The position numbers were made by a program, and so were the translations under genes. From positions 1 through 64,000 of IMG/VR virus record IMGVR_UViG_3300006735_000027: a DNA stretch of 64,000 nt. One strand, written 5' to 3'. Positions 1 to 64,000 of the stretch are shown here, in pieces. Each line of letters opens with the position of its first letter. Within the stretch, counting starts at the first letter, position 1. The notes below the pieces were generated by a model that saw only the letters and a list, made by a program, of their open reading frames with translations, ran no database searches and was not told where the DNA came from. Source of the stretch: a virus.

Positions 1-1
1 G

Positions 2-1063
2 CAGATTGCGGGGCGCCTCAACGAGCGCGAGGCACTCGCCTTCTGGTCGAGGGCGACAGGAGAGCGCCCACCCATTCCCGTGAAACGATTCCTACAGATG
101 GTTTCCTACCTGACGGCAGCAGGTGCACAGAGCCTGCAAGCCATCGACGCCATGCTCTACACCATGCGCCCCGGCGAGGTCATGCAGCGACTGCTGGCCG
201 AGAAGCCGGACTTGGAGGTGCGCACCATGCAGCCCGGACAGCCTTTCACTGGTCCGGTCTATAGAGCGTGGGACAAGATGACGGCGCCGACCGACGTCTA
301 CGCCGAGGTCATGTCGAACCCACGCCGATACCTGCACGTCACCGAGTTCCCCACAGGGACCTTCCGAGGCGTTCTGTACAGCAGGGACAAGCAGGCCATG
401 GGCAAGCCCGTGGACCTGCCCTACGCAGAGCAGGAGTGTATCATGGAGGTCGAGACCGACGGCATTACCGTCACGCACGTCACCGACCTCCTCGCTCTGG
501 GCGACGACTGGGACATCCATCGTCAGCCCTACAGGGAACGCATCGACGTGCTCCGCACACTCAATCTACAGGTCCCTCTCAAAGAGGGCAAGTTCGTGGC
601 CTCGGGCACCGACTTCACTCACCTGCTCGAAACCATCGAGCCCGCTGAGAAACTGCGCCTCGTTCACACGGAGGGCATCAAGGTCGGCGGCGATGGTGGC
701 TGGGCGATTCTCAAGGACGCCTTCCACGTTCAACTGCTGGCCAACTCAATTATGCGCGACGCTGATTACGACACTTTCGTGCGACTGGGAGCCCTCGACG
801 GCTTCGAGGTCTACGAAGTTGGACAGGTCAAGTTAAGTGCCGCCGTGGCTCAGCACGTGCGTCAGCGCCTTGCTCAGCAGGGTGTTTTGGTTGGACAGGA
901 TTGGCTCCCCATCGACGAGTACGGCTTGGTTGTCGTGCTTGAGGTGAAGGGGTTCTCCCTGAGCGACCTGTCCCTGACGGAGGGAGACGTGCGATACCTT
1001 GACGACAATCTCGGTTATTCGGACGTGTCCCAACTCACGGACCTGATTGAAATGAGCGACTGA
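2..1063 (+). CDS. ATP-dependent DNA ligase-like protein, probably inactive (5' partial)
   Basis: The frame is open from base 2, so the N-terminus lies outside the window; the first internal start is a GTG at 80. Numbered from that GTG, the protein has the layout of an ATP-dependent DNA ligase: a motif-I-like segment TEFPTGTFRG, a motif IIIa-like segment VTDLLALGDDWDIHRQPY followed by RERIDVL, a motif IV-like HTEGIKVG, a motif V-like GWAILKD, then an OB-fold-like tail ending near EGDVRYLDDNLGYSD. In active ligases motif I reads KxDGxR; here the aligned residues are F-P-T-G-T-F, so the nucleotide-accepting lysine and the aspartate appear lost, and motif IV has G where K is expected. I infer a ligase-fold protein that may bind DNA or nucleotide without ligating. 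It could instead be an unrelated hypothetical protein. It is the first gene of the replication block. Confidence 0.4.
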   Translation, partial: QIAGRLNEREALAFWSRATGERPPIPVKRFLQMVSYLTAAGAQSLQAIDAMLYTMRPGEVMQRLLAEKPDLEVRTMQPGQPFTGPVYRAWDKMTAPTDVYAEVMSNPRRYLHVTEFPTGTFRGVLYSRDKQAMGKPVDLPYAEQECIMEVETDGITVTHVTDLLALGDDWDIHRQPYRERIDVLRTLNLQVPLKEGKFVASGTDFTHLLETIEPAEKLRLVHTEGIKVGGDGGWAILKDAFHVQLLANSIMRDADYDTFVRLGALDGFEVYEVGQVKLSAAVAQHVRQRLAQQGVLVGQDWLPIDEYGLVVVLEVKGFSLSDLSLTEGDVRYLDDNLGYSDVSQLTDLIEMSD

Positions 1064-1072
1064 GATGAGTCC

Positions 1073-1079
1073 CTTATAA
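1073..1079 (+). promoter_or_regulatory. Candidate archaeal TATA box upstream of the RFC gene
   Basis: CTTATAA lies in the 47-bp gap between the ligase-like gene and the RFC gene, one of the few true gaps in the replication block. Archaeal transcription usually starts about 25 bp downstream of the TATA centre, which here would be about 8-10 bases before the ATG at 1111. There is no obvious purine-rich BRE upstream, so the call is weak. Confidence 0.25.
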
Positions 1080-1110
1080 CTCCCCAATAAAGAAAAGAAG
1101 GCGATTTGCG

Positions 1111-2043
1111 ATGAACCTACGAGAGAAGTACCGTCCGTCCACTCTGGACGACTTGGTTGGATGCGAGGAGTTCCTTGCTGCAGCCAAGGGCTGGGACATC
1201 GACACGTGTCCCCCCAACATTCTCATCGTGGGTCCGCCCGGCATCGGCAAGACCAGCGCTGCTCTGGCTCTGGTGCGAACCATGCAGGGGGAGTTCTTCG
1301 ACCCCTGCAACTACGGTATCACCAACGCCTCTGACGAGCGCGGCATTGACTTCATCCGTGCCCTCAAAGGCATAAGCCGACAGAAGGGCATGGGCGTCAG
1401 TCGCCGTGCTGAAATCCTCGACGAGTGTGAGAACTTCACGTCACCTGCTCAGAAGGCCCTGCGCCAGATTCTGGAAGAGAGTCACCGCACCACGGTGTTC
1501 ATCCTCATCGCAAACGACATCGGTCCGATTCACAGCGCTATCCGTGACCGCTGCATCACGTTCTACTTCAAGCCCCTATCCGATTCCTCGGACACCGTTG
1601 ACCGCCTGAGTCACATCGTCCGCACCGAGGGCATGCCAGAGGACTGGCACCCTCATCTCGGCGCCTTGGTGCGCCACACCAACGGCAGCATGCGTAAGGC
1701 CATCGACATCCTCGACAGCCTACCCAAGGACAGTGAAGCACTCTCCGTCCGCTTGCGCCGAGACACCAGCCATCTCAACAAGGCTGCCCTGAATCTCATG
1801 GGCAGCGATTTCCCTGCAGTGACCCGCCTGCTAACGCAGGCCCTGAACGGAGGGCAGTCACGCTTCGGCGTGCTGCGTGGTCTGCGACATCGCGTGCGTC
1901 CGCTCATGGAGAGCGAAGACGACTGGCACGCATTCATGCTCACGTATGGCGAGTTCGCCCTTCTGGCCCCTGTGTGGCCGGATGACGACCTCTCCTACGT
2001 GGAATACTTCGTAGCAAAAATGAAGAAGAACATGGAGGCATAA
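1111..2043 (+). CDS. rfcS: Clamp loader, replication factor C small subunit
   Basis: A 310-residue AAA+ ATPase, close to the usual length of archaeal RFC small subunits (about 320). It opens the ring-shaped sliding clamp and loads it on primed DNA. Seen: the REKYRP...LDDLVG box at residues 4-16, Walker A GPPGIGKT at 41-48, Walker B ILDECE at 102-107, sensor 1 around LIAND, an SRC-like arginine motif (here IRDRC, with D for S), and a helical C-terminal collar domain. The start ATG follows a purine-rich leader. The clamp and polymerase are encoded a few genes downstream. No large RFC subunit is visible, so this protein either works as a homo-oligomer or borrows the host subunit (inference). Confidence 0.9.
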   Translation: MNLREKYRPSTLDDLVGCEEFLAAAKGWDIDTCPPNILIVGPPGIGKTSAALALVRTMQGEFFDPCNYGITNASDERGIDFIRALKGISRQKGMGVSRRAEILDECENFTSPAQKALRQILEESHRTTVFILIANDIGPIHSAIRDRCITFYFKPLSDSSDTVDRLSHIVRTEGMPEDWHPHLGALVRHTNGSMRKAIDILDSLPKDSEALSVRLRRDTSHLNKAALNLMGSDFPAVTRLLTQALNGGQSRFGVLRGLRHRVRPLMESEDDWHAFMLTYGEFALLAPVWPDDDLSYVEYFVAKMKKNMEA

Positions 2044-2045
2044 AA

Positions 2046-3293
2046 ATGAGCGAAACCCAGAACTGGCCCGACGACGTAACCAAGCGACTGCAGGGCTATG
2101 CAGAAAAGATGAACGTAACGCTGGAGAAGGCCGCTGAGGCCTTCGCAGCGTGGCTGAAGAAAGAGTTCGAGGTCGAGGACGCCCTCGCCGAAGACCCCTT
2201 CTACCTCAGCCAGTGGAGTGAACAATTCGTCATCGAGACGAGGAACGCGAGCCAGTCTCGCGGTCGAGAGACTGTGCCCTTCGTGGGCATGTTCATCGGC
2301 ATCGACGACGACAAGCGTGACGCGCGCCGCAGTAAGGCGGAGCAAGCGCTGACGATGTTCCAGAACAACCGCGACCGAGCCATCGACGAAGGCCTTGTGG
2401 GCATTCTCACGGCCAAGGAGGGCCGCTGGCACATCAACGGAGAGGTGACCGACGACCGCGTCGACGGCAGCAACCTCCCGTGGTACGGCTTCGAGCACGA
2501 CGACATGCTGCTCTGCCTGCTCACGGTCCGTGACGGCGAGCGAAAGCCCATCGCCCGACACTCTTTCAGCCGTCGCGCTTACTTCCTCGGCTCTGCTGAG
2601 AGTGGTGGCGACATCAAGCGTTGGACCGTCAGCCTCCAAGGCGATGCGTCCATGAACGCACTCTACCGCAAGTGGGAGGCCTGCAAGATTCAGGTCATCG
2701 CCCCCACCAAGGACGACCAAGACATCCTCTACACCAACCGCAACTTCGTCGAGACGGCCGAGTACACCGACGCGTGGCTCCCCGAGCACCTGCGTCAGGC
2801 CTTCACCGCCGAGCGCTTGCTCGTCAACACGAGCATGCACGGTGAATACGCTGAACTCAGCGAACTCATTGAGGCGCACGGCGAGCGCAAGAAGGAGACG
2901 GCCAACGGCTACACCATCAACCCGATTGTGGTCACCAGCGGCTACGTCACCTACCTCAACCGTGACCCGATGCAGAGCGAGTACGATGTGACTGGGCGCA
3001 ACTTCCGTCTGGCCATTTACCGTCAGGGCGTTGACCCGGTGACCGTCTGGGTCCCCGGACGACTGCACGACGATGACCGCATCTTCGAGTACCGTGACCG
3101 CAACGGCGAGTGGCGTCACTACAACGAGAAGACGCAGGTCATCGTGGTCGGTCAACTCCGCCTCAAGCCATACCAGAACGAGATGCAGCCGAGCCTCAGC
3201 GCTCTGGGCATCTACATTCCACCTCGCACCGCCCGTCCCGCAGGGGGCAAGGGCGACACGAGCCTGAACCAATTCGGAGGGAAGAAAGAATGA
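2046..3293 (+). CDS. RPA-like single-stranded DNA-binding protein
   Basis: A 415-residue protein 2 bp after the RFC gene. The C-terminal third (about residues 295-395) alternates beta-strand-like stretches (PIVVTSGYVTYL, FRLAIYR, VTVWVPGR, TQVIVVGQLRL), as expected for an OB fold. Together with its place between RFC and a RecA-type ATPase this suggests a replication protein A-type ssDNA-binding protein. The N-terminal half is charged and helical at the very start. The C-terminal tail TSLNQFGG (residues 405-412) weakly resembles a clamp-binding PIP peptide but lacks the Q and the second aromatic. No zinc finger is seen. The function is inferred from fold-like pattern and context; a recombination mediator is an alternative. 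Confidence 0.45.
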   Translation: MSETQNWPDDVTKRLQGYAEKMNVTLEKAAEAFAAWLKKEFEVEDALAEDPFYLSQWSEQFVIETRNASQSRGRETVPFVGMFIGIDDDKRDARRSKAEQALTMFQNNRDRAIDEGLVGILTAKEGRWHINGEVTDDRVDGSNLPWYGFEHDDMLLCLLTVRDGERKPIARHSFSRRAYFLGSAESGGDIKRWTVSLQGDASMNALYRKWEACKIQVIAPTKDDQDILYTNRNFVETAEYTDAWLPEHLRQAFTAERLLVNTSMHGEYAELSELIEAHGERKKETANGYTINPIVVTSGYVTYLNRDPMQSEYDVTGRNFRLAIYRQGVDPVTVWVPGRLHDDDRIFEYRDRNGEWRHYNEKTQVIVVGQLRLKPYQNEMQPSLSALGIYIPPRTARPAGGKGDTSLNQFGGKKE

Positions 3294-4357
3294 GCGGATG
3301 GGAAGCACTTGCAGCAGGAAACACGAACGCACCGACTCCCAAGCCGGCGCCCAAGTCGGCCCCGGACGTCGAAGAAATCGTGCAGGAACTGAGGGAACTC
3401 GCTGAGAACCGTGGCGCTGCCCCGGAACCCAAGACTCCCACTGCGCCCGAGCCGGTCACCTCGACCGAGTTCGTCAGCCGATTCCCCGGCCTGCAGGCTG
3501 AGATGGAGTTGCAGTCCAGCGCGCCCGAAATCAAGCCAAGCCACATCTTCATGGGTATCGTCGGCCACGAGGGCACCGGCAAGACCGGCCTCGCGTTCGA
3601 TGCGCACGCCCACAAGTACCCCGATGGCCTGTGCTTCGTGCTCGACCACGACAACGGTGGCCTCTCGTGCAAGTTGGCGCACTACGACAACTCGCCCATG
3701 TTCCGGGTCTTCGAGCCTTGGGTCATGCAACAAGAGAACCGCACGGCGTACAACTACCTTGCATCGTACAACCGCGTCATGGACATTGCCAAGTTCGCCG
3801 TGGAGTATGCACAGAATCAACAGCAGCCCGGATTCGAGGGACCGCTTCTGCGCTCCTTCATCGTGACCGGGCTTGACCAGTTCGACGGTATGTGCATCAA
3901 CGTGATGAAGATTCACGACCTCGACATGGATGCCACTGACGCTGTCGCTGCGAGCGCTGCGAAGTTGAACAAGGAGATTGGGTGGAACTGGAGCATCCGC
4001 GCCACCCGCTTCAAGCAACTGACCGCACAGTGCCAGAAGTTGAACCGGTTGGGTGTCGACGTCTACTGGGAGACGCACCTCAAGGAGGACAAGGAAGGCA
4101 AGGTCGGCTTCGACGGCTGGAAGTTCGCATGGCACAACAGCGCCAATCAGGACCTGTTTCAGGTGCTCTGGTGCAAGCGCAAGGTCATTCGCAACGCCGA
4201 GGGCGCTCGCACGGGCGAGACCCGCTACAGCGCCGAGTTCTTCAAACAGAAGACCAACTCCAACCTGCTGAATCAACAGCGCGATTACTTCGTCACCAAC
4301 ACGGGCGAAGAAGCGCAGTGGTACGGCATGGCTGAACTGCGCGACGGTGCCATCTGA
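3290..4357 (+). CDS. RecA-fold ATPase (RadA/Sak4-like recombinase)
   Basis: The start is the ATG at 3290, which overlaps the stop of the previous gene as ATGA and has GGAGGG upstream; the same frame is open further upstream but that is inside the preceding gene. The product has 355 residues. Residues 11-60 are a Pro/Ala-rich, probably disordered linker with a short acidic helix. Walker A GHEGTGKT is at 92-99, followed by an LDHDNGG strand (compare LDTE in RecA-type proteins), and a hydrophobic strand ending in D (FIVTGLDQFD) is the likely Walker B. This resembles the short RecA-core phage ATPases of the Sak4/RadA group, which load on ssDNA coated by an SSB. Proximity to the RPA-like gene supports recombination-dependent replication or annealing. 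A DnaB-like helicase is less likely at this size. Confidence 0.6.
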   Translation: MSGWEALAAGNTNAPTPKPAPKSAPDVEEIVQELRELAENRGAAPEPKTPTAPEPVTSTEFVSRFPGLQAEMELQSSAPEIKPSHIFMGIVGHEGTGKTGLAFDAHAHKYPDGLCFVLDHDNGGLSCKLAHYDNSPMFRVFEPWVMQQENRTAYNYLASYNRVMDIAKFAVEYAQNQQQPGFEGPLLRSFIVTGLDQFDGMCINVMKIHDLDMDATDAVAASAAKLNKEIGWNWSIRATRFKQLTAQCQKLNRLGVDVYWETHLKEDKEGKVGFDGWKFAWHNSANQDLFQVLWCKRKVIRNAEGARTGETRYSAEFFKQKTNSNLLNQQRDYFVTNTGEEAQWYGMAELRDGAI

Positions 4358-4366
4358 GGTGAGCCC

Positions 4367-5128
4367 ATGGCATCCTTCACGCTGAGCACGGAGAACTTCG
4401 TCAACTTCCTGACGTCGTTCGGCAACGACCTGATGGACATCACCATCAAGGTCGAGGCGGCAGCCATTTCTGCCGCTGTCGGCAAGACGACCCACTACGT
4501 CTCGCGCCGCATGGATTGTGGTGCTGAAAAAACGGGTTACGTCCACATCACCGACCTGCCGAAGTTGAAGGCTTTCCTGAAGAAGGCCAAGGTCTCCGAC
4601 CTCCGACTCAGCCAAGAGGGCAATACGGGCACCCTGCACGTGCGTGGCGGGAAGATGAGCCTCCAGTTGCCTACGGCAGCGTTCGTCGAGTCTCAGAAGC
4701 GCGTCGGCATGATGCAGAGCGCCATCGACCGCTCGCGCGATTCGATGTGGCAATCGTGGTTCGACGCACCGTTGACCCACCATGGTCGAGTCTCATCTGA
4801 ATCGCTGAAACCTGTGACGGCGTTCAAGTCCGTCCTCGGTGACCAATACGGCTGCAAGACCGAGTTCGATGCAGACGGCTCAGAGTTCGTCGTGCGCGGC
4901 GGCAAGCAGTCCACGGGCAAGATGTTCGTGCGTGCTCCGCTGACGCAAGTTGAAGCGCCGGGCAACAACGCTCGCTCTGCCTTCGACAAGTGGCTCCCTG
5001 AGTTGCTGAACAACTTGCCATCGGGCGACGTCGACATCCACACGGGAGACGAGACCGTGCTCATCATCGAGCAGGCTACGACGCAGTTCCTGATGGTCGT
5101 CATCGACCAGCAATACGAGGAGGACTGA
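4367..5128 (+). CDS. pcn: PCNA-like sliding clamp
   Basis: The protein has 253 residues, the length of archaeal PCNA (about 245-250). It alternates amphipathic strands with two helices in the clamp pattern: the N-terminal FTLSTENFVNFLTSF helix/strand, a middle FKSVLGDQYGCK segment, and C-terminal strands (VDIHTG, TVLIIEQ, QFLMVVIDQQY). Sequence identity to cellular PCNA is not obvious by eye, so the call rests on length, strand pattern, and position between clamp loader and polymerase B. Viral clamps of this kind are usually divergent. It should form a ring around DNA and tether PolB, the nucleases and the primase. The gene starts 9 bp after the RecA-like gene at an ATG preceded by GAGGTGAG. 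Confidence 0.6.
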   Translation: MASFTLSTENFVNFLTSFGNDLMDITIKVEAAAISAAVGKTTHYVSRRMDCGAEKTGYVHITDLPKLKAFLKKAKVSDLRLSQEGNTGTLHVRGGKMSLQLPTAAFVESQKRVGMMQSAIDRSRDSMWQSWFDAPLTHHGRVSSESLKPVTAFKSVLGDQYGCKTEFDADGSEFVVRGGKQSTGKMFVRAPLTQVEAPGNNARSAFDKWLPELLNNLPSGDVDIHTGDETVLIIEQATTQFLMVVIDQQYEED

Positions 5129-5130
5129 GC

Positions 5131-5298
5131 GTGAAGACTCCAGACAAGGTGCAGTGCGCCGGCTGTGGGGACACGTTGGTCGTTCACGAGCACGACATCT
5201 ACATGACGATGGACCTCCACGAAGACGAGACCATCGACCTTGATACCGTCAAGTTTCGATGCCAAGCCTGCGCAAGTGCTGCGGGGGTGGCTCAGTGA
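5131..5298 (+). CDS. Small zinc-ribbon protein (55 aa)
   Basis: A short GTG-initiated gene 2 bp after the clamp stop, ending in the GTGA overlap with the next gene. It has two knuckles, CAGC (residues 9-12) and CQAC near the C-terminus, separated by an acidic strand region, which is the layout of a zinc ribbon. It is probably a small DNA- or protein-binding accessory of the replisome; the exact role is unknown. Confidence 0.6.
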   Translation: MKTPDKVQCAGCGDTLVVHEHDIYMTMDLHEDETIDLDTVKFRCQACASAAGVAQ

Positions 5299-5459
5299 CG
5301 CGACGTGACGTCTGCTGGTACTGCGGCGGTCGCCTCATCTGGGGCAACGACTGGAACCCAGAAGACTGGGGTCTGGACGGTGAGGGCATCGTGTCCACGC
5401 TGACTTGCAGCGATTGCGGTGCAGAAGTCCAGTACGTGCTCATCAACGAGGAGGAGTGA
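5295..5459 (+). CDS. Small zinc-ribbon protein (54 aa)
   Basis: It starts at GTG 5295, overlapping the previous stop as GTGA, and ends 2 bp before the polymerase ATG, so the three genes are likely translationally coupled. It carries CWYC near the N-terminus and CSDC near the C-terminus, a second small zinc ribbon in tandem with the preceding one. The acidic C-terminus is INEEE. The function is unknown; the position immediately upstream of polB suggests a replisome or transcription accessory. Confidence 0.6.
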   Translation: MTRRDVCWYCGGRLIWGNDWNPEDWGLDGEGIVSTLTCSDCGAEVQYVLINEEE

Positions 5460-5461
5460 AC

Positions 5462-7789
5462 ATGATTGTCGATACCTTCCGACCGGACCCCGAGGGTCCC
5501 GACCACCTGTACCTCAGGTGGCGTGATGCGGAAGGTAACCTCATCGAGCGCACGGTTGACGACTACCGACCCTACTTCTGGGTCTCAGCCGACACCGACC
5601 CCCGCTACATGAGCAGGGTTCTCGACGATTACTTCGGCTCAAGCGTTGACTGGAACGATACGGCAGTTGGCCTTCGAGACAACGAGCGGCTCGTCAAGGT
5701 CTACGCCTACCGAGAAAGCGACCTGCGCGACATGTCGCGCCGTTTCCGTCAGACTTGGGAGGCCGACATCCCGCTCGCCGACAAGTACCTCATCGACCAC
5801 TACCCACGCATGCCCAAGTGGAAGCCCCGTGTCTGGCACTTCGACTTGGAGTGGGACCCTGAAACGAACGAGACCACCGTCATGGCCGTCGCGGACAACT
5901 ACAACCACCGGCATGTCGCATTCTGCTGGAAAAAAGGCAACCCCACCGGCCTCTACGACATGGACCATCACATCGAGACTCGGCATGTTTCATATGAGGT
6001 GCGCGGTGAACAGGTGGAGTTCACCTACGAACGCCACCTGTACGGCTGTGAATCCGACATGCACCGCGCGTTCCTCGACTACATGGACGAGTGCGACCCC
6101 GATGTGTTCGTGGCGCACGCTCTGATGTGGGCCGACCTTCCGCACCTCACTAAGCGACTCAAACAATTCCGACGACTCAGTCCACTAAAGCGCGTCATCG
6201 GGACGCGTAAGGGCTACGACTACACCGACCAACCCATCCTCGGTCGGCTGTGCTTCGACACGGCGTCACCCCTGCGCAGCGGTAGCGGCTTCGAGCGCGT
6301 CTGGAAAGACAGTGGCAAGCCCCAACTGAAGAACCTCAAACTGGACACCATCGCGCAGGCCTGCGGCCTCGGCGGCAAGTTCGACATGGACGTGTTCACC
6401 GGCTGGACCGAGCGGTTCGACGAATACGTCGACTACTGCATGCAGGACACCATTCTCCTCAAGCGCATTGACGAGGACAACCACGTCCTCGACTTCTTCT
6501 TCTCTCTGCAGGAACTCTGCGGCGTGTCGTTCGCTTCCTGCCACAACGTCACCCGTTTCGCCAAAGGTCTGCTCAACCGCAGGACCGAGTGGAAGGCTCC
6601 CAGCCGCTCCACTCAGGAGAAGCAAGACTACGAAGGAGCGTTCATTCCTCCGCCTCGACCGGGTCGCTACGAAGGCGTGGCCTGTGTCGACTACAAGGGC
6701 CTATACCCATCACTCATCCTCAGCCACAACCTTTCGTGGGAAACGCAGGTCCCCAAGGACCAAGCGTGGCGTGACGACGTCCGCCAATTGCCCGACGGCA
6801 CCTGTTGGGTACAGGGCGTTGACGCGCTCTTGCCGACCATCGTCACTGAGATGTTCGAGAAGCGCGACGAGTATAAGCGAAAGATGCGCGAAGCCGACAC
6901 CGAATCTGAGCGAAACGGATGGAACACGCTGCAACTTGCCGTAAAGCGGGTCATGGCGTCGTTTTACGGCATGACTGCCAGCGCTCACTGGGGTTGGGCG
7001 GACTTCGACATCGCCAGCGCCATCACAGCCTGCGGGCGACAGGCTATTCGGTTCCTGATGAGCGAATCAGAGGCGCAGGGCTACGATGCTCTGTACGGTC
7101 ACACCGACTCTGCGTTCGTCAAGGTCCCACTCGACGAGGCAGATGCGCTCGCCAAGCACCTGACCGCTGAAGTCCAGCGCCGGTTGGAAGCAAGTCATCT
7201 CATTGTCGAGTTGGAGGCCTACATGCCCTACTGGATTGTCGGAGGCAAGAACCTCTACTACGGCATCTGCTCTTTCCCGCCCGAAGACGACGGCAAGGTC
7301 AAAAGCGCGCGCTGGGGCAAAATCAGCACGCTCTCTCCCATTTCCAAGGACCTCGAAAACGATGTATTGACCGCCATCTGCAACGGTGCAGATGAGAATC
7401 AGGTCATCGACATGGTCCGTCCTATCTCGAAGCGCATTCTGCGCGGCGACTTCAATCTCAAGGATGTCGCTTCCACCACCCGCTTGCAGAAGCATCCGTC
7501 CAAGTACGAAAAGGTCGGAGGCGGAATCAAGGCGGCCATTTACTATAACGAGCACGTCAAGAACGCTTACGGCGAAGGCTCCAGCGTTGACTGGGTCTAC
7601 GTCCGCGACAACCGGACGCCGGTCATGGCGTTCGAGGATGAGTCTGATTTGGACGGCTACGAATTGGACGTCGACCTGATGGTGGACAAACTGGTGAAAG
7701 CCAAACTTAAGCCGATTTTCAAGGCCCTTGACTGGGACTTGGATGCAGCAGCGGGCGCCGCCCGTCCCAAGAACTACTTCGAGGTGTGA
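5462..7789 (+). CDS. polB: Family B DNA polymerase
   Basis: The start is the ATG at 5462 after a strong GAGGAGG; the frame upstream belongs to the previous gene's shadow. The product has 775 residues, typical of archaeal PolB. The exonuclease domain has Exo I FDLEW (D128, E130), an altered Exo II AHALMWADLP in which the usual N and F are both A (A220, A224) while D225 remains, and Exo III YCMQD (Y325, D329). The polymerase domain has motif A VDYKGLYPS (D410), motif B KRVMASFYG (K495-G503) and motif C YGHTDS (545-550). The first Asp of the usual YGDTDS is His; the Asp that coordinates both metals in RB69-type enzymes (here D549) is kept. It is the presumed replicative polymerase of the virus, working with the clamp and loader encoded upstream. 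Confidence 0.95.
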   Translation: MIVDTFRPDPEGPDHLYLRWRDAEGNLIERTVDDYRPYFWVSADTDPRYMSRVLDDYFGSSVDWNDTAVGLRDNERLVKVYAYRESDLRDMSRRFRQTWEADIPLADKYLIDHYPRMPKWKPRVWHFDLEWDPETNETTVMAVADNYNHRHVAFCWKKGNPTGLYDMDHHIETRHVSYEVRGEQVEFTYERHLYGCESDMHRAFLDYMDECDPDVFVAHALMWADLPHLTKRLKQFRRLSPLKRVIGTRKGYDYTDQPILGRLCFDTASPLRSGSGFERVWKDSGKPQLKNLKLDTIAQACGLGGKFDMDVFTGWTERFDEYVDYCMQDTILLKRIDEDNHVLDFFFSLQELCGVSFASCHNVTRFAKGLLNRRTEWKAPSRSTQEKQDYEGAFIPPPRPGRYEGVACVDYKGLYPSLILSHNLSWETQVPKDQAWRDDVRQLPDGTCWVQGVDALLPTIVTEMFEKRDEYKRKMREADTESERNGWNTLQLAVKRVMASFYGMTASAHWGWADFDIASAITACGRQAIRFLMSESEAQGYDALYGHTDSAFVKVPLDEADALAKHLTAEVQRRLEASHLIVELEAYMPYWIVGGKNLYYGICSFPPEDDGKVKSARWGKISTLSPISKDLENDVLTAICNGADENQVIDMVRPISKRILRGDFNLKDVASTTRLQKHPSKYEKVGGGIKAAIYYNEHVKNAYGEGSSVDWVYVRDNRTPVMAFEDESDLDGYELDVDLMVDKLVKAKLKPIFKALDWDLDAAAGAARPKNYFEV

Positions 7790-7791
7790 AC

Positions 7792-7977
7792 ATGAGCAGA
7801 GTTGAGGAAGAAGTCATCGCCAAGATTCGACAGCGCGCAGAGGTTGGCAAGGCCAAGTACGGCGTTACGATGGAGCGCGGTGACCTTGGACTGCTTGACT
7901 GGCTCCAGCACCTGCAAGAAGAACTCATGGACGCCGCCGTCTATGTGCAGCGGCTGATGGAGGAGGTGGCAGAATGA
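7792..7977 (+). CDS. MazG-like nucleotide pyrophosphohydrolase-type protein (61 aa)
   Basis: A short all-helical protein with the pattern KYG...ERGD...LDWLQHLQEELMDAAVYVQRL. The EELMDA segment matches the metal-binding helix of small phage MazG-like proteins, which hydrolyse non-canonical or excess NTPs. It begins 2 bp after polB and overlaps the next gene as ATGA. At 61 residues it holds only the core helices, so enzymatic activity is uncertain. Confidence 0.55.
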   Translation: MSRVEEEVIAKIRQRAEVGKAKYGVTMERGDLGLLDWLQHLQEELMDAAVYVQRLMEEVAE

Positions 7978-8129
7978 GCAAGTGCACTGCAATCATCAAG
8001 AGCGGCAAGCGCAAAGGCCAAGTCTGCGGGAGGAACGCCATTGCAGGCGTTGGTGTCTGTGGTCCCCATTGGAGGCAGGCTCCGCCCGAATGCCTTCACC
8101 CATCCGCTCGGAAGGAGGTGGCAGAATGA
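7974..8129 (+). CDS. Small CxnCxnCxxH zinc-finger protein (51 aa)
   Basis: An ATGA overlap joins it to the MazG-like gene and another ATGA joins it to the next. The motif CTAIIKSGKRKGQVCGRNA, then VGVCGPHW, is the recurring phage finger in which Cys, Cys, Cys and His bind one zinc, with a basic loop between the first two cysteines. Proteins with this finger are common beside viral DNA-metabolism genes, but I know of no assigned biochemical role. Confidence 0.6.
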   Translation: MSKCTAIIKSGKRKGQVCGRNAIAGVGVCGPHWRQAPPECLHPSARKEVAE

Positions 8130-8317
8130 GCAAGTGGATGTTCTGGAAGAAGGTCGTGCAATCGACCCCTCGCGTGAGCACCCGTCCGTTCTGGAAGCGT
8201 GGCAAGCGCTGCCCAACCTGCGGCCACTACGACAAAATACCCACGCGTCAGACGCAACTCGCTGAGTTCTTCGACGCGGGCCAAGGAAAGCAATCAAAAC
8301 TGGAGGAATACGCATGA
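8126..8317 (+). CDS. Small zinc-knuckle protein with PIP box (63 aa)
   Basis: ATG 8126 overlaps the previous stop (ATGA) and the stop overlaps the next ATG (ATGA at 8314). The N-terminal half is basic and Trp-rich (WMFWKK, RPFWKRGKR). One knuckle CPTC is at residues 29-32. Residues 42-49 read QTQLAEFF, an exact match to the consensus clamp-binding PIP box QxxLxxFF, and a weaker copy QSKLEEYA ends the protein. I infer a clamp-bound accessory that recruits something to, or competes for, the viral or host PCNA. No enzymatic motif is visible. Confidence 0.65.
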   Translation: MSKWMFWKKVVQSTPRVSTRPFWKRGKRCPTCGHYDKIPTRQTQLAEFFDAGQGKQSKLEEYA

Positions 8318-9315
8318 GCAAGCGGAACTGGGAAGCGTACAGCAAGTCGACCTACGACTGGAAGCCGGGTCACGAAAAGCGACTCAGACTGACCAAGTCG
8401 AGCCTGACCAGCGACTTCGACTTCTGCCCCAAGCAGTACGAGTACAAGCGCATTCACCGATTGCCTGAGCCCGGCACCGAGGCCATGACGCGCGGGACCA
8501 ATGTCCACGACGCAGTTGAGCACTACTACGACCACGTTGCACCTCATCTGGACGAACTCTACACGCTGATGCAGCGCGGCAAGCGCGATGAGGCGTTGGC
8601 ACTGGCGCTTTCCGCTATGCCAGAGGAAGAGTACGAACTTGGGGAGGAGCCCATTATCGAGGTCAGGCTCCGGTGGGACTTGGAGCGATTGCTCTCTGGA
8701 GGCAAGGAGGATTACCTACCCATCATCAACGAGACTGAGATTCACGCCTACAGCGACGAAGAGTTCACACTCAACGACGAGACTGTTACCATTCCCGTTC
8801 ACTGGGCAGGCAGCATTGACCGTGGCTTCGCTGAGGCTGACGGCGGCGTCGCCCTCATGGAACTGAAGACCGGTAAGTGGGTACAGACCCGCAGGGACGA
8901 TGACCAACCATGGGAGGACCCGAAGTTCAAGGTGCAGAGCATGCGCACAGAAATGGCCTTCTACAAGCACCTGCTCAAGGTGGCCGACCACCCCCTACAG
9001 AACGTGACTCACTGGGGATGGGTCTTCCCCGGCGGAGAAGTCGCAGGACTGGACCCACTCAACAAGTACGGTTACGAACAACGCAGCATCAACCGTATTT
9101 TCTACGAGCCAGTCACCAAGCGCAGGGATTCTGATTACACCAAGCGGAAGATTCGACGCCTCATGGAAGCGCTCTTTACGGCCTACCTGACCGAGCAATG
9201 GGAGACCAAGCCCAGCCAAAATAAATGCGCTTGGTGCAACTTCAAGTCGATTTGCCCCTCATGGGAGGGTAGCGACAACCCACAAGAATACCGAGACAAC
9301 TACGCGGAGGCCTGA
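8314..9315 (+). CDS. Cas4/RecB-family PD-(D/E)XK nuclease with Fe-S cysteines
   Basis: The protein has 333 residues. The RecB/Cas4 signature is complete: N-terminal Cys in LTSDFDFCPKQYEYK (C38), GTNVHDAVE with H65, GSIDR with D169, MELKTGKW with E183 and K185, a helix with QSMRTEMAFYKHLL (the QxxxY-type motif region), and three C-terminal cysteines in CAWCNFKSIC (C305, C308, C314). The four cysteines are expected to hold a [4Fe-4S] cluster. Enzymes of this family resect DNA ends to give single strands for recombination, which suits the neighbouring RecA-like and RPA-like genes. No cas1 or CRISPR array is present, so this is not a CRISPR adaptation gene here. The ATG overlaps the previous gene by four bases. 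Confidence 0.85.
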   Translation: MSKRNWEAYSKSTYDWKPGHEKRLRLTKSSLTSDFDFCPKQYEYKRIHRLPEPGTEAMTRGTNVHDAVEHYYDHVAPHLDELYTLMQRGKRDEALALALSAMPEEEYELGEEPIIEVRLRWDLERLLSGGKEDYLPIINETEIHAYSDEEFTLNDETVTIPVHWAGSIDRGFAEADGGVALMELKTGKWVQTRRDDDQPWEDPKFKVQSMRTEMAFYKHLLKVADHPLQNVTHWGWVFPGGEVAGLDPLNKYGYEQRSINRIFYEPVTKRRDSDYTKRKIRRLMEALFTAYLTEQWETKPSQNKCAWCNFKSICPSWEGSDNPQEYRDNYAEA

Positions 9316-9317
9316 AG

Positions 9318-9587
9318 ATGCAAACACCCACCAAACAAGACATGAGAACGCTGACCATGGTCATGGAGCGACTGCTACATCCCATCATTGGTCGACCCGT
9401 CCACGTGTCGTTCGCCTTGCTCGGAGATGTCCCTTTCACCACTGCGGTGCAGACTTCACTGTATGAATTCGACGAGAGTCAGACCGGTCCCAAGGGGCCG
9501 ATGTACATCACCCTGAACGCCTTGCTCGTCCACGATGTTGAGGAACTGCTGGAAGTGCTGGAGAGAATCATCGACGCAGGACAGTGA
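9318..9587 (+). CDS. Hypothetical protein (89 aa)
   Basis: The gene sits 2 bp after the Cas4-like gene and 4 bp before the primase, in the same operon, with GAGGCC before the ATG. The product is a small alpha/beta protein: a helical N-terminus, a strand VHVSFALL, and a leucine-rich acidic C-terminal helix VEELLEVLERIID. I see no metal site or known motif. Co-transcription suggests a replication accessory. Confidence 0.6.
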   Translation: MQTPTKQDMRTLTMVMERLLHPIIGRPVHVSFALLGDVPFTTAVQTSLYEFDESQTGPKGPMYITLNALLVHDVEELLEVLERIIDAGQ

Positions 9588-9591
9588 ACGC

Positions 9592-10707
9592 ATGCAACTG
9601 GTCTTCGATTATCCGAGAGAGGTCATGGAACTCGGGGCAGAGAAGGGTAGAGGTTATCGTAAAATTGTGCGTAGCAATACGGACTTGGAGCGATATTGGG
9701 AAGGGAAGAATGGTGTGTCCAACGCTTACATGACTGTGTACGGCTATCGGGCTACCGTTCCGCCGTTCAACAAGCGCGTGGACCTGATAACGCCGATTGT
9801 CCGACATTTCGTCATGGACTTCGACCCGAAGGATTTCCGTCAAAGGGGCTCACCTGACGTCAGCCCTGAGAAGGCTCTGCATCAGACGCAGCGCCTTCAC
9901 CATCATCTGCTGTCTGAAGACATCTCTCACGGCGTCTGGTACAGTGGCGGAGGCTTCCACGTCTGGGTGGCCCTCGACAAGCCCTACATGCCGTCGAGCG
10001 GCGGTCACCTGTCCGACGTCAAGGAAGCAGGGATGCGCGTGGTCAACGAATGGATTCACGACATGAACTTGTTCTGCTCTGACCCTGCTGTTCCGTTCGA
10101 TACCAGCGGTATGATTCGCATTCCAAACTCGTACAACTCCAAGCGCGGGCTGTGGTCTATTCCCCTGAGTTCCAAGGACTTGGAGGAAGGTCTCGACTAC
10201 ATCATGCTCAAGGCGCTTGATGCCCACTCTGGTATGATTCCCTATGGTTCAAAGGGCCTCGCGCTGGACGTCAAGCGCACCAAAGCCAAGCGTGCTGTCT
10301 TCGACCCCAACGCCGCTCCTATCGACTTGCCCACGGCCTCGATGGATGGCGTCATCATTCTCCCCTGCCTTAACTCGGCCGCGTGTCGTGTCGGCAGCAA
10401 CCCCAGCCATGACGCTCGCGTCCAGTTGGTCAAATACCTCTCCAAGCGCTTGCGCAATTTCATTCCCGTTCAGCGTATCGACCGCGAAAAGTTGGAAGAA
10501 CATACCGAAACCATTGTCGACTACATCCAACGGCTCGACTGGGCTGACTTCAACGAGCGAACTACTCGATACCAAGTAGGTACTATCGTAGGTACGGAAT
10601 ATCCTCAAACGTGCTCAATGCTTCACAAGAAGGGTATGTGCCTTGGGAAGTGCAGGTATTGGGACAAGACTGGTGCGATTGACGAAGAGGTGACCGCTGA
10701 TGAGTGA
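9592..10707 (+). CDS. Archaeo-eukaryotic primase, PriS catalytic core fused to PriL-type Fe-S domain
   Basis: The start is ATG 9592; the upstream open frame overlaps the preceding gene. The product has 371 residues. The N-terminal part is a PriS-type AEP core: the DFD metal motif in VMDFDPKD (D76, D78), SGGGFHVW (118-125), and the nucleotide-binding GMIRIPNSYNSK segment (173-184). The C-terminal part matches the PriL [4Fe-4S] domain: C259 in LPCLNSA, then C341, C350 and C354 in TCSMLHKKGMCLGKC, with YQVGTIVG between them as in cellular PriL. Cellular archaeal primase needs two proteins; here both functions appear in one short chain. It makes primers for PolB. The last 8 bases overlap the next gene. 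Confidence 0.85.
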   Translation: MQLVFDYPREVMELGAEKGRGYRKIVRSNTDLERYWEGKNGVSNAYMTVYGYRATVPPFNKRVDLITPIVRHFVMDFDPKDFRQRGSPDVSPEKALHQTQRLHHHLLSEDISHGVWYSGGGFHVWVALDKPYMPSSGGHLSDVKEAGMRVVNEWIHDMNLFCSDPAVPFDTSGMIRIPNSYNSKRGLWSIPLSSKDLEEGLDYIMLKALDAHSGMIPYGSKGLALDVKRTKAKRAVFDPNAAPIDLPTASMDGVIILPCLNSAACRVGSNPSHDARVQLVKYLSKRLRNFIPVQRIDREKLEEHTETIVDYIQRLDWADFNERTTRYQVGTIVGTEYPQTCSMLHKKGMCLGKCRYWDKTGAIDEEVTADE

Positions 10708-10942
10708 GAGTTACGCGATGGTCGAGTGGACTGGTCGACGTAAGGGCACCAAGCCCCATCATCTCGTTCCTAAGCGTAGGGATGGCTCAGTCCGAAAGGG
10801 CGATATGTCGTTCTGCGGCATGGTCGGCGTTGGCGACAGCGACTGGACTGTCGTTAATAATCCAGAAAACCGAGCATGTCGAAGATGCGTCCGGTTCTCC
10901 AAGCGGTACGAGAGTATGAAATCGAGGAGGAAGATGAAGTGA
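10700..10942 (+). CDS. Small basic Cys-containing protein (80 aa)
   Basis: The gene overlaps the primase end by 8 bases and the next gene by four (GTGA). The product is basic (RRKGTKPHH, KSRRKMK) with FCGM and CRRC, giving three cysteines that could bind a metal with a nearby histidine. There is a short central beta-like stretch SDWTVV. It is another of the small Cys-rich proteins interleaved with replication enzymes; the role is unknown. Confidence 0.55.
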   Translation: MSESYAMVEWTGRRKGTKPHHLVPKRRDGSVRKGDMSFCGMVGVGDSDWTVVNNPENRACRRCVRFSKRYESMKSRRKMK

Positions 10943-11670
10943 AGCGAGGTCCTCTGGTCATCGACTCTAACGAGCGTGGCCCTCTCCACGATGCCGTGGT
11001 GCGTGCCGCAGCACGTGAGGGCTTCGATGTCGTCAAAGAGCACCTTCAGGGTATGGGCGACTATAAGGCAGGTAACGCCAACATCGAATGCAAGAGCCTG
11101 CCCGACCTACTCTCTTCATCCTACAGCGGCCACCTGATGCGTCAAATCGAAAACCTCGATGCCAACTGCGAGCGCGTGTTCCTCGTCGTCCACGGCGACG
11201 TAGCCAAATACGTGGCCATGTCCAAGCGACAGGGCCGCAAGACTTCATTTTCCAAGGTGATGAACCAGATGCTGGGCCTATTCGCACGCCTCTCGGCAGA
11301 CTTTGACTGCCACATCTACCGCGCCAAAGACCACACTGAGGCAGCCATGTTCATTGCCAAACTGCACAGCAAGATGCACAAGCCCGCCAGTCGACACGGC
11401 GCGCGGGCCGTCACAAGGACCAGCACGAACGACGTGCGGGCCGATATGCTCATTACCGTCCCCGGTTTCGGACCGGAGTTGGTCAACAAGACTCTGGAGG
11501 CATGCGGGTCAATTGAAGAGATGCTGTACCCGGAGTCATTGAAGCAAGTAAGAGGAATGGGAACCACGCTACGCAAGCGATTGCTCGACGTTTTGACGTC
11601 AGAAGAGCCTGTGCGCGTCCAGAAAACTTACGGGAGAGGAGGAAACGAACATGATGGAGCACAGGGCTGA
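10939..11670 (+). CDS. ERCC4/XPF-family structure-specific nuclease with HhH domain
   Basis: The start is taken as GTG 10939, which overlaps the previous stop as GTGA and has GAGGAGGAAG upstream. The product has 243 residues. The XPF nuclease motif is seen as VIDSNERG (D9, E12), GMGDYKAG (D41) and IECKSLPDL (E50, K52, D56); in most relatives this reads ERKxxxD, so R is replaced by C while the metal-binding and catalytic residues stay. The C-terminal 55 residues form a tandem helix-hairpin-helix (VPGFGPELVNK, VRGMGTTLRKR). The Hef helicase part is absent, as in the short archaeal XPF. It is expected to cut branched DNA such as flaps and forks. Confidence 0.85.
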   Translation: MKRGPLVIDSNERGPLHDAVVRAAAREGFDVVKEHLQGMGDYKAGNANIECKSLPDLLSSSYSGHLMRQIENLDANCERVFLVVHGDVAKYVAMSKRQGRKTSFSKVMNQMLGLFARLSADFDCHIYRAKDHTEAAMFIAKLHSKMHKPASRHGARAVTRTSTNDVRADMLITVPGFGPELVNKTLEACGSIEEMLYPESLKQVRGMGTTLRKRLLDVLTSEEPVRVQKTYGRGGNEHDGAQG

Positions 11671-13075
11671 AAACTACGAATGCGTGAAACAATACCCGGT
11701 GCTGCGAGGCTACTTGGAACACTTCAATCAGTACAGCCGGAACAATGAGATTCCGGGCTTGCTGTCGTTCTTTTTCATCCTCGGGCAAGCGGCTGTACCC
11801 TACGTCCGCATCCCCGTGGGTGGAAGCAACCTCGACCCCCGCGTCAGCATGTTCTGGATTCAAGACACGCGGACAGGAAAGTCAGCCGCATATCAGGTCA
11901 TTGAGCAGGTCCTCAACGAGGCAAACATGCGCAGTGAGGACTACAACTCCGGCAACGACGCTGCTTTGGTCGGTACACTCGTACCTGACCCAGACTCAGA
12001 AGACCGTCGCAACCCGGACATGATTGTTCGTCCCGGCCTCCTCGCAGGTCGCAAGGGACTGAACTTCGACGAAGGGAGCGTCGTACTCAAGACCGGGCAG
12101 CACAACGAGAACACTACGCTGTTCCTTCAGTCTGCTCTCAACGCGGCAGGGACCGGTCGGAACATCCTGACCAAGCACATGGCCCGCGACACCTTCAGCG
12201 TCAAGTCTGAGGTGTCTCTGTGGATTACGACTTACCCGCCAAAGGGTATCAAAGAACACGTCCTCGACAAGGGCATTTTCCAGCGCGTGCTGACCTACTG
12301 GCGCCATTGGACGCTGGATATGAAGCGCACCATCAACCACGAACTGGCCGAAGCCGTGCACCATAAGCCTGAGTTTGAGGTGCCGTTCGACAACGTGGTC
12401 GACTTCTTCAAAGAGGCTCAGAAGCGGCTCAAGCGACGCGTGCAAGAACTGGCAGATATCCCTCCGATGGAGTGGGACGACATGCGCGAGGACGACCAAG
12501 AAGCCGTTGTGATGAGTCTCATGCACCGCATGTTCACGGTTGACGAGTCCTACATCCCGGCCCTGATGTCGGCAATTGACGAATACTATTCCATCGTCGA
12601 GCCACTGGGGCCAGACAAGCAGGGCATCTGTTCGTCCTTTATCATGGGGCTTCAGAACTACACCAACGTACTGGCTCACCACATGGCCATGGTCGAAGGT
12701 GTCTGGGTAGTCACCGGAGACCACATCGACATGGCACGAGAAATCCTGTTTGACCTGTATGGCAACTTGATTCAGTGGCTTGAGTCGGAAATCAACATTG
12801 GGGCGGGTAACGCTGAGAAGAAGAAGATGCAGGGTCTATGGCGCAAAGCATTCAACCAGTGCGAAGTGTTTGACTTCGACGACGCGCGTGGGCAAGGATG
12901 GGCGAAAAAGAAGGACATGCTGTCTACTTTTGGCCGATTGGCGAACTACGCCAGCCGTGGCACCATCAACTCCAAGTTCAACGAGTACGCAGGTCCGATG
13001 TTCCAAGATACGCGCGAAGGTGTCGGCATTTACGTCCGCCTGCGCGCAGAACACCGAAAGGGGAAGGAGGCATGA
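11651..13075 (+). CDS. AAA+ ATPase, candidate MCM-like replicative helicase
   Basis: The protein has 474 residues; the ATG lies 20 bases inside the ERCC4 gene after GAGGAGGAAAC. P-loop IQDTRTGKSA (core at 71-78) lacks the first glycine of the Walker A consensus. Other ATPase features are a Walker B strand GLNFDEG (D140, E141), a sensor-1-like strand LWITTYPP and an arginine-finger-like GIFQRVLTYW (R212). These resemble the MCM core (FDE, NP, LLSRFD) and the phage DUF3987 group. A helical C-terminal half follows. It is the only candidate helicase in the replication block, so I infer that it unwinds the viral genome. A generic phage ATPase is the alternative. Confidence 0.55.
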   Translation: MMEHRAENYECVKQYPVLRGYLEHFNQYSRNNEIPGLLSFFFILGQAAVPYVRIPVGGSNLDPRVSMFWIQDTRTGKSAAYQVIEQVLNEANMRSEDYNSGNDAALVGTLVPDPDSEDRRNPDMIVRPGLLAGRKGLNFDEGSVVLKTGQHNENTTLFLQSALNAAGTGRNILTKHMARDTFSVKSEVSLWITTYPPKGIKEHVLDKGIFQRVLTYWRHWTLDMKRTINHELAEAVHHKPEFEVPFDNVVDFFKEAQKRLKRRVQELADIPPMEWDDMREDDQEAVVMSLMHRMFTVDESYIPALMSAIDEYYSIVEPLGPDKQGICSSFIMGLQNYTNVLAHHMAMVEGVWVVTGDHIDMAREILFDLYGNLIQWLESEINIGAGNAEKKKMQGLWRKAFNQCEVFDFDDARGQGWAKKKDMLSTFGRLANYASRGTINSKFNEYAGPMFQDTREGVGIYVRLRAEHRKGKEA

Positions 13076-13233
13076 CGTTTTGGTGTACCGAATGCGTTAT
13101 GTGCGACACGCCCGTGGGTGCGGATATAGGTGGCTGGATTCTCGGCAAACACCACGGAAAGGAGGTTGCGTTGTGCGATTGGTGCCATCACTGCATGGAG
13201 GTATGCTTCAATGAGAAAAATGCTGGCTCTTGA
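13072..13233 (+). CDS. Small double-knuckle zinc protein (53 aa)
   Basis: It begins with an ATGA overlap after GGAAGGAGG. It has six cysteines in two groups, CTECVMC near the N-terminus and CDWCHHCMEVC near the C-terminus, with histidines between them, enough for one or two zincs. It overlaps the start of the exonuclease gene by 23 bases. The function is unknown. Confidence 0.55.
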   Translation: MTFWCTECVMCDTPVGADIGGWILGKHHGKEVALCDWCHHCMEVCFNEKNAGS

Positions 13234-13819
13234 TATCGAGACTGGAAACTACTCGCATGAAATCGGTGGCTGGGGGCAAACGCACCTGTTCGAGCCCACT
13301 GTCGTTGCGACGTGGGACGGCGACAATGGCGTAGTCTACACCAACGAAGCGGTGTCCAAGCATTTGCCCGAGGGCACGGTCGTCAAGAAGTTGCACCCCA
13401 AGGTCATTGGCGAGGACCTCGCCAAGCACGTGTCCGAGGGCGGTCTCGTCTTGGGTCACAACCTAAAGAAGTTCGACCTTCCCATCATCCGCGACGCACT
13501 GGACTGCTGGACGGCAGGCGAAATTCTCACCAAGTCAGACGAGCAGGTGTTCGATACGTCTGCGCTCTTGCGTTCCATAACAGGGCACGCTGTGCCGCTG
13601 TCCGACGCCTGTCTGCACACGCTGCAGAAGGGGAAACTGATGACCAGTCACGACGCGCCCATCGAATGGCGCAAGGGTAACTATGGCAAGGTCGCCGAAT
13701 ACTGCCTGAAAGACGCTGAACTCACCTACGAACTGTGGAAGCACGGGATGGAAGAGGGCTTCGTAAAGGCCCGCTGCCGTCACACCGGCGAAGTGAAGGA
13801 GTTCGAGGTTGACTGGTGA
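13211..13819 (+). CDS. DnaQ-like DEDDy 3'-5' exonuclease
   Basis: The start is ATG 13211, inside the end of the preceding small gene; the frame upstream would lie within that gene. The product has 202 residues. The three exonuclease motifs are intact: LALDIETG (D8, E10), LGHNLKKFDLP (N84, D89) and AEYCLKDAE (Y164, D168), which makes it a DEDDy enzyme. Unlike the exonuclease II motif of the viral PolB, the N and F are conserved here. It could act as a stand-alone proofreader, a primer-removal nuclease or a recombination exonuclease. Confidence 0.8.
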   Translation: MRKMLALDIETGNYSHEIGGWGQTHLFEPTVVATWDGDNGVVYTNEAVSKHLPEGTVVKKLHPKVIGEDLAKHVSEGGLVLGHNLKKFDLPIIRDALDCWTAGEILTKSDEQVFDTSALLRSITGHAVPLSDACLHTLQKGKLMTSHDAPIEWRKGNYGKVAEYCLKDAELTYELWKHGMEEGFVKARCRHTGEVKEFEVDW

Positions 13820-13834
13820 TGAAGAGGGAATGCC

Positions 13835-15325
13835 ATGAATGAAAACGAAGCAAACACAAGTGCAGTTGTCCACAACATCCGAGCCGCAAAACGCGCGGTC
13901 TCGACCGTCAAGACGACGTTGGGGCCGATGGGAATGGACAAGATGATGGTCGACGGCGGCGGAAACGTCATCGTCACCAACGACGGAGCCACCATCCTCC
14001 AGCAACTGGACATCACACATCCGGCAGCCAAGATGGTCGTCGAGGCGGCCAACACGCAGGAAGACATGTGCTACGACGGAACGACAAGCACGGTCGTGCT
14101 TGCAGGTGAACTGTTGGGCAACAGCGAACTGCTGTTCAGCAAGGGTCTGCACGCCAACATCATTTGTCGTGGCTACCGTAAGGCAGCCAAGTGGGCCACA
14201 GAGCACTTCGAGACTCTGACCGTCGACGCTCCTCTGTCCAAAGTGGCACGCACGTCCATCACCGGTAAGGCGTTGGAGTCCAGCATGGAGCACGTCAGCG
14301 AACTGTGCGTGACTGCTGCAGAGAACGCCAATGGTGATTACTCGCGCGTTCGCGTGCTGTCCCAGCCGGGCGGCTCACTCGATGACTCGTACTGTTTCCC
14401 CGGCGTCGTACTCCACAAGGAGTTCATGCTCCCGGCGATGCCTGATGAGCCTGCGCCCAAGGTGCTGCTCATCAACACTGGGCTCGGTGAGGGTAAGAAG
14501 GACGACAACGTCCAACTCAGCCTGTCCTCAGCGCAGGAATACACCCAGTATCGCAAGCAGTCCAGCCGCGATGAGTGGGTCGAAAAGGCCCAAGCCATCG
14601 TGAGCGTGTTGCCCGACGGCGGCACCGTGTTCTGCAGGGACACCGTGAACGAGGTCGTAGCGGCCAGTCTGGCCCGTCACAACATCGCCGTGGTCCACCG
14701 TGTCCCAGAGAGCGACATGACTGCCCTGTCCCGCCTTCTCGACGCCAGCGTCGGTCACAGCGTCGAAGACATCACCGTGGCGTCGGACGGCGACGTGACG
14801 TGCCAGACCATTGGCGACATGCGCTACGTGGTCGTCAAGGGCGAAGGCGAAGTGACCACACTCGTTCTTCGCGGTGCAACGCGACAGACCCTCGACGAGA
14901 CTGAGCGCGGCTTCGAGGACGCCCTCGGTGTCGTTTGTCTCGCTCACAACAGCGGTCAATCCGTGGCCGGGGGTGGCTCAGCCTACCTCAACGCAGCGCT
15001 TCATCTCCGCTCTCGTGCGGCCGAAGCCGGTGGACGTGAGCAGATGGCCATCGAAGCCTTTGCGGAGGCGCTGGAAAGCATCCCTTCCACCATTGCGGAG
15101 AACGCGGGTCACAACCCACTCGACACCGTTCTGGCACTGCGCAACGAGCACATGCAAGGCAACAGCGACGCTGGACCCGACATCGAAGGTGGCGGTGCCT
15201 GCTCCATGGTCGAGCAAGGCGTGTTCGAGCCGCTCGACTTGGTCCGCCAAGCCGTTCAGTCGGCCAGCGAGGTCACCATCAGCATCCTGCGCATCGACGA
15301 CATCATCGGCAAGCGTGGCGAGTGA
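13835..15325 (+). CDS. Group II chaperonin (thermosome subunit)
   Basis: The protein has 496 residues against about 540 for cellular thermosome subunits. Equatorial-domain motifs are clear: TVKTTLGPMGMDKMM (residues 24-38), VTNDGATIL (47-55), HPAAKMVVEAA, DGTTSTVVLAGELL (81-94), and C-terminal GGGSAYLNAAL and ILRIDDII. The residue before DGTTS is Y rather than the G of the GDGTT phosphate-binding motif. The downstream LRG..QTLDETERGFEDA segment keeps the Asp region used for ATP hydrolysis. The likely role is folding of virion proteins in a host that has its own thermosome; it may form homo- or mixed rings. It is the last gene of the + strand block, GAGGG lies before the ATG, and it converges on the virion block. 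Confidence 0.92.
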   Translation: MNENEANTSAVVHNIRAAKRAVSTVKTTLGPMGMDKMMVDGGGNVIVTNDGATILQQLDITHPAAKMVVEAANTQEDMCYDGTTSTVVLAGELLGNSELLFSKGLHANIICRGYRKAAKWATEHFETLTVDAPLSKVARTSITGKALESSMEHVSELCVTAAENANGDYSRVRVLSQPGGSLDDSYCFPGVVLHKEFMLPAMPDEPAPKVLLINTGLGEGKKDDNVQLSLSSAQEYTQYRKQSSRDEWVEKAQAIVSVLPDGGTVFCRDTVNEVVAASLARHNIAVVHRVPESDMTALSRLLDASVGHSVEDITVASDGDVTCQTIGDMRYVVVKGEGEVTTLVLRGATRQTLDETERGFEDALGVVCLAHNSGQSVAGGGSAYLNAALHLRSRAAEAGGREQMAIEAFAEALESIPSTIAENAGHNPLDTVLALRNEHMQGNSDAGPDIEGGGACSMVEQGVFEPLDLVRQAVQSASEVTISILRIDDIIGKRGE

Positions 15326-15332
15326 CGCATAA

Positions 15333-15587
15333 TCATCGCATTTTCTCAGCCCTACGCTTGAGAAAGGTGGAGAATCGGCCACCGGCTCGCCTTGAGACAG
15401 GCTCAGCCCTACGCTTGCGGACGCCCTTGAAGCCCAACTGACCGTGAAATCGGGTGTAGGAGCAGAAAGGACACTCGTGCAGCACGACAGGCTCACCACT
15501 GATGTAGCGCCCTGAGATGCTGCGCGGGAGCATAATGCGGTTGCAGTTCTCGCACTGCTCTTTCAGCAGGTCGATGAAGCGGCCCAT
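15333..15587 (-). CDS. Small zinc-binding basic protein (84 aa), last gene of the late block
   Basis: The start is ATG 15587, overlapping the previous stop as TAATG; the longer open frame to 15653 runs through the upstream small gene. CENC and CPFC, 33 residues apart, form a probable zinc ribbon. The C-terminus is strongly basic with the duplicated KRRAE peptide. It could be a DNA-binding or virion-associated protein. An HNH nuclease was considered, but I see no HNH residues. Confidence 0.6.
   Translation of the reverse strand: MGRFIDLLKEQCENCNRIMLPRSISGRYISGEPVVLHECPFCSYTRFHGQLGFKGVRKRRAEPVSRRAGGRFSTFLKRRAEKMR
15342..15365. terminator. Inverted repeat at the convergence point, possible bidirectional terminator
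   Basis: TTTCTCA at 15342-15348 and TGAGAAA at 15359-15365 form a perfect 7-bp stem with a 10-base loop, 17 bp past the chaperonin stop and just inside the end of the convergent minus-strand gene. The stem is A/T-rich and there is no long T tract, so the call is tentative. Confidence 0.3.
15345..15417. repeat. Direct repeat, two 16-bp copies 57 bp apart
   Basis: CTCAGCCCTACGCTTG occurs at 15345-15360 and again at 15402-15417. The 57-bp offset is a multiple of three, so both copies encode the same peptide KRRAE in the small minus-strand zinc protein. This is probably an internal coding duplication rather than a regulatory site. Confidence 0.6.
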
Positions 15588-15763
15588 TAAGCAGCCATCC
15601 AAGTCTGCACCTGCGCAAGCGTGGGTGCGGAGCCAAAGCCCGACGGAGGCCATTGGTCGGCATGATATGTCTGCCCTGATGAGGACGATGTGACTACCGC
15701 GTACTCAGCAAAGTCAAGCGTAGGGTATTGACCTTGAATGGCCTCTTGCATCGTTTTGCTCAT
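15587..15763 (-). CDS. Small protein after the tail fibre gene (58 aa)
   Basis: An ATG at 15763 overlaps the tail fibre stop (TGATG) and its TAA overlaps the next ATG (TAATG), so it sits exactly between two coupled genes. The product begins MSKTMQEAIQGQYPTLDFAEY and ends APTLAQVQTWMAA, with a Ser/Gly-rich middle. I do not recognise it. Its position suggests a fibre accessory, for example a tail-fibre assembly chaperone (inference). Confidence 0.6.
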   Translation of the reverse strand: MSKTMQEAIQGQYPTLDFAEYAVVTSSSSGQTYHADQWPPSGFGSAPTLAQVQTWMAA

Positions 15764-18378
15764 CAGGAATCACCAATCCTTCGCACGGCCCATCGACAGT
15801 ATTCTCCACCGCGTAGTTGCTGAGTACCACTATTACCAGTATCATCTTCTTTGCGAACGAAGAAGTAAATTTCAACGTAGTCTGAATCAGCCAAGACAAT
15901 TTCCGTCGAAACCGGCGCGGTCTTCGCGGAAGGGCTTCCAACAGTCGCAGTTCCTTGCCTCACCACAACAGAACCATTGACGTAAATGGCAACGTGAAGT
16001 TGATATGGGCTTGTGGCGACTGATGGAAGCGTCGAGTTTGAAGCCACCCAGCCAACCTGTGCGTGAATGGAGTACAACCCGCCTTGTCCTGAACCCACAG
16101 TGAACTTTTCACCGTCCGTGGCGCTGTCCAACGTAAGCGTCTCGTTGTTGATGATGTCCCAATACTCGACTTTATGCCACGTTCCTGCCGTGTGACCTGA
16201 ATCGTTGGTATTGGAGCCGACCTTAGCGGTGAAGTAGAGGGGGTCGGGGCTGCCAAGGTCGGCGATGGCTTGGGTGGTCACCGTCTTCAGATTGTCTGAG
16301 TCGTTGGTGTCTTGAATGAGCACTTTGTCGTCCGTAGCAACAGTTGCTCCAGTCAGCGATGCCCCGCTGATTGCTGACGCGACGTTGGTTGCGTCCGTCA
16401 CGTCCGCGCTTGCTTCGATGGCGTCGAGTTTGGTCTTGTCCGCGCCGGACATCGAGCCTGCTGCACTCGTTGTGGCCGCGCTGATGCCGATTGTGCCTGA
16501 CCCTGTGATGGTGCCGCCGGTGATGGGTGCCGTCGTAGCGACACTCGTGACTGTACCTGCGTTTGCAGTCGCACCATCCGCTACGTTCAAATCACCCCTC
16601 ATCTCAGCAGCAGTTCGACCTTCGACGGATGTTCCGTCGATTTTCAAGAAGTCATTGTCTGCTACTGCTGCGTTGGCGACCAGCACATTCCCGTTGGAAA
16701 CGCCACCAGTCAGCCCCTTCACAAACGCAAGATTGGTCACCTCGCTGTCCATCAGCGCACCTGCGGCGGTCACATTGGTTGCATCAGTTACATCTGCATT
16801 TGCCTCAATGCCGCTCAATTTGCTGCGCTCGGAACCAGTGATGATGGCACCAGAGCCAACGTTGCTCACGTCGCTCAGTTCAGTGACGCTGTCCGTGGCA
16901 TGAATGACCTTCTTGTCGGTCCCTGCATCGTCTGTGAAATACAGTCGGTTCGGAGCGTCGTTCTTGACCCAGAGCAGGCCCTTTCCAGCAGCAGTGCTGT
17001 GACCAGTGCCCGCTACGTTCGCTTTCTCGTCAATGACCAGTCCAGTAGGGTCAATGAGTCCAGTGACGGTAAGTTTGCCATCTACCGTCAGCGTTGAAGA
17101 GCCGCTGGCCCATGCTAACTTCGTGTCGCTCGTGAAGCCACCAGAGCCATTCGATAACTGCACAAGGCCAGTCGCGCCGCTGGAAGAAGGGAAACTGGAC
17201 GGAGCGGCGATAACCTGATGCCAGTTGTCCCCATCGTACACAAATCGAGCAGATTCCCCTGATGCAATGTTGACGTTGATGGGCGTGCTGCTGTGCCCTC
17301 CACTGGTGGAGTCGAAATGTAGGTTGTGCGCACCTGCCTTGTGGAAGATGTCCACGACGTGACCGGCGGAGAAAACTCCTGTCGGATTGATGGTTCGCGC
17401 GGCATCGGTCGTGATGACCCAGATATTGGCTTCGTCGAACGTGAACGTGACGTTGCCTGATGTAGTGATGACTTCCAACCTGTCTGGACCAAGCACGTAG
17501 GTGCCAGTCACAGGCGTGGTGTTGAGATTCTTCGGTAAGGCCGTTAGGATGACTCCGTGCTTGGCACCAGCAACGTCCTCCCGGTGCGTCTGCCAGATGG
17601 CTCCGAACGTGCTTCCAGTAAGGTCGCCTTCTTCTGGCGATGCAAAGAAAGAGTCTGGGTTAGTCAGTGCATTGGCGGCATCGACGTTCCCAATGGCACC
17701 CTTGGTCATCGGCGTCAGATAAAGCGGCGACTTGCGCAAGAACGTGCGTCGGTCGTGGATGACTGGGCTGCCGAGGCTGGCAGTCACGTTGGCCGCTCCT
17801 CCCGACATCGTGTAGCGAATGACTCCGAGCACGGTGGTCTGATGATTCAAGTCAGTATTACCTGTGACGCTCGGGCTGGAAAGGAACCGGTTGGGGAGCA
17901 GCGGTGTTCCACTCGTCGCCGCAGCAGGCGTACCCATCTCGTACATCAGATGTGCTTCTGGGGTGCTCCTACCGACAAGGTACACGACGACAAAGACGTC
18001 GCTGTTACTGCCCGGAACGCTGGGCAAATCACCGCTGTGACTTGCGCCGCCTCCAGTGGTGCCAACGATGAACGTCTCGTGCGAGCCCGGACCGTTGGCG
18101 AACTTATACAGGACGCCGTCGAGGGTGCAAAAGCCACCGTAGACCTTGACCTCGCCCTGAGACGAGCCAATCTGGATGAAACCGGGCGTGTTGGCGACCA
18201 CGCTGTTGCGCAGCGAGTCACCTTTGGCACCGTCGCCGAGGCGCATGATACCGTTACCGTGCAGGCCTTCGTACAGATTCGTCAGGCTCGGACTGGTCAG
18301 TCCGTCGCCATCTCGTAGACCCTGTGCATCAGAGCCCATGCCAGTTGCGCTGGTGTGTCCTGCTGTTGGATTGGTCAA
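15763..18378 (-). CDS. Tail fibre protein with C-terminal jelly-roll-like domain
   Basis: The protein has 871 residues and starts at TTG 18378, which overlaps the previous stop as TTGA. The N-terminal half is Gly/Ser/Thr-rich beta structure. The middle carries the recurring phage-fibre repeat SERSKLSGIEANADVTDATN and a second copy SGADKTKLDAIEASADVTDA, separated by about 110 residues; such repeats form fibrous trimers. The final 140 residues (YSIHAQVGWVAS, YQLHVAIYVNGS, VSTEIVLADSDYVEIYFFV) look like a C1q/TNF-type jelly roll, as found at fibre tips that bind host receptors. It is presumed to be the distal host-recognition fibre. Confidence 0.75.
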   Translation of the reverse strand: MTNPTAGHTSATGMGSDAQGLRDGDGLTSPSLTNLYEGLHGNGIMRLGDGAKGDSLRNSVVANTPGFIQIGSSQGEVKVYGGFCTLDGVLYKFANGPGSHETFIVGTTGGGASHSGDLPSVPGSNSDVFVVVYLVGRSTPEAHLMYEMGTPAAATSGTPLLPNRFLSSPSVTGNTDLNHQTTVLGVIRYTMSGGAANVTASLGSPVIHDRRTFLRKSPLYLTPMTKGAIGNVDAANALTNPDSFFASPEEGDLTGSTFGAIWQTHREDVAGAKHGVILTALPKNLNTTPVTGTYVLGPDRLEVITTSGNVTFTFDEANIWVITTDAARTINPTGVFSAGHVVDIFHKAGAHNLHFDSTSGGHSSTPINVNIASGESARFVYDGDNWHQVIAAPSSFPSSSGATGLVQLSNGSGGFTSDTKLAWASGSSTLTVDGKLTVTGLIDPTGLVIDEKANVAGTGHSTAAGKGLLWVKNDAPNRLYFTDDAGTDKKVIHATDSVTELSDVSNVGSGAIITGSERSKLSGIEANADVTDATNVTAAGALMDSEVTNLAFVKGLTGGVSNGNVLVANAAVADNDFLKIDGTSVEGRTAAEMRGDLNVADGATANAGTVTSVATTAPITGGTITGSGTIGISAATTSAAGSMSGADKTKLDAIEASADVTDATNVASAISGASLTGATVATDDKVLIQDTNDSDNLKTVTTQAIADLGSPDPLYFTAKVGSNTNDSGHTAGTWHKVEYWDIINNETLTLDSATDGEKFTVGSGQGGLYSIHAQVGWVASNSTLPSVATSPYQLHVAIYVNGSVVVRQGTATVGSPSAKTAPVSTEIVLADSDYVEIYFFVRKEDDTGNSGTQQLRGGEYCRWAVRRIGDS

Positions 18379-18731
18379 ATGCCCACCTCGATGAGTGCTG
18401 AAAACTGAATCTCGTTGTTACTGGTCTTCTCAATTGCGTTATAGGTGTAGCGCATGAAGTCCGTCGTGTCTGTCGAATCACTCGGATTTTTATAGCGAAT
18501 GACGACCTCTCGCAAAGGCCGCGTGAACGCCGTGCTTAGAGGCACGCTGGCCTCAACCATCAAGGTGTTGTCGTCAATGACCTTCACACTCGGCGTAACA
18601 ACCACTGCTGGGTTGCCAATGCCGCCGTCTTGCTGCGTAGCCAACGTGCCGTCAAATCCGAAAACAACCTCGTTGATGCGGTCCTTCAGCGTGTCGACCA
18701 AAAATCGAGTCCCTTCGTTCAACAATGGCAT
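18375..18731 (-). CDS. Tail/baseplate-associated protein (118 aa)
   Basis: This small beta-rich protein lies between the hub-like gene and the fibre gene. Strands MVEASVPLS and LREVVIRYKN suggest a beta-sandwich, and the N-terminus NEGTRFLVDTLKDRINEVVFG is like proteins that attach fibres to a baseplate. No specific family is recognised. Position is the main evidence. Confidence 0.5.
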   Translation of the reverse strand: MPLLNEGTRFLVDTLKDRINEVVFGFDGTLATQQDGGIGNPAVVVTPSVKVIDDNTLMVEASVPLSTAFTRPLREVVIRYKNPSDSTDTTDFMRYTYNAIEKTSNNEIQFSALIEVGI

Positions 18732-18732
18732 A

Positions 18733-20388
18733 TCATCCTCTCCTATTCTTCAGGTAGCGACTGTGCACAGCGCCCAGTTTGAGATGGTTGCTACGCGCCT
18801 CTGGGTTGGAAGCGGTAGACAACACGAACAATTCCTCGTCGTCGACGACGGCGTGGACGCTGGCTGACTTGATGACGACAGTGGTCGCACCGACAGACGC
18901 AGCGTGAATGTGACCTAATTTGTTTCCGTTGCGCTTGTACACGGCTTGGTTGTCGGTTCCAAAGATTGTGGTCGCATTGACCCCATCCACCGTGTACGAC
19001 GTCGTCCCTGCAGCATAACCAGCACCGTTGTTGATGAGCACGCCAGTGCTTTGGAGCAGTAGTGCTCCGTTGATGTTGTTTCGATGCACGGAGCCAAGCG
19101 TGTAGCCTACACCCCGGTTCATGTCCACGCGCTCAGCGATTTGCCACGACACGCGGAATTTGAACCCGAACGAGGTAGAGAACTCTTCTACGGCAAACTG
19201 TCGATTGCGTTCCTCGTTTGCCTCAACGCTGCCGCTAACGTCAATCTCTTGGAAGCGCTGAAGCACATCTTCGAGCGCAACATCGACCGAATTGACGTGC
19301 AGTTCAGTTCTGCGGGAGTTCAAGTCAAGCCGACTACCGAGGATGATGTAGCGTTCGTTGTCGACGCGAGTCTGGTGAGAAATCATGTCGCCGGGGTGCA
19401 TGTTGCCAGCACCAATAACGTCGAGCAACTTCTTGGAGCCAGTGGCGTTCTTCGCCATCCGAAGCATACGCCTACCAATGGCTCGTGCACTGGCTTTGGT
19501 TACAGCCGTCGGAGCGTGAATACCTCCCGGCACCTCGACAATACCAGTCTCCTGACGCCCGAAGTCATCGACTTGCACCACGTTCGAGTGGTTGTTTGCT
19601 CGTGGCTGGCCGCGGACAACTACGCGATTCGGCGCACTTTCGCTGTCGTCATCGAGGGTGCCACCCATGACTCGGCTTTCATTGACCAAGTATTCGCGCT
19701 CGATGTTGGACTGCGGGAAGTAGCACACGTTGCCAAATCGGTCACTGCGTGGGCTGTAGCCATCATGCTTGGCCAAGAAGCGTAGTGCTGTGAACGCTTC
19801 AACCCCGTAGAAATCTTGAGCCAAAAACGTCGAAGAAGGCTGCTTGGCTCGCACACCGTTGATGCTGCTCGTGTTGGCTTTGGCTACACGCCCAGCGAGG
19901 TCAGAAGTCCGCATCCCCACTCCAACTTTCTGAGCAAAACGAATCGTTTTATCGGTGAAACCGATTTCGGATAGCGACCTGCCTTTCAGATTTTCCAGCC
20001 TGTAACGCGTTCCCTTCACCGCATCTTGGATTTGCGAGGTCACCAGCGCCTGCGTGTGGTCTTCGGCGCCAACCACAAGAGCAGGTAACTGCGTAGACGT
20101 AGTGACTTTGTCCACGTCGTAAAACAGTGCACCCTCGTAGCGCACGCTTTCCGTTGGGTTGTGAAGCAAACGAATGGTGTCCTCCTCTTCGATGAGGCGA
20201 TACTTGCGCTCAGCCGTAGGCACGAAGTCTGTTGCAGTTGGCTTTTCGACAGTGAAGCCCGCCTGCTTGCGCGTGTATTCACCATGGCGGACGGCGTTGT
20301 CGACGAATCGTGGCTTACGCACGCGCTTCATCACGGTGCTCTGGGCTGCATCAGCGCGCCCAGTCACGGTGTTCTTGCCAAGCGCCAT
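18733..20388 (-). CDS. Baseplate hub-like tail protein (551 aa)
   Basis: A 551-residue protein downstream of the giant gene. Residues about 330-370 (VIGAGNMHPGDMISHQT, then ERYIILGSRLDLNSRRTEL) resemble the gpD/gp27-type hub segment in which a field-binding loop precedes a regular strand pair; the similarity is weak. Residues about 450-522 hold the small beta module described under findings (INNGAGYAAGTTSYTVDG ... VVDDEELFV), shared with the giant protein. There is a basic N-terminus and a basic C-terminal tail (YLKNRRG). A structural role in the baseplate or tail tip is inferred from place and pattern. Confidence 0.5.
   Translation of the reverse strand: MALGKNTVTGRADAAQSTVMKRVRKPRFVDNAVRHGEYTRKQAGFTVEKPTATDFVPTAERKYRLIEEEDTIRLLHNPTESVRYEGALFYDVDKVTTSTQLPALVVGAEDHTQALVTSQIQDAVKGTRYRLENLKGRSLSEIGFTDKTIRFAQKVGVGMRTSDLAGRVAKANTSSINGVRAKQPSSTFLAQDFYGVEAFTALRFLAKHDGYSPRSDRFGNVCYFPQSNIEREYLVNESRVMGGTLDDDSESAPNRVVVRGQPRANNHSNVVQVDDFGRQETGIVEVPGGIHAPTAVTKASARAIGRRMLRMAKNATGSKKLLDVIGAGNMHPGDMISHQTRVDNERYIILGSRLDLNSRRTELHVNSVDVALEDVLQRFQEIDVSGSVEANEERNRQFAVEEFSTSFGFKFRVSWQIAERVDMNRGVGYTLGSVHRNNINGALLLQSTGVLINNGAGYAAGTTSYTVDGVNATTIFGTDNQAVYKRNGNKLGHIHAASVGATTVVIKSASVHAVVDDEELFVLSTASNPEARSNHLKLGAVHSRYLKNRRG
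18824..19041 (-). repeat. Virion beta module, copy in the hub-like protein
   Basis: About 72 codons: INNGAGY..., TVDGVNATT, YKRNGNKLGHI, VVDDEELFV. They match, in order and spacing, the module in the giant protein at 33338-33549 (INNGSGY, TVDGVDATT, YKSNGKNLGKV, LVDNDELF). Confidence 0.75.
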
Positions 20389-20394
20389 GATACC

Positions 20395-23300
20395 TCACTC
20401 TCCGCTGTGGTCTCCGGTGTTGAAGGAGGTGTCGCCTTTGCTGCCTTTGGGGTGCAGAGTTTGACTGTGCCGCGGCTGCACGCTGAAGTCGCCCTCGTCG
20501 TCATCAGCAGAGCGACGACTCGCGTCGGCGCGGAAATGCTCCAACGTGTTCTCGGACATCACCATGCGGGCGACCGGAGAGCGAACGTCGGTCTTGTCGA
20601 AGCCGGCGACATCGGCGCCCTGAATCTTCGGACCGTTGCTGTCGGCAGTGGTCGGAGAAGCAGGGTCTACGTCGTACACGGGGGCGTAAGGAGGGCTGCT
20701 CGGAGTGCCAGTGCGAGCGCTGGGCGCGTCGCTGGTGAACAGCCCATACTTGCCGCCAGCCGTGGCACGATAGAAGTTTGAACCAGCCTGTCGTCCGCCT
20801 GTGTTGAGGAAGGCTCGGAACAGTTGACTGTGCTTGGCGTCGAGTGTATGCGCTGGTCGATACAGGAACTCGATGGTGCTGTCTGTATAGTTCACGTTCT
20901 CCTTGATGGGGTCGTGGTTGCTGTCTTGATACGGGTTGGATGAGGTCGAAGCGCCAGCCTTGCCCCAACCCTTGACGTCGAGGACGCCCGCGTGCTTGCT
21001 CCATTCCATGACGTAAGTGCCGCCAAGCGGCCACATGGCATGAGCATCAGAGTGCTTGACGACACCAGACACAGGCTTGTCTGACCAGTTGAGAGCAGTC
21101 ATGTCGAGGTCCTTGAGAGTGCGACTACCCACGTCGTAGGCACCGCGGATGTTTGTCCGTTGCCCCACTGCACGGTCCGTGTGCAGGCTGGATGCCTCTG
21201 TGGACATGACGACGTACTCCCGGCTCACGCCATCGTTGAGTTCAGCAATAGTGTCCACGTCAAGACCCAGACGCACGTCGTTGCGACTGACTGGCTCTGC
21301 ACCTCGCGTGTCGGCGTTGACCGTCTCGACACCCTCGCCCACGTGCGCGGAAGGCTTGAGCAAGCCGTCATCGCTGTTGAGGTCCACGCGGTCGCTGATG
21401 CCGCGCTCAATCTCACCGACCTGCAGCGTTGCGTTGCTTGGTCGCACAAGTCCTTGGCCAAACGCAGGCTCGGCGGTGCTATGGCTGAGGACCAGTCCAG
21501 TTGCATCGTGCGGCTCACTCACAGCCATCAGCAGGCTTTCGTTGAACACGGTGGGCCAGCGAACACCACGGCCATCTCCACGGTCGCCCACACGCAGCGC
21601 ACTGGCTGGGTTGAACCAATCAGCCGTGCCCATGTTGCTGGCAGCGTTGTTACCGCTGTTGTCGTTGCCGCTATAGCGGTCGTTTCCGTCGCCACCGAAT
21701 AGACCGTTGACCGCAGGGCGGTGCGTGACGTTGGTGTCTGCGTATGCGTCTTCAGGGTCCCACGATGGCCGCAACCCGAATCCACGCACAGGGAAACGCC
21801 TGACTTCTTCGCCACGCGTGTTGCCCCACCAGTCGACCATGTAGTGGCGATGAGCGCGAGCCAAGTCTTCAGTGCCTTGCCCTGCCTCATCGTTGGGGAA
21901 CAGACGCGTGGTCGTGGATGCGTTGCGCATGGTGCGGACCGGGCATCCGAACGGCCCAGTCATGCGGCGCCCGTCACTGTAACGCACCTGCCGACCAATC
22001 TGGTCCTGACCAAGCAGACTGGAGACTTGCGTGATGCGTTCAAGGATGCCGACGTAGAGCGCGTCGAATGTCCGGTCACTTTGTCCAGAATCCGAGCCAA
22101 CGTAGTCCCATCCATTTGTCTTGGAATCTTGCTGAATGAGTGGTCCGTGGTAGTAGCCAAGCATCGCGTTACTGTTCGCCACCTCAAGCCAGCCGCGCAC
22201 ATACGGCGACCAGCGAGGACGATTGAACAATTGGCGCACTGCCATTCGGTAACCGAAGCAACGATTGCGGTCATTGGGTAGTGAGAGCGTAGCGATGCCT
22301 GTCGAGTCTTGGTACGTCTCGCAATCCATGCCAAAGGTGTCGCTTCCCCATCCAATCAGCGCGTGGCCATAAGATTCCATCCGGCTTACTGCACCGCCGC
22401 CGTGGCTGCCGCCGGGCCAGAAGCCAGAGAAGTTGTACTTGTTGGAGCCAACCGTACCGCCCTGATGATTCAGTGTACCTGCCCCGTCAACCTTAGCGTC
22501 GATGTCGGAGGCGGTGGTCAGTGTGCCGTCGTGACTGAGTGCAGTACCCGCGTTGTTGTCGTGGTCATGAGGCGGAACAACCCACTTCATCGCCAGACCG
22601 AACGGCCCCTTGCTGGCAACGTAGTTGAAATCGTGGTAGTGAATGGTCTCGAAGTGCTCTGGTACGTGGTTGAGCGGTTTCTGGTCAACCGGCGTGTCCG
22701 CGGTCCCGGCGTTGGTGTAGAACGCTCGGCTGCTGTCGTCACTGTACCACGTGAATGGACGCCCGAGGTTCGGATGCCACATGCACAGGAACGCATCAGG
22801 TGCGTGCAGTGAGTTGGTGTCCCGACTACCGTTGGCGTATTGTGGCAGGTTGCGCGTCATGATGCTGACTTCGGAGCGGGTGAACAAGTCGTCAGACGGA
22901 CCGTTGTCGTAGGGTCGGCTGAGGCGGAGAATCGTATTCGCACCGATGTTGGCCCAGAATGCAGCACTGCCAGATACGCCAGAGAACGTGTCGCTTTCGC
23001 CCAGCGTAGCGTGGGCAAGCGTTCCCGTGCGGTTGGTGTAGGTAGCCGTGTACCGCACACCGTTCTTCGTGTATTCCAACACCTCACCAAAGTAGGGCTT
23101 GACGGGGAACATTGCGTTGTCGTCGACCGTGATGGTGGACGAGCCGTTGTCGCTGATGACGACGCAGTTTGGATTGAGGCTGCGCAGCCGCTTGTGCGGC
23201 TCATACAGGTCCAAGAATGACGTTGGGTAGCCTGCCAGCGTCATTTGTGCGCCGACAGCACCATAACCCACTCGACAGAACTCGTAGTAGTTATCTGGCC

Positions 23301-26300
23301 TATGCCACTCCAGATGTCGGAACTTGGCTGCGCCTGCTGCGTCAGCACCGTCTTTGTGCAAGATACCCCACCACGGGATAGTCAGCGTTCGACCCGGCGT
23401 TGCACTTTGGAACATGCCCGGTCGATAAGGTAGGCTTCTACGGGTGAAGGCTGGACTGCTGCTCTCTTGCACGCCCAGTGGGTTATAGAGCGCCAGTGGA
23501 GGCAAGTTCGTGAACTGACTACTCGCGTCCGGCTCGATGTCGAGTATAACTTCGTTGAGAATCACCTCGCATCCACGCACGTCAGCCATCATTGCCTCGG
23601 CAAGGATGAGGGCGTAAGCCCCACGAGTGGACACGTTCTTCTCGATGGCAATGACGGTGTTGACTTGCTGCCCCGTCAACTCGGTGACCTTGGTTCCCGA
23701 CTCACTGGGTGCCTTGTTCTCAGTCGCGTGGTTTTGATGAAAGCCCTGCAATTGCTGCTTGAACACGTTAGGCTGGATGATGATTTGGTATGCGCCGACC
23801 TCCAGCGGGTCAGGGAAGTGGTTGTTCATCGTGTAGGTGTTGGCTGCCTCTAAGACGAGCGTGTGCCCACCTTGAGCGTTGATGGTGCCTGCGTTCGCAC
23901 CTGCACTCGCCGCAATGCCGTAGCCTTCGTACTTCAGTTTGGTTTCAGTCAGGAGTGTGAACGCTCCGCCGTGAATGTCGCTCGGTCCGAATGGAGCCGT
24001 TGGTGTTGAAAACCAAACAAGCGGGTCACGTCCGTTGCCGTGCGTGAGCACCGTTGACGTCACGCTGGTGCGTGTACCCTCTCTGTTCCCAATCAGCGAA
24101 TCTTCGTAAGGTGCATGGTTAGAACTGGCGCAAGCCCGGTTCAGGCTATAGAGTCGCTGATATGCAGGATGCGCGTAGTGTCCGGGCATCATCGCCATGG
24201 TAGGTGTGACGTAGTGATGGCCCATGCGAGGAATAGGCATAGGCGTCATTTTTGGCGTCGTCATTCGCGTGTAAGGCGCAGACGGATTGGCCATCGCTCC
24301 CGTGCTTCCGGGCAGGTCACTATAGATGTCGAACCAGTCGAGTTTGACCATGTCGGGGCTGGCACCGCTGTATTCACTGTGGTCACGCAAGCGACGGGCT
24401 GCGAACATGCGCGTGCTACCAGCAGGCATGTAGTACGATGGGACGACCTTCAGACCTGTCTTACCCAAGACAAAGGATGCGAAGTCTGGGCTATAGACCA
24501 CGCCAGTGAATTTGTTTGTGGACACGCCCGTGTAGGAGGCGAGCACGCCCTTGTCCGTGGCGGGGTCATAAACGCGCAGGAAGTAGCGACCACCGCTCTG
24601 CTCTGTAGTGTCGGTCCAGACCGCGGCCTCAGGTGTAGAGGTAACGTTGATTTCTGTGCCACTATGACTCGAATAGGTAAGTTCGTCGAGGTCAAAGCGG
24701 TGCGTCATGCTTACGCCCATACGGGTAATGTGGAAAAACAGATTACGGTCATGAGGCTCGTAAGCCGATTCCAGCGGCGCGTTACTTGTGTGGTCCGTCC
24801 AACCTTCACTGGTGGATGCAGGGAACTTGAGGCGAGAGTCGCTCTTAGTAGTCGAAATGTCGACGGCGTCTTGGCTAAGGTGCTCCCAGCCGTTGTTTTC
24901 CCACGTCGGCCAGAGACGCGGGCCACTGTATTCGTTGTTGAACATCTGCCGAATCTGGGTGATATTTTGGGCGGGGTGCTGCAATCCACCCGAGCCAATG
25001 GTCTCGGTCTGGTACGCCTGAATCCGGTCAAATCCACTACGAATAATGATGTTCCCCGGAATCTCATCGGCATCTGGGAGGCGAATGCGGAGGTTGGGAT
25101 TTACGCCTGCACCCGCAAGAGCAGGAGCAAGTCCCTCGATTTCACGGTCGCTGATATGGCGGAAGTCGAGAATGACTGTGCCGAGCGGAGAGCCGCCGTC
25201 CAAGTGGTGTTCCTGACCCGTGTCGTCAACAACTTGCATGCTCTTGAACTGCTGGTCTTCGTTAGGGATGAGCAGTGCGTTCCTCACTTCAAGCGGGTGT
25301 TGTTCAGCCAGTTGGGGGTGACCCAGTTCCTGTGCTTGGATGATAGGGAACATTGCAGCGTTGGTCGTCTCGAAGGAGAAGCGCACGTTGCCCAGCACCT
25401 TTTCGCCCACCGTCTTGAAGTCGGTATCACTGCTGTCCTTACGCTGGACCCACGGAATCATGCCGAGGCCACGCGCGTTGACGGCCGGCATCGTCAGGCT
25501 ACCGCCATCCATACGCTTCCAAACGACGTGTTCAGGTAGGAAGTTCCGTGCTGCATGTCGGTTGCTGAAGTAACCGAACAGCCCGTTGTGAGGCATGTCT
25601 GTTGCGGCAGCATTGATGTTGAGGTAGTGGTCGTGGCTGCTGACGCCAATGCACTCTACACCGAGCGTGCTTGCGGACTCGTGAGCACCTGACTGAATCA
25701 CGACACTCTCATCCCAGAACAAGTCACCTGTTGGGTAGCGACAGGCGTTGGCCCTCACCATGTCCCCACTCTGAATGGTGCGATGCCACTGCGCATCGCT
25801 GGGAGCAGACCCAACGGCAGGGTAGTCGCTCTCCTCAATTGGGACGGAAAGCGAACTGTGAATCTGTGCCTCAACGTGCGGTCCAGCCGTAGCAGGGCCG
25901 ACGTAGCGGCTTCGGTTGTGCACTTTACCCGTGTTCCATGCAGTCGTTCCTGCATGAGCAATGTTGGTGCTTTGCACCATGTGCAACCAGTCACCTGTGC
26001 AGGAAATGCCGTCACGGTCAGCCTTAGCGATGATGGGTAGTTCGGCCTCGTGCGCAACGGCCACGAGGTGGCGTGTTGCCAGCCCGGTCACGCAGTAGTC
26101 TTGGACAAAGGTAGCCGCTGGGTTCTCTGTAGCCCCCGTAGGCGCACCTCCAGTAAGACAAGTTTCTGCAGCACCGTACGGACTGAAACCCAGCAACGGA
26201 TGCCATGCACCTAATCCTGCGAAGTGAACATCAGCGCCAACGCTGGTTTCAGCCTCATATGAGTTAAGGTAGGAATACGCTTCCCCGTGCCAGCCGACAG

Positions 26301-29300
26301 CACCGACAGGTTTGGTGCGGTCTACTGCGTCATGATAACCAGAAAAGTGCACCTGAGTCATGTGGTCACGCGAAGCAGTGCCTGTGTTGTTGTGACGATG
26401 CGTTCCAGCCTTAGTCCAGATATAAGCCTTGAAATCGGCTCCGGGTGCAATTGGATTGAGTCCAGAATCGACGATGTTTGTGGCAGTCGTGCCCGGAGAA
26501 ACAGCGAGTGTAAATGTGGTGTTGGGCGAGCCGACGCTATGTGATATGTAAGGGGCTGAGCCCGCAGACGTGCCATCGGAAACACGTAGCCAACCATACT
26601 CGGGATAGGTAGTCGCCGTACTGGTGACGACCAATGAAGCAGGTGTAGAACCGCTTTCTGCGGCGTATGAGACGACCGGCAACTCAACCCAGCCGTAGCG
26701 GTCTTGGTTGTGTGCGTTCTGCATGCTCGGCATGAACGTGCCACCAATGGCTTTCAGCGGGTCGTTGCCGGGGAACGTGTTGATGGCTCCGCTGAGCACT
26801 GCGCCCAGTTCCTCTGCATTTTGGCAACGCGTCGCGTCAACGATGACGACGTTCTCATCAACGACTTGGTCACCCTCAGACCCCGCGGATGCGTAAAAGG
26901 AGCGGTATGCCTTAGCCAGTAGACCGGCTGGCCGGAACGAAGTACCGTTGTGCTTGTTCCCGCTTCCAGTGGAAATGCGAGCACTGGCCACAGGGTTCTT
27001 TGGGTTCTTGGACACGTGGTCATCGAGGAAGTGGCCTCCGGGGTGATAGCCGCCGTCCATGTGCCATATGACTGAAGACTTGCGAGTGGTTGTGTGAGTG
27101 GCGCTCCCGATTGAAGCGCCAGCAAGGTCTGAGAACACGAAGTTGAACGGGTGGTAGTGTTTGGGTAGGTTACTGGTCGTAGCGACCGAACCCTCGAAGT
27201 AAAACGCCTTCGCAAGTGTTTGAGAATACGTTTTGCTTCCCGTTGCGTTTGTGTTAGGGAAGCCTTTGGCGGGTTGCCAGTTCATCGGGTAGTTGAAGCC
27301 CCGCGTGTTGTTCTGCTGGAAGAACGTCGTCATCGGCAAGTGTGCGGCGGCGCTGCTGGTCCTGTTTAGACCTGAGTGCTCCGTTGCATCACCGTTGGCT
27401 AATTGATTGGGGAGGAAGGAATCTTTGGCTGTGTTGCCACCAATGTAGATGGGCACTGCACTGTAGCCGTTACCAGTCGTAACGATGTTCGCGCCCTGCG
27501 GTTCGTGTGCGGCCGTGTTGTGAGGGAACGCCTGCCCCGGTCCGAAAATCATGTAGATGGTTTGGTCGGCAGAGTCGCCTGTCGCACTGTAGCGTGCGTG
27601 AGGATGTGCAAAGCGAAGGATGAGTGGCGTCGGGACGTTGATGGCAACGCTACGGCTGCCGTCGGTATAGGTCAGCCCTGTTGCCTTGGTGTTGGCGCCT
27701 TTGGCCATATCGTAAGACAGCAGTGCATCTTGGTTGAAGAACGGCGGGTGGTTCTGCCCACGATGCTGGTCAAGATACGGCGTGCCGGGGAACATAGCGA
27801 GCATCGCATTCGTGTCGATGAGTGCGTGAGAGCCAGCCATCTCACCGATGTTCTGGAAGCCCGCCGAGCCTGTCGGGCCAGAGGCGTAGGGATGAGTGTA
27901 GAAGTCAGCGTAGTCGTTCTGCGTGCCGTCGTTGATGTCGACCACTGCACCAGAGAAGCCACCGCCAAAGTAGAGCGGCACCCAGTGGTCAGGACTGTCG
28001 CGCCCACCACGGAAGTACAGGAAGGGGCTTGCGTTCTTGCTACCGGCTCGGCGCACGCCATCTGTACGAACGGCGTCGGATGCACGCGTCGTACCCTTGA
28101 ACAACGTGTCTCCGGCCACTACTGCAAAGTTGGCTGAGTGAGTTACCACGTCTAATTGAGTGACGCTACTGGCACCGGGCTTGCTGCGCACTTCGGCGTA
28201 TTCAGTGGTGCTGTACCACACAATGAGCGGCTCTCCCCACGTGTCCGCATCGTCAGAGGCAAGTTTGCCCAAAAGTGCGAGTGATTCGTTCGATGCGACC
28301 TCGATAGTGGAAAGTGCGCCTCCGCCTCCGCCGTTGAAGGTATGGACCTCGATGATGGGTGAATCAACGCGTGGAATGACGAGGTCACCGGGCACGTCAA
28401 TGAAGTTCTCGCCGCGCAAGTTACGCTGCCATGTCGTGACGTCCACGATGTTGTTCTGACTGTCGACGAGCACAGGCGTCGCCGTGTTTGCATTCGAGCC
28501 ACGATACTTCGTCGTGATGTGGAGAACGGTCTCAGGGATGTAGCCAACATCGAGTCGCGTCCCCGCATCGACCTCAGCGTTGCTCAGCCCACCAGTATGC
28601 TTGCTGGACACAACTGCGTCACTGGTAGCACCGTCCATCAGACCGAAGTCCTTGGTCCGCCGCACGTCGAACAAGCGCCCGAGCCGTACCCTGTCGGTGT
28701 TCCGAGCAACAACGTGGATGGCGTCTGCACTGACGCCCCACTCGCCCAGTGTGCGACCATCAGGCGCGAACATGTCTCGGCAGTCGAACGTCTCAGTCGT
28801 ACCACTGATGGCGTGCTCAACTGCTGCAGCCATGACCTCGTCGGTCAGAAGACAGGTGAAGTTGATGCGTGGACTCAGATACCAGTCGCCGTTGCTGTGA
28901 CTGGACGAGCCGCCAATGACGCCGAAGAACTTGTGCGGTCCAGCGTGACCATTGTGCGTTCGGCTGGTGTAGTAGAACGTGAGTCCTTGCGCCCCACTGG
29001 AGGCCTTGGACAACTGAAACATACCGCTTTCGGGGAATCCAAGGTAGCCAAGGAGGTCGGGGTGAGTCTGGAGGACGGCAGGTGCACTGGTGTCGTAGGA
29101 TGCCCCAAGCGTGATGGTCATGGTCCCAGAGGACAACGACGTCGTCGCTTTCGCACCGACGATTGGCGAGGGATAGTTGTTCCAAAGGTTACCCTTGAAC
29201 TTCTTGGCGGTGCCGCCTGTCTTTTCACCGCACACTTCGCCTGTGCCCACCATGTGTGCGCCGACGGTGAAGCCACCCTGCGACACGTCGCGGTCATCGA

Positions 29301-32300
29301 AATGGATGAGAATCTCTTCGTCGAGCGTGGGCGGCAGGTATGTGTTGTCGCTGGCGAACTTCTGCTCGTTCTGCCGGTAGACAAAGCGGATGGTGTGGTT
29401 ATCGCCGCGGTGGTCGACGAAGCGCAAGCCGTAGAGCGGTGACTTGCCGATATTCTCAGCCTTGAGGTCTGCTTGAGGAATGTAACCGTCAGCGCTACCC
29501 TCGGTGGTCACCGTCATGGCGTCAGCAACGTTGGACGCTGTACCATAACGCGACTGTAGATTCGACTCGGTGCCATCGTTGCCAAAGCCCCACTTACCTA
29601 CGTCAGGTGCCCAACCGGGAATACCAGCCTGCGTCAAGCCACCAAAGTTGATGCGAGCCCGTGCCTGCGTGCCCACTCGCAGACCGTCGACCAGCACTGA
29701 CGCAGGGCTCTTTGTCTCAAACGATTCGTTGAGAGCCGTGTTAGCGTTGCGACCACTCCCACCTTCGCGCGAAGCATCGGTAAGGGCCGTAGTGCTGTCG
29801 ACACGGTCAGGTCCGAAATCGAGGTTGTTGAGGAAAGCGTCGTTCGGATTCTCCGGCGGCAGGTGCTCTTTGAGCGTCGTGATGGGTGCGAATGGTCTTC
29901 CAAATCGGTTGATAGGCATCGGTGCAGGGTGCATGTTTTCACCCGTAACCTCGTCAGGTTGGCACCAGTAATTGCGGAAGCGACCGCCATGCCCAATAAG
30001 GAACTGCGGTCGATACGGGCTCTGGGCTTTGCTGCTGTCCAACCACGTACAGAAATTTCGACCGGCTGCACCCGGAACCGTCGAGTGGATGACGATTGAG
30101 AAGCCGGGCCGTCCGTCAGAATCGAGAACAACTCGGCCGAGGTGTGCGCGCACGTAGCCCATGTGCGTACCACGGTCATGGCTGGAGAATGCCTTGGAGG
30201 GGTCCCAGAACGGCGCAGGGTCGTGAGTCGAGGCTGTTGCGGCAAAGTCTGCGTGCAGGTGAGTAGCCGCCGGGTCGATGTTGGTACCAAAGGCACTGCT
30301 CTTTGGTCCGGGGCTGGCAAGGTTGAATTTGCTGCTTTCTCCAAGGAACTGGTCGTTCGGTCGCCGAGCATGCGTTTTGCCGTTCTTTGCTCCCGCTTGA
30401 TTGATGAGGCGGACGACTTCCAGTGCAGCAGATTCAATGCTGGTCACGCCGTCTCGCAAAGCAACTTCGCCCAAGTCAACCGTCAAGCGGCGAACAAAGT
30501 CCATCTTGGTCCAGTGTTCGAGGTATTTCAGACGCGTTTCATCATGACTGGTCAGGTCAAGCGTGCCCGCACGAATACCTTTCATGCCGAGGAATGCAGG
30601 AACAACACGCGTCCCGTCAGGTGTATCGAAGAACGTAGACCGTTCTCGTGTGTCCGCATCAATTTTCTGATGCTTCGCCAATGCGTCATCTGCAGCCGTT
30701 TTGACCGTAGCGCTGTTTGTTCGGTCAGAGAAGCCGTCGGTGGCCAAATCATCAGCGCCGCCAACGTAATGCGTGGACAGCCCATCAGTCACGCTTTCGT
30801 TCCAGTCGCTGTTATGAGCATAGGCTGATTCGATGAAGTCTGACTTGTGAGTCGAAATGATGTTCTTATTCTGCGAAGGGAAACCTGCGGCTACGTCCAA
30901 TCCAGAACCGGATGTTGCGGCACTGTGAATAGGTGTCTTGAACGAGGTTTCGTTGCCGATAGTCGAAGCAGCAGCGCTTGTCTGAACCTGCATGTGTAGG
31001 TCTTGGAATGCGATGAACTCGCGGTCATGCGCGACGTCGTAGAGGAGGATTCGGGCAAAGTCTTCAGTGCATTGGTACGGGTCAATGTAAGCCACGACGG
31101 GTGCAGTGGCTGAAGTCTTCAGTGCTTCGTAGTTCAACTGAATGGTCTTGTTGATGTGCTGCACGAGGTTCTGAGCCGTTTCAGTACACGTGTTTCCAAT
31201 CAAGAAATTCTCCATCGGAATGCTGTCGCGGGGGCTAACGTTGGGACCAGAGACACCACCGTTGAAGCCAGACCAAACCTCTGCTTCGTTGAGAGTGCCG
31301 CGGCTTTTGCAGAACAATCCCTCAATGGCGTGAGGGTTGGTGTAGTGCATGTTCATCCAGACAGTGTCGCCCTGCCGCAGCCCACCGCCGCAGAAGGGAT
31401 GAGCCCATGCACGATTGAGGAAGGTCTCCAGTGTCTGAGGGAATTGGTTTCCTGTAGTGTCGTGCAAGTCTTCGACGAAGATTTCGTCACCCACAGCAGG
31501 CGTAAAGCCTGAGTCTGGACTGACGATGGTTAGCACGTTGCCTACGCGGTTATCGTAGAAGCCACGATACGTCGTCCCAGCAGCGTCTTTCCAACCGACT
31601 CGGAATTTATAGTTGGAGTCGTGACTTGCGATAGGGAACAATGTTGCATCATCAAGTGTGATTGAGGTTGCGGGGCTACCAGTCACAGACACAGCCTTAG
31701 CACGCGGCCTCTTGTTGACGATGCGGGGTAAGTGCGGGTTGGATGTCGGTCCGGCGCGAAGTTCAATGGCGCTCACGTATTGCCGCAGGCCGTAGTCCAC
31801 GTTGCCACCCTGCGTCATCACATTCGCACGGTCAAAGTAGAACGGTCGACGACTTTCATGACCGGCGCTGATGAGGCTCGGGTTGTCCGCAATGCCCGGA
31901 TGAGACATGTCTTGATAGCCCGGAGACGGGAAGATATGTGCACCCACTTTGATGTCGCGCAGGAAGTGCTCACTGAATGCGTGGTCATCACCGCTGTCGA
32001 CGACCGTCAAGTAGTGGTCGGTGGTGTTCCGAGCGCTGTAAGTGACCCACTCGCCGCTGGCAAGGAAAGCACGTCGGTAGCGAGCACTACCTCCTAATTC
32101 GGCAACCTCGACCGGTGGTGCAGACGGAATTGGGAACAGGTTGGCATCTTCAACATACACGCGAGAGTTGCCCGAGTCGTATGGACGAGTGACCTTGGTC
32201 CCGCTACGATGGCTCTGATTTTGCACCGTGAAAGAGAACGGGCCAAAGAGTTCAGGGTCACGTGGAGCGACGGCCTCTGGTCGACGGCCAACGGGGCTGG

Positions 32301-35300
32301 GGTTCCAAGAGTGAGCCGTGTGCGTTGCGTCGATGTGCAACTTCATGCTGTTGTCTGGGCCGGGGAAGATGCCGCGCTCCGCGTTGTCGAAGAAGAAATC
32401 CTCAAAGAGCGGAATCTCGACCAGTGCGCGTGTACTTGCGTATTGCGTGCCCAACTGATAGTCGTGTTGGACTGTGTCGAGAGTCTGGAACAAGCGGTCA
32501 TTGATGGTCGTCCCATCGTTGCACATGGTCTCTTCGCTGAACTTGTCGTCGAGGTGAATGACGCTCCCTGCGGTAATTGACGTCGCCGTAATCCACGCTG
32601 CCAGAGAATCGGCTTCAGACCCATCCGCAAGAACGAATTTATCTGTTCCAAGGTGCCCGGTGCCGGAAGCAAACGTGAACGTCGTCCCGGTCTTGCTGGT
32701 GTATTCAGCACTGGCAAACTCAATGCCTTCACCTTGGTTTGTCGCCAACTGCAGGTAAATCCGACCAACCTTCGGGAAGCAGTAAGTTCCCCATGATTGC
32801 AGGTCATCCGCCTTGTTGTTGAGGGGGAGCACCACGACAGTCGTACTGCTCGTCGAACTGACCACGGCTTGGCAATCGCGTCGCGTGTTCCAAGCGAGGC
32901 GACCCAGAGGGCTGGGGTCCCACGTCTCCTTGGTGTTGACCGCACCTTGTCCGCCACCCCCAAGCATCATGGTGATGACCGGCGCCCCCGGCATGATTTC
33001 CTTCACGATGTGTGAGTCGGGTGCCGCTGAACCCTTGACGCTCACACTGGATGATGCGAGGTCACCGATGACGCCATGCGCACGCATAACGGTTTGACCA
33101 TCATCATCGTCAGAGAAAGAAACAACTCGTCCACGTGCCACGAGACTTTCAATGGTCACCGTGTTACTGCTGTCTGTACCCGTGAGCATTTTGCTCAACA
33201 TGTTGAGACGTGCTCGGTCGCTGGGCTGGACAATCAAACGGGTCTTCTTACCCTTCGTTGTGTGCTCGATGATGTCGAAAAACTCGTGCACGCACGAACT
33301 CTGATTGACTGTGCCGCGCCCAACCATCTGCGGTTGGGTGAACAGTTCGTCGTTGTCGACCAGAGCATCGCTGGTTCCGCCACCAATCGTCACAGAGGTG
33401 GACGTGACGGCGGTGACTTTGCCCAAGTTCTTGCCGTTTGACTTGTACAGAATGTCGTTGACGGCAATGACTGTGGTCGCATCTACACCATCAACAGTCA
33501 TGGCAGAGGAAGTCGAAGAAGAGTAGCCTGAGCCGTTGTTAATGCGTACACCCGTGCGGGGGCGAGCACCGTTGGTCGCTTTCCTGACGCTGAAGCCGCC
33601 CGTGTCCTCAAAGCCAACGCTGTCGGTCTCATCTGCTCGAACGAGTAACCGGTGGAAGATAGAGCCGCGCGATTGCAGGTCGGCGTTGGCTACAGCGATG
33701 GCCTGCGGCGTGGTCTGCACGGGGTCGCTGGACGTCAGAGGTAGGTAGTTCTCTGGGCAAAGAGAGCGGTCCAGAACGCTCTCTGCCACGGTGCCTTCCG
33801 CGTGCTCGCCCTCCAGTTCGCCGTCTTCGAACACAAACATGTCTGGAGTCTCAAACTCGATGATGCCGCCGGGTGCAACGAGTTCCAAGTCTTCGATGGC
33901 CATGGAATCACGGATGAGGTCAAGAATCGAGTAGCCACTTGCCAACTCTGTAGCGACATCAGGCAGCGTTTTCGTCACCATCAACTTTGGAGAGTTGTCT
34001 GCTTTTTGCACGATGGCGCCGGTCACGGCCAACGTGACGAAACTGGATTGCGCTGCTGCTGAAAGCGTGAGCGTCTTCGCTGAATGGTTGATGATTGCAG
34101 TGACGCCTGCAGTCGTAGAGGCGACGACACCGCCGATGCTGATGCCCGACGCCGGAATGCTTTGTCCGTCGTAGCCGAACGACTTGGCGCTCTGAAGCGT
34201 CAAGACCTTGTTCGCCCCGCTGATGCCTGTGGTCAGTCGACTCGTAGCCCCAACAGTGAACTGAGAGCCCTCGAAGTCAATAGCGTCGTAGTGAATCTGT
34301 ACGAAGGGGGCGTAACTGTACGACCTTAGGCGTGGCAGGGAGAGCGTGGCGATGCGAGCCTCGGACGAGGGCACCATGAACTTGGTATCGCCGGTCTCTT
34401 GATTGCCGGAAACCGCCTTGAGCATGAACGGTGCTGGGTCAAAATTTGAGCCACCAATGGCGAGAATTGCACGCTTCGAGTCCGCAATGTCGGACATGCC
34501 GTTTTCAACAAGAGTGTTGACTCCCCCTGCAGCGACTACCGACCGAACGGTCATTGGCCCATGCGTGTCGAAAGAGGACACAACGCTGTTCATCGGGACC
34601 GTCGAGCGGATGTCTGAGAACTGACTGGGGAAGGAAGCCGAAATCACATCGCTGCTGATGTCCAACTTTTTCTCGACTTCGTGGGTGCTGGTAGGTGGCA
34701 GCGTGCCCATGAACGGATGACTGACCACATGGTTGAGCGTGTGCCTTCCACTGTGCCCCGCGACAAACTTGGAACCCATGTTGGTCGTGCTGGCAGAGAA
34801 CTTGTTGTACTCATGGTCGTCAATCGCCATGCTCTGAGAGAACATGATGCCGCTGTGCTCGAAGTCACTTTCGTCAATGATGACCTGACTCTGTCTTTGG
34901 GAAAACTGCGTGCCGCTACCGTAGGGCTGGAACTCGTTGCCCTCACCTGTGTCGACAATGCAGTCACCAGTGATGATGACGAAGCGACCTGCGTCGTGAG
35001 CCATGAGCGCTCCACGACGACCAGTGCTGGCGTTGGACGCGAAGTCGAGATGGATGGACTCGACGGTGATAGTTCCCGCACTGGCGTCAATCGCCATCAG
35101 GCGCAGACGCTCAGGTGCCTTGTTCGTGGGCTTCCCTGTCGTCTGGCTGTAAGCCAATGGGTTGACCAAGATGTTGTACGGCACCTTTGGGATTGAAACA
35201 TCCGAAGAAGAGGAAGCGGAGTAGACAGTGACTTTGTACGAGCCACCGCTGTAAGGGCTGGCTGTGAAGTCCAGCGACGTCAGCCCGCTCTGACCGCTCA

Positions 35301-36120
35301 GTTCATCGACCAGTGTCTGCGCAGCCGTCGCTCCAATGTTGATGCTCGAAGTAGCGCTCGTTGAAGCCGAGATTGACGGCGAGGTGGTGATGGTCGTAAT
35401 CGGGCTGACGGGCTCTTCAAACCGCCACAAGCCAAGCGTGTTGTCGCTCTTGACTGGGGCATACTGCTGGTGACCGGAGGGCATCGCTCCACTGGACCAG
35501 TGAATGGCTTCCAGTGTCCCACGGAAATCACCGCCGCGACCTCCGAGGTACATGCTGTTCTGCTGTGGCACCAGTTCATGCACTTCATCAAGCGTCTTCG
35601 ACACCGCCAAATCGCCATTGATGAGCAGGCTGAGAATGCGCCCGTCAAACATTGCAGTCACGTTGAGCAACTCTCTGTGCCCTTCGTTGAACGCCGTCAC
35701 GTCGTCTCGCTCAACGTCGGTGGCGAGGTAAGCGTCGTTGACCTCATCGCTATGCGGGAACAGCACCCCGTCCCAGTATGCGAGCCGACCGTTGGCCTTC
35801 GTGACCGGCTTGGCCGTGGACAGTGAGAAAACTGCATCTCGTCCACTGGCTTGGTTGCGCAGACGAATCTCAAACGTTGCTGGGGCCGGACTGCTGGGAC
35901 TGCCGACTGTGAGTCGCATAACGTTCTCTTGCTCAAAGATGGTGCCTCCTGAGTCAGGGATGAACCACGTCTCAAGGGTGAACGCCGACAGTGCATTCGG
36001 CAGAGACTTACGCTCTTCTTGCTGAAGACCATGAACAAAGTTCTGGTTCACCGGAACCAGAACGCTGTCGCTTACGCCGTTGAAGCGCAAGCCGAATCCG
36101 GGGTCTATGGTCAGCGTCAT
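20395..36120 (-). CDS. Giant virion protein, 5241 aa, with N-terminal LamG-like domain
   Basis: One uninterrupted frame of 15.7 kb, a quarter of the window. Residues 1-235 look like a concanavalin/LamG fold (FGLRFNGVSDS, FTLETWFIPDSGG, MFDGRILSLLINGD, SMYLGGRGGDFRGTLEAIHW). Residues about 857-928 hold the small beta module shared with two neighbouring proteins. Three further segments share a VDDAxLFP core near residues 1330, 1490 and 4335. The rest is beta-type, rich in Gly, Ser, Thr, Asn, Asp, His and aromatics, poor in Cys and Lys, with no long coiled coil, so it is not a classical helical tape measure. It lies between paralogous tail proteins and the hub-like gene; I infer a tail-tip or side-fibre adhesin or structural scaffold. 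At average residue mass the chain is about 550-580 kDa. The TAA of the upstream gene is 2 bp away. Confidence 0.85.
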   Translation of the reverse strand: MTLTIDPGFGLRFNGVSDSVLVPVNQNFVHGLQQEERKSLPNALSAFTLETWFIPDSGGTIFEQENVMRLTVGSPSSPAPATFEIRLRNQASGRDAVFSLSTAKPVTKANGRLAYWDGVLFPHSDEVNDAYLATDVERDDVTAFNEGHRELLNVTAMFDGRILSLLINGDLAVSKTLDEVHELVPQQNSMYLGGRGGDFRGTLEAIHWSSGAMPSGHQQYAPVKSDNTLGLWRFEEPVSPITTITTSPSISASTSATSSINIGATAAQTLVDELSGQSGLTSLDFTASPYSGGSYKVTVYSASSSSDVSIPKVPYNILVNPLAYSQTTGKPTNKAPERLRLMAIDASAGTITVESIHLDFASNASTGRRGALMAHDAGRFVIITGDCIVDTGEGNEFQPYGSGTQFSQRQSQVIIDESDFEHSGIMFSQSMAIDDHEYNKFSASTTNMGSKFVAGHSGRHTLNHVVSHPFMGTLPPTSTHEVEKKLDISSDVISASFPSQFSDIRSTVPMNSVVSSFDTHGPMTVRSVVAAGGVNTLVENGMSDIADSKRAILAIGGSNFDPAPFMLKAVSGNQETGDTKFMVPSSEARIATLSLPRLRSYSYAPFVQIHYDAIDFEGSQFTVGATSRLTTGISGANKVLTLQSAKSFGYDGQSIPASGISIGGVVASTTAGVTAIINHSAKTLTLSAAAQSSFVTLAVTGAIVQKADNSPKLMVTKTLPDVATELASGYSILDLIRDSMAIEDLELVAPGGIIEFETPDMFVFEDGELEGEHAEGTVAESVLDRSLCPENYLPLTSSDPVQTTPQAIAVANADLQSRGSIFHRLLVRADETDSVGFEDTGGFSVRKATNGARPRTGVRINNGSGYSSSTSSAMTVDGVDATTVIAVNDILYKSNGKNLGKVTAVTSTSVTIGGGTSDALVDNDELFTQPQMVGRGTVNQSSCVHEFFDIIEHTTKGKKTRLIVQPSDRARLNMLSKMLTGTDSSNTVTIESLVARGRVVSFSDDDDGQTVMRAHGVIGDLASSSVSVKGSAAPDSHIVKEIMPGAPVITMMLGGGGQGAVNTKETWDPSPLGRLAWNTRRDCQAVVSSTSSTTVVVLPLNNKADDLQSWGTYCFPKVGRIYLQLATNQGEGIEFASAEYTSKTGTTFTFASGTGHLGTDKFVLADGSEADSLAAWITATSITAGSVIHLDDKFSEETMCNDGTTINDRLFQTLDTVQHDYQLGTQYASTRALVEIPLFEDFFFDNAERGIFPGPDNSMKLHIDATHTAHSWNPSPVGRRPEAVAPRDPELFGPFSFTVQNQSHRSGTKVTRPYDSGNSRVYVEDANLFPIPSAPPVEVAELGGSARYRRAFLASGEWVTYSARNTTDHYLTVVDSGDDHAFSEHFLRDIKVGAHIFPSPGYQDMSHPGIADNPSLISAGHESRRPFYFDRANVMTQGGNVDYGLRQYVSAIELRAGPTSNPHLPRIVNKRPRAKAVSVTGSPATSITLDDATLFPIASHDSNYKFRVGWKDAAGTTYRGFYDNRVGNVLTIVSPDSGFTPAVGDEIFVEDLHDTTGNQFPQTLETFLNRAWAHPFCGGGLRQGDTVWMNMHYTNPHAIEGLFCKSRGTLNEAEVWSGFNGGVSGPNVSPRDSIPMENFLIGNTCTETAQNLVQHINKTIQLNYEALKTSATAPVVAYIDPYQCTEDFARILLYDVAHDREFIAFQDLHMQVQTSAAASTIGNETSFKTPIHSAATSGSGLDVAAGFPSQNKNIISTHKSDFIESAYAHNSDWNESVTDGLSTHYVGGADDLATDGFSDRTNSATVKTAADDALAKHQKIDADTRERSTFFDTPDGTRVVPAFLGMKGIRAGTLDLTSHDETRLKYLEHWTKMDFVRRLTVDLGEVALRDGVTSIESAALEVVRLINQAGAKNGKTHARRPNDQFLGESSKFNLASPGPKSSAFGTNIDPAATHLHADFAATASTHDPAPFWDPSKAFSSHDRGTHMGYVRAHLGRVVLDSDGRPGFSIVIHSTVPGAAGRNFCTWLDSSKAQSPYRPQFLIGHGGRFRNYWCQPDEVTGENMHPAPMPINRFGRPFAPITTLKEHLPPENPNDAFLNNLDFGPDRVDSTTALTDASREGGSGRNANTALNESFETKSPASVLVDGLRVGTQARARINFGGLTQAGIPGWAPDVGKWGFGNDGTESNLQSRYGTASNVADAMTVTTEGSADGYIPQADLKAENIGKSPLYGLRFVDHRGDNHTIRFVYRQNEQKFASDNTYLPPTLDEEILIHFDDRDVSQGGFTVGAHMVGTGEVCGEKTGGTAKKFKGNLWNNYPSPIVGAKATTSLSSGTMTITLGASYDTSAPAVLQTHPDLLGYLGFPESGMFQLSKASSGAQGLTFYYTSRTHNGHAGPHKFFGVIGGSSSHSNGDWYLSPRINFTCLLTDEVMAAAVEHAISGTTETFDCRDMFAPDGRTLGEWGVSADAIHVVARNTDRVRLGRLFDVRRTKDFGLMDGATSDAVVSSKHTGGLSNAEVDAGTRLDVGYIPETVLHITTKYRGSNANTATPVLVDSQNNIVDVTTWQRNLRGENFIDVPGDLVIPRVDSPIIEVHTFNGGGGGALSTIEVASNESLALLGKLASDDADTWGEPLIVWYSTTEYAEVRSKPGASSVTQLDVVTHSANFAVVAGDTLFKGTTRASDAVRTDGVRRAGSKNASPFLYFRGGRDSPDHWVPLYFGGGFSGAVVDINDGTQNDYADFYTHPYASGPTGSAGFQNIGEMAGSHALIDTNAMLAMFPGTPYLDQHRGQNHPPFFNQDALLSYDMAKGANTKATGLTYTDGSRSVAINVPTPLILRFAHPHARYSATGDSADQTIYMIFGPGQAFPHNTAAHEPQGANIVTTGNGYSAVPIYIGGNTAKDSFLPNQLANGDATEHSGLNRTSSAAAHLPMTTFFQQNNTRGFNYPMNWQPAKGFPNTNATGSKTYSQTLAKAFYFEGSVATTSNLPKHYHPFNFVFSDLAGASIGSATHTTTRKSSVIWHMDGGYHPGGHFLDDHVSKNPKNPVASARISTGSGNKHNGTSFRPAGLLAKAYRSFYASAGSEGDQVVDENVVIVDATRCQNAEELGAVLSGAINTFPGNDPLKAIGGTFMPSMQNAHNQDRYGWVELPVVSYAAESGSTPASLVVTSTATTYPEYGWLRVSDGTSAGSAPYISHSVGSPNTTFTLAVSPGTTATNIVDSGLNPIAPGADFKAYIWTKAGTHRHNNTGTASRDHMTQVHFSGYHDAVDRTKPVGAVGWHGEAYSYLNSYEAETSVGADVHFAGLGAWHPLLGFSPYGAAETCLTGGAPTGATENPAATFVQDYCVTGLATRHLVAVAHEAELPIIAKADRDGISCTGDWLHMVQSTNIAHAGTTAWNTGKVHNRSRYVGPATAGPHVEAQIHSSLSVPIEESDYPAVGSAPSDAQWHRTIQSGDMVRANACRYPTGDLFWDESVVIQSGAHESASTLGVECIGVSSHDHYLNINAAATDMPHNGLFGYFSNRHAARNFLPEHVVWKRMDGGSLTMPAVNARGLGMIPWVQRKDSSDTDFKTVGEKVLGNVRFSFETTNAAMFPIIQAQELGHPQLAEQHPLEVRNALLIPNEDQQFKSMQVVDDTGQEHHLDGGSPLGTVILDFRHISDREIEGLAPALAGAGVNPNLRIRLPDADEIPGNIIIRSGFDRIQAYQTETIGSGGLQHPAQNITQIRQMFNNEYSGPRLWPTWENNGWEHLSQDAVDISTTKSDSRLKFPASTSEGWTDHTSNAPLESAYEPHDRNLFFHITRMGVSMTHRFDLDELTYSSHSGTEINVTSTPEAAVWTDTTEQSGGRYFLRVYDPATDKGVLASYTGVSTNKFTGVVYSPDFASFVLGKTGLKVVPSYYMPAGSTRMFAARRLRDHSEYSGASPDMVKLDWFDIYSDLPGSTGAMANPSAPYTRMTTPKMTPMPIPRMGHHYVTPTMAMMPGHYAHPAYQRLYSLNRACASSNHAPYEDSLIGNREGTRTSVTSTVLTHGNGRDPLVWFSTPTAPFGPSDIHGGAFTLLTETKLKYEGYGIAASAGANAGTINAQGGHTLVLEAANTYTMNNHFPDPLEVGAYQIIIQPNVFKQQLQGFHQNHATENKAPSESGTKVTELTGQQVNTVIAIEKNVSTRGAYALILAEAMMADVRGCEVILNEVILDIEPDASSQFTNLPPLALYNPLGVQESSSPAFTRRSLPYRPGMFQSATPGRTLTIPWWGILHKDGADAAGAAKFRHLEWHRPDNYYEFCRVGYGAVGAQMTLAGYPTSFLDLYEPHKRLRSLNPNCVVISDNGSSTITVDDNAMFPVKPYFGEVLEYTKNGVRYTATYTNRTGTLAHATLGESDTFSGVSGSAAFWANIGANTILRLSRPYDNGPSDDLFTRSEVSIMTRNLPQYANGSRDTNSLHAPDAFLCMWHPNLGRPFTWYSDDSSRAFYTNAGTADTPVDQKPLNHVPEHFETIHYHDFNYVASKGPFGLAMKWVVPPHDHDNNAGTALSHDGTLTTASDIDAKVDGAGTLNHQGGTVGSNKYNFSGFWPGGSHGGGAVSRMESYGHALIGWGSDTFGMDCETYQDSTGIATLSLPNDRNRCFGYRMAVRQLFNRPRWSPYVRGWLEVANSNAMLGYYHGPLIQQDSKTNGWDYVGSDSGQSDRTFDALYVGILERITQVSSLLGQDQIGRQVRYSDGRRMTGPFGCPVRTMRNASTTTRLFPNDEAGQGTEDLARAHRHYMVDWWGNTRGEEVRRFPVRGFGLRPSWDPEDAYADTNVTHRPAVNGLFGGDGNDRYSGNDNSGNNAASNMGTADWFNPASALRVGDRGDGRGVRWPTVFNESLLMAVSEPHDATGLVLSHSTAEPAFGQGLVRPSNATLQVGEIERGISDRVDLNSDDGLLKPSAHVGEGVETVNADTRGAEPVSRNDVRLGLDVDTIAELNDGVSREYVVMSTEASSLHTDRAVGQRTNIRGAYDVGSRTLKDLDMTALNWSDKPVSGVVKHSDAHAMWPLGGTYVMEWSKHAGVLDVKGWGKAGASTSSNPYQDSNHDPIKENVNYTDSTIEFLYRPAHTLDAKHSQLFRAFLNTGGRQAGSNFYRATAGGKYGLFTSDAPSARTGTPSSPPYAPVYDVDPASPTTADSNGPKIQGADVAGFDKTDVRSPVARMVMSENTLEHFRADASRRSADDDEGDFSVQPRHSQTLHPKGSKGDTSFNTGDHSGE
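23025..23145 (-). repeat. VDDAxLFP segment, copy 3 in the giant protein
   Basis: Encodes SSTITVDDNAMFPV, followed by EVLEYTKNGVRYTATYTNR. It matches copies at about 31500-31680 and 32000-32170 in the FP core and the following Tyr-rich strands. Confidence 0.5.
31500..31680 (-). repeat. VDDAxLFP segment, copy 2 in the giant protein
   Basis: Encodes ATSITLDDATLFPI, then RVGWKDAAGTTYRGFYDNR and a VGDEIFVED end. It has the same order of strand, FP turn, Y-rich strand and VGD turn as the other copies. Confidence 0.5.
32000..32170 (-). repeat. VDDAxLFP segment, copy 1 in the giant protein
   Basis: Encodes NSRVYVEDANLFPI, followed after an insertion by GEWVTYSARNTTDHYLTVV. This is the most diverged copy. 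Confidence 0.4.
33338..33549 (-). repeat. Virion beta module, copy in the giant protein
   Basis: About 70 codons with INNGSGYSSS, MTVDGVDATTV, LYKSNGKNLGKV, TSTSVTIGG and LVDNDELF. The spacing is near-identical to the copy at 18824-19041. Confidence 0.75.
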
Positions 36121-36122
36121 CG

Positions 36123-38123
36123 TTACACCCCCAGCACGAAGTCCGTGGCGACAAGCACCATGTGGAACGTGTAGTAGTTCTTGCCAGCATCATATCGCAC
36201 ATGAACCTTCTCTGGAATAATACGAATGCCGCCGTCGTTGCCCCGTGAAATGCTGCGGTCGACTGTGACCCACAGCGACTGCACGTTATCGACAAGGAAG
36301 CCCGTCAATGACTGGAGGTCGTCTCCGAAATCTCCCATCTTGTCTGCGAAGCGGCTCAACAAGCCGCCCTCTCTGCCCCCCTCGTCAGCCTTGTTGCCCC
36401 CAACGACGTCATCCAGAAGCAGACCCTGCATGGGAAGCGAGGCCGACCGCTCATTGGCAAGCGACCCTTTCTCTGATGCGGGGACATTCCCAAACGTCAG
36501 GAAAAAGTTTCGAGCAACTCCCGTCACACCAGAACTGGTGATGAGGCTGTCGTATGGAATCTGTACGCCTCGGAAAAGGTCGGAGTGGCGACCTGCGTTA
36601 GAAACGAGACCTATCAGGTCCTGCGCTTTGTCTCCCGCGGACTTCTTTGCAGCCGAGTCAAACTGCGTTGACGACATAAGCACCTGAGGCGAGAAGTCGG
36701 CTTGCAGCGACAGGTCCATGGACGGAGGATGCTCGATGGGTGAGTCAGGCTGGTATTTCTGTTCGATAAGGACCATCGCCCCTTGTCGCGTGACCGTGAA
36801 TACGTCAGTCAGTGTTTTGTCGTTGCCCGGTGCCAGTATGACGTTGCTGATGTTGGCTGATGTAACAGCCGCGTTGGTCAAAGCGTCTTGAACAATCTGT
36901 GCCATCAGCACGGCTGGATTGGTGTTGACCGTATCTGTAAGACCGCCGATAGGTACGTCAATGACCGCGTCGTAGTGCATAGCATCTTTTGGAGCAAACG
37001 AAACCCCTCGACTCACGCGGGTCGCGGTATGCAGGACGCTCGGTTGGTCCGAACCACCCAAGAGTGGAGGAGTCTTGTTCGCATTGAATCTCAGCCGAAT
37101 CCCAATGTTTCGCCCGGAAGGGAAGTCACGGTCACTGAGGGCGAAGCCGCCTTTGGGATTCCGAGTCCTGTCTTCCAGCCAATACATCGGAACGAGTTTG
37201 ATGGAGCGCTCGTGCAACCGACCGACTACGTCGTTTTCACTCTGATTGATGGTGATGTTGGTTCCGGGGACAACGTCGATGAGAGAGGTGGCTGTGAGTG
37301 CGACGTCGTAGTTGTCGTCACTCGCGTTGTAGGTGAACGTGTCGACATAACCGATGAACTCGGCTCGGTCAGTGAAGCATTTGGGAGTCACGTAGACTTC
37401 GTCGTTGGCGGAGATTGCATTTGGCAAGGCCGAGGTGAACGTGATGGTCGTCGACGTCAACGCCGAAACGAGCCCAAGAAGTGTGCCATCGGACTTGGTA
37501 ACGCGGTCTCCGATGTTCAGCAGGGCGGCTGCCCCAAGGCGGTCAGGGTCGTCCGAAATGCTGAGTGTGGTGCCCTGCACTTTCAACGTAGATGCAACCG
37601 TCAGAGCGCCTGTTGCACCTGCAGAATGGGCACCTGAAAACTTCAGGTTGACTTGAACCCGACCGTTGAAATCTGGAATGACGTTGTCCGTCGCCTCAAG
37701 ATTTTCAAGCGTCGTAGTAGAACCCTTGACGGCTGCACGTGTAGCGACCAGTTTTGGAAACCGAACGCTGCGGTTCGACACGAAGCGATTGCTACCGGAC
37801 GAAACCACTGCGAGGTTGCGGATGGGAGCGAAAGGTGAGTTGGGCTCTGCCGGTAGCATGCTGCCGAAGTTGAAGAGCATGCGTGACGGAAGGGTGCGCT
37901 GTACGCCAGTGGGCGTGTCGATACCTGCGTCGTCGTCAAGAATGCCGTCAATCTCGACGGTGATGCGAGGGATGTTCGTGTCGGAAGCATACCGCTTCAA
38001 GAGGTTGTTGGGTGTCGGAAAAGCGCTGATGTTTCGGTCAACTCCGATGTCGATGCTCTGTGCGTTCAAATCCACTTGAATGTCGCCGTTTGTACCAGCG
38101 AGAAGTCGGATTGGAATGGCCAT
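36123..38123 (-). CDS. Tail protein, paralogue A (666 aa)
   Basis: It is paralogous to the next upstream gene: N-termini IPIRLLAGTNGDIQVDL and FPIRLVQEDGGTISLD are both followed by a VDI strand and an I(D/Q)GI..DD segment; C-terminal regions share SAGDKAQDLIG, GVQIPYDSLIT, RNFFLTFG and an end strand FHMVLVATDFVL. In between it carries a diverged copy of the small beta module (GDRVTKSDGTLLGLV ... SANDEVYVTP). It probably belongs to the distal tail or baseplate, next to the giant protein. No enzymatic motif is visible. Confidence 0.55.
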   Translation of the reverse strand: MAIPIRLLAGTNGDIQVDLNAQSIDIGVDRNISAFPTPNNLLKRYASDTNIPRITVEIDGILDDDAGIDTPTGVQRTLPSRMLFNFGSMLPAEPNSPFAPIRNLAVVSSGSNRFVSNRSVRFPKLVATRAAVKGSTTTLENLEATDNVIPDFNGRVQVNLKFSGAHSAGATGALTVASTLKVQGTTLSISDDPDRLGAAALLNIGDRVTKSDGTLLGLVSALTSTTITFTSALPNAISANDEVYVTPKCFTDRAEFIGYVDTFTYNASDDNYDVALTATSLIDVVPGTNITINQSENDVVGRLHERSIKLVPMYWLEDRTRNPKGGFALSDRDFPSGRNIGIRLRFNANKTPPLLGGSDQPSVLHTATRVSRGVSFAPKDAMHYDAVIDVPIGGLTDTVNTNPAVLMAQIVQDALTNAAVTSANISNVILAPGNDKTLTDVFTVTRQGAMVLIEQKYQPDSPIEHPPSMDLSLQADFSPQVLMSSTQFDSAAKKSAGDKAQDLIGLVSNAGRHSDLFRGVQIPYDSLITSSGVTGVARNFFLTFGNVPASEKGSLANERSASLPMQGLLLDDVVGGNKADEGGREGGLLSRFADKMGDFGDDLQSLTGFLVDNVQSLWVTVDRSISRGNDGGIRIIPEKVHVRYDAGKNYYTFHMVLVATDFVLGV
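37383..37590 (-). repeat. Virion beta module, diverged copy in tail paralogue A
   Basis: Encodes IGDRVTKSDGTLLGLVSAL, then STTITFTSA and AISANDEVYVTP. It aligns with YKSNGKNLGKVTAV ... ALVDNDELF of the giant protein. The first half is more diverged. Confidence 0.5.
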
Positions 38124-38132
38124 GGTTTCACC

Positions 38133-40667
38133 TCAGAGAATAATGTCGGCAGGCATGAAGACAAGCGAAAATTCGTAGGCCTTCATCTCGGCATCTCGGT
38201 TGACGCTGAAGCCAGCAACCAGCCCGCTGATGCCATTTTTCAGGTGGCCTTGGAAGCCCGGTGCAAAAGTACGAGAGGCGTGAATGTCGTTGACGCTGGA
38301 CAACTTGCCAGAGGTGCCGCCTTCTGTCGTCAAGAAGAAATTGCGCTGGGCTACTTCTGCGTCAAGCGCGTTTTCACCCTTGGTGATTGACGTGCTGTAG
38401 GGAATCTGAATACCACTGATGTAGTCACTCGGGCCTTGTGAAGCATATACCTGAGACTGGACAAAGTCCAGTCCGACATTGAGCGCTTCGACCACCTCGT
38501 TGAAGCCGTTGATGGTGCTGAAGTTGTTGCTGTTGGCCAAGACGCCGAGAACGTCTTGCACCTTGTCGCCTGCGCTCTTCACGCGCTTTCCACTGCGACC
38601 ACCTGAGAAGCCCTCGGTGACGGGCATTTGGCCGACTCCCAGCGTCGTGTTGATGCTGTCCGACAGGCGACCCAGTGACGACGGGAAGACTTGCGTAATG
38701 GTCAGCCGAGAGTTGTGCTCGCTGTAGGATTGGCCGATGGACGTCGTGAACACCTTGTCCATGGTCTTGTCCCCTGCAGCGTTGACGGCTCGGCCCACGT
38801 CGAGGTAGGAACTGGTCAGCGCCTTCGACAACAGGTAGGCGATGTACTCATCGGTGCGTGTGATTCCTCCGCCTGTGTCTCGTGCCGTAGAGCCGTCTGC
38901 GTGTGTTGGGAACTCAGGCCCAACGGCTTTCTCAGGAAGAGCAGTCTCGTTGAACGTGTCGGCGTTCTTGATAGGGATGATGATGACGGGTACGTTTTCG
39001 CTACCCGTCAAATCAAACGTGCGATACACTACGGGCTCGATGTGAAGAACGTCGTTTTGAGCGATGGTTACGCCTGATTGAAGCGGCTCGATGGTGATGT
39101 TGCTCGATGTGGCCGCAATCACTTTTGCGGTGAAAATTTGAAATGACGAAGTGCGGCGAAAAGAGGCGCCCGCCTCTTTGAAGGAGACCAAGTACTCTCG
39201 GTTGGATTCGGATAATTCAAACCATTGGAGCGGGTTATTCCCAGCATCATCAGCGTCGTCCAGCGTAATCTGGTTCCCGCTAACGCTCTGAACCACCAGA
39301 CCGGTTGTTCGGCGCTTGTTGAGGAAGCCGTGCTCTTCTCGCTTGCTGGCCACCATGTCCTTGTCGAAGGCGATGCGTACATGGACGTTGTCGAAGTTGT
39401 AACGCATGTCGTCATATGGGTGGCCGGATGGCAAGTCAATGTTGTACTTGCGGGACAGGTAACCTTCGACTTCCTCACGCTCGGTCTGAGTCAGCACTCG
39501 GTTGTAGTAGAGCACCTCATAGATGCCGCCGTTGAAGTGGTCGCCAGCACCAGAGGTGGCGCCGATGAAAAGGTCTGTCCCGCTCGGCTGATACGTTGTG
39601 CTGCTGGTCGTGGCTTCCAACTTACCGTTCACGTAGAGTTTGACTTGGTCGGATTGTGCATCTGAGCCAGTGTCCTCCATAGTGTAGCCGACAAGGCTGA
39701 GCCCCGTCAATTTCACAGAAGACGTGCTGCTGGTTGCGTTGATGCTCGAACTACCGTTGTACCAGTAGACCTTCGCCCGCGTATCATCCATGTCGGCGAC
39801 GACCCTGTAGCCGTTGTTCGTGTCGACCACAGTGTTCTCGTTGGCTCCGACGTCAGGCTTGAACACCGTGAAAATGGTGAACTCCTCTGAGTTGAAGAAC
39901 GCTGTATTGGACACCGTCATGCGGTCATCGCTGCCATCGAACTGGACAAAGGGTCGTGGACCCGCGTCTCTGAATACAGGCCTCTGAGAGCCGGTCGCTG
40001 TCGCGTTTCGACCAGCACTGCTTTCAGTCCACGTATCGACAACATCGCCATCACTGAGCGTGGTGAGCGAGTCGGCCTTGAGCCAGACCTGAAGACCGGT
40101 CTGCACTGGGTTTTCCAATCGAATGGTGTTCTCGACCCAATAGGCCACTGGGAAGTCAATGTACTTCTCATTCCAGTATTGCAGAATGTAGTTGCCCAAG
40201 TCACGTACATTGACGGGCGGGTTGCCGATAGAGCCGCCCAGTCCACCACCAAAGTCACCAGTATGGCCTATGGTTCCGCCGATACCAGTTGTGCCGACGC
40301 CGCCAATGGAATTTGCCAAGTTGAATTGCGATGAAATCGGACTGGTGTTCACGCCGCCCGTTGCGCCGCCGAAAGGCTGACCCCACGTCACGAGTTGCTG
40401 AGGCTGATAAAAGTCAAGCGTAGCGATTGCTTGCGCAGTCTGCTCTTGTCCGAGGTCATCCGCAAAGATGCCTTGCACTTCAATGGACACTTGCGCTTGA
40501 TTGAGGTCAATGCCCATCTTACGGGCGTCGAAGAAGGGAATGCCGAAGTTGCTTTGCTGTCGCTCGACAACAATGTCGACGCTGGTCGCATCGAGGGAGA
40601 TAGTGCCTCCGTCCTCTTGCACGAGGCGAATGGGGAACCGTTCTCCCGCGTCAACCAACTTAGCCAC
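38133..40667 (-). CDS. Tail protein, paralogue B, with inserted LamG-like domain (844 aa)
   Basis: It shares its N- and C-terminal regions with the 666-residue gene at 36123-38123 (FPIRL start; SAGDKVQDVLG, GIQIPYSTSIT, QRNFFLTTEG and a FSLVFMPADIIL end). About residues 185-410 are inserted and look like a LamG/concanavalin domain: LQVWLKADS, PFVQFDGSDDRMTV, FTIFTVFKPD, VKLYVNGKLEATT, GTDLFIGATSG, FNGGIYEVLYYNRVL. LamG-type domains bind glycans in many phage and cell-surface proteins. A Gly-rich stretch precedes the insertion. I infer a tail component that displays a sugar-binding domain. Confidence 0.6.
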   Translation of the reverse strand: MAKLVDAGERFPIRLVQEDGGTISLDATSVDIVVERQQSNFGIPFFDARKMGIDLNQAQVSIEVQGIFADDLGQEQTAQAIATLDFYQPQQLVTWGQPFGGATGGVNTSPISSQFNLANSIGGVGTTGIGGTIGHTGDFGGGLGGSIGNPPVNVRDLGNYILQYWNEKYIDFPVAYWVENTIRLENPVQTGLQVWLKADSLTTLSDGDVVDTWTESSAGRNATATGSQRPVFRDAGPRPFVQFDGSDDRMTVSNTAFFNSEEFTIFTVFKPDVGANENTVVDTNNGYRVVADMDDTRAKVYWYNGSSSINATSSTSSVKLTGLSLVGYTMEDTGSDAQSDQVKLYVNGKLEATTSSTTYQPSGTDLFIGATSGAGDHFNGGIYEVLYYNRVLTQTEREEVEGYLSRKYNIDLPSGHPYDDMRYNFDNVHVRIAFDKDMVASKREEHGFLNKRRTTGLVVQSVSGNQITLDDADDAGNNPLQWFELSESNREYLVSFKEAGASFRRTSSFQIFTAKVIAATSSNITIEPLQSGVTIAQNDVLHIEPVVYRTFDLTGSENVPVIIIPIKNADTFNETALPEKAVGPEFPTHADGSTARDTGGGITRTDEYIAYLLSKALTSSYLDVGRAVNAAGDKTMDKVFTTSIGQSYSEHNSRLTITQVFPSSLGRLSDSINTTLGVGQMPVTEGFSGGRSGKRVKSAGDKVQDVLGVLANSNNFSTINGFNEVVEALNVGLDFVQSQVYASQGPSDYISGIQIPYSTSITKGENALDAEVAQRNFFLTTEGGTSGKLSSVNDIHASRTFAPGFQGHLKNGISGLVAGFSVNRDAEMKAYEFSLVFMPADIIL

Positions 40668-41085
40668 TCCTGTTGAAGCCGCTCTGCGTTAGCGAGCCGC
40701 CCATCTTGGCACGCAGTTCCTTAGTGACCATGGCACCAATTTCCTTGGCCAGTGCTTTCTTGTCGGTCTTATCCGTGACCCCACTGACGTCAATCTTCAG
40801 GTTGACCGTGACGTTGGTGGTGGGAGAAGCAGCCGCTGCAGCGCCAGCCGCAGCGCCTACAGGTGAAGCACCTGTCGTTTGCTGGAGCGCAGGCGTGTTG
40901 CCCATTGTGCGAAGTGATTCAGTCAAGTCACGCGTCTCAGCCTTGGTCATGGCCATGGACTTGGTGAAGCGGTCCATTTGCTGCTGAAGCGCCTGCATGT
41001 TGTCCTTGGCGCCCTTGCTGTACTCTCGGAACTTCTCCATCGCTTCGACAGAGCGGGGGTCAATATTGCCATCCATATGCTTCAC
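40660..41085 (-). CDS. Very short tape-measure-like protein (141 aa)
   Basis: Residues 10-65 form a probable coiled coil (MEKFREYSKGAKDNMQAL, QQQMDRFTKSM). An Ala-rich linker follows, then a C-terminal segment VTVNLKIDVSGVTDKTDKKA and IGAMVTKELR, which is the usual ending of phage tape-measure proteins. It follows the tail assembly chaperone genes, exactly where a tape measure belongs, but ordinary tape measures are 600-2000 residues. If it is the true ruler, the tail must be very short; alternatively it is a split-off C-terminal piece or a tail-initiation protein. It overlaps the upstream gene by four bases and the downstream gene by eight. Confidence 0.5.
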   Translation of the reverse strand: MKHMDGNIDPRSVEAMEKFREYSKGAKDNMQALQQQMDRFTKSMAMTKAETRDLTESLRTMGNTPALQQTTGASPVGAAAGAAAAASPTTNVTVNLKIDVSGVTDKTDKKALAKEIGAMVTKELRAKMGGSLTQSGFNRSG

Positions 41086-41345
41086 TCCAATTCTGGGATA
41101 ACGTCATACCCCAAGTAGACTGCTTCTTGCACAGCCTGCTCTTCGCCCTGCATAGCCTGTGCCCAGTATAGCAACTGCTTGGCGTCGTTGATGCTCAATG
41201 TTCTCACGTCCTGTAGAGTCATCCGGTAATGCGTCATCAGAAGGTACTCCATCCCTTCTCGTTGGTAGCGAAGTCGCTCGACCACACTGCGCCCGTGAAC
41301 GAAGTGTTTGATGCGACCGACTTCGCCTCCCGAAAAACCAACCAC
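41082..41345 (-). CDS. Tail assembly chaperone, T-like frame (87 aa from first start)
   Basis: This frame is -1 relative to the gene at 41237-41596 and overlaps it by 109 bases. It has no convincing start of its own (a GTG at 41345 lies deep in the preceding gene). The product is helical (MTLQDVRTLSINDAKQLLY). In siphophages and myophages the tail assembly chaperones G and GT are encoded this way, just upstream of the tape measure, and GT is made by a programmed -1 shift. The arrangement here is the same, so it is probably expressed mainly as a fusion. Confidence 0.55.
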   Translation of the reverse strand: MVGFSGGEVGRIKHFVHGRSVVERLRYQREGMEYLLMTHYRMTLQDVRTLSINDAKQLLYWAQAMQGEEQAVQEAVYLGYDVIPELE

Positions 41346-41596
41346 TCCATCACCTGAGCAGGTTCAGGGAGAAGTGTAGCGAGTCGCTGCCCTGCTTCAG
41401 GGCTGAGATTATCAATGTCCGGGTGCTCGACACGCTGGTCTTTGGCATCGTAAAAGTCCAACCAGTTGGTGAACGCGTGCTTCCAGTAGATGGAAAAGTC
41501 GAGTGAGCCTTGAGCCAGCAAAGGTGCGACAGCCTGCACGTCAAAGAAGGTCAACTTCTTCACTTCGATGATGTAGGCTTTTCCGTCAATGTCCAT
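41237..41596 (-). CDS. Tail assembly chaperone, G-like (119 aa)
   Basis: ATG 41596 is chosen because it is 1 base after the previous stop with AGGA upstream; a longer start at 41623 would overlap that gene. The N-terminus MDIDGKAYIIEVKKLTFFDV resembles tail assembly chaperones and similar cofactors that bind the tape measure before tube assembly. The rest is helical with aromatic residues (IYWKHAFTNWLDFY). It precedes the overlapping T-like frame and the tape-measure-like gene. Confidence 0.5.
   Translation of the reverse strand: MDIDGKAYIIEVKKLTFFDVQAVAPLLAQGSLDFSIYWKHAFTNWLDFYDAKDQRVEHPDIDNLSPEAGQRLATLLPEPAQVMEWLVFREAKSVASNTSFTGAVWSSDFATNEKGWSTF
41331..41340 (-). promoter_or_regulatory. 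Candidate -1 frameshift slippery site
   Basis: On the minus strand the bases read TGGTTTTTCG, within the overlap of the G- and T-like frames, just after the T frame opens. The G-frame codons are GTT TTT; after a -1 slip they become GGT TTT, so A-site pairing is preserved and P-site pairing is imperfect. It is not a perfect XXXYYYZ heptamer, so the exact site is uncertain. Confidence 0.35.
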
Positions 41597-41597
41597 T

Positions 41598-41816
41598 TCA
41601 TTCCTGTTCTGTGGCATACTCACTCACACTCGCGTCGGAAGCCGCCTCTGTCGAGGGGGCATCCTCCAGATGCAGGTGGGCGAACGGGTCTTCGCTGGCC
41701 CTCCCGGCTTCTGGGTCGAAGAGGTACTCTCCGCCCTCTTCTTCTTCGTCGGCCTCAAGGACCGCTGGAATGTAGGCAGCCGACGGGTGAAGGGAAATCC
41801 AGTGTCGCATTGGCAT
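41598..41816 (-). CDS. Small acidic protein between tail tube and chaperone genes (72 aa)
   Basis: It is strongly acidic (LEADEEEEGGEYLFDPEAGR, then SEDPFAHLHLEDAP) with few basic residues. It begins 9 bp after the tail tube gene and ends 1 base before the chaperone ATG. No family is recognised. Acidic small proteins at this place can be tail assembly cofactors (inference). Confidence 0.5.
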   Translation of the reverse strand: MPMRHWISLHPSAAYIPAVLEADEEEEGGEYLFDPEAGRASEDPFAHLHLEDAPSTEAASDASVSEYATEQE

Positions 41817-41825
41817 CTGAATCCC

Positions 41826-43886
41826 TCACAGGTGGTAGTCGGCGTCGGTGCTAATGACCTTGATGTTCTGAGGCTTCAGTTTCAGGGTGGTGAACAGTAG
41901 CCCTTTGTCGTCAGGTACTGGGACGGGGAGGGCGGTAATCAAGTAATCGTCGATGACGATGCGGAGGTTGGGCGATTCGCCTGAGCCACCACTGGACACT
42001 TGCTTGGTGAAGTTGAGCATGATAGTGCCCCCAGTTGACCCCACCGTCCCACCTCGTTGGATGTGTGTACGAATTTCGTGAATCAGCGTCGCATCCTCAA
42101 GCGCAAGCGTCACTTCCATCTCGAACTCTTCGCGGCCTTCGCGGATGACGGAGGGGTTCCGCGTGCCGCCGTATGGCACCTGCTTCAGACTCAGCGAAGT
42201 GGACGAATCGACAGACTCAGCGACAGGGTTACTCTGAATGGTGTGAAACAGTTCGACGCCCGTTTTGCCTCGCAACTCGAACGCGCTGATGTAGGTCATG
42301 TTCTGGTCGAACATCGAGATGGTGCCGTTATAGAACATGAAGGGCTTCTCGCCGTTCTTCGGAATGCCGGCCACCTTACGGTTCTTCTTGGTGTCTGCCG
42401 TGTTCTGGAACATGCGGTGCGCAGTGTAGCGGTCACCCTTGTTCGATGATTCGAGTCGACCGGTGTCCGTGTAGGTGGACAGTGCGTCGAAGACGCAGCG
42501 GTACTTGAGTTCAGCATCGACCGTGCTGCTCAGTTCCCACTCAACCACCTTGCAGCCGCGGAAGATGCGCGTCAATTGCTTGCTGTCGCCTGTGCTACCG
42601 GGAGCCGTCGTTGACTCACCAGTCGCGTTGAATGAACCAATGTCGCGCGTGCGGACGCTGTGCTCCATGCAGAACGACGGGATGGTGTCTGAGGAGAACA
42701 GGAGGCGGTGGACTGGGTTGCGAATGTCCTTGGCATCGTCAGTGATGTTCGGACTGTTGTTGCCAAGGTCGTCTTCGTACTCACGCAGTTCGATGGTGTC
42801 GGATGTTGTGTGCGTGAACTGCCACGGGTCGTCGACGTAAAGTCGGAAGCGGCTGCTGCCAAGTGATTCAATGGCGGAGATGCGACGGCACTCGCTGGTC
42901 TCAGCCCATTCAAAATGAACGGCATCGCTGGACAAGGAGGAACTACTTGACTCGTTGGGCCAATATTGCGTGCTTCCGGTTTCTGGAGTTTTATACGTGG
43001 TCGTAGGAGCGAGCGTCGTGTCCTTGATGAGAACGTAGTCACCAACGGCAGCATCTGTGCTTGAGCCGAAACGAACGCTACCGCTCTGGCTGCTGGTTAC
43101 ATCGAGGTAGGTCTGGCCCGGCGAAATGTTGGCGTAAATGGTTGGCACTGGGCTGGCGGCATGCGCACGCGTGCCGCACTTGTCTTTGCTGACGACCTCG
43201 CGTCCAAGGCTATAGTAGAGCCACTTGGCACTGTGCATCGGCAATTCGATAGCGCCGCCGCTGTGATGCACCTTGCCTGTCTGCTGAACGGCAACCTGTC
43301 GACCAAGACCGACGACGTGGTACGAGTGCAAGTCAACCGTTGTGTCGGGCAACGTCATGAAACTGGCCAGACCGACGAACTGGTCGATGAGACTGACTTC
43401 CTTGGAACTGGCTGCAGCCGTGTTTTGCACGTTGTTGCCGTCACCCTGCAACGTCGGCATGCCGAGAGAGTGGATGAACATCGCATCTCCTGTCGCGCTG
43501 CTCAGACCACTACCGATGTTCTGAAGCGCCGGTACGACCTTGATGACGGTCGCGTTCGACTCGAACGTGTGGTCTACGATGGTGAAGATACGACTCTGGA
43601 ATGCGCTGACGTAGTGTGAGCCATACGCACCAGTTCCAGTGCCAGTGTTGTGGAAGGTCAACTTCTGACCAATGAGCATTCCAATAGGCACCTTGAGCAC
43701 GGGCTTGGAGGGCTCGAAGATGCTGCTGGCGCTAACGGTCGTCGTGCCTGTGAACGTGATGGTCGTGAAGTCGGTGTTGTCGGTAGACGTCCATTCACGA
43801 GGCAGGCCATGCTCAATGTAGACGCCCGTCTCATGACCCATCACGACTTCAGAGACGTCGCCCTTGAAGTGGCCGCCGAAACTCAC
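41826..43886 (-). CDS. Major tail tube-like protein with large insertions (686 aa)
   Basis: The order terminator, this gene, chaperones, tape measure is that of a major tail protein. The C-terminal part (EEFEMEVTLALEDATLIHEI, LRIVIDDYLITALPVPVPDD, FTTLKLKPQNI) has the alternating strands and closing beta hairpin of tail tube proteins. It is far longer than the usual 150-400 residues: the N-terminal 450 residues contain Ser/Thr-rich beta inserts (SPGQTYLDVTSSQSGSVRF, VGDYVLIKDTT) that may decorate the tube. A tail sheath is an alternative, but I see no sheath signature and no second tube gene. The stop-start overlap with the terminator-like gene is four bases. Confidence 0.45.
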   Translation of the reverse strand: MSFGGHFKGDVSEVVMGHETGVYIEHGLPREWTSTDNTDFTTITFTGTTTVSASSIFEPSKPVLKVPIGMLIGQKLTFHNTGTGTGAYGSHYVSAFQSRIFTIVDHTFESNATVIKVVPALQNIGSGLSSATGDAMFIHSLGMPTLQGDGNNVQNTAAASSKEVSLIDQFVGLASFMTLPDTTVDLHSYHVVGLGRQVAVQQTGKVHHSGGAIELPMHSAKWLYYSLGREVVSKDKCGTRAHAASPVPTIYANISPGQTYLDVTSSQSGSVRFGSSTDAAVGDYVLIKDTTLAPTTTYKTPETGSTQYWPNESSSSSLSSDAVHFEWAETSECRRISAIESLGSSRFRLYVDDPWQFTHTTSDTIELREYEDDLGNNSPNITDDAKDIRNPVHRLLFSSDTIPSFCMEHSVRTRDIGSFNATGESTTAPGSTGDSKQLTRIFRGCKVVEWELSSTVDAELKYRCVFDALSTYTDTGRLESSNKGDRYTAHRMFQNTADTKKNRKVAGIPKNGEKPFMFYNGTISMFDQNMTYISAFELRGKTGVELFHTIQSNPVAESVDSSTSLSLKQVPYGGTRNPSVIREGREEFEMEVTLALEDATLIHEIRTHIQRGGTVGSTGGTIMLNFTKQVSSGGSGESPNLRIVIDDYLITALPVPVPDDKGLLFTTLKLKPQNIKVISTDADYHL

Positions 43887-44356
43887 GGAATCAACTCCGC
43901 AAGGATGACGACTTCGACTTGGAAGGTATGTCGGAACAACTTCTTCGTGCGGTCAGACAGGTCCGTGCGCGTCTTCAGAATCATCCTGTCGAAGTTGACC
44001 CCGTCTCCCTTGCGCGACACGTGAATGATGCGACGCATCTCGTCCTCCATCTTACGCAAACGAGAACGCCCACGAGCCGTGCGCATGTCCACCGTGATGT
44101 TGACGCGCGTCGTCACGAAGTTATACAGAAGGTCAGGGACCTCTTCATTGAGGGCTGTCTCGTAGCACACGATGTAGTCGTGACGTTGCAGGTCCAGTCG
44201 CTTGCCGCGCTCAGGCCCTTCACTGGCCACGTCGATAATGATGGGCTTTACGTTGTCCGTGTTGCCTCTGTTCCAACCTGTTTTGGTCACAGCGTTGTGG
44301 TCAGCCTTGAGCAGGTCAATGACCGTCTGCAGCGGCTCCTTATACGTCGCCGTCAT
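43883..44356 (-). CDS. Tail terminator/completion-like protein (157 aa)
   Basis: A compact alpha/beta protein between the head-tail connector and the tail tube gene, overlapping both by four bases. The pattern LDLQRHDYIVCYE, RVNITVDMRTARGRSRL, FRHTFQVEVVIL, with an N-terminal helix (LQTVIDLLKADHN), resembles gpU-type or HK97 gp10-like terminators, which cap the tail tube. The call rests on size, place and strand pattern. Confidence 0.5.
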   Translation of the reverse strand: MTATYKEPLQTVIDLLKADHNAVTKTGWNRGNTDNVKPIIIDVASEGPERGKRLDLQRHDYIVCYETALNEEVPDLLYNFVTTRVNITVDMRTARGRSRLRKMEDEMRRIIHVSRKGDGVNFDRMILKTRTDLSDRTKKLFRHTFQVEVVILAELIP

Positions 44357-45921
44357 GCGAAGACCACCACTTCCTTGTAGCGAGCAAGGATGTCCATGGC
44401 CTCCCTACGGAACAACTGTGCCTTGGAGCCGAGGTCAATGTTCTGACTCCCCTCGGGAATCAGCACGCTTCGGTCGTCCGACATCAGCAGTTCGCTCGCC
44501 ACAAGTTTGGTGGCTGCCTCCTCAATCGCCTTTTCCAGATACCGCTCTCCGTAGATGTAGGACACCTTGATGGCGTTATACTCGAAGAAAGGGTACGAGT
44601 TGTTGAAGTAAATGATGCCCATTTCGTGGTCAAGCCACCAGTCGCGCAGACGAGCGCTGTCTCCGCTGGCACTGCCACCCTGCAAATCAAGAAGCAGAGA
44701 TTGCTGGGTGATAGTACCGCTGACTGCCGTGTGGTCACCAACTACGTCGGCGCACCCAGTGAACGATGTGCCCGTCTTTCCAGTGTAGCGAAACACGATG
44801 GCTCCGTTAATAGCCACACCTGCATCCACGAACCCTGTCGTAGAGTCCACGTTGATAGTCCCCGAAGAAGCCGAGGACACGGTCGCTGAGTTCCCTTGAG
44901 TCTGGTCAATGGTGATGTCGCTGGAGTTGGTTACGATACTGCACTTCTCGCCTCCTTTGACGGCGCGCATGCTCGTAAGTTTCACCACGCCCGTACCGTA
45001 GTCACTGTTGGCTGATGCCAAGAACTCGTTGTGGACTGCCACGTTTGAGGTCGAGCCCTCAAGAGTGAACGCGGGTGAGAAGTCGACAACGGCTTTGCTG
45101 ACGCGGTCCTCTTTGTTGATGAGGTCAGCAAAGTTCTGAGCGACAGTGGTAGAATCAAAGTCGTCACGCCACTGAGTCGCACCGGTGCCTTGAGCGAGCG
45201 TGGCAACGCTGCCGTTGCCGGGTGAGATGAAGATGGATGAAGAGGCAAGGTTGCTCACGTCGTTGAACTCGATGCGGGCCTCTGCACCGCAAATCTCTCG
45301 GTAGTCGTCACCTTGCCAAAGTTCGATGCGCAGAATCTGCTGAACGTTTCGGAAGAGCAGTGGGGCTGTGCCCACGTAATCTGTGAAGTATCGGCGTCGG
45401 TAGGGCTTGTACGTGTCGAAGTTGATGTACTCTGCCGCAACGAGGTAGGGCCTCCACGCGTTGTGCGTGTAGTTGTCGATGCGGTCCTGAATGCGGCGAA
45501 TGTGGTCTTCGACAATACTCTTCTTGACGCCGCGACTCTTGCCGTTGGTGAAGATGGTCAGGTTCTGAATCTCCGTGTTGGCCGTCGTCGTGTAGTTGGA
45601 ATGGGTGCTGACGGTGGTGGGCAACTTCACGTATTTCGTACCGCTAACGTCCTCGACTACAGGCGTCGTAATGGTGAACTCTGTACCCAGAGGGTCGAGG
45701 TCGCTGAAAACGAGAATGGTATCGCCGCTTTCAAAGCCGTGCTCACGGAAATCCGTACCTGTGATGTAGAAACCGGTCGATGCTGAGTTTGCAGCAGCAA
45801 TCACAGGCTCTCCCGCTGCGATGCCGAGTAGTTCGCCCACCTTGTTACCCGTCGTGTAGACGACAGCCGAGGGTTCGAGTGGACGAGTTTCTGGCTCACC
45901 GGGGCTGAAGACGACAGGCAT
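44353..45921 (-). CDS. Head-tail connector (adaptor) protein with beta insert (522 aa)
   Basis: The C-terminal 90 residues (MGIIYFNNSYPFFEYNAIKV, then YLEKAIEEAATKLVASELL) match the gp6-like adaptors that dock on the portal, whose helices typically start with a Y..A..A..L pattern. A central segment VDSTTGFVDAGVAINGAIVF and YTGKTGTSFTGC is a small beta module with some likeness to those in the tail proteins. The N-terminal part has HIRRIQDRIDNYTHNAW, also typical of adaptors. It is longer than the usual 100-200 residues because of these inserts. Confidence 0.5.
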   Translation of the reverse strand: MPVVFSPGEPETRPLEPSAVVYTTGNKVGELLGIAAGEPVIAAANSASTGFYITGTDFREHGFESGDTILVFSDLDPLGTEFTITTPVVEDVSGTKYVKLPTTVSTHSNYTTTANTEIQNLTIFTNGKSRGVKKSIVEDHIRRIQDRIDNYTHNAWRPYLVAAEYINFDTYKPYRRRYFTDYVGTAPLLFRNVQQILRIELWQGDDYREICGAEARIEFNDVSNLASSSIFISPGNGSVATLAQGTGATQWRDDFDSTTVAQNFADLINKEDRVSKAVVDFSPAFTLEGSTSNVAVHNEFLASANSDYGTGVVKLTSMRAVKGGEKCSIVTNSSDITIDQTQGNSATVSSASSGTINVDSTTGFVDAGVAINGAIVFRYTGKTGTSFTGCADVVGDHTAVSGTITQQSLLLDLQGGSASGDSARLRDWWLDHEMGIIYFNNSYPFFEYNAIKVSYIYGERYLEKAIEEAATKLVASELLMSDDRSVLIPEGSQNIDLGSKAQLFRREAMDILARYKEVVVFA

Positions 45922-45930
45922 GTTTTCACC

Positions 45931-46221
45931 TCAGTGCTGCTTCACTCCCAGATTGAAGTCCATGGCTTTCCCGCACGTGCGACAGGTGTCGACCCAGCAG
46001 AAGTACAGCATCCCGCAGTGTTTGCAGCGAGTACCAGAACCGATGTTGAGAACGTCCCCTGCAGCACGGTTGCGGTTGCGCTGCTTCAAGGTAACGCCCT
46101 CAAGGGGCTTGTCCTCGTTGGTTCGGACTGAAGCGCCGTAGCCTTCGTTGAGGCGAATGCCTCGCTTCTGCATCCGCTCGATGTCGTCGAGGCCGAGGCT
46201 ACCGAAGTCGTCCATTCGCAC
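45931..46221 (-). CDS. Zinc-ribbon protein of the head module (96 aa)
   Basis: CKHC and CRTC, 15 residues apart, sit in a hydrophobic setting (CGMLYFCWVDTC), a compact zinc ribbon. The N-terminus MDDFGSLGLDDIERMQKRG is helical. The start may be GTG 46221 or ATG 46215; the latter has GGGGGTG upstream. It lies in the head-to-tail region. The function is unknown. Confidence 0.6.
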   Translation of the reverse strand: MRMDDFGSLGLDDIERMQKRGIRLNEGYGASVRTNEDKPLEGVTLKQRNRNRAAGDVLNIGSGTRCKHCGMLYFCWVDTCRTCGKAMDFNLGVKQH

Positions 46222-46233
46222 ACCCCCTATGAA

Positions 46234-46407
46234 TCAGGAGGTGACGACCACAACGTAAAGATTGCCGAGCATGAGGTAGGACGTAACACCTTCCACGGTC
46301 TTGCCGTTGGTGTAATCGTCCAGTACCTTTTGGACACCGCCAGCCACAGATGCCCCAGTCTCCTTCGCATCGGAAGGCTTGAACTCGAACACTTTGGTGT
46401 CGGACAC
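46234..46407 (-). CDS. Small head-module protein (57 aa)
   Basis: A GTG-initiated gene fills the space between the zinc-ribbon gene and the next upstream gene: it begins MSDTKVFEFKPSDAKETGAS and ends with a hydrophobic strand YLMLGNLYVVVVTS. GTGACTGAGTG precedes it without a strong ribosome site. No family is recognised. Confidence 0.5.
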   Translation of the reverse strand: MSDTKVFEFKPSDAKETGASVAGGVQKVLDDYTNGKTVEGVTSYLMLGNLYVVVVTS

Positions 46408-46416
46408 TCAGTCACC

Positions 46417-46737
46417 TCAGGAGCGGCGACCGATGGCCATGAACGTGCCACCAATGGTAGCCTGAGCCGCACCGGGGGTGTTGACGGTAATCGTCGTTCC
46501 ACTAACGGTGGCAAACTCACCAAAAGTGAAGGGAGCGGCATCAGATTGGTCAGCCGCAGTTCCGGGTTCAAGAGTCTGAGGAGCCAAAGCACCGGTGGGG
46601 GTGACGACAGCCATGTCCACACTGATGAGAAGGCTGCCCAGTTCAATCGTAGTATCGGACGCAGCGTAGGAGCCGGTCACAACCATGCGGTCGCCAAAGT
46701 AGGTTGGTCGGGGGTCAATCGTTACTGCCATTTTCAT
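46417..46737 (-). CDS. Small beta-rich head-module protein (106 aa)
   Basis: ATGA overlap with the upstream gene. It has Ala/Thr/Gly-rich beta strands (FGDRMVVTGSYAAS, GTTITVNTPGAAQA, GGTFMAIGRR) and no charged core. The size and position downstream of the capsid gene suit a capsid cement or minor head protein (inference). Confidence 0.45.
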   Translation of the reverse strand: MKMAVTIDPRPTYFGDRMVVTGSYAASDTTIELGSLLISVDMAVVTPTGALAPQTLEPGTAADQSDAAPFTFGEFATVSGTTITVNTPGAAQATIGGTFMAIGRRS

Positions 46738-47135
46738 TCACTCTCCGTGGTAAGTTCTTCCGAAGCCTCTTCGACTTCAGGAGTAGGTGCTGCTTCGGGC
46801 TCAGGAGCCGGAGCGGGGTTGAGGACGCCTTCGACCGCGGCGAGCAGTTTGCTCTTGGTGGCGTAGCCGCCAACGGTCTGACCGCGCTCAACGAGCCATG
46901 CGGTAATGTCCTTCTTGGTCCAGCCAGCGTCAGGAAGGCCGTCAGAGCCTTCGTCCACCGTCACGCCCTCGTCGCCTTCAACGAGGAAGGCGGTTGGGTT
47001 AGTGCAGATGGCGACACGATGCTCGTCCAGATACGCCTGCGAAACCTCAACAGGTTCGCCGCGTGGCCAGAGTACTCCGGTGCCGTCAGGCTTCTTCCGG
47101 TAGACCCGGCTGCCAATGTAGGTCACGGTGGGCAC
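46734..47135 (-). CDS. Head-module protein with HeH/SAP-like domain (133 aa)
   Basis: The N-terminal 50 residues are beta-like (VTYIGSRVYRKKPDG, LWPRGEPVEV). Residues about 70-105 (GWTKKDITAWLVERGQTVGG, YATKSKLLAAVEGVL) match the HeH/LEM/SAP-like helix-extension-helix found in many small phage head proteins. A Pro/Glu-rich acidic tail (APAPEPEAAPTPEVEEASEE) follows. It may bind DNA or capsid. Confidence 0.55.
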   Translation of the reverse strand: MPTVTYIGSRVYRKKPDGTGVLWPRGEPVEVSQAYLDEHRVAICTNPTAFLVEGDEGVTVDEGSDGLPDAGWTKKDITAWLVERGQTVGGYATKSKLLAAVEGVLNPAPAPEPEAAPTPEVEEASEELTTESE

Positions 47136-47146
47136 GAAGGCTCACC

Positions 47147-47611
47147 TCAGTTCAGCATGACGACAGTCACAGTTCCTGCGCCAGCCGCTTCGCCGTGAAG
47201 GACGATGGCCGGGAGAGAACCCCCAGTCTTGGTCGCTGGGGCGGTACCGGTGTTGGTGAACGTGGCGGACAGAGTCTTGTCTGCCACTGCGAACGTCTGT
47301 CCGAGGACACCAATGATTTTCGAGGCGCCTGCGCTGATGGTCATCGTTTGCTCAGCAGCGTCGGCCAAGGTGAACGCGATGGTCACCAAGCGCATGCTGC
47401 CGACAGCGTTTCCGTCAGCGTTGCTGGCGGTAAAGCCCGTCAGGCTTCCGGGGTAGGAACCTCCGGTGTTGCCGCTGAGCCAACCAGTCTCATCGACAGG
47501 TGTGCCCGTTCGCATGTCGAGGTCCAAGAGAACCGAAACCGTACCGTTGGTGAAATCACCGTCATCGTAAGAAATCGTCAGTTGCTTGTTTTCTGCCGTT
47601 CGTGTAGTCAT
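47147..47611 (-). CDS. Capsid decoration-like protein (154 aa)
   Basis: A beta-rich, low-charge protein encoded immediately downstream of the major capsid gene with strong AGAGAACACATGGAGGAATG upstream. Features: ISYDDGDFTNGTVSVLLDLD, FTASNADGNAVGSM, MTISAGASKIIGVLG. Position and composition suit a capsid cement/decoration protein; no sequence family is recognised. Confidence 0.45.
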   Translation of the reverse strand: MTTRTAENKQLTISYDDGDFTNGTVSVLLDLDMRTGTPVDETGWLSGNTGGSYPGSLTGFTASNADGNAVGSMRLVTIAFTLADAAEQTMTISAGASKIIGVLGQTFAVADKTLSATFTNTGTAPATKTGGSLPAIVLHGEAAGAGTVTVVMLN

Positions 47612-47646
47612 GATTCATTCCTCCATGTGTTCTCTTCAGCACGCCC

Positions 47647-48774
47647 TCACTTGAGGTCGCGGATGCTCCCCTGTCCACCGAAGAAGGTGGTCCAGACTTC
47701 GCCCATGGTGCGGTACAGGCCTTCCTGACCGAGCCGGTTGATGGCGAAGGGGTCGCCCGTCTCAATGCCGGACTCGAAGTACTGAGTCGGCTTGGCGGTG
47801 CTGAAGTAGAGGTAGTCCGTGTCCATCATGTAGATGCGGCTGATGCCGTCACTGGCCATTTCCTTGGTGGGGATGATGGGGACACCGTTGTAGGTCGCCA
47901 CGATGAACCCGGCTTCGATACCGGGGACACCCTTGACGCCGTTGTAGGTGGGAACCACACGCTTCTCTTCCATGAAGCGCTGTTGCGCCTGCAGGAGTTG
48001 CTGGATGCGCATGAGGGTGTCGTACCCGGTCAGCATGACCTTGGGGTTGCCACCGCGCTCCCAAATGAGGCGGAAGAGTTCGTCAAGGTGGTCGAGGCTC
48101 AGAGTCCGGTTGGTGGAACTTGAGTCAGCGGAGTCCTCGGCGAAGGACCACGTGTTGGCGCTGCGGTCGATGGAGTAGAGGTCCTCGTCGTTGGTGTCGT
48201 AGTGCGTACCGGAGGTCATCGAGTTGTTGCCCGTGGTGATGCGGTCGAGCGACTCAATGTCGTTGCCCGCAACCGTGGTGACGTCCTCGGTGAGCATGTC
48301 GTTGATGTGCTCTGCGTGGTGCTTGCCCATTTCCTCCTTGAGGACTGAGCGGATGTCGCCCAGACCGTCGTCCTTGTCGTTGAGGAAGATGGCCGTCTCC
48401 GACATGTCGAAGGAGTGAGCCACAGTCTTGGGCTTTGCAGCCACGTTCTGGAACGTTGGCTTGGTGGTGTCCGGCAGAGTGCCGTTCTCAGCGATGCCGC
48501 CGCCAACAACCTTGGAAGGCTTAGCGGTGACGACGCGCCATCCACTGCGGTCCCAAGGCTTCTTGGGAAGGATGGAGAAGGCGTTGAACTCTTGGTTCAA
48601 CTGGCTCCAGACCTTGCGGCCGTAGATGGCTTGGTAGGTACCAGCCGTGGTGCTGAGGAGCGGAGCGTCCGCCTTCAGCAACTCACTGCCGGAGTAGGAG
48701 TAGCCCATCGAGGACCCTGCCCCGTAGTAGTACCGCTCCATGTCGTTGACTGTTCGCATGTAGTTTCGTGCCAT
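47647..48774 (-). CDS. Major capsid protein, HK97 fold
   Basis: The protein has 375 residues and directly follows the prohead protease gene, with GGAGG before the ATG. Expected elements are seen: a helical N-terminal arm, an A-domain core (KVMLTGYDTLMRIQQLL, GFIVATYNGVPII, SRIYMMDTDYLYF), a spine-helix region (GLGDIRSVLKEEMGKHHAEH) and a C-terminal strand (PTQYFESGIETGDPF, YRTMGEVWTTFF). The N-terminal delta domain of HK97 is not fused here; scaffolding appears to come from the protease gene instead. It forms the icosahedral shell. Confidence 0.85.
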   Translation of the reverse strand: MARNYMRTVNDMERYYYGAGSSMGYSYSGSELLKADAPLLSTTAGTYQAIYGRKVWSQLNQEFNAFSILPKKPWDRSGWRVVTAKPSKVVGGGIAENGTLPDTTKPTFQNVAAKPKTVAHSFDMSETAIFLNDKDDGLGDIRSVLKEEMGKHHAEHINDMLTEDVTTVAGNDIESLDRITTGNNSMTSGTHYDTNDEDLYSIDRSANTWSFAEDSADSSSTNRTLSLDHLDELFRLIWERGGNPKVMLTGYDTLMRIQQLLQAQQRFMEEKRVVPTYNGVKGVPGIEAGFIVATYNGVPIIPTKEMASDGISRIYMMDTDYLYFSTAKPTQYFESGIETGDPFAINRLGQEGLYRTMGEVWTTFFGGQGSIRDLK

Positions 48775-48809
48775 GATTCATTCCTCCATGATTTCTGTTT
48801 GTCCGAGGC

Positions 48810-50210
48810 TCAAGCCTCGAAGACGCTCCCGGCGAGGCGGTGAACCTCGTCCCAACCCATGTTGGCGAGGTCCTGAGTAGACGGGACCTCGACCGTGGTA
48901 ACCGACTTGCGGATGGCCGGAGCCTCAGCAGCGGTGGAGCCGATGTTGTCGATGCGGGTGCTGAGGTCGCTCAGCGCCTTTTCGATGTTTGCCAGTGGGG
49001 TGCGAGCGTCGAAGGAAGATGCGGCGCGCGCCTCAGCCTCAGCGTTCATTTCCTTGGCGAGGCGGTCAGCGAAGACCTGTCCGAGGTTGCCCTTGAACTG
49101 CTCTTCGATGGCCGCAGCCTTGTAGACTTCGTAAGCGGCTTCGAGGTCAGAAGCGCTGACGTCAGCCGGAGCGAGGTAGCCCTTGGAGACTTCGCCGCTA
49201 CCGCCGGAGTTCAACTTTCCAACGGCGTTGGTGGAAGGGGAGCCGCTTTCTTGGGCACGTCCCTTGACCTGACCAGCGAAGTATTCGGCACCGTCACCAA
49301 TGGCCTCGGGCGTGGAGCCGAGGTTGGCCTTGGAGATGTCGTCAAAGTGAGCGCGAGCCGCCATGGTGTCGACGCCCTGAGACTTCAGAGTGTCCTCCAT
49401 CCACGAGAGGTACTCGCTGGAGATGACGTCACTGTATTCGCCCTTGGCCATATCGCCGTGAGCCATCTTGTGAGCGCCGCCGTACATGCCTTCCTTCTTG
49501 TCCTCGCTCGCCATTTCCTTGCCTTCGTCTTCTTCGGACTCAGGCTTGTCCTTTTTCTTGCCTTCCATGTGCTCTTTCAAGCCTTCAGGCATTCCCTTTT
49601 CCATGGCATCAAGTCGCCCGTTCAGCCGGTCAAGCACGCCGGAAAGGTCGTTCAGTACGTTGTCTTCGTTCGTCATTGTGGTGTCCTCCTTCAAAATTCG
49701 GAATGTGGCCTCAGGATTGATGCCTTTCTCGCAAATGGTCACTTCGTGTAGTTCCAACTTCGAGATTTCGGTGTAATCACCGTGACTGGCGTCGCTCTTG
49801 CGCATGCGCTTGAACGCCTGTCCCCCGATGCTGAAGCCACGAAGAGCCCCCTTGCGAATTTCAGACGCGACTTCGCGCGCCTTCTCAATGTCGTCGCGCA
49901 ACTGAATGACGACAAACATGCCGGCGTCGTCGACACCGGACTTCCAAACACGGCCATCTGAGTCCACGTAGGAGGGGATGACCTTTCCAACTTGAATGTT
50001 GGAGTGAGCGAGTTGCACGTTGCGGAAACCATCCGCCTTCATGAAGCCGTCAAAGGCGTCACGGAGAGCGCCGCGGGTGATGAGGTCACCCTGCTTGTCC
50101 ACCATTTCGACAGACGCGTAGCCAGCGATGACGAGGTCATCGGCCGCCTTGAGGATGCTGATGCTCCCGCCGTGGTTGACGGCGGAGGTCCTCAGCGCGG
50201 CGGTGGCCAT
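48810..50210 (-). CDS. HK97-type prohead protease fused to scaffold region
   Basis: Residues 1-175 match the HK97 prohead protease (peptidase family U35): VIAGYASVEMVDKQGDLITR, catalytic-type VQLAHS (H69), VGKVIPSYVDSDG, and KGALRGFSIGG (S127), then a strand LHEVTICEKGINPEA. Residues about 180-466 are charged and helical (GKKKDKPESEEDEGKEMASE, FADRLAKEMNAEAEARA, DLSTRIDNIG), typical of a scaffold that is later degraded. The C-terminal peptide MGWDEVHRLAGSV resembles one in the gene at 56411-56782. The protease domain is expected to cleave the fusion and possibly other head proteins. The gene sits right before the capsid gene. Confidence 0.85.
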   Translation of the reverse strand: MATAALRTSAVNHGGSISILKAADDLVIAGYASVEMVDKQGDLITRGALRDAFDGFMKADGFRNVQLAHSNIQVGKVIPSYVDSDGRVWKSGVDDAGMFVVIQLRDDIEKAREVASEIRKGALRGFSIGGQAFKRMRKSDASHGDYTEISKLELHEVTICEKGINPEATFRILKEDTTMTNEDNVLNDLSGVLDRLNGRLDAMEKGMPEGLKEHMEGKKKDKPESEEDEGKEMASEDKKEGMYGGAHKMAHGDMAKGEYSDVISSEYLSWMEDTLKSQGVDTMAARAHFDDISKANLGSTPEAIGDGAEYFAGQVKGRAQESGSPSTNAVGKLNSGGSGEVSKGYLAPADVSASDLEAAYEVYKAAAIEEQFKGNLGQVFADRLAKEMNAEAEARAASSFDARTPLANIEKALSDLSTRIDNIGSTAAEAPAIRKSVTTVEVPSTQDLANMGWDEVHRLAGSVFEA

Positions 50211-50241
50211 TGTCTTCAGAACCTGTCGTCATTCTACTTAA

Positions 50242-53200
50242 CTACCTACGAAGGACGGCCTTGTCTTCTGTGATGTCCAAAACACCTGCTTCTGTAGGCA
50301 CGCTCATGCGCTTGGGAGGCTCGGAGTCTTCCGATTCTTCTTCAATGTCTTCGTCTTCTCCGGGGCGCTTTCGGTTGTCGTAGTCGGGCATGGTCTTCTC
50401 ATCGTGGAGATTGGTCGGACCCATGGGTGATTCGATGGGTGTTGCGTAGTCAAAGCCCAGACCCTTCGCACCTGCGTTGGCTGCGCCTACAGCACCAATG
50501 CTACTCTTGAGAAAGCGGTCGACAAGTTCCAGACCTTTGACGAGCACCTTGGCCTTCTGACGATTGTCCCACCAAGAAGTGTCCTTGACCTTCTTGGGTT
50601 CAATGAGAGGTTCAGCCTCCTCTTCGGATTCATGCACCTCCTCTTTGATTTCAAGGTTAGCCTTGAGCAAAGCGCCTGCTACCGGTCCCCAGTAAGGTCG
50701 CTGACTTTCAGACAGGCGAATGATGTAGCGGTTGTCGGCCAAGGGACTATGCAGCGTCCACATGCCACCAGATTCTGTCGCCTTATAGAGCACGTCGCCT
50801 TGCGGCATGACGACACGAACGCCTGTGCTGGCTCGCTCGACTTCGCAAAGCCACTGCGGTCCGACTGACTTCGCCAGAAGACCCAGCGTTTCGCGGCTGA
50901 CCAGAGGCTCGCCCTCGGCCTCACCTTCAATCTCAGAGCCCATGATGGTGAACACTGGGTCTTCGACTGAGTTCTCAACACGACTGACGTTGGCGACGTT
51001 GACGCGAACGTGGTCACCTTCGTTGAACTTCTCAGGACTGTTGAACGCTGCGCCCACATCCATGTAGGTGTCGCCGTCGGCCTCGACCGCGCGGCTGCCA
51101 ATGGCCTCTTCACGTGTAATAGGGCCAGTGCCGAGACGGTACGTGTAGGGACCTACACCCCGTCGCTCAAGCACACGGAGCACCACGTCTTGGCCGGGAC
51201 GTAGCATGACCCACTTGGGATGACGCATCTCACCAGCCATGTAGACCGACTTCGCGTCTCGGAGCAGAATGTTCTCATGGTCTTTCTGCAACGACTCAAC
51301 GGCCAACTTCAGACCCTCGTCGTCGGTTAGGCGTGTGTCGCTGGCGCTCGGCGTGTGAATGTTGTCGATACCTTCCATGCCGCCACGTAGAATTTTGATG
51401 CGGTCGTTGAGGGGTACGTCGTGAACTTCCTTGCCGGCAAACTCAAGCACGTCGAAGATGTAGTAGCCGTCTTCCAACTTGACGACGTCCGCTTTGTACT
51501 CGTGGTCGGTGACCTTCTGAAAGTTCTCTTTGTCCTCGTCGGACAGCGAGAACGTCGACGTGATGTCGTCGTCATCGTCCTTCTCAACAAAGCCTCGCTC
51601 GCCTTCCGGCATGTGCGAAACAATCCAGTCACCTGTGAAACCGCGCAGATGCTCCAAGTCTTCCAACTTGAAAATGCGGTGCATCGGCTGGAGCAAGGGG
51701 ACTTTCGGACCCAACTCTTTGCGGATGATGTCTGGGTTGGTCAGGTCGGCCAGCCCCAACTCAGACTTCACCGAGTTCGTGCTCCCCTGATTGCGTGCAA
51801 GCCCTGTCGACGTCGGCTTCGTGTGAGCAGCCTGTCGCTCAAGCGTGTTGAGTGCTGTACGAGCACCGGCGTGGTCAGGATGCTTCAGCATGTGCATCCA
51901 TGCGGCAGGGGCGACGGCATTCCAAATGGTTTCCGTGGGTTGGACAAGACGCATGGGGATGCCCTGCGCACTCGGCATAATGCTGACCTCGCCGTCGAAT
52001 CCGATGCGGAAATTGAAGTTCGGATGGAACAGGTCGCCGTATTCGTGCGCCAAGCCCGAGGAGTTGTACAGACTGTGGACTGAGTGCCCATGCGGACCCG
52101 CTGCATCGACCGGCACGGGTGCTCTACCGCGCTTCGTTTCCGTGACCGACGAAGCCGCCTCGACTTCGGGCAGGAAGGTGACGAGGCTGTCGAGATGCTG
52201 CTTGGTGTTCCAATACTTGCGCTCGCGCTGGTTGCCGCCGCCAGCAGGCTTCTTGGTCAGAGGTTCGTATTCACTGCGCCGTGAGTCCGCGTTATACGCT
52301 TGCGTGAACTGCATACCCAATTGCTGGTTGCGCTCATCTGCCTGATAGCCGATGGTGCGGTGAACGCGACCGACATCCAGTTGCACGTCCATAGCAGCGC
52401 GCTGCTTCTTCATCTTCTCAGCCTCGGCAGCGATGTCGCGGTCAGGGTGCAGTTTCTCCATCAACTGGCGCACGGACATCACAGGCGCAGGCGGCAGACC
52501 CGCACTCATTCGTGGAATGATGACCTCTTGCAGGTAGTCGCTTGCCAACTTCGTATCGTGAGGAGAGTTGGCGTCGAGACCAAGATGCTGGAGCATATTG
52601 TTGAACGTCTCTCCTACGTCTGCCATGGGGTCAAACTCGAACGGCTCTCCGTGCTCATGCCCAAGGCTCTTGATTTCATGACCAAGGCCAGCGTGACGCT
52701 TCTGTCCCACCTCATGCTCGGTCGTACCCATGGTGTGGATGCCGTGCGTTCCGTGAGGAGCGGCGTGAAGGAACTCGTTGCCCATGCGAGCCAGCATGCG
52801 CATGTTGGCCTCGACCGTTTCGTGAGGCAAGTTGGGGTTGAGGATGTGGTCCCGCGTTTCGGGGTCCATGCGGTCAACAATGTGCCGCACGGCTTGACCG
52901 ATGGCGTGGTCGTCAGCACGGAGCCGGTCGGCGAGGACGTTGCGTTTTCGATGAGCCTGACCTGCTTTGGGACTGAGTGTAGCAGTCACCTGAGAACCAG
53001 TCTCAGACAGCCCTGTTTCGAGGCGAGCCAACTCCTCGTTGAGTTCGGACATCTGGTCGCGGTAAGCCTGAAGTTGACTTCGCGTCGCACCTTCGCTCTG
53101 AGCCTGAGCCATCTCATTCTGCAGCGCTCCGACACGCTCAGCGAGCATGAAGTAACGCTCTTGGTCTTCGGTCGCAGGCTGAGCCTCGCTGATGCGTGGC

Positions 53201-55989
53201 TCCAACTCACCGGAAGGAGCGGTGCCTGCAGGGAAATTGACGCCGTAGTTGACCATCACGTTAGTATCGGGGTCGTCGTCCAGAGGCGCCTCGCCAAAGC
53301 GGTACATGCGGCGCTCGTGAGTCGAGTGCAATCGCTCTTTGCGACGAGCGTATTCTTCTTCCAACTCTTGCTGGCGACCTTCAGGAGCGACGCGCATGCG
53401 CTGCTCAAACTCAGCGTCCAGTGCCGCCAATTCGCGTGCAAGGTCTGCGGAGGCAGGTGGCTCATCCCGATGCTGCAACTCCTCCATCTGCGCGTCGTGG
53501 TCCGCCAGACTGGACGTAAGGCGACCGCGGTCATCGGTCAAATGAAAGACGTGCTGCTGCGGGTCCATGGGGGCACGAGCAAAGCCCATCATGGTCGCAA
53601 TGGCATGATGATGCTGACTGTGATGCTTGTCGAACGTCTCCTCGTTGTAGGCACCACCTGCAACACCGAAGGGGTTCTGCCCAGTCAAGTGCTCTGATTC
53701 TTTCCCAGTTCTGCGTTGATGAGCCAATTCCGCAGCCTCCCTGTCGCCAGATTCACGGGCATCATGGTATTCACGCGCCAACGTGTTGTGGTATGCACCG
53801 TCAACCGTGGTCGCGTGGCGGTTATAGTGTGCGTTTTGGCCACCTGAGCCCTTGATGCGCGACGACACGGACACGTTGTGCGGGTTCATGGTCGAGCCCG
53901 CGTCAGCATAAGTCGGCTCCCCTCTTGGGTCTGAATCTGCGGTACCTTGCCCTACATTTTGAACAGTGACCAACTTTTTACCCTGCATCATGCGGAACAG
54001 TTGCGCTTCGCGCTGACCAAACGGCCCGATGAAGGGGACCATCGAGGCCCCGTCATCTTCGTGACGTGTCCTAATACCAGTGCGTGTGCGTGAAAACATC
54101 AGGCTGTCTTCTTGCTTTCCGCGAAGCCCAGCAACGCCAGTTCGCGCTTCGACAGGGTTGAACTGTGTCGTGGTCTGAGGCACCAACTCTTCACCATAGA
54201 ACTCGGCCAGCGCCTTCGCCTCTTCGTCGGGAGGGAGTTCAACTTCTTCTGAATCGAACAACTTCGTGTGATGGTGAAGCAGGTTGAACAGTTCGTTGGG
54301 GCGCTTACCCATACCGCCACGCATCCATGGCTTTTTCCAGAACGTGGCCAACGTCGTGTGGTCGCCGTTCGCATAGCCGTAGTGTTCCGGGTCAACATGC
54401 GTGCCGAAATGGAAGATACCGTGGTTAGTCGCCATGCGAGAGGCAGCCGCGACCTCCTTGGCTGATTCTTCACGAGTGCGGAAGATTTCGTCAATCTCGT
54501 CTTGCGTGAACACCTTGTCGGGTCGACTGTGAAACATACCGCCGCCCAGTCCCAAGTAATGTGGTGCGCCGGCCGGCAAAAGTTTCCGAGTTTCTGGGTC
54601 CACACCCAACATCGCAGCCATCACCAAGTAGGAAGGTGCAACGCCCGGCTCCATGCTTCCATCGGCTCTTTTTCGAGGTTCCGTCGAGCGGTGAGTGACG
54701 CTGACGGTGCCATCAGTATGCTGTGTGATGTGAGGTGTTTGACTGGTAAGAAGCAGGTCCTTAGGTTGCAGTTGATAGCCGTTCAATCGAGCATCCTCCT
54801 GCAAACGCAAGTTGTACTCCTTGACGGCACGCTCCCAAGCATTACCTTCCTTACCTGCTGTGCTATGGTTCCTCATGGCGCTGAGCCCGTGCACCTTCTC
54901 GACGTACTCAGCCTTCTCAGGTAGGCGGATGGGTCGATTCATCACAGGCTCAGTTGGCATGCCGACCGGACGCACCCAGTGGTCGTAAAGTCCAGAAAAG
55001 CGTTGGTGAAAGTTGCGAACAAAGCGAGGTATCAGATTGGCCCCGTTGGCTATACCGGGGACACTGAACGGCTTCTGTGATTTGGAAGCACCGTGTTCGC
55101 GCAAGTGCTCGTAGAAATCGTGCCGCTGCTCAGGCGTCAGCCACTCAAGCCCCATGAGGTAGTCCATCAGACCAAAATCCTGTGACCACTCAGCCTTGCG
55201 CTGATTCATGTGAGCATCACGCTTCGCTTGCTCGCCCTGCTGCACCGTGAGTTCGCCACGACCGACAGCGTCGTCAATTTGACTGGACGCTTCTTGCCCT
55301 TGACCTCTCGACCATTTCAGGTAGTTCTCGTCGTAGAGACCATGGTTGGTTGCGTATTCAGTGTCCAGTTCACCGTAGTGGTGAGGCTTGAGCATGAAGC
55401 GGTGGTCACCTTCACGGGCATGCGTTTCCCAATCGGCCTCACGCGCACTGTCGTGTTCGCTTTGACCGCTGCTGTAAAAGTCCGCGACATGCTCGTGGTA
55501 GCGGTCGTGCAGTGGGTTGAACTGTGCGGAGCCCAACGGGTCGTGCGTTCGGTAGGGGTCCTCGGCGTTGCCGTCGACCATCTCAAACCCACGACCAGTA
55601 AGCGATTGACCGGGCTCAGGAGGGACGACGCGCATTTCGTCATAGGACGGGTTGTCGGCCAAGCCCATGCCGGCACCGTGACTCAGCGCATAACCGACTT
55701 GCGACTGCGCAAGGCCAGAGCCCACCATGGGACCTGCTTCAGCCTCAGCCTCCAGACTCACCGCGCCCTGTGTGCCAGTGGTCTGGGATTCGTCTTCCTT
55801 GCGGATGACGGCGTGGAACATCTTGACGAGTGCATCATCGCCAGCGTCGAGGAGGTAGCCGTGGCGCTCTGCGTTCACGACTGCGAGGAAGAAGTCTGCG
55901 CCGGCATCGGCCTTCCCAATGCCGTCGAGCAGTGAGGCGGTGAAGGTCTGCCTTGCCCTGTCGAGGGAATCGAGGGGACCGTCTCGCAT
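50242..55989 (-). CDS. Large head-module protein (1915 aa) with degenerate ligase-like domain
   Basis: A His-rich N-terminal 900 residues (HHSQHHHAIATMMGF) of no recognised family is followed by a coiled coil at about 870-1000 (LARELAALDAEFEQRM, LEEEYARRKERL). About residues 1435-1705 look like an ATP-dependent DNA ligase: HLRGFTGDWIVS in the motif-I position, YYIFDVLEFAGKEVHDVPL then RIKILR (motif IIIa), ENILLRDA (motif IV-like), KWVMLRP (motif V), and an OB-like part with VVLRVLER and HVRVNVANVSRVEN. No KxDG lysine is present. The C-terminus is acidic and basic low complexity. Located between the scaffold gene and small head genes, it may be an internal head protein or injected protein. Confidence 0.6.
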   Translation of the reverse strand: MRDGPLDSLDRARQTFTASLLDGIGKADAGADFFLAVVNAERHGYLLDAGDDALVKMFHAVIRKEDESQTTGTQGAVSLEAEAEAGPMVGSGLAQSQVGYALSHGAGMGLADNPSYDEMRVVPPEPGQSLTGRGFEMVDGNAEDPYRTHDPLGSAQFNPLHDRYHEHVADFYSSGQSEHDSAREADWETHAREGDHRFMLKPHHYGELDTEYATNHGLYDENYLKWSRGQGQEASSQIDDAVGRGELTVQQGEQAKRDAHMNQRKAEWSQDFGLMDYLMGLEWLTPEQRHDFYEHLREHGASKSQKPFSVPGIANGANLIPRFVRNFHQRFSGLYDHWVRPVGMPTEPVMNRPIRLPEKAEYVEKVHGLSAMRNHSTAGKEGNAWERAVKEYNLRLQEDARLNGYQLQPKDLLLTSQTPHITQHTDGTVSVTHRSTEPRKRADGSMEPGVAPSYLVMAAMLGVDPETRKLLPAGAPHYLGLGGGMFHSRPDKVFTQDEIDEIFRTREESAKEVAAASRMATNHGIFHFGTHVDPEHYGYANGDHTTLATFWKKPWMRGGMGKRPNELFNLLHHHTKLFDSEEVELPPDEEAKALAEFYGEELVPQTTTQFNPVEARTGVAGLRGKQEDSLMFSRTRTGIRTRHEDDGASMVPFIGPFGQREAQLFRMMQGKKLVTVQNVGQGTADSDPRGEPTYADAGSTMNPHNVSVSSRIKGSGGQNAHYNRHATTVDGAYHNTLAREYHDARESGDREAAELAHQRRTGKESEHLTGQNPFGVAGGAYNEETFDKHHSQHHHAIATMMGFARAPMDPQQHVFHLTDDRGRLTSSLADHDAQMEELQHRDEPPASADLARELAALDAEFEQRMRVAPEGRQQELEEEYARRKERLHSTHERRMYRFGEAPLDDDPDTNVMVNYGVNFPAGTAPSGELEPRISEAQPATEDQERYFMLAERVGALQNEMAQAQSEGATRSQLQAYRDQMSELNEELARLETGLSETGSQVTATLSPKAGQAHRKRNVLADRLRADDHAIGQAVRHIVDRMDPETRDHILNPNLPHETVEANMRMLARMGNEFLHAAPHGTHGIHTMGTTEHEVGQKRHAGLGHEIKSLGHEHGEPFEFDPMADVGETFNNMLQHLGLDANSPHDTKLASDYLQEVIIPRMSAGLPPAPVMSVRQLMEKLHPDRDIAAEAEKMKKQRAAMDVQLDVGRVHRTIGYQADERNQQLGMQFTQAYNADSRRSEYEPLTKKPAGGGNQRERKYWNTKQHLDSLVTFLPEVEAASSVTETKRGRAPVPVDAAGPHGHSVHSLYNSSGLAHEYGDLFHPNFNFRIGFDGEVSIMPSAQGIPMRLVQPTETIWNAVAPAAWMHMLKHPDHAGARTALNTLERQAAHTKPTSTGLARNQGSTNSVKSELGLADLTNPDIIRKELGPKVPLLQPMHRIFKLEDLEHLRGFTGDWIVSHMPEGERGFVEKDDDDDITSTFSLSDEDKENFQKVTDHEYKADVVKLEDGYYIFDVLEFAGKEVHDVPLNDRIKILRGGMEGIDNIHTPSASDTRLTDDEGLKLAVESLQKDHENILLRDAKSVYMAGEMRHPKWVMLRPGQDVVLRVLERRGVGPYTYRLGTGPITREEAIGSRAVEADGDTYMDVGAAFNSPEKFNEGDHVRVNVANVSRVENSVEDPVFTIMGSEIEGEAEGEPLVSRETLGLLAKSVGPQWLCEVERASTGVRVVMPQGDVLYKATESGGMWTLHSPLADNRYIIRLSESQRPYWGPVAGALLKANLEIKEEVHESEEEAEPLIEPKKVKDTSWWDNRQKAKVLVKGLELVDRFLKSSIGAVGAANAGAKGLGFDYATPIESPMGPTNLHDEKTMPDYDNRKRPGEDEDIEEESEDSEPPKRMSVPTEAGVLDITEDKAVLRR

Positions 55990-56006
55990 CCGTCATCACC
56001 AGCCGC

Positions 56007-56414
56007 TCAGTTCAGACGGCTGGACAAACGGTCCACGGACTTCTTCACGTCGGTCATGGTTGGACCGTCACCGCCTTTGAAGTTCTCAAGAGCACCTGTC
56101 GTGCTGAATGCAGTTGGGTAGTAAGGCGACTCTCTGGTCAAGACGTCGCTGTTCTCGGAGATGGCGCCCTTGTTGGCCACGTCTTCAACCTCAGGGACTG
56201 AGTTGTTGGTGTAGTAATGTGCAGATTGCACGTTGTCTTTCCCACCGCTCTGCGTCATGAATTGAGTCTGGCCAATCGTAGAGCCCTCTTTCTGTTCGTA
56301 GGCGGGCATGCTTCCTTCCTTCTTGGCGATACGGTCTTCAAGGGCCTTGGCTGCCTTGAGTAGTTCGGTGGCTTTGTCGCTTCCGGCTTCGTATCGTGGA
56401 CGCATTTTTCTCAC
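56007..56414 (-). CDS. Hypothetical head-module protein (135 aa)
   Basis: A basic N-terminal helix (ATELLKAAKALEDRIAKKEG), a Ser/Gly/Asn-rich central part (FMTQSGGKDNVQSAHYYTNN), and a helical C-terminus (MTDVKKSVDRLSSRLN). The start is GTG 56414 (GTGA overlap) or ATG 56405. No family is recognised; it is encoded with the other small head genes between portal and the 1915-residue gene. Confidence 0.5.
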   Translation of the reverse strand: MRKMRPRYEAGSDKATELLKAAKALEDRIAKKEGSMPAYEQKEGSTIGQTQFMTQSGGKDNVQSAHYYTNNSVPEVEDVANKGAISENSDVLTRESPYYPTAFSTTGALENFKGGDGPTMTDVKKSVDRLSSRLN

Positions 56415-56782
56415 TCCATTCCCATTGGTTGGCCGATGGCCCCAGACTCCTTGGCTTGGTCAGCAAGAGCGTGAATGTCGGACCAGTCCATCTTGTGGAA
56501 ATCTGCGTTGGTAGTTGGCACATCAATGTCTGAGCCGTCCTGACCCTTGAGGATGAAGTCATCAACTTCTCCTCGGAACCCATCTTGAAGCACGTCTTCA
56601 GGGCGCTGCGTTGCTGCCGACACGAAGCCAGCCTTGCGAAGCATTGCAGACGGATTGCGCATCATACGCTTGAGTTCTTCATTCTCAGCCTTGAGGACCT
56701 GCATGTTGTTGTCCATGCTTTCCATCTTGCTGATGAGGGCGCCCATGAGGCGCTCAGCGGTGTTTCCCTCTCCCTCAGTCAC
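56411..56782 (-). CDS. Coiled-coil head-module protein sharing a C-terminal motif with the scaffold
   Basis: The protein has 123 residues. Residues 8-42 are a coiled coil (ERLMGALISKMESMDNNMQ, LKAENEELKRM). The C-terminal part HKMDWSDIHALADQA (residues 96-110) resembles the end of the protease/scaffold protein (NMGWDEVHRLAG, residues 450-461), sharing M, W, D/E, I/V, H, L and A. It could bind the same partner as the scaffold tail, for instance the capsid protein or portal. It overlaps the downstream gene by four bases. Confidence 0.55.
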   Translation of the reverse strand: MTEGEGNTAERLMGALISKMESMDNNMQVLKAENEELKRMMRNPSAMLRKAGFVSAATQRPEDVLQDGFRGEVDDFILKGQDGSDIDVPTTNADFHKMDWSDIHALADQAKESGAIGQPMGME

Positions 56783-56791
56783 GCGCTCACC

Positions 56792-57133
56792 TCAGATGGT
56801 GCGGTTGGACAAACGTCGGTTGACCATGCCCACGCGGTTGGTACGAACCATGCCGGGGAGAATGTTCTCGGTGGGCGCGTGTACGTTGTGCACCTCACTG
56901 GTCATCTTGCGGACGGGGACGCCGCCAGCGTAAATGTCGTTGATGCCGATGCGGCGGTCATTGGCTTTGACGATGGAACTGTCGATGTCCCTTCCAAGGT
57001 AGTCCGCGAACTTCAGCACCTCGTTGATGTGGTCGCGTGCCGAAACGGTGTCTTGCTCTTCAAGCGCCTTATAGAAACCATCAACGTGAGTGCGCATCTT
57101 GCGCGCCATTGGGTCCAACTTCTTCAGGTCCAT
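56792..57133 (-). CDS. Hypothetical protein downstream of the portal gene (113 aa)
   Basis: ATG 57133 is chosen because it follows GGTGGGGAT; the longer frame to 57280 would run into the portal gene. The product is helical at first (LDPMARKMRTHVDGFYKALE, ARDHINEVLKFADYL), then has a strand-rich C-terminus (GGVPVRKMTSEVHNV, RVGMVNRRLSNRT). No family is recognised. It may be a portal- or head-associated factor. Confidence 0.5.
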   Translation of the reverse strand: MDLKKLDPMARKMRTHVDGFYKALEEQDTVSARDHINEVLKFADYLGRDIDSSIVKANDRRIGINDIYAGGVPVRKMTSEVHNVHAPTENILPGMVRTNRVGMVNRRLSNRTI

Positions 57134-57173
57134 GCGAATCCCCACCACCGCTGTCGGCTTAAATGCTCCTGCG

Positions 57174-58910
57174 TCAAGCCCCCCGAGGACGGCGAGCGTC
57201 AAGGATGCTCTGGCCAGCCTGTTCGACGCCTCCCATAGGGGCGCCTCGTTGCTGAACACTGGAGAAGGGAGCGCCCGCACCCATGCTGGTGCGGTTCTGT
57301 GGACTGGCGGGACCGCGGTTCCTCAGACCGAAGCCCTCGCCGCCGGGGTTAGCCGCGCCGGGGACCTGTGCTTGACGACCCATCTGAGCAGCGAGTTGCG
57401 GCGGAATGTTCCGACCGGGCAAGGCTCCGGGCGTGCCCATGCCTCCACCCATTTGCATACCACCCATGGGCTGACCCTGCGGCGGTGGCTGTGCGCCCGG
57501 CTCAGGTTGCTTGTAGATGAAGCGAATGTCTCGGCTGGCATCTTCGACCAGCGTGGGCTGATAACCCATCATCATCATGCGCTGCGCGATGTTGACTTCC
57601 ATCTCATCGCGCCGTAGGCGTGTGACCTCGTCCTCTTCTTCGTTGGGATAGAGGCTCAACTTCCAATCGCTGACGTCCATCTGTTCAACCATGCGCGGGA
57701 AAAGATGCTCGGTGTAGACCTTGTGACCAAACTCAACTGCACGGTTGGTCACCAGAATCTGCATACCTTCGTTGTTCAGGCCGCCGGACTTGCCGGTGTC
57801 CATCATGAACACGTTCGACACACCGTAGAATGCGGCGATGCGCTGGCGCATCTCATCGCGTGCAGGGATGTACTGCATCTCCTCCAGAGAATCCATCAAC
57901 TTGACCCAGTTCACGCCACCCTTACCATTACCTTCCGTAGCAATCTTAGGGATGTAGTGCGGGTCGCGCTCCAACTTCTCATCCGTCGCCTTCCAAAACG
58001 ACTTCATGGATTCAAGGTTTTCCGTGGTGATGCTCAAGATTCCACGAGGAATGCGACGCTTCGAGTAGGCCGTGTACATGTAATTGTCCATGGCGGTCAA
58101 CGTCATGGCTTGTCGCCAGAGCGTTGAGACAGGGCTTCGGCCGTAGAGTTTCGACGGCTGGTACTTGCTGACGTGGATGACTTCGCCTTTGAGGTAGTAT
58201 TGCGTTTTGCCACTCCCAGCCGTGTTGACGTGATGCACGTCTTCCATCTCAGTGCCACACGTCGGGCAGAATTTGTCGTTCTCGGAATACGCCTTGACCT
58301 CGGTGCGGTGAATGGGGCAAACCCGGAAACGCCCGCCACGAACACCGCGCTTGTCGGCGATGATACGCATGAAGATAGGGTCGCCACGCACGACTTCTTT
58401 GATGCGATAGAAGGCCATTTCTTTCGTCTCAGGGTCCATGAAGTATTCTTTGATGAGGACGAGGAAAGCATCGTCGGTGATGTTGAGGTCGTACTCAATC
58501 TCACGCAGAACATCCATGAAAGTCTGTTCCATAGAGTTGCGTTGCTCAAGAAGCCAGCGAGCATAAACGAGTTGGTCGGGCTCAGGGTCACGCACTTCTC
58601 CACCACATTCGTTGCAGAGTTCAACGTCGTGCTGGTATTCTTTGTCGCATTCCGTACACTTCTTGTGAAACTTCTTCTCCCAACGGTAGCCACGGCGAAA
58701 GATTTCCTGCTGAAGCGTGCTAAGCACAGTGCGCAGGATGAGGTTTTCACTGGCCACGGCATACAGTGCAGGGATAGTGATACCTTGCACGAGGACAGGT
58801 TCTTGGATGCCTGTGGTCCACAGGGGCATCTGAGGCTCAGGCGTCGTCCTGCGACGGAACGGAGCACTCACAGATTCGAGCAAACGTCCGACACGACTCT
58901 TCTCCGCCAT
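57174..58910 (-). CDS. Portal protein with two zinc-ribbon inserts
   Basis: The start is ATG 58910, overlapping the previous stop as TGATG. The product has 578 residues. Portal features are the wing/stem pattern VVRGDPIFMRIIADK, the YLKGEVIHVSKYQPSKLYGRS segment leading into WRQAMTLTAMDNYMYTAYSK, and FYGVSNVFMMDTGKSGGLNN, typical of phage portals. Two Cys clusters are inserted: CTEC and CNEC (C85, C88, C99, C102), and CPIH with CPTC (C198, H201, C215, C218), each able to bind one zinc. The C-terminal 100 residues are Pro/Gly/Met/Gln-rich low complexity. It forms the dodecameric DNA gate; TerL is two genes upstream. Confidence 0.85.
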   Translation of the reverse strand: MAEKSRVGRLLESVSAPFRRRTTPEPQMPLWTTGIQEPVLVQGITIPALYAVASENLILRTVLSTLQQEIFRRGYRWEKKFHKKCTECDKEYQHDVELCNECGGEVRDPEPDQLVYARWLLEQRNSMEQTFMDVLREIEYDLNITDDAFLVLIKEYFMDPETKEMAFYRIKEVVRGDPIFMRIIADKRGVRGGRFRVCPIHRTEVKAYSENDKFCPTCGTEMEDVHHVNTAGSGKTQYYLKGEVIHVSKYQPSKLYGRSPVSTLWRQAMTLTAMDNYMYTAYSKRRIPRGILSITTENLESMKSFWKATDEKLERDPHYIPKIATEGNGKGGVNWVKLMDSLEEMQYIPARDEMRQRIAAFYGVSNVFMMDTGKSGGLNNEGMQILVTNRAVEFGHKVYTEHLFPRMVEQMDVSDWKLSLYPNEEEDEVTRLRRDEMEVNIAQRMMMMGYQPTLVEDASRDIRFIYKQPEPGAQPPPQGQPMGGMQMGGGMGTPGALPGRNIPPQLAAQMGRQAQVPGAANPGGEGFGLRNRGPASPQNRTSMGAGAPFSSVQQRGAPMGGVEQAGQSILDARRPRGA

Positions 58911-60217
58911 CACAGACCCTCCGCCCAACTCATGACCGTATCGCGGTCGACTCCCCATTCTCGCAACGAGTCCTCACCTTTGGCAGTTCCGTCTCGGTTC
59001 GAGAACTGCACAAGTCGCTTCAACTGCGTCTTTCGTACAGGGTTCTCTTCACGGATGTAAGCCTTCACTGCCTTCGCCTGCATGTCTTTCATACGCAGAT
59101 GAGGGGTGATGCCGTCCAACAACTTGTGCAAGTCGTCCTTTGCGTAGAACGACACGCGGTGCTGACTCCGTTGAGTGTCCGAGTAGACCTTCTGGTCCAG
59201 TTGCAGAATGCCGGCTCCAATGTTCTTGTGCAACTGTTCGCAGTGCATGCGCCCTCGGTCGCCCGTAGCGATGAAGCCAGCGCGCGGCTCACCGCGCTCG
59301 GTAATGGTGATGTAACCGTCAGCGTCGAGGAAGCCCGCAGCGTAGGCCCAAGGGTCCTTCAGAATGAGGCCCTCTCGCGTCATGGAGATGAACTCTCCTC
59401 GGCGATGACCCTTGACGATGTTGACTTCCTCACCATACATGTTGAGCAACTTGGACAAGCGACCGGCCGTGATGCGACTGACGCCCTTCTCGACGAGGTT
59501 GCTGGTAATGGCACGAGCCGTCATAGCACCTTTCTCGTCAATCTCAGCCTTAGCCATCTGCATCCACTTCTGCTGCTCTTTGGTCAAGGAGTCAAACTGG
59601 TGCAGCGCTGTGCGCCACATTTTGCGAGCGTCCTGCTTTTGCTGCATAGCGCCGACCCACGCCTGCCGCTCTTCTTCACCCCAAACGTCAGCGAACTCGT
59701 CCAATTTTTCTAACGCATCCTCAGCCGCTTCCCAAACGTTGCAGGCTCGCACGAGACTGGACTTACGGGTGTTGCCGAACAAGCGCAGCGAGCGCAAGTC
59801 CTTGTTGGACAGCCCCATCTTACGCATGGTATCTGCGTGCGGTCCAGCCCAGTCGAAGAGGCTCAGCGTCGCTTCGACCTCCGTTCCTTTGAGAGTGCGA
59901 ATCCCGTGAATCAGTGCATCAATCTCTTCCTTGTCGTCTTTCAACACGCGACGCGCTTTACGCAAATCTCGGATAATGGACGACGCACTCTTACCGATGC
60001 GGTCCTCGAACCAACCTTCGCCAGTTGGTGAAAAGGGAGCATACTGCGGCGCTGGTGCGGGCTCTCCTGTGACGATGACGGTCTCAGATGCAATCGACTT
60101 GGCGATGTCGCCGTCGACCAGAGGGTGCGCGGTCAAACTGGATGCGATGGTCGACAAGAGGTCATGGCCCATGTCGATGTGCTGGGTTGGACCCCCTACG
60201 CTCAGACTTGGCCACAT
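58910..60217 (-). CDS. Winged-helix plus LAGLIDADG-like protein between TerL and portal
   Basis: The protein has 435 residues. Residues 70-230 are helical and charged. About 230-285 look like a winged helix (TARAITSNLVEKGVSRITAG, RLSKLLNMYGEEVN). Residues 291-300 read AYAAGFLDAD and continue GYITITERGE, a good LAGLIDADG homing-endonuclease-type motif with the acidic residue at the helix end; the following HRVSFYAKDDLHKLLDGITP and QAKAVKAYI resemble the rest of that fold. Only one motif is visible, so dimerisation would be needed for cutting. There are no intein splice blocks. Its place suggests a role in packaging, such as a small-terminase-like DNA recognition factor, or a domesticated or parasitic endonuclease. 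Confidence 0.6.
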   Translation of the reverse strand: MWPSLSVGGPTQHIDMGHDLLSTIASSLTAHPLVDGDIAKSIASETVIVTGEPAPAPQYAPFSPTGEGWFEDRIGKSASSIIRDLRKARRVLKDDKEEIDALIHGIRTLKGTEVEATLSLFDWAGPHADTMRKMGLSNKDLRSLRLFGNTRKSSLVRACNVWEAAEDALEKLDEFADVWGEEERQAWVGAMQQKQDARKMWRTALHQFDSLTKEQQKWMQMAKAEIDEKGAMTARAITSNLVEKGVSRITAGRLSKLLNMYGEEVNIVKGHRRGEFISMTREGLILKDPWAYAAGFLDADGYITITERGEPRAGFIATGDRGRMHCEQLHKNIGAGILQLDQKVYSDTQRSQHRVSFYAKDDLHKLLDGITPHLRMKDMQAKAVKAYIREENPVRKTQLKRLVQFSNRDGTAKGEDSLREWGVDRDTVMSWAEGL

Positions 60218-60239
60218 GGTGTTCCCTCATTTTGGTGCA

Positions 60240-60247
60240 CTATAGTC
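60240..60247 (-). promoter_or_regulatory. Candidate TATA element upstream of the winged-helix/LAGLIDADG gene
   Basis: ACTATAGT lies directly after the TerL stop, about 25 bases before the ATG at 60217, in one of the few gaps of the late block. It is palindromic and may be chance; GAGGG near the ATG also offers ordinary translation initiation. Confidence 0.2.
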
Positions 60248-61724
60248 ATACCGTGAACCACGCACCCGCAACCCTGCGAGAAGGAGCATCGCCGAACCAG
60301 TCGTCAACTCCGTCGAGGTAATCGTCGAGCATCACGATGCTACCCTTGAACTCCTTGGTCGCCCAGTTGGCCAGTGCGAGGCTGACGGCCAAGTCGTCGT
60401 GCGAGCCCACGGACTCCATGCGCCCGTTCTTCTGCATGCCGAATCGGCTCAGTTCTGTTTCAAGCGTGCGCGTGAATTCTTTGCTTCGCTCGTCACCCCA
60501 CGGGGTCTTGATGTGGCCCTGCTCGAAAGCCATGAGCAGCGACATGAACATGCTCTCTTTCTTCTGACGCGTCGTCATGAACGTCTTGACGGGAATGTCC
60601 TCGCGCATGTCGCGCAACTCTGCCTCGAACATGCGTTGGAAGTTGTTGCCTTCCAACTCGATGAGGTCGGGCTGGAAGCGGTTGTTGAGCATGATGATGT
60701 GACGCTTCTGCGCCGTGCTGTTCAGCCCCTTCTGATGAACGACGTGCACGACTTCTTTCCGCTCGCTGCCCGGAGGCATGCGCATGACGGTCATGGCCGT
60801 GTAGTCAGCGTTCGAGTCGCTGGCGATGGCGGGGTCCCAGCCGATGAAGTGCTGACCAAACAAGCCGCTGGCTTCGCCTTCCTCGTCGTATTCGTTCTCT
60901 GCTCTGTCCATCAAGAACAGTTCTGAGTCGCGCGCCTTCTCCAGCAGCGTCATCGGGAACATGCTCGACATGTCGTGAATCGGCTCACATAGATACTCAC
61001 GTGCAAACTTGATGGCAGGCATGGACTCCTCACGCTGTTTGAGGGCATCAAGCGGCCATCGGTTTGGCCAGAGCGGCTCGCCGTTGGGCATAATCGCTGG
61101 ATAGGTCTCGACGGTGAACGTGTCTTTGTCCTCCAACTCAGCATACAGGTCATTGTACGAGAACGGGGTGCCGACCATCATCAGTCGGCCTGTGTGGTGC
61201 AGCACAGGGAGCAGAACGGTGTAGAACCAGTCGGCCGCACGCTGCAGTTCAGAACTGGTCGTGCCCCACAGAATGTCGTCGCAGACGACCACGTCGGGGT
61301 GGAACCCACGGGTTGCACCGCCCACGGACTTGGCCATGATACGGCTGCCGTTGGTGAACTCGAAGTAGGACTTGGCCCACGGCTTGCCCGCAGGCTTCAG
61401 GCCCTTGAGGATGTCCGAGGACTCAATGTTGTTGCGGATGAACCGCATGTGTTCCAGCGTCTGCTCCAGCGAGTGGGAGAAAATCATGACGTGTGTGTTG
61501 GGCTTGAACGCCGCCAACCAGAGTGCGTAGGACATGAAGAACACGGACTTGCCGTGGTCACGGCTCGCTTTCACGCAGTAGTAGCGGTGTTCGTTCAAGC
61601 CCTTGAGCCAATCCTCGTGATGGTCGGACAACTCGAACTCCAGAATGTCCGTGAAGAAGTATGCGAAGGACTTCTTGGACATCTGCGTGTCCATGTCGTG
61701 AATGAGGTTGTTGACGTCAGCCAC
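60246..61724 (-). CDS. terL: Large terminase subunit (TerL)
   Basis: The protein has 492 residues. ATPase: Walker A ASRDHGKS at 53-60, Walker B VVVCDD (D149, D150), a coupling-type strand RLMMVGTPFS. Nuclease (RNase H fold): IGWDPAIASDSNADYTA, DLIELEGN and GSHDDLAVSLALA supply the metal-binding acids. It packages DNA into proheads through the portal and cuts the concatemer. The C-terminal tail DDYLDGVDDWFG is acidic. No separate small terminase is obvious; the upstream and downstream proteins are candidates. Confidence 0.93.
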   Translation of the reverse strand: MADVNNLIHDMDTQMSKKSFAYFFTDILEFELSDHHEDWLKGLNEHRYYCVKASRDHGKSVFFMSYALWLAAFKPNTHVMIFSHSLEQTLEHMRFIRNNIESSDILKGLKPAGKPWAKSYFEFTNGSRIMAKSVGGATRGFHPDVVVCDDILWGTTSSELQRAADWFYTVLLPVLHHTGRLMMVGTPFSYNDLYAELEDKDTFTVETYPAIMPNGEPLWPNRWPLDALKQREESMPAIKFAREYLCEPIHDMSSMFPMTLLEKARDSELFLMDRAENEYDEEGEASGLFGQHFIGWDPAIASDSNADYTAMTVMRMPPGSERKEVVHVVHQKGLNSTAQKRHIIMLNNRFQPDLIELEGNNFQRMFEAELRDMREDIPVKTFMTTRQKKESMFMSLLMAFEQGHIKTPWGDERSKEFTRTLETELSRFGMQKNGRMESVGSHDDLAVSLALANWATKEFKGSIVMLDDYLDGVDDWFGDAPSRRVAGAWFTV

Positions 61725-61725
61725 A

Positions 61726-62811
61726 TCAATCCACCCCTACGAGCCTACTCTGAGGATTCTGCTGCGCCCGCGCTTCACGAAATTTCTCCTCCTCTTTTCG
61801 ACGCTGTTCGCTCTGGCTCATCCCACTGAATGCGCGCGTCTGCAAGTCACTGATGCCTTGCCCCTCCTCACCCATTGGTTGAGAAGGCCTCACAGCAACA
61901 TCACCGGGCTCGTTCTCAGTTTGCATGTTGAATCCAGTTGCATCCGTCACACCTTGTCCTACACGGTCGGCTGTTTCGTTGCCACTGGCCACGCTACCGG
62001 GAGGAGCAGGAAGTGGGGGTAGTTGAACAGCAACTTCCTCTCCTCTTGCATTGGTAGGCCCTTGCCTCGCGGCCATGGCTGCAGCGGTTCGATGCTCCAA
62101 GTCGTCAATGCCCATTCCTCCCACCATATTACCGAAGTTGCGAGCCACTTGCGCATAACGCGCATCTTCTGCACCGAACTCATCACCACGAGCCGCTGCA
62201 CGCGCCTGTCTGAAACGTGCTCCTTCACGGCTCATTTGCGCTGCATCTGCTACGTTTTGTTGAGCCTGTTGACGGACTCCAACATTCGCCTCATTCGCGC
62301 GCCGAAGAGCCTCTTGCCGTTCAAACGCACGGCGGCGATTGTACGCGCCCGGATTCATCACACCCGCCGCAGCCCGACCTGCGAATCGACGTACTTTACC
62401 CGAGTCATCGTTTTCAAGCATAGCGAAACTACCGAGGTTACGCCCTTCCTGATACGGCTGCTCAAGTTCAGCCGCTCTCTCAGTAGCCCTGTCCAAGCGA
62501 CGCTGTTCACGAAGGTCAGCACGGGCTTGCCCAGTGCGCGTAGTGAGTCCTCGACCAATTCCGCGACCAAGTGCAGAGCCCTGAGCACCACCCGAAATGG
62601 CGCTTTGGACCAGCCCACCGAGACTACGGTGCTGGCCGGTCAGCGCACCCGCTGCACCAGCGAGCATGCCAAGTCCACCGAGCGCACGCTGCCCACGAGT
62701 GACGCCGACAGCGCCTCGTCCCCGACCGCCGCCACCACCGGTAACCAGAATTGGCGCACCGGTGACGGGGTACTGGACACCTACCGCTTTGCGAACAGCG
62801 ACCTTGTCCAT
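61726..62811 (-). CDS. Gly/Ala/Arg-rich protein upstream of TerL (361 aa)
   Basis: The start is ATG 62811 (TGATG overlap with the gene to its right). Residues 20-95 are Gly-rich with GxxxG-type hydrophobic runs (ALGGLGMLAGAAGALTG) that could insert in membranes. Then come Arg/Glu-rich helices (LREQRRLDRATERAAELEQ, RRRAFERQEALRRANEAN) and a Pro-rich, low-complexity C-terminus. No family is recognised. An internal head protein or a membrane-active ejection protein is possible (inference). Confidence 0.5.
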   Translation of the reverse strand: MDKVAVRKAVGVQYPVTGAPILVTGGGGGRGRGAVGVTRGQRALGGLGMLAGAAGALTGQHRSLGGLVQSAISGGAQGSALGRGIGRGLTTRTGQARADLREQRRLDRATERAAELEQPYQEGRNLGSFAMLENDDSGKVRRFAGRAAAGVMNPGAYNRRRAFERQEALRRANEANVGVRQQAQQNVADAAQMSREGARFRQARAAARGDEFGAEDARYAQVARNFGNMVGGMGIDDLEHRTAAAMAARQGPTNARGEEVAVQLPPLPAPPGSVASGNETADRVGQGVTDATGFNMQTENEPGDVAVRPSQPMGEEGQGISDLQTRAFSGMSQSEQRRKEEEKFREARAQQNPQSRLVGVD

Positions 62812-64000
62812 CACCACTCACCTCGCAAGAAGCCGTCGAAGTAGCCCATCTTCTTCCTCAACAGGTCGAGGTCGGAGGCCACATCATTTGAGCGTTGCAC
62901 CAACGAGCCAGTGCCGATGTCGAAGAAGGTCTGGTCACGCGGAGTGCCGCGGAATTGCTGATACTGCTCCTCCAAAGCAGTGGCCGGGCGCATCGGATAA
63001 GGTGCGATTTGAGGAGCAGGAGCCACGCGGGGCTGAGGTACAGGCGCAGCAGGTGGAAGAGCCTGAGCCGTGGGAAGTTGAGGTGATGCGGGTGCGCCTC
63101 TTCCCTGCAAGAAATCGCCACGGAGTTCGGATAGAGGGCGTCTGATACCCACCTGCCCTTCAGATGCTTTCTCGGGAAGAGGTTGCGAAGGCTCCTTTCG
63201 GCCAATGGGCTCCACCTCGTTTGGAAAGTGCATTCTGTCCTCCCATACCACAGGCGCCTTTGAGTCGCCAAACGCAATGCGCCCGTGCGATTGGATGCCC
63301 TGTGTCGGGATGCTGCCCAAGGAAAATGATTCATGACCCGTGCGACCAAGCATGGCGTCGATGATGGACTCCGCTTTTTCGCGGAAACCGTCATGGTCCT
63401 CGTGCGGCCCAAAGCGCGTTCCCGCAGAAATGTCGGCTTCACGCACGCGTCGCATGACTTCGACCTTGGCCTCGTCTTCGGACATGCCTTGGTCCATCAA
63501 CTTCGCAGCCACGTGGCTCATGTGCGCCGCAATGTCTGCCGCGTGCTTGTTCGCTTTACGACCAAAGTCGCTGCTCGCATCTTGCACAGCCGCTGCAGCG
63601 TGTTCAGCGTGAATGCCGAACGACTCTTCGTTGTGGTCGGAGCCAATAGCCTGAAGCAACTGCTGCGTCAACTTCTTCGTTGCACCGTCGCCGCTGGGCA
63701 CGCCAACACGGTGACCCCCACTTTGGAACAGCATGCGCATGACGCGGGTGCTGGCCAACTTCTGCAACTCTTCGTCGCTCATATCGTCAGCAACGCCCAT
63801 GCCACGGATGCCGCTGGCGATGCGTTCCGGCAACGTCGTGCCGTCCTTGCTCTTGCGGCCACCAACCCGAGCCGTGGTGGGATGATAGTACACGTCAGGA
63901 AGCAACTTGGCCATCTGGTGCGCGTGCACTTCTGGATGCGAGCGCTGTTCTGCGCGGGCTTGCTTCAATTCTTCACTCAGGTAGTGGGGTGGAAGCGTAC
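62811..64000 (-). CDS. His- and Pro-rich protein (partial at the right edge)
   Basis: The frame is open to the last base, so the true N-terminus lies outside; the first internal start is a TTG at 63968. The visible part has His-rich helices (PEVHAHQMAKLL, GIHAEHAAAAVQDAS, KHAADIAAHMSHVAAKLM) and a C-terminal Pro/Ala/Gln-rich linker (LPPAAPVPQPRVAPAPQIAP), then a short end YFDGFLRGEW. The spacing of histidines is reminiscent of metal binding. It stands upstream of TerL, where a minor head or packaging protein might be expected. The function is unknown. Confidence 0.5.
   Translation of the reverse strand, partial: TLPPHYLSEELKQARAEQRSHPEVHAHQMAKLLPDVYYHPTTARVGGRKSKDGTTLPERIASGIRGMGVADDMSDEELQKLASTRVMRMLFQSGGHRVGVPSGDGATKKLTQQLLQAIGSDHNEESFGIHAEHAAAAVQDASSDFGRKANKHAADIAAHMSHVAAKLMDQGMSEDEAKVEVMRRVREADISAGTRFGPHEDHDGFREKAESIIDAMLGRTGHESFSLGSIPTQGIQSHGRIAFGDSKAPVVWEDRMHFPNEVEPIGRKEPSQPLPEKASEGQVGIRRPLSELRGDFLQGRGAPASPQLPTAQALPPAAPVPQPRVAPAPQIAPYPMRPATALEEQYQQFRGTPRDQTFFDIGTGSLVQRSNDVASDLDLLRKKMGYFDGFLRGEW

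What the first reader, a model, noticed from the sequence alone, without database searches (positions are those of the whole stretch)
50900..51690. A second degenerate ligase-like domain inside a head-module protein
The 1915-residue protein contains a clear motif IIIa (FDVLEFAGKEVHDVPLNDR), a WVMLRP motif V and an OB-like tail, and its motif I region (GFTGDW) again lacks KxDG. A nucleotidyltransferase fold in a protein encoded between scaffold and portal genes is unexpected. With the first copy at the left end of the window, the virus seems to carry two repurposed ligase folds, possibly for DNA-end handling in the head or at injection.
Basis: partly seen in the sequence, partly recalled or inferred. 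Interest (0 to 1): 0.7.

Follow-up and report, generated by a model that had tools for sequence, protein, structure and literature searches.

The report
Dead ligase domain in virus head protein
A large protein encoded among the capsid genes of a group of marine archaeal viruses carries a strictly conserved copy of the DNA-ligase fold that has lost the residues needed for ligation, so it probably serves as a binding module rather than an enzyme; the same viruses carry a second dead ligase among their replication genes and show no intact one.

Summary
Residues ~1412-1700 of the 1915-aa protein (window 50890-51756, minus strand) form a nucleotidyltransferase plus OB unit of the ATP-dependent DNA ligase superfamily. 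Pfam PF01068 matches above its cut-off, and all 16 divergent relatives tested match. The AlphaFold2 model retrieves DNA ligases at E ~1e-8. In 61 distinct sequences the nucleophilic lysine is never present (52 Met, 5 Tyr, 3 Phe, 1 Leu); motif III Glu, motif IV Lys and first motif V Lys are also gone. Yet the domain is the best-conserved part of the protein (dN/dS 0.025 versus 0.18 for the N-terminal part).

Gene order TerL-x-portal-3 small genes-this gene-protease-MCP holds in every relative long enough to show it. The left-end protein (2-1063) is also a ligase fold: a full-length relative models as a three-domain ligase, motif I Lys replaced by I/V/M/L. Eight 90-109 kb relatives carry both and no detectable intact ligase. 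Gene content suggests a magrovirus-like virus of marine archaea. Best reading: a pseudo-ligase used as a nucleic-acid- or partner-binding module of a head-associated, possibly ejected, protein. Fold and inactivity are well supported; the role is inferred.

The parts
50242..55989 (-). 1915-aa head-module protein that carries the pseudo-ligase domain
   Evidence: relatives of ~1600-2000 aa in complete loci
51820..55989 (-). N-terminal ~1390 residues: fast evolving, no recognised domain
   Evidence: whole proteins 27-51% identical across relatives with the differences concentrated here; dN/dS 0.18 vs 0.025; no Pfam or convincing PDB match
50890..51756 (-). pseudo-ligase unit, residues ~1412-1700 (nucleotidyltransferase + OB fold)
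   Evidence: Pfam; AF2 model; Foldseek PDB and BFVD; alignments
   Evidence: F, D and W invariant in 61/61 sequences (the sequences were collected with a pattern that includes this motif, but A1 and A3, gathered without it, also show it invariant)
51595..51612 (-). true motif I position, MPEGER (1460-1465): Lys replaced by Met; Gly and Arg kept
   Evidence: alignment to 2hiv, secondary structure, one search counts
51481..51492 (-). motif III position (A-D-V-V, 1500-1503): catalytic Glu replaced by I/V/F
   Evidence: placement inferred from spacing to motif IIIa
51400..51456 (-). motif IIIa, FDVLEFAGKEVHDVPLNDR (1512-1530)
51259..51276 (-). motif IV position (ENILLR, 1572-1577): Lys replaced by invariant Arg; Glu not conserved
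51196..51216 (-). motif V position (KWVMLRP, 1592-1598): first Lys lost in all, second variable
50890..51192 (-). OB-fold part with invariant TYRLGTGP and YMDxG (1600-1700)
   Evidence: strands; conservation
50245..50889 (-). conserved C-terminal extension (1701-1915), unknown fold
   Evidence: conserved; no PDB sequence match
48810..50210 (-). prohead protease (S78/HK97 type), next gene downstream
   Evidence: synteny
47647..48774 (-). major capsid protein
57174..58958 (-). portal protein, related to the HVTV-1 portal
60246..61724 (-). terminase large subunit
2..1063 (+). second pseudo-ligase, cut by the contig end; relatives are ~485 aa with an N-terminal helical domain, next to the clamp loader
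1111..2043 (+). clamp loader subunit, neighbour of the second pseudo-ligase

Best explanation
The conserved C-terminal ~500 residues of this head-module protein carry a nucleotidyltransferase-OB unit descended from an ATP-dependent DNA ligase that has lost its chemistry. Shown: homology and predicted fold; substitution of the motif I lysine in every sequence together with other catalytic residues; strong purifying selection; fixed position between portal and prohead protease. Inferred: it is a structural or minor head protein, or one ejected with the genome, in which the dead ligase fold works as a binding clamp. The clamp would sit on duplex DNA (a nick or end near the portal) or on a viral or host replication partner, with the invariant GFTGDW, RLGTGP and YMDVG patches as the likely contact surface. 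The same viruses use a second dead ligase beside the clamp loader.
For: PF01068 above cut-off and in 16/16 relatives. Foldseek: the 50 PDB matches listed are DNA ligases (including LigD) and one mRNA capping enzyme, E 1.4e-8 to 5.5e-7; the viral library likewise, including the HGTV-1 ligase. Profile-profile match to phage ligases, hhalign E 1.6e-7, probability 93.9. No Lys at motif I in 61 distinct sequences; motif III Glu, motif IV Lys and first motif V Lys also absent. dN/dS 0.025 for the domain vs 0.18 for the N-terminal part of the same gene. Synteny TerL-x-portal-3 genes-giant-protease-MCP in all loci that extend far enough. The same slot in the related haloarchaeal virus HVTV-1 holds a MuF-like head protein and a 1313-aa protein with zeta-kinase and ADP-ribosyltransferase domains; large multidomain head-gene proteins predicted to be ejected into the host are a described class (PMC5512222).
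Against: No virion proteomics for any relative was available, so packaging is untested. The AF2 model is of moderate confidence (mean pLDDT 60.7, pTM 0.43) and query-normalised TM-scores to ligases are 0.33-0.45. Motif I placement rests on a weak alignment (6.1 bits) plus strand topology. The domain is acidic (net -17 in 1410-1600, -10 in 1600-1700), which does not favour a DNA-gripping surface, although most proteins of this virus are acidic.
Confidence: 0.55

Rival explanations
1. Assembly factor only: the protein is a scaffold-like or minor head component, and the ligase fold is a protein-protein docking platform (for portal, protease or capsid) with no nucleic-acid role.
For: Directly upstream of protease and capsid genes in every relative; acidic domain; catalytic residues gone; the conserved core includes a C-terminal extension of unknown fold.
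Against: A nucleic-acid enzyme fold would be an unusual choice for pure protein docking; the OB part and the motif I Gly and Arg are kept.
Confidence: 0.25
2. Ejected decoy or effector: the domain mimics a ligase to occupy the host clamp, repair factors or a host defence protein early in infection.
For: HVTV-1 carries zeta-kinase and ART domains in the same slot; ejected multidomain proteins are a described class in phages (PMC5512222); large, fast-evolving N-terminal part.
Against: The ligase domain itself is slow-evolving and of one type across the family, unlike swapped effector domains; no sequence similarity of the protein to HVTV-1 gp113 or gp115.
Confidence: 0.11
3. Active but unconventional nucleotidyltransferase using another nucleophile.
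For: Very strong conservation of GFTGDW, motif I Gly/Arg, RLGTGP and YMDxG could reflect a remodelled active site; pseudoenzymes with migrated catalytic residues are described (PMC10211241, abstract).
Against: Loss affects motif I Lys, motif III Glu, motif IV Lys and Glu, and the first motif V Lys at once.
Confidence: 0.06
4. Artefact: no real ligase homology, only AF2 or profile noise.
For: Moderate model confidence; single-sequence PDB matches are weak (best E 0.011).
Against: Agreement of Pfam in 16/16 members, NCBIfam, hhalign and fold search in two libraries.
Confidence: 0.03

Closest known systems
ATP-dependent DNA ligase (PF01068 / TIGR00574; archaeal and LIG1/3/4 type)
   Same: Nucleotidyltransferase plus OB architecture, motif IIIa, the Trp before motif V, order of motif positions
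   Different: Nucleophilic Lys and other catalytic residues replaced in all relatives; embedded in a ~1900-aa head-module protein; no N-terminal DNA-binding domain recognised in front of it
HVTV-1 (Druskaviridae) genes 113-115 between portal and protease
   Same: Same genomic slot in a virus with a related portal (29% identity, E 1e-54)
   Different: Separate genes with MuF, zeta-kinase and ADP-ribosyltransferase domains; no ligase domain detected in that genome
Polyvalent / ejected head proteins of phages (PMC5512222)
   Same: Very large protein encoded in the head module, with an enzyme-type domain
   Different: No multiple effector domains recognised; a DNA ligase domain is not mentioned in that paper's main text (only RNA ligases); packaging untested
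DNA ligase IV in NHEJ (structural role; catalytically inactive Lig4 supports repair, PMC9638927, PMC10858965)
   Same: Precedent that a ligase can be useful without catalysis
   Different: There the inactive forms are laboratory mutants of an active enzyme; here inactivity is the natural, conserved state
Window 2-1063 family (second pseudo-ligase)
   Same: Ligase fold without the motif I Lys, in the same viruses
   Different: Three-domain ligase-like model, replication module next to the clamp loader; hhalign between the two families is not significant (probability 1%)

Membership tests
ATP-dependent DNA ligase | Nucleotidyltransferase domain homologous to PF01068 | tested here: met
   Above Pfam cut-off; 16/16 members match
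ATP-dependent DNA ligase | Two-domain NTase-OB fold | tested here: met
   Predicted only: model pLDDT 60.7, Foldseek E ~1e-8 across 300+ columns
ATP-dependent DNA ligase | Motif I KxDG with nucleophilic lysine | tested here: not met
   0 of 61 distinct sequences have Lys; M 52, Y 5, F 3, L 1
ATP-dependent DNA ligase | Motif III catalytic Glu | tested here: not met
   I/V/F in 61/61; column placement inferred
ATP-dependent DNA ligase | Motif IV Glu and Lys | tested here: not met
   Glu position variable (E 25 of 61), Lys position Arg in 61/61
ATP-dependent DNA ligase | Motif V lysines | tested here: not met
   First position M/L in 61/61; second position K in only 25 of 61
ATP-dependent DNA ligase | Nick-sealing activity | not testable with these tools
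   Needs purified protein
Magrovirales (viruses of marine group II archaea) | PolB, clamp loader, ERCC4 nuclease, chaperonin and Caudoviricetes head genes in two opposed modules | tested here: met
   against the descriptions
Magrovirales (viruses of marine group II archaea) | Clustering with a reference magrovirus genome | not testable with these tools
   ON649702 and OR863078 are not in the collections
Polyvalent / ejected head protein | Very large protein encoded in the head module | tested here: met
Polyvalent / ejected head protein | Several distinct effector or anti-defence domains in one polypeptide | tested here: not met
   Only PF01068 recognised; divergent domains could be missed
Polyvalent / ejected head protein | Packaged in the virion and ejected | not testable with these tools
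   No proteomics

The most novel reading that the evidence does not exclude
A lineage of marine archaeal tailed viruses has turned two ancestral DNA ligases into non-catalytic DNA-end or nick clamps, one for the replication fork (beside the clamp loader) and one for the genome end held in the head at the portal, and relies on the host ligase for sealing.
Probability: 0.15. Interest if true: 0.85.

Novelty: new variant of a known kind. Interest (0 to 1): 0.62.

Why it matters
A naturally dead DNA ligase kept under strong purifying selection inside a virus head-module protein was not found described in the literature searched. It makes the question of what holds or protects genome ends in archaeal tailed virions directly testable. 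It also shows an annotation trap: in 9 of the 31 virus records searched (the window's own, 5 of 21, 3 of 9) the domain passes Pfam's cut-off for an ATP-dependent DNA ligase, so published statements that nearly all magroviruses encode a DNA ligase may in part count this domain (inference; the reference genomes could not be read).

Tried and rejected
GFTGDW as motif I: rejected, MPEGER fits both the alignment and the strand pattern. A cellular relative: the single genome-contig hit (L136, Omnitrophota) has no suitable ORF and is chance. Homologues in the annotated phage collection by tblastn: none convincing for the domain or the whole protein (one search gave the ANMV-1 virus DNA ligase, but only at E 1). 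Similarity of the giant protein to HVTV-1 gp113 or gp115: none. The second pseudo-ligase by sequence alone: Pfam, PDB and NCBIfam silent, hhalign to phage ligases only E 0.001 at 20% probability; it became visible only through the structure model. NAD-dependent ligase in nine long relatives: none. Defence-system models: nothing. ON649702, OR863078 and two magrovirus papers (PMC5434244, PMC11706807) are not held.

Full report
What is there. The window is bases 1-64000 of a 73,142-base virus record. On the minus strand it reads TerL, a 435-aa gene, portal, three small genes, the 1915-aa gene, prohead protease, major capsid protein. On the plus strand lies a replication module with clamp loader, family B polymerase, PD-(D/E)XK nuclease, ERCC4 nuclease and a Cpn60/TCP-1 chaperonin. 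The portal's nearest annotated relatives are haloarchaeal Druskaviridae. This gene set fits published descriptions of magroviruses, the viruses of marine group II archaea (PMC10160649, PMC10768690, PMC12999244, PMC5332604), and PMC8651126 places Druskaviridae among marine archaeal viruses by capsid and portal trees. Assignment to Magrovirales is therefore likely but not proven, because the reference genomes are not in the collections.

The domain. Pfam's DNA ligase model matches residues 1489-1594 above its cut-off; seven NCBIfam ligase models match the same stretch but far below their full-length cut-offs. A search with the domain gave 37 IMG/VR loci, and with its alignment 76. All 16 divergent full-length relatives match PF01068. 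Profile-profile comparison with six phage ligases gives E 1.6e-7 at 93.9% probability. The AlphaFold2 model is of moderate confidence (pLDDT 60.7, pTM 0.43), yet the 50 Foldseek matches listed are DNA ligases and one mRNA capping enzyme, E 1.4e-8 to 5.5e-7, across 300 or more columns, covering the nucleotidyltransferase and OB parts. The viral structure library gives the same answer; its best entry, unnamed A0A516LT18 (E 3.7e-17, 20% identity), may be a true relative.

The catalytic residues. In the model this loop lies between strands 65-70 and 75-82 of the construct, as motif I does in ligases (established structural knowledge). In 61 distinct sequences this position is Met (52), Tyr (5), Phe (3) or Leu (1), never Lys, while the Gly and Arg of the motif are invariant. 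The motif III Glu position is I/V/F, the motif IV Lys position is always Arg, the motif IV Glu is not conserved, the first motif V Lys is M/L, and the second is Lys in only 25 of 61. A conventional lysyl-AMP mechanism is therefore excluded as far as sequence can tell. GF[T/S]GDW, TYRLGTGP and YMDxG are conserved instead.

Selection. Between the window and its near relative L065, dN/dS is 0.025 in the domain, 0.026 in the C-terminal extension and 0.18 in the N-terminal 1400 residues (simple Nei-Gojobori estimates, and more distant pairs are saturated at synonymous sites). The degenerate domain is thus among the most constrained parts of the protein, not a decaying relic.

Context. In every locus that extends far enough, the order TerL, 435-aa gene, portal, three small genes, giant, protease, MCP is kept. 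In HVTV-1 the interval between portal and protease holds a 1048-aa protein, a MuF-like head protein and a 1313-aa protein with zeta-kinase and ADP-ribosyltransferase domains. The giant protein has no sequence similarity to the two large ones, so this is an analogy of position only.

The second copy. The protein at 2-1063 is cut by the contig end. Its family (~485 aa) is found in 12 of 13 long relatives and 55 viral loci. Sequence methods find little, but the model of a full-length relative (pLDDT 68.4) retrieves S. solfataricus ligase and human LIG1 over more than 500 columns, E 1.4e-8 and 3.1e-8. The position expected for the motif I Lys is I/V/M/L in 29 distinct motif sequences (placement by eye). 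The two families show no significant similarity to each other, so they are probably separate acquisitions or very old paralogues.

No intact ligase seen. In eight records of 90-109 kb the only PF01068 match is the giant protein, and no NAD-dependent ligase is found. None of these records is known to be complete, and a highly divergent ligase could escape; the second pseudo-ligase itself escaped PF01068.

Interpretation. Shown by computation: ligase homology, loss of catalytic residues, constraint, fixed head-module position, a second dead ligase. Inferred: a binding function, and association with the head or ejection. Precedent for a ligase working structurally exists in DNA ligase IV, where catalytically inactive forms support end joining (PMC9638927, PMC10858965; titles and abstracts). 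The acidic charge of the domain argues mildly against a DNA clamp, but the polymerase and nuclease of this virus are acidic too, so it is not decisive.

Noticed in passing
2-1063: Second ligase-fold protein without the catalytic lysine, beside the clamp loader; core gene of the group (12 of 13 long relatives), invisible to Pfam.
   Followed up: yes
57177-58958: The portal protein shows weak zinc-ribbon matches at residues ~98-119 and ~224-242, below curated cut-offs.
   Followed up: no
20395-36120: A 5241-aa ORF on the minus strand in the presumed tail region, unusually long; not analysed.
   Followed up: no
13835-15322: Cpn60/TCP-1 chaperonin gene (430 bits), as described for viruses of marine group II archaea.
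   Followed up: partly
58913-60217: 435-aa gene between TerL and portal, conserved in the relatives, with only a weak HNH match in its C-terminal third.
   Followed up: partly
L041:21246-25184: HVTV-1 gp115 combines a zeta-toxin-type kinase and an ADP-ribosyltransferase domain in the same slot as the giant protein; neighbouring gp113 contains an HExxH-type motif (SHEMGHAFH).
   Followed up: partly
51820-55989: The N-terminal ~1390 residues of the giant protein are His-rich (5.8%) and free of cysteine, fast evolving, with different apparent start sites among relatives.
   Followed up: partly
outside the window: BFVD entry A0A516LT18: Unnamed viral protein of 827 aa whose model matches the domain far better (E 3.7e-17, 20% identity) than any ligase; possible further relative.
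   Followed up: no
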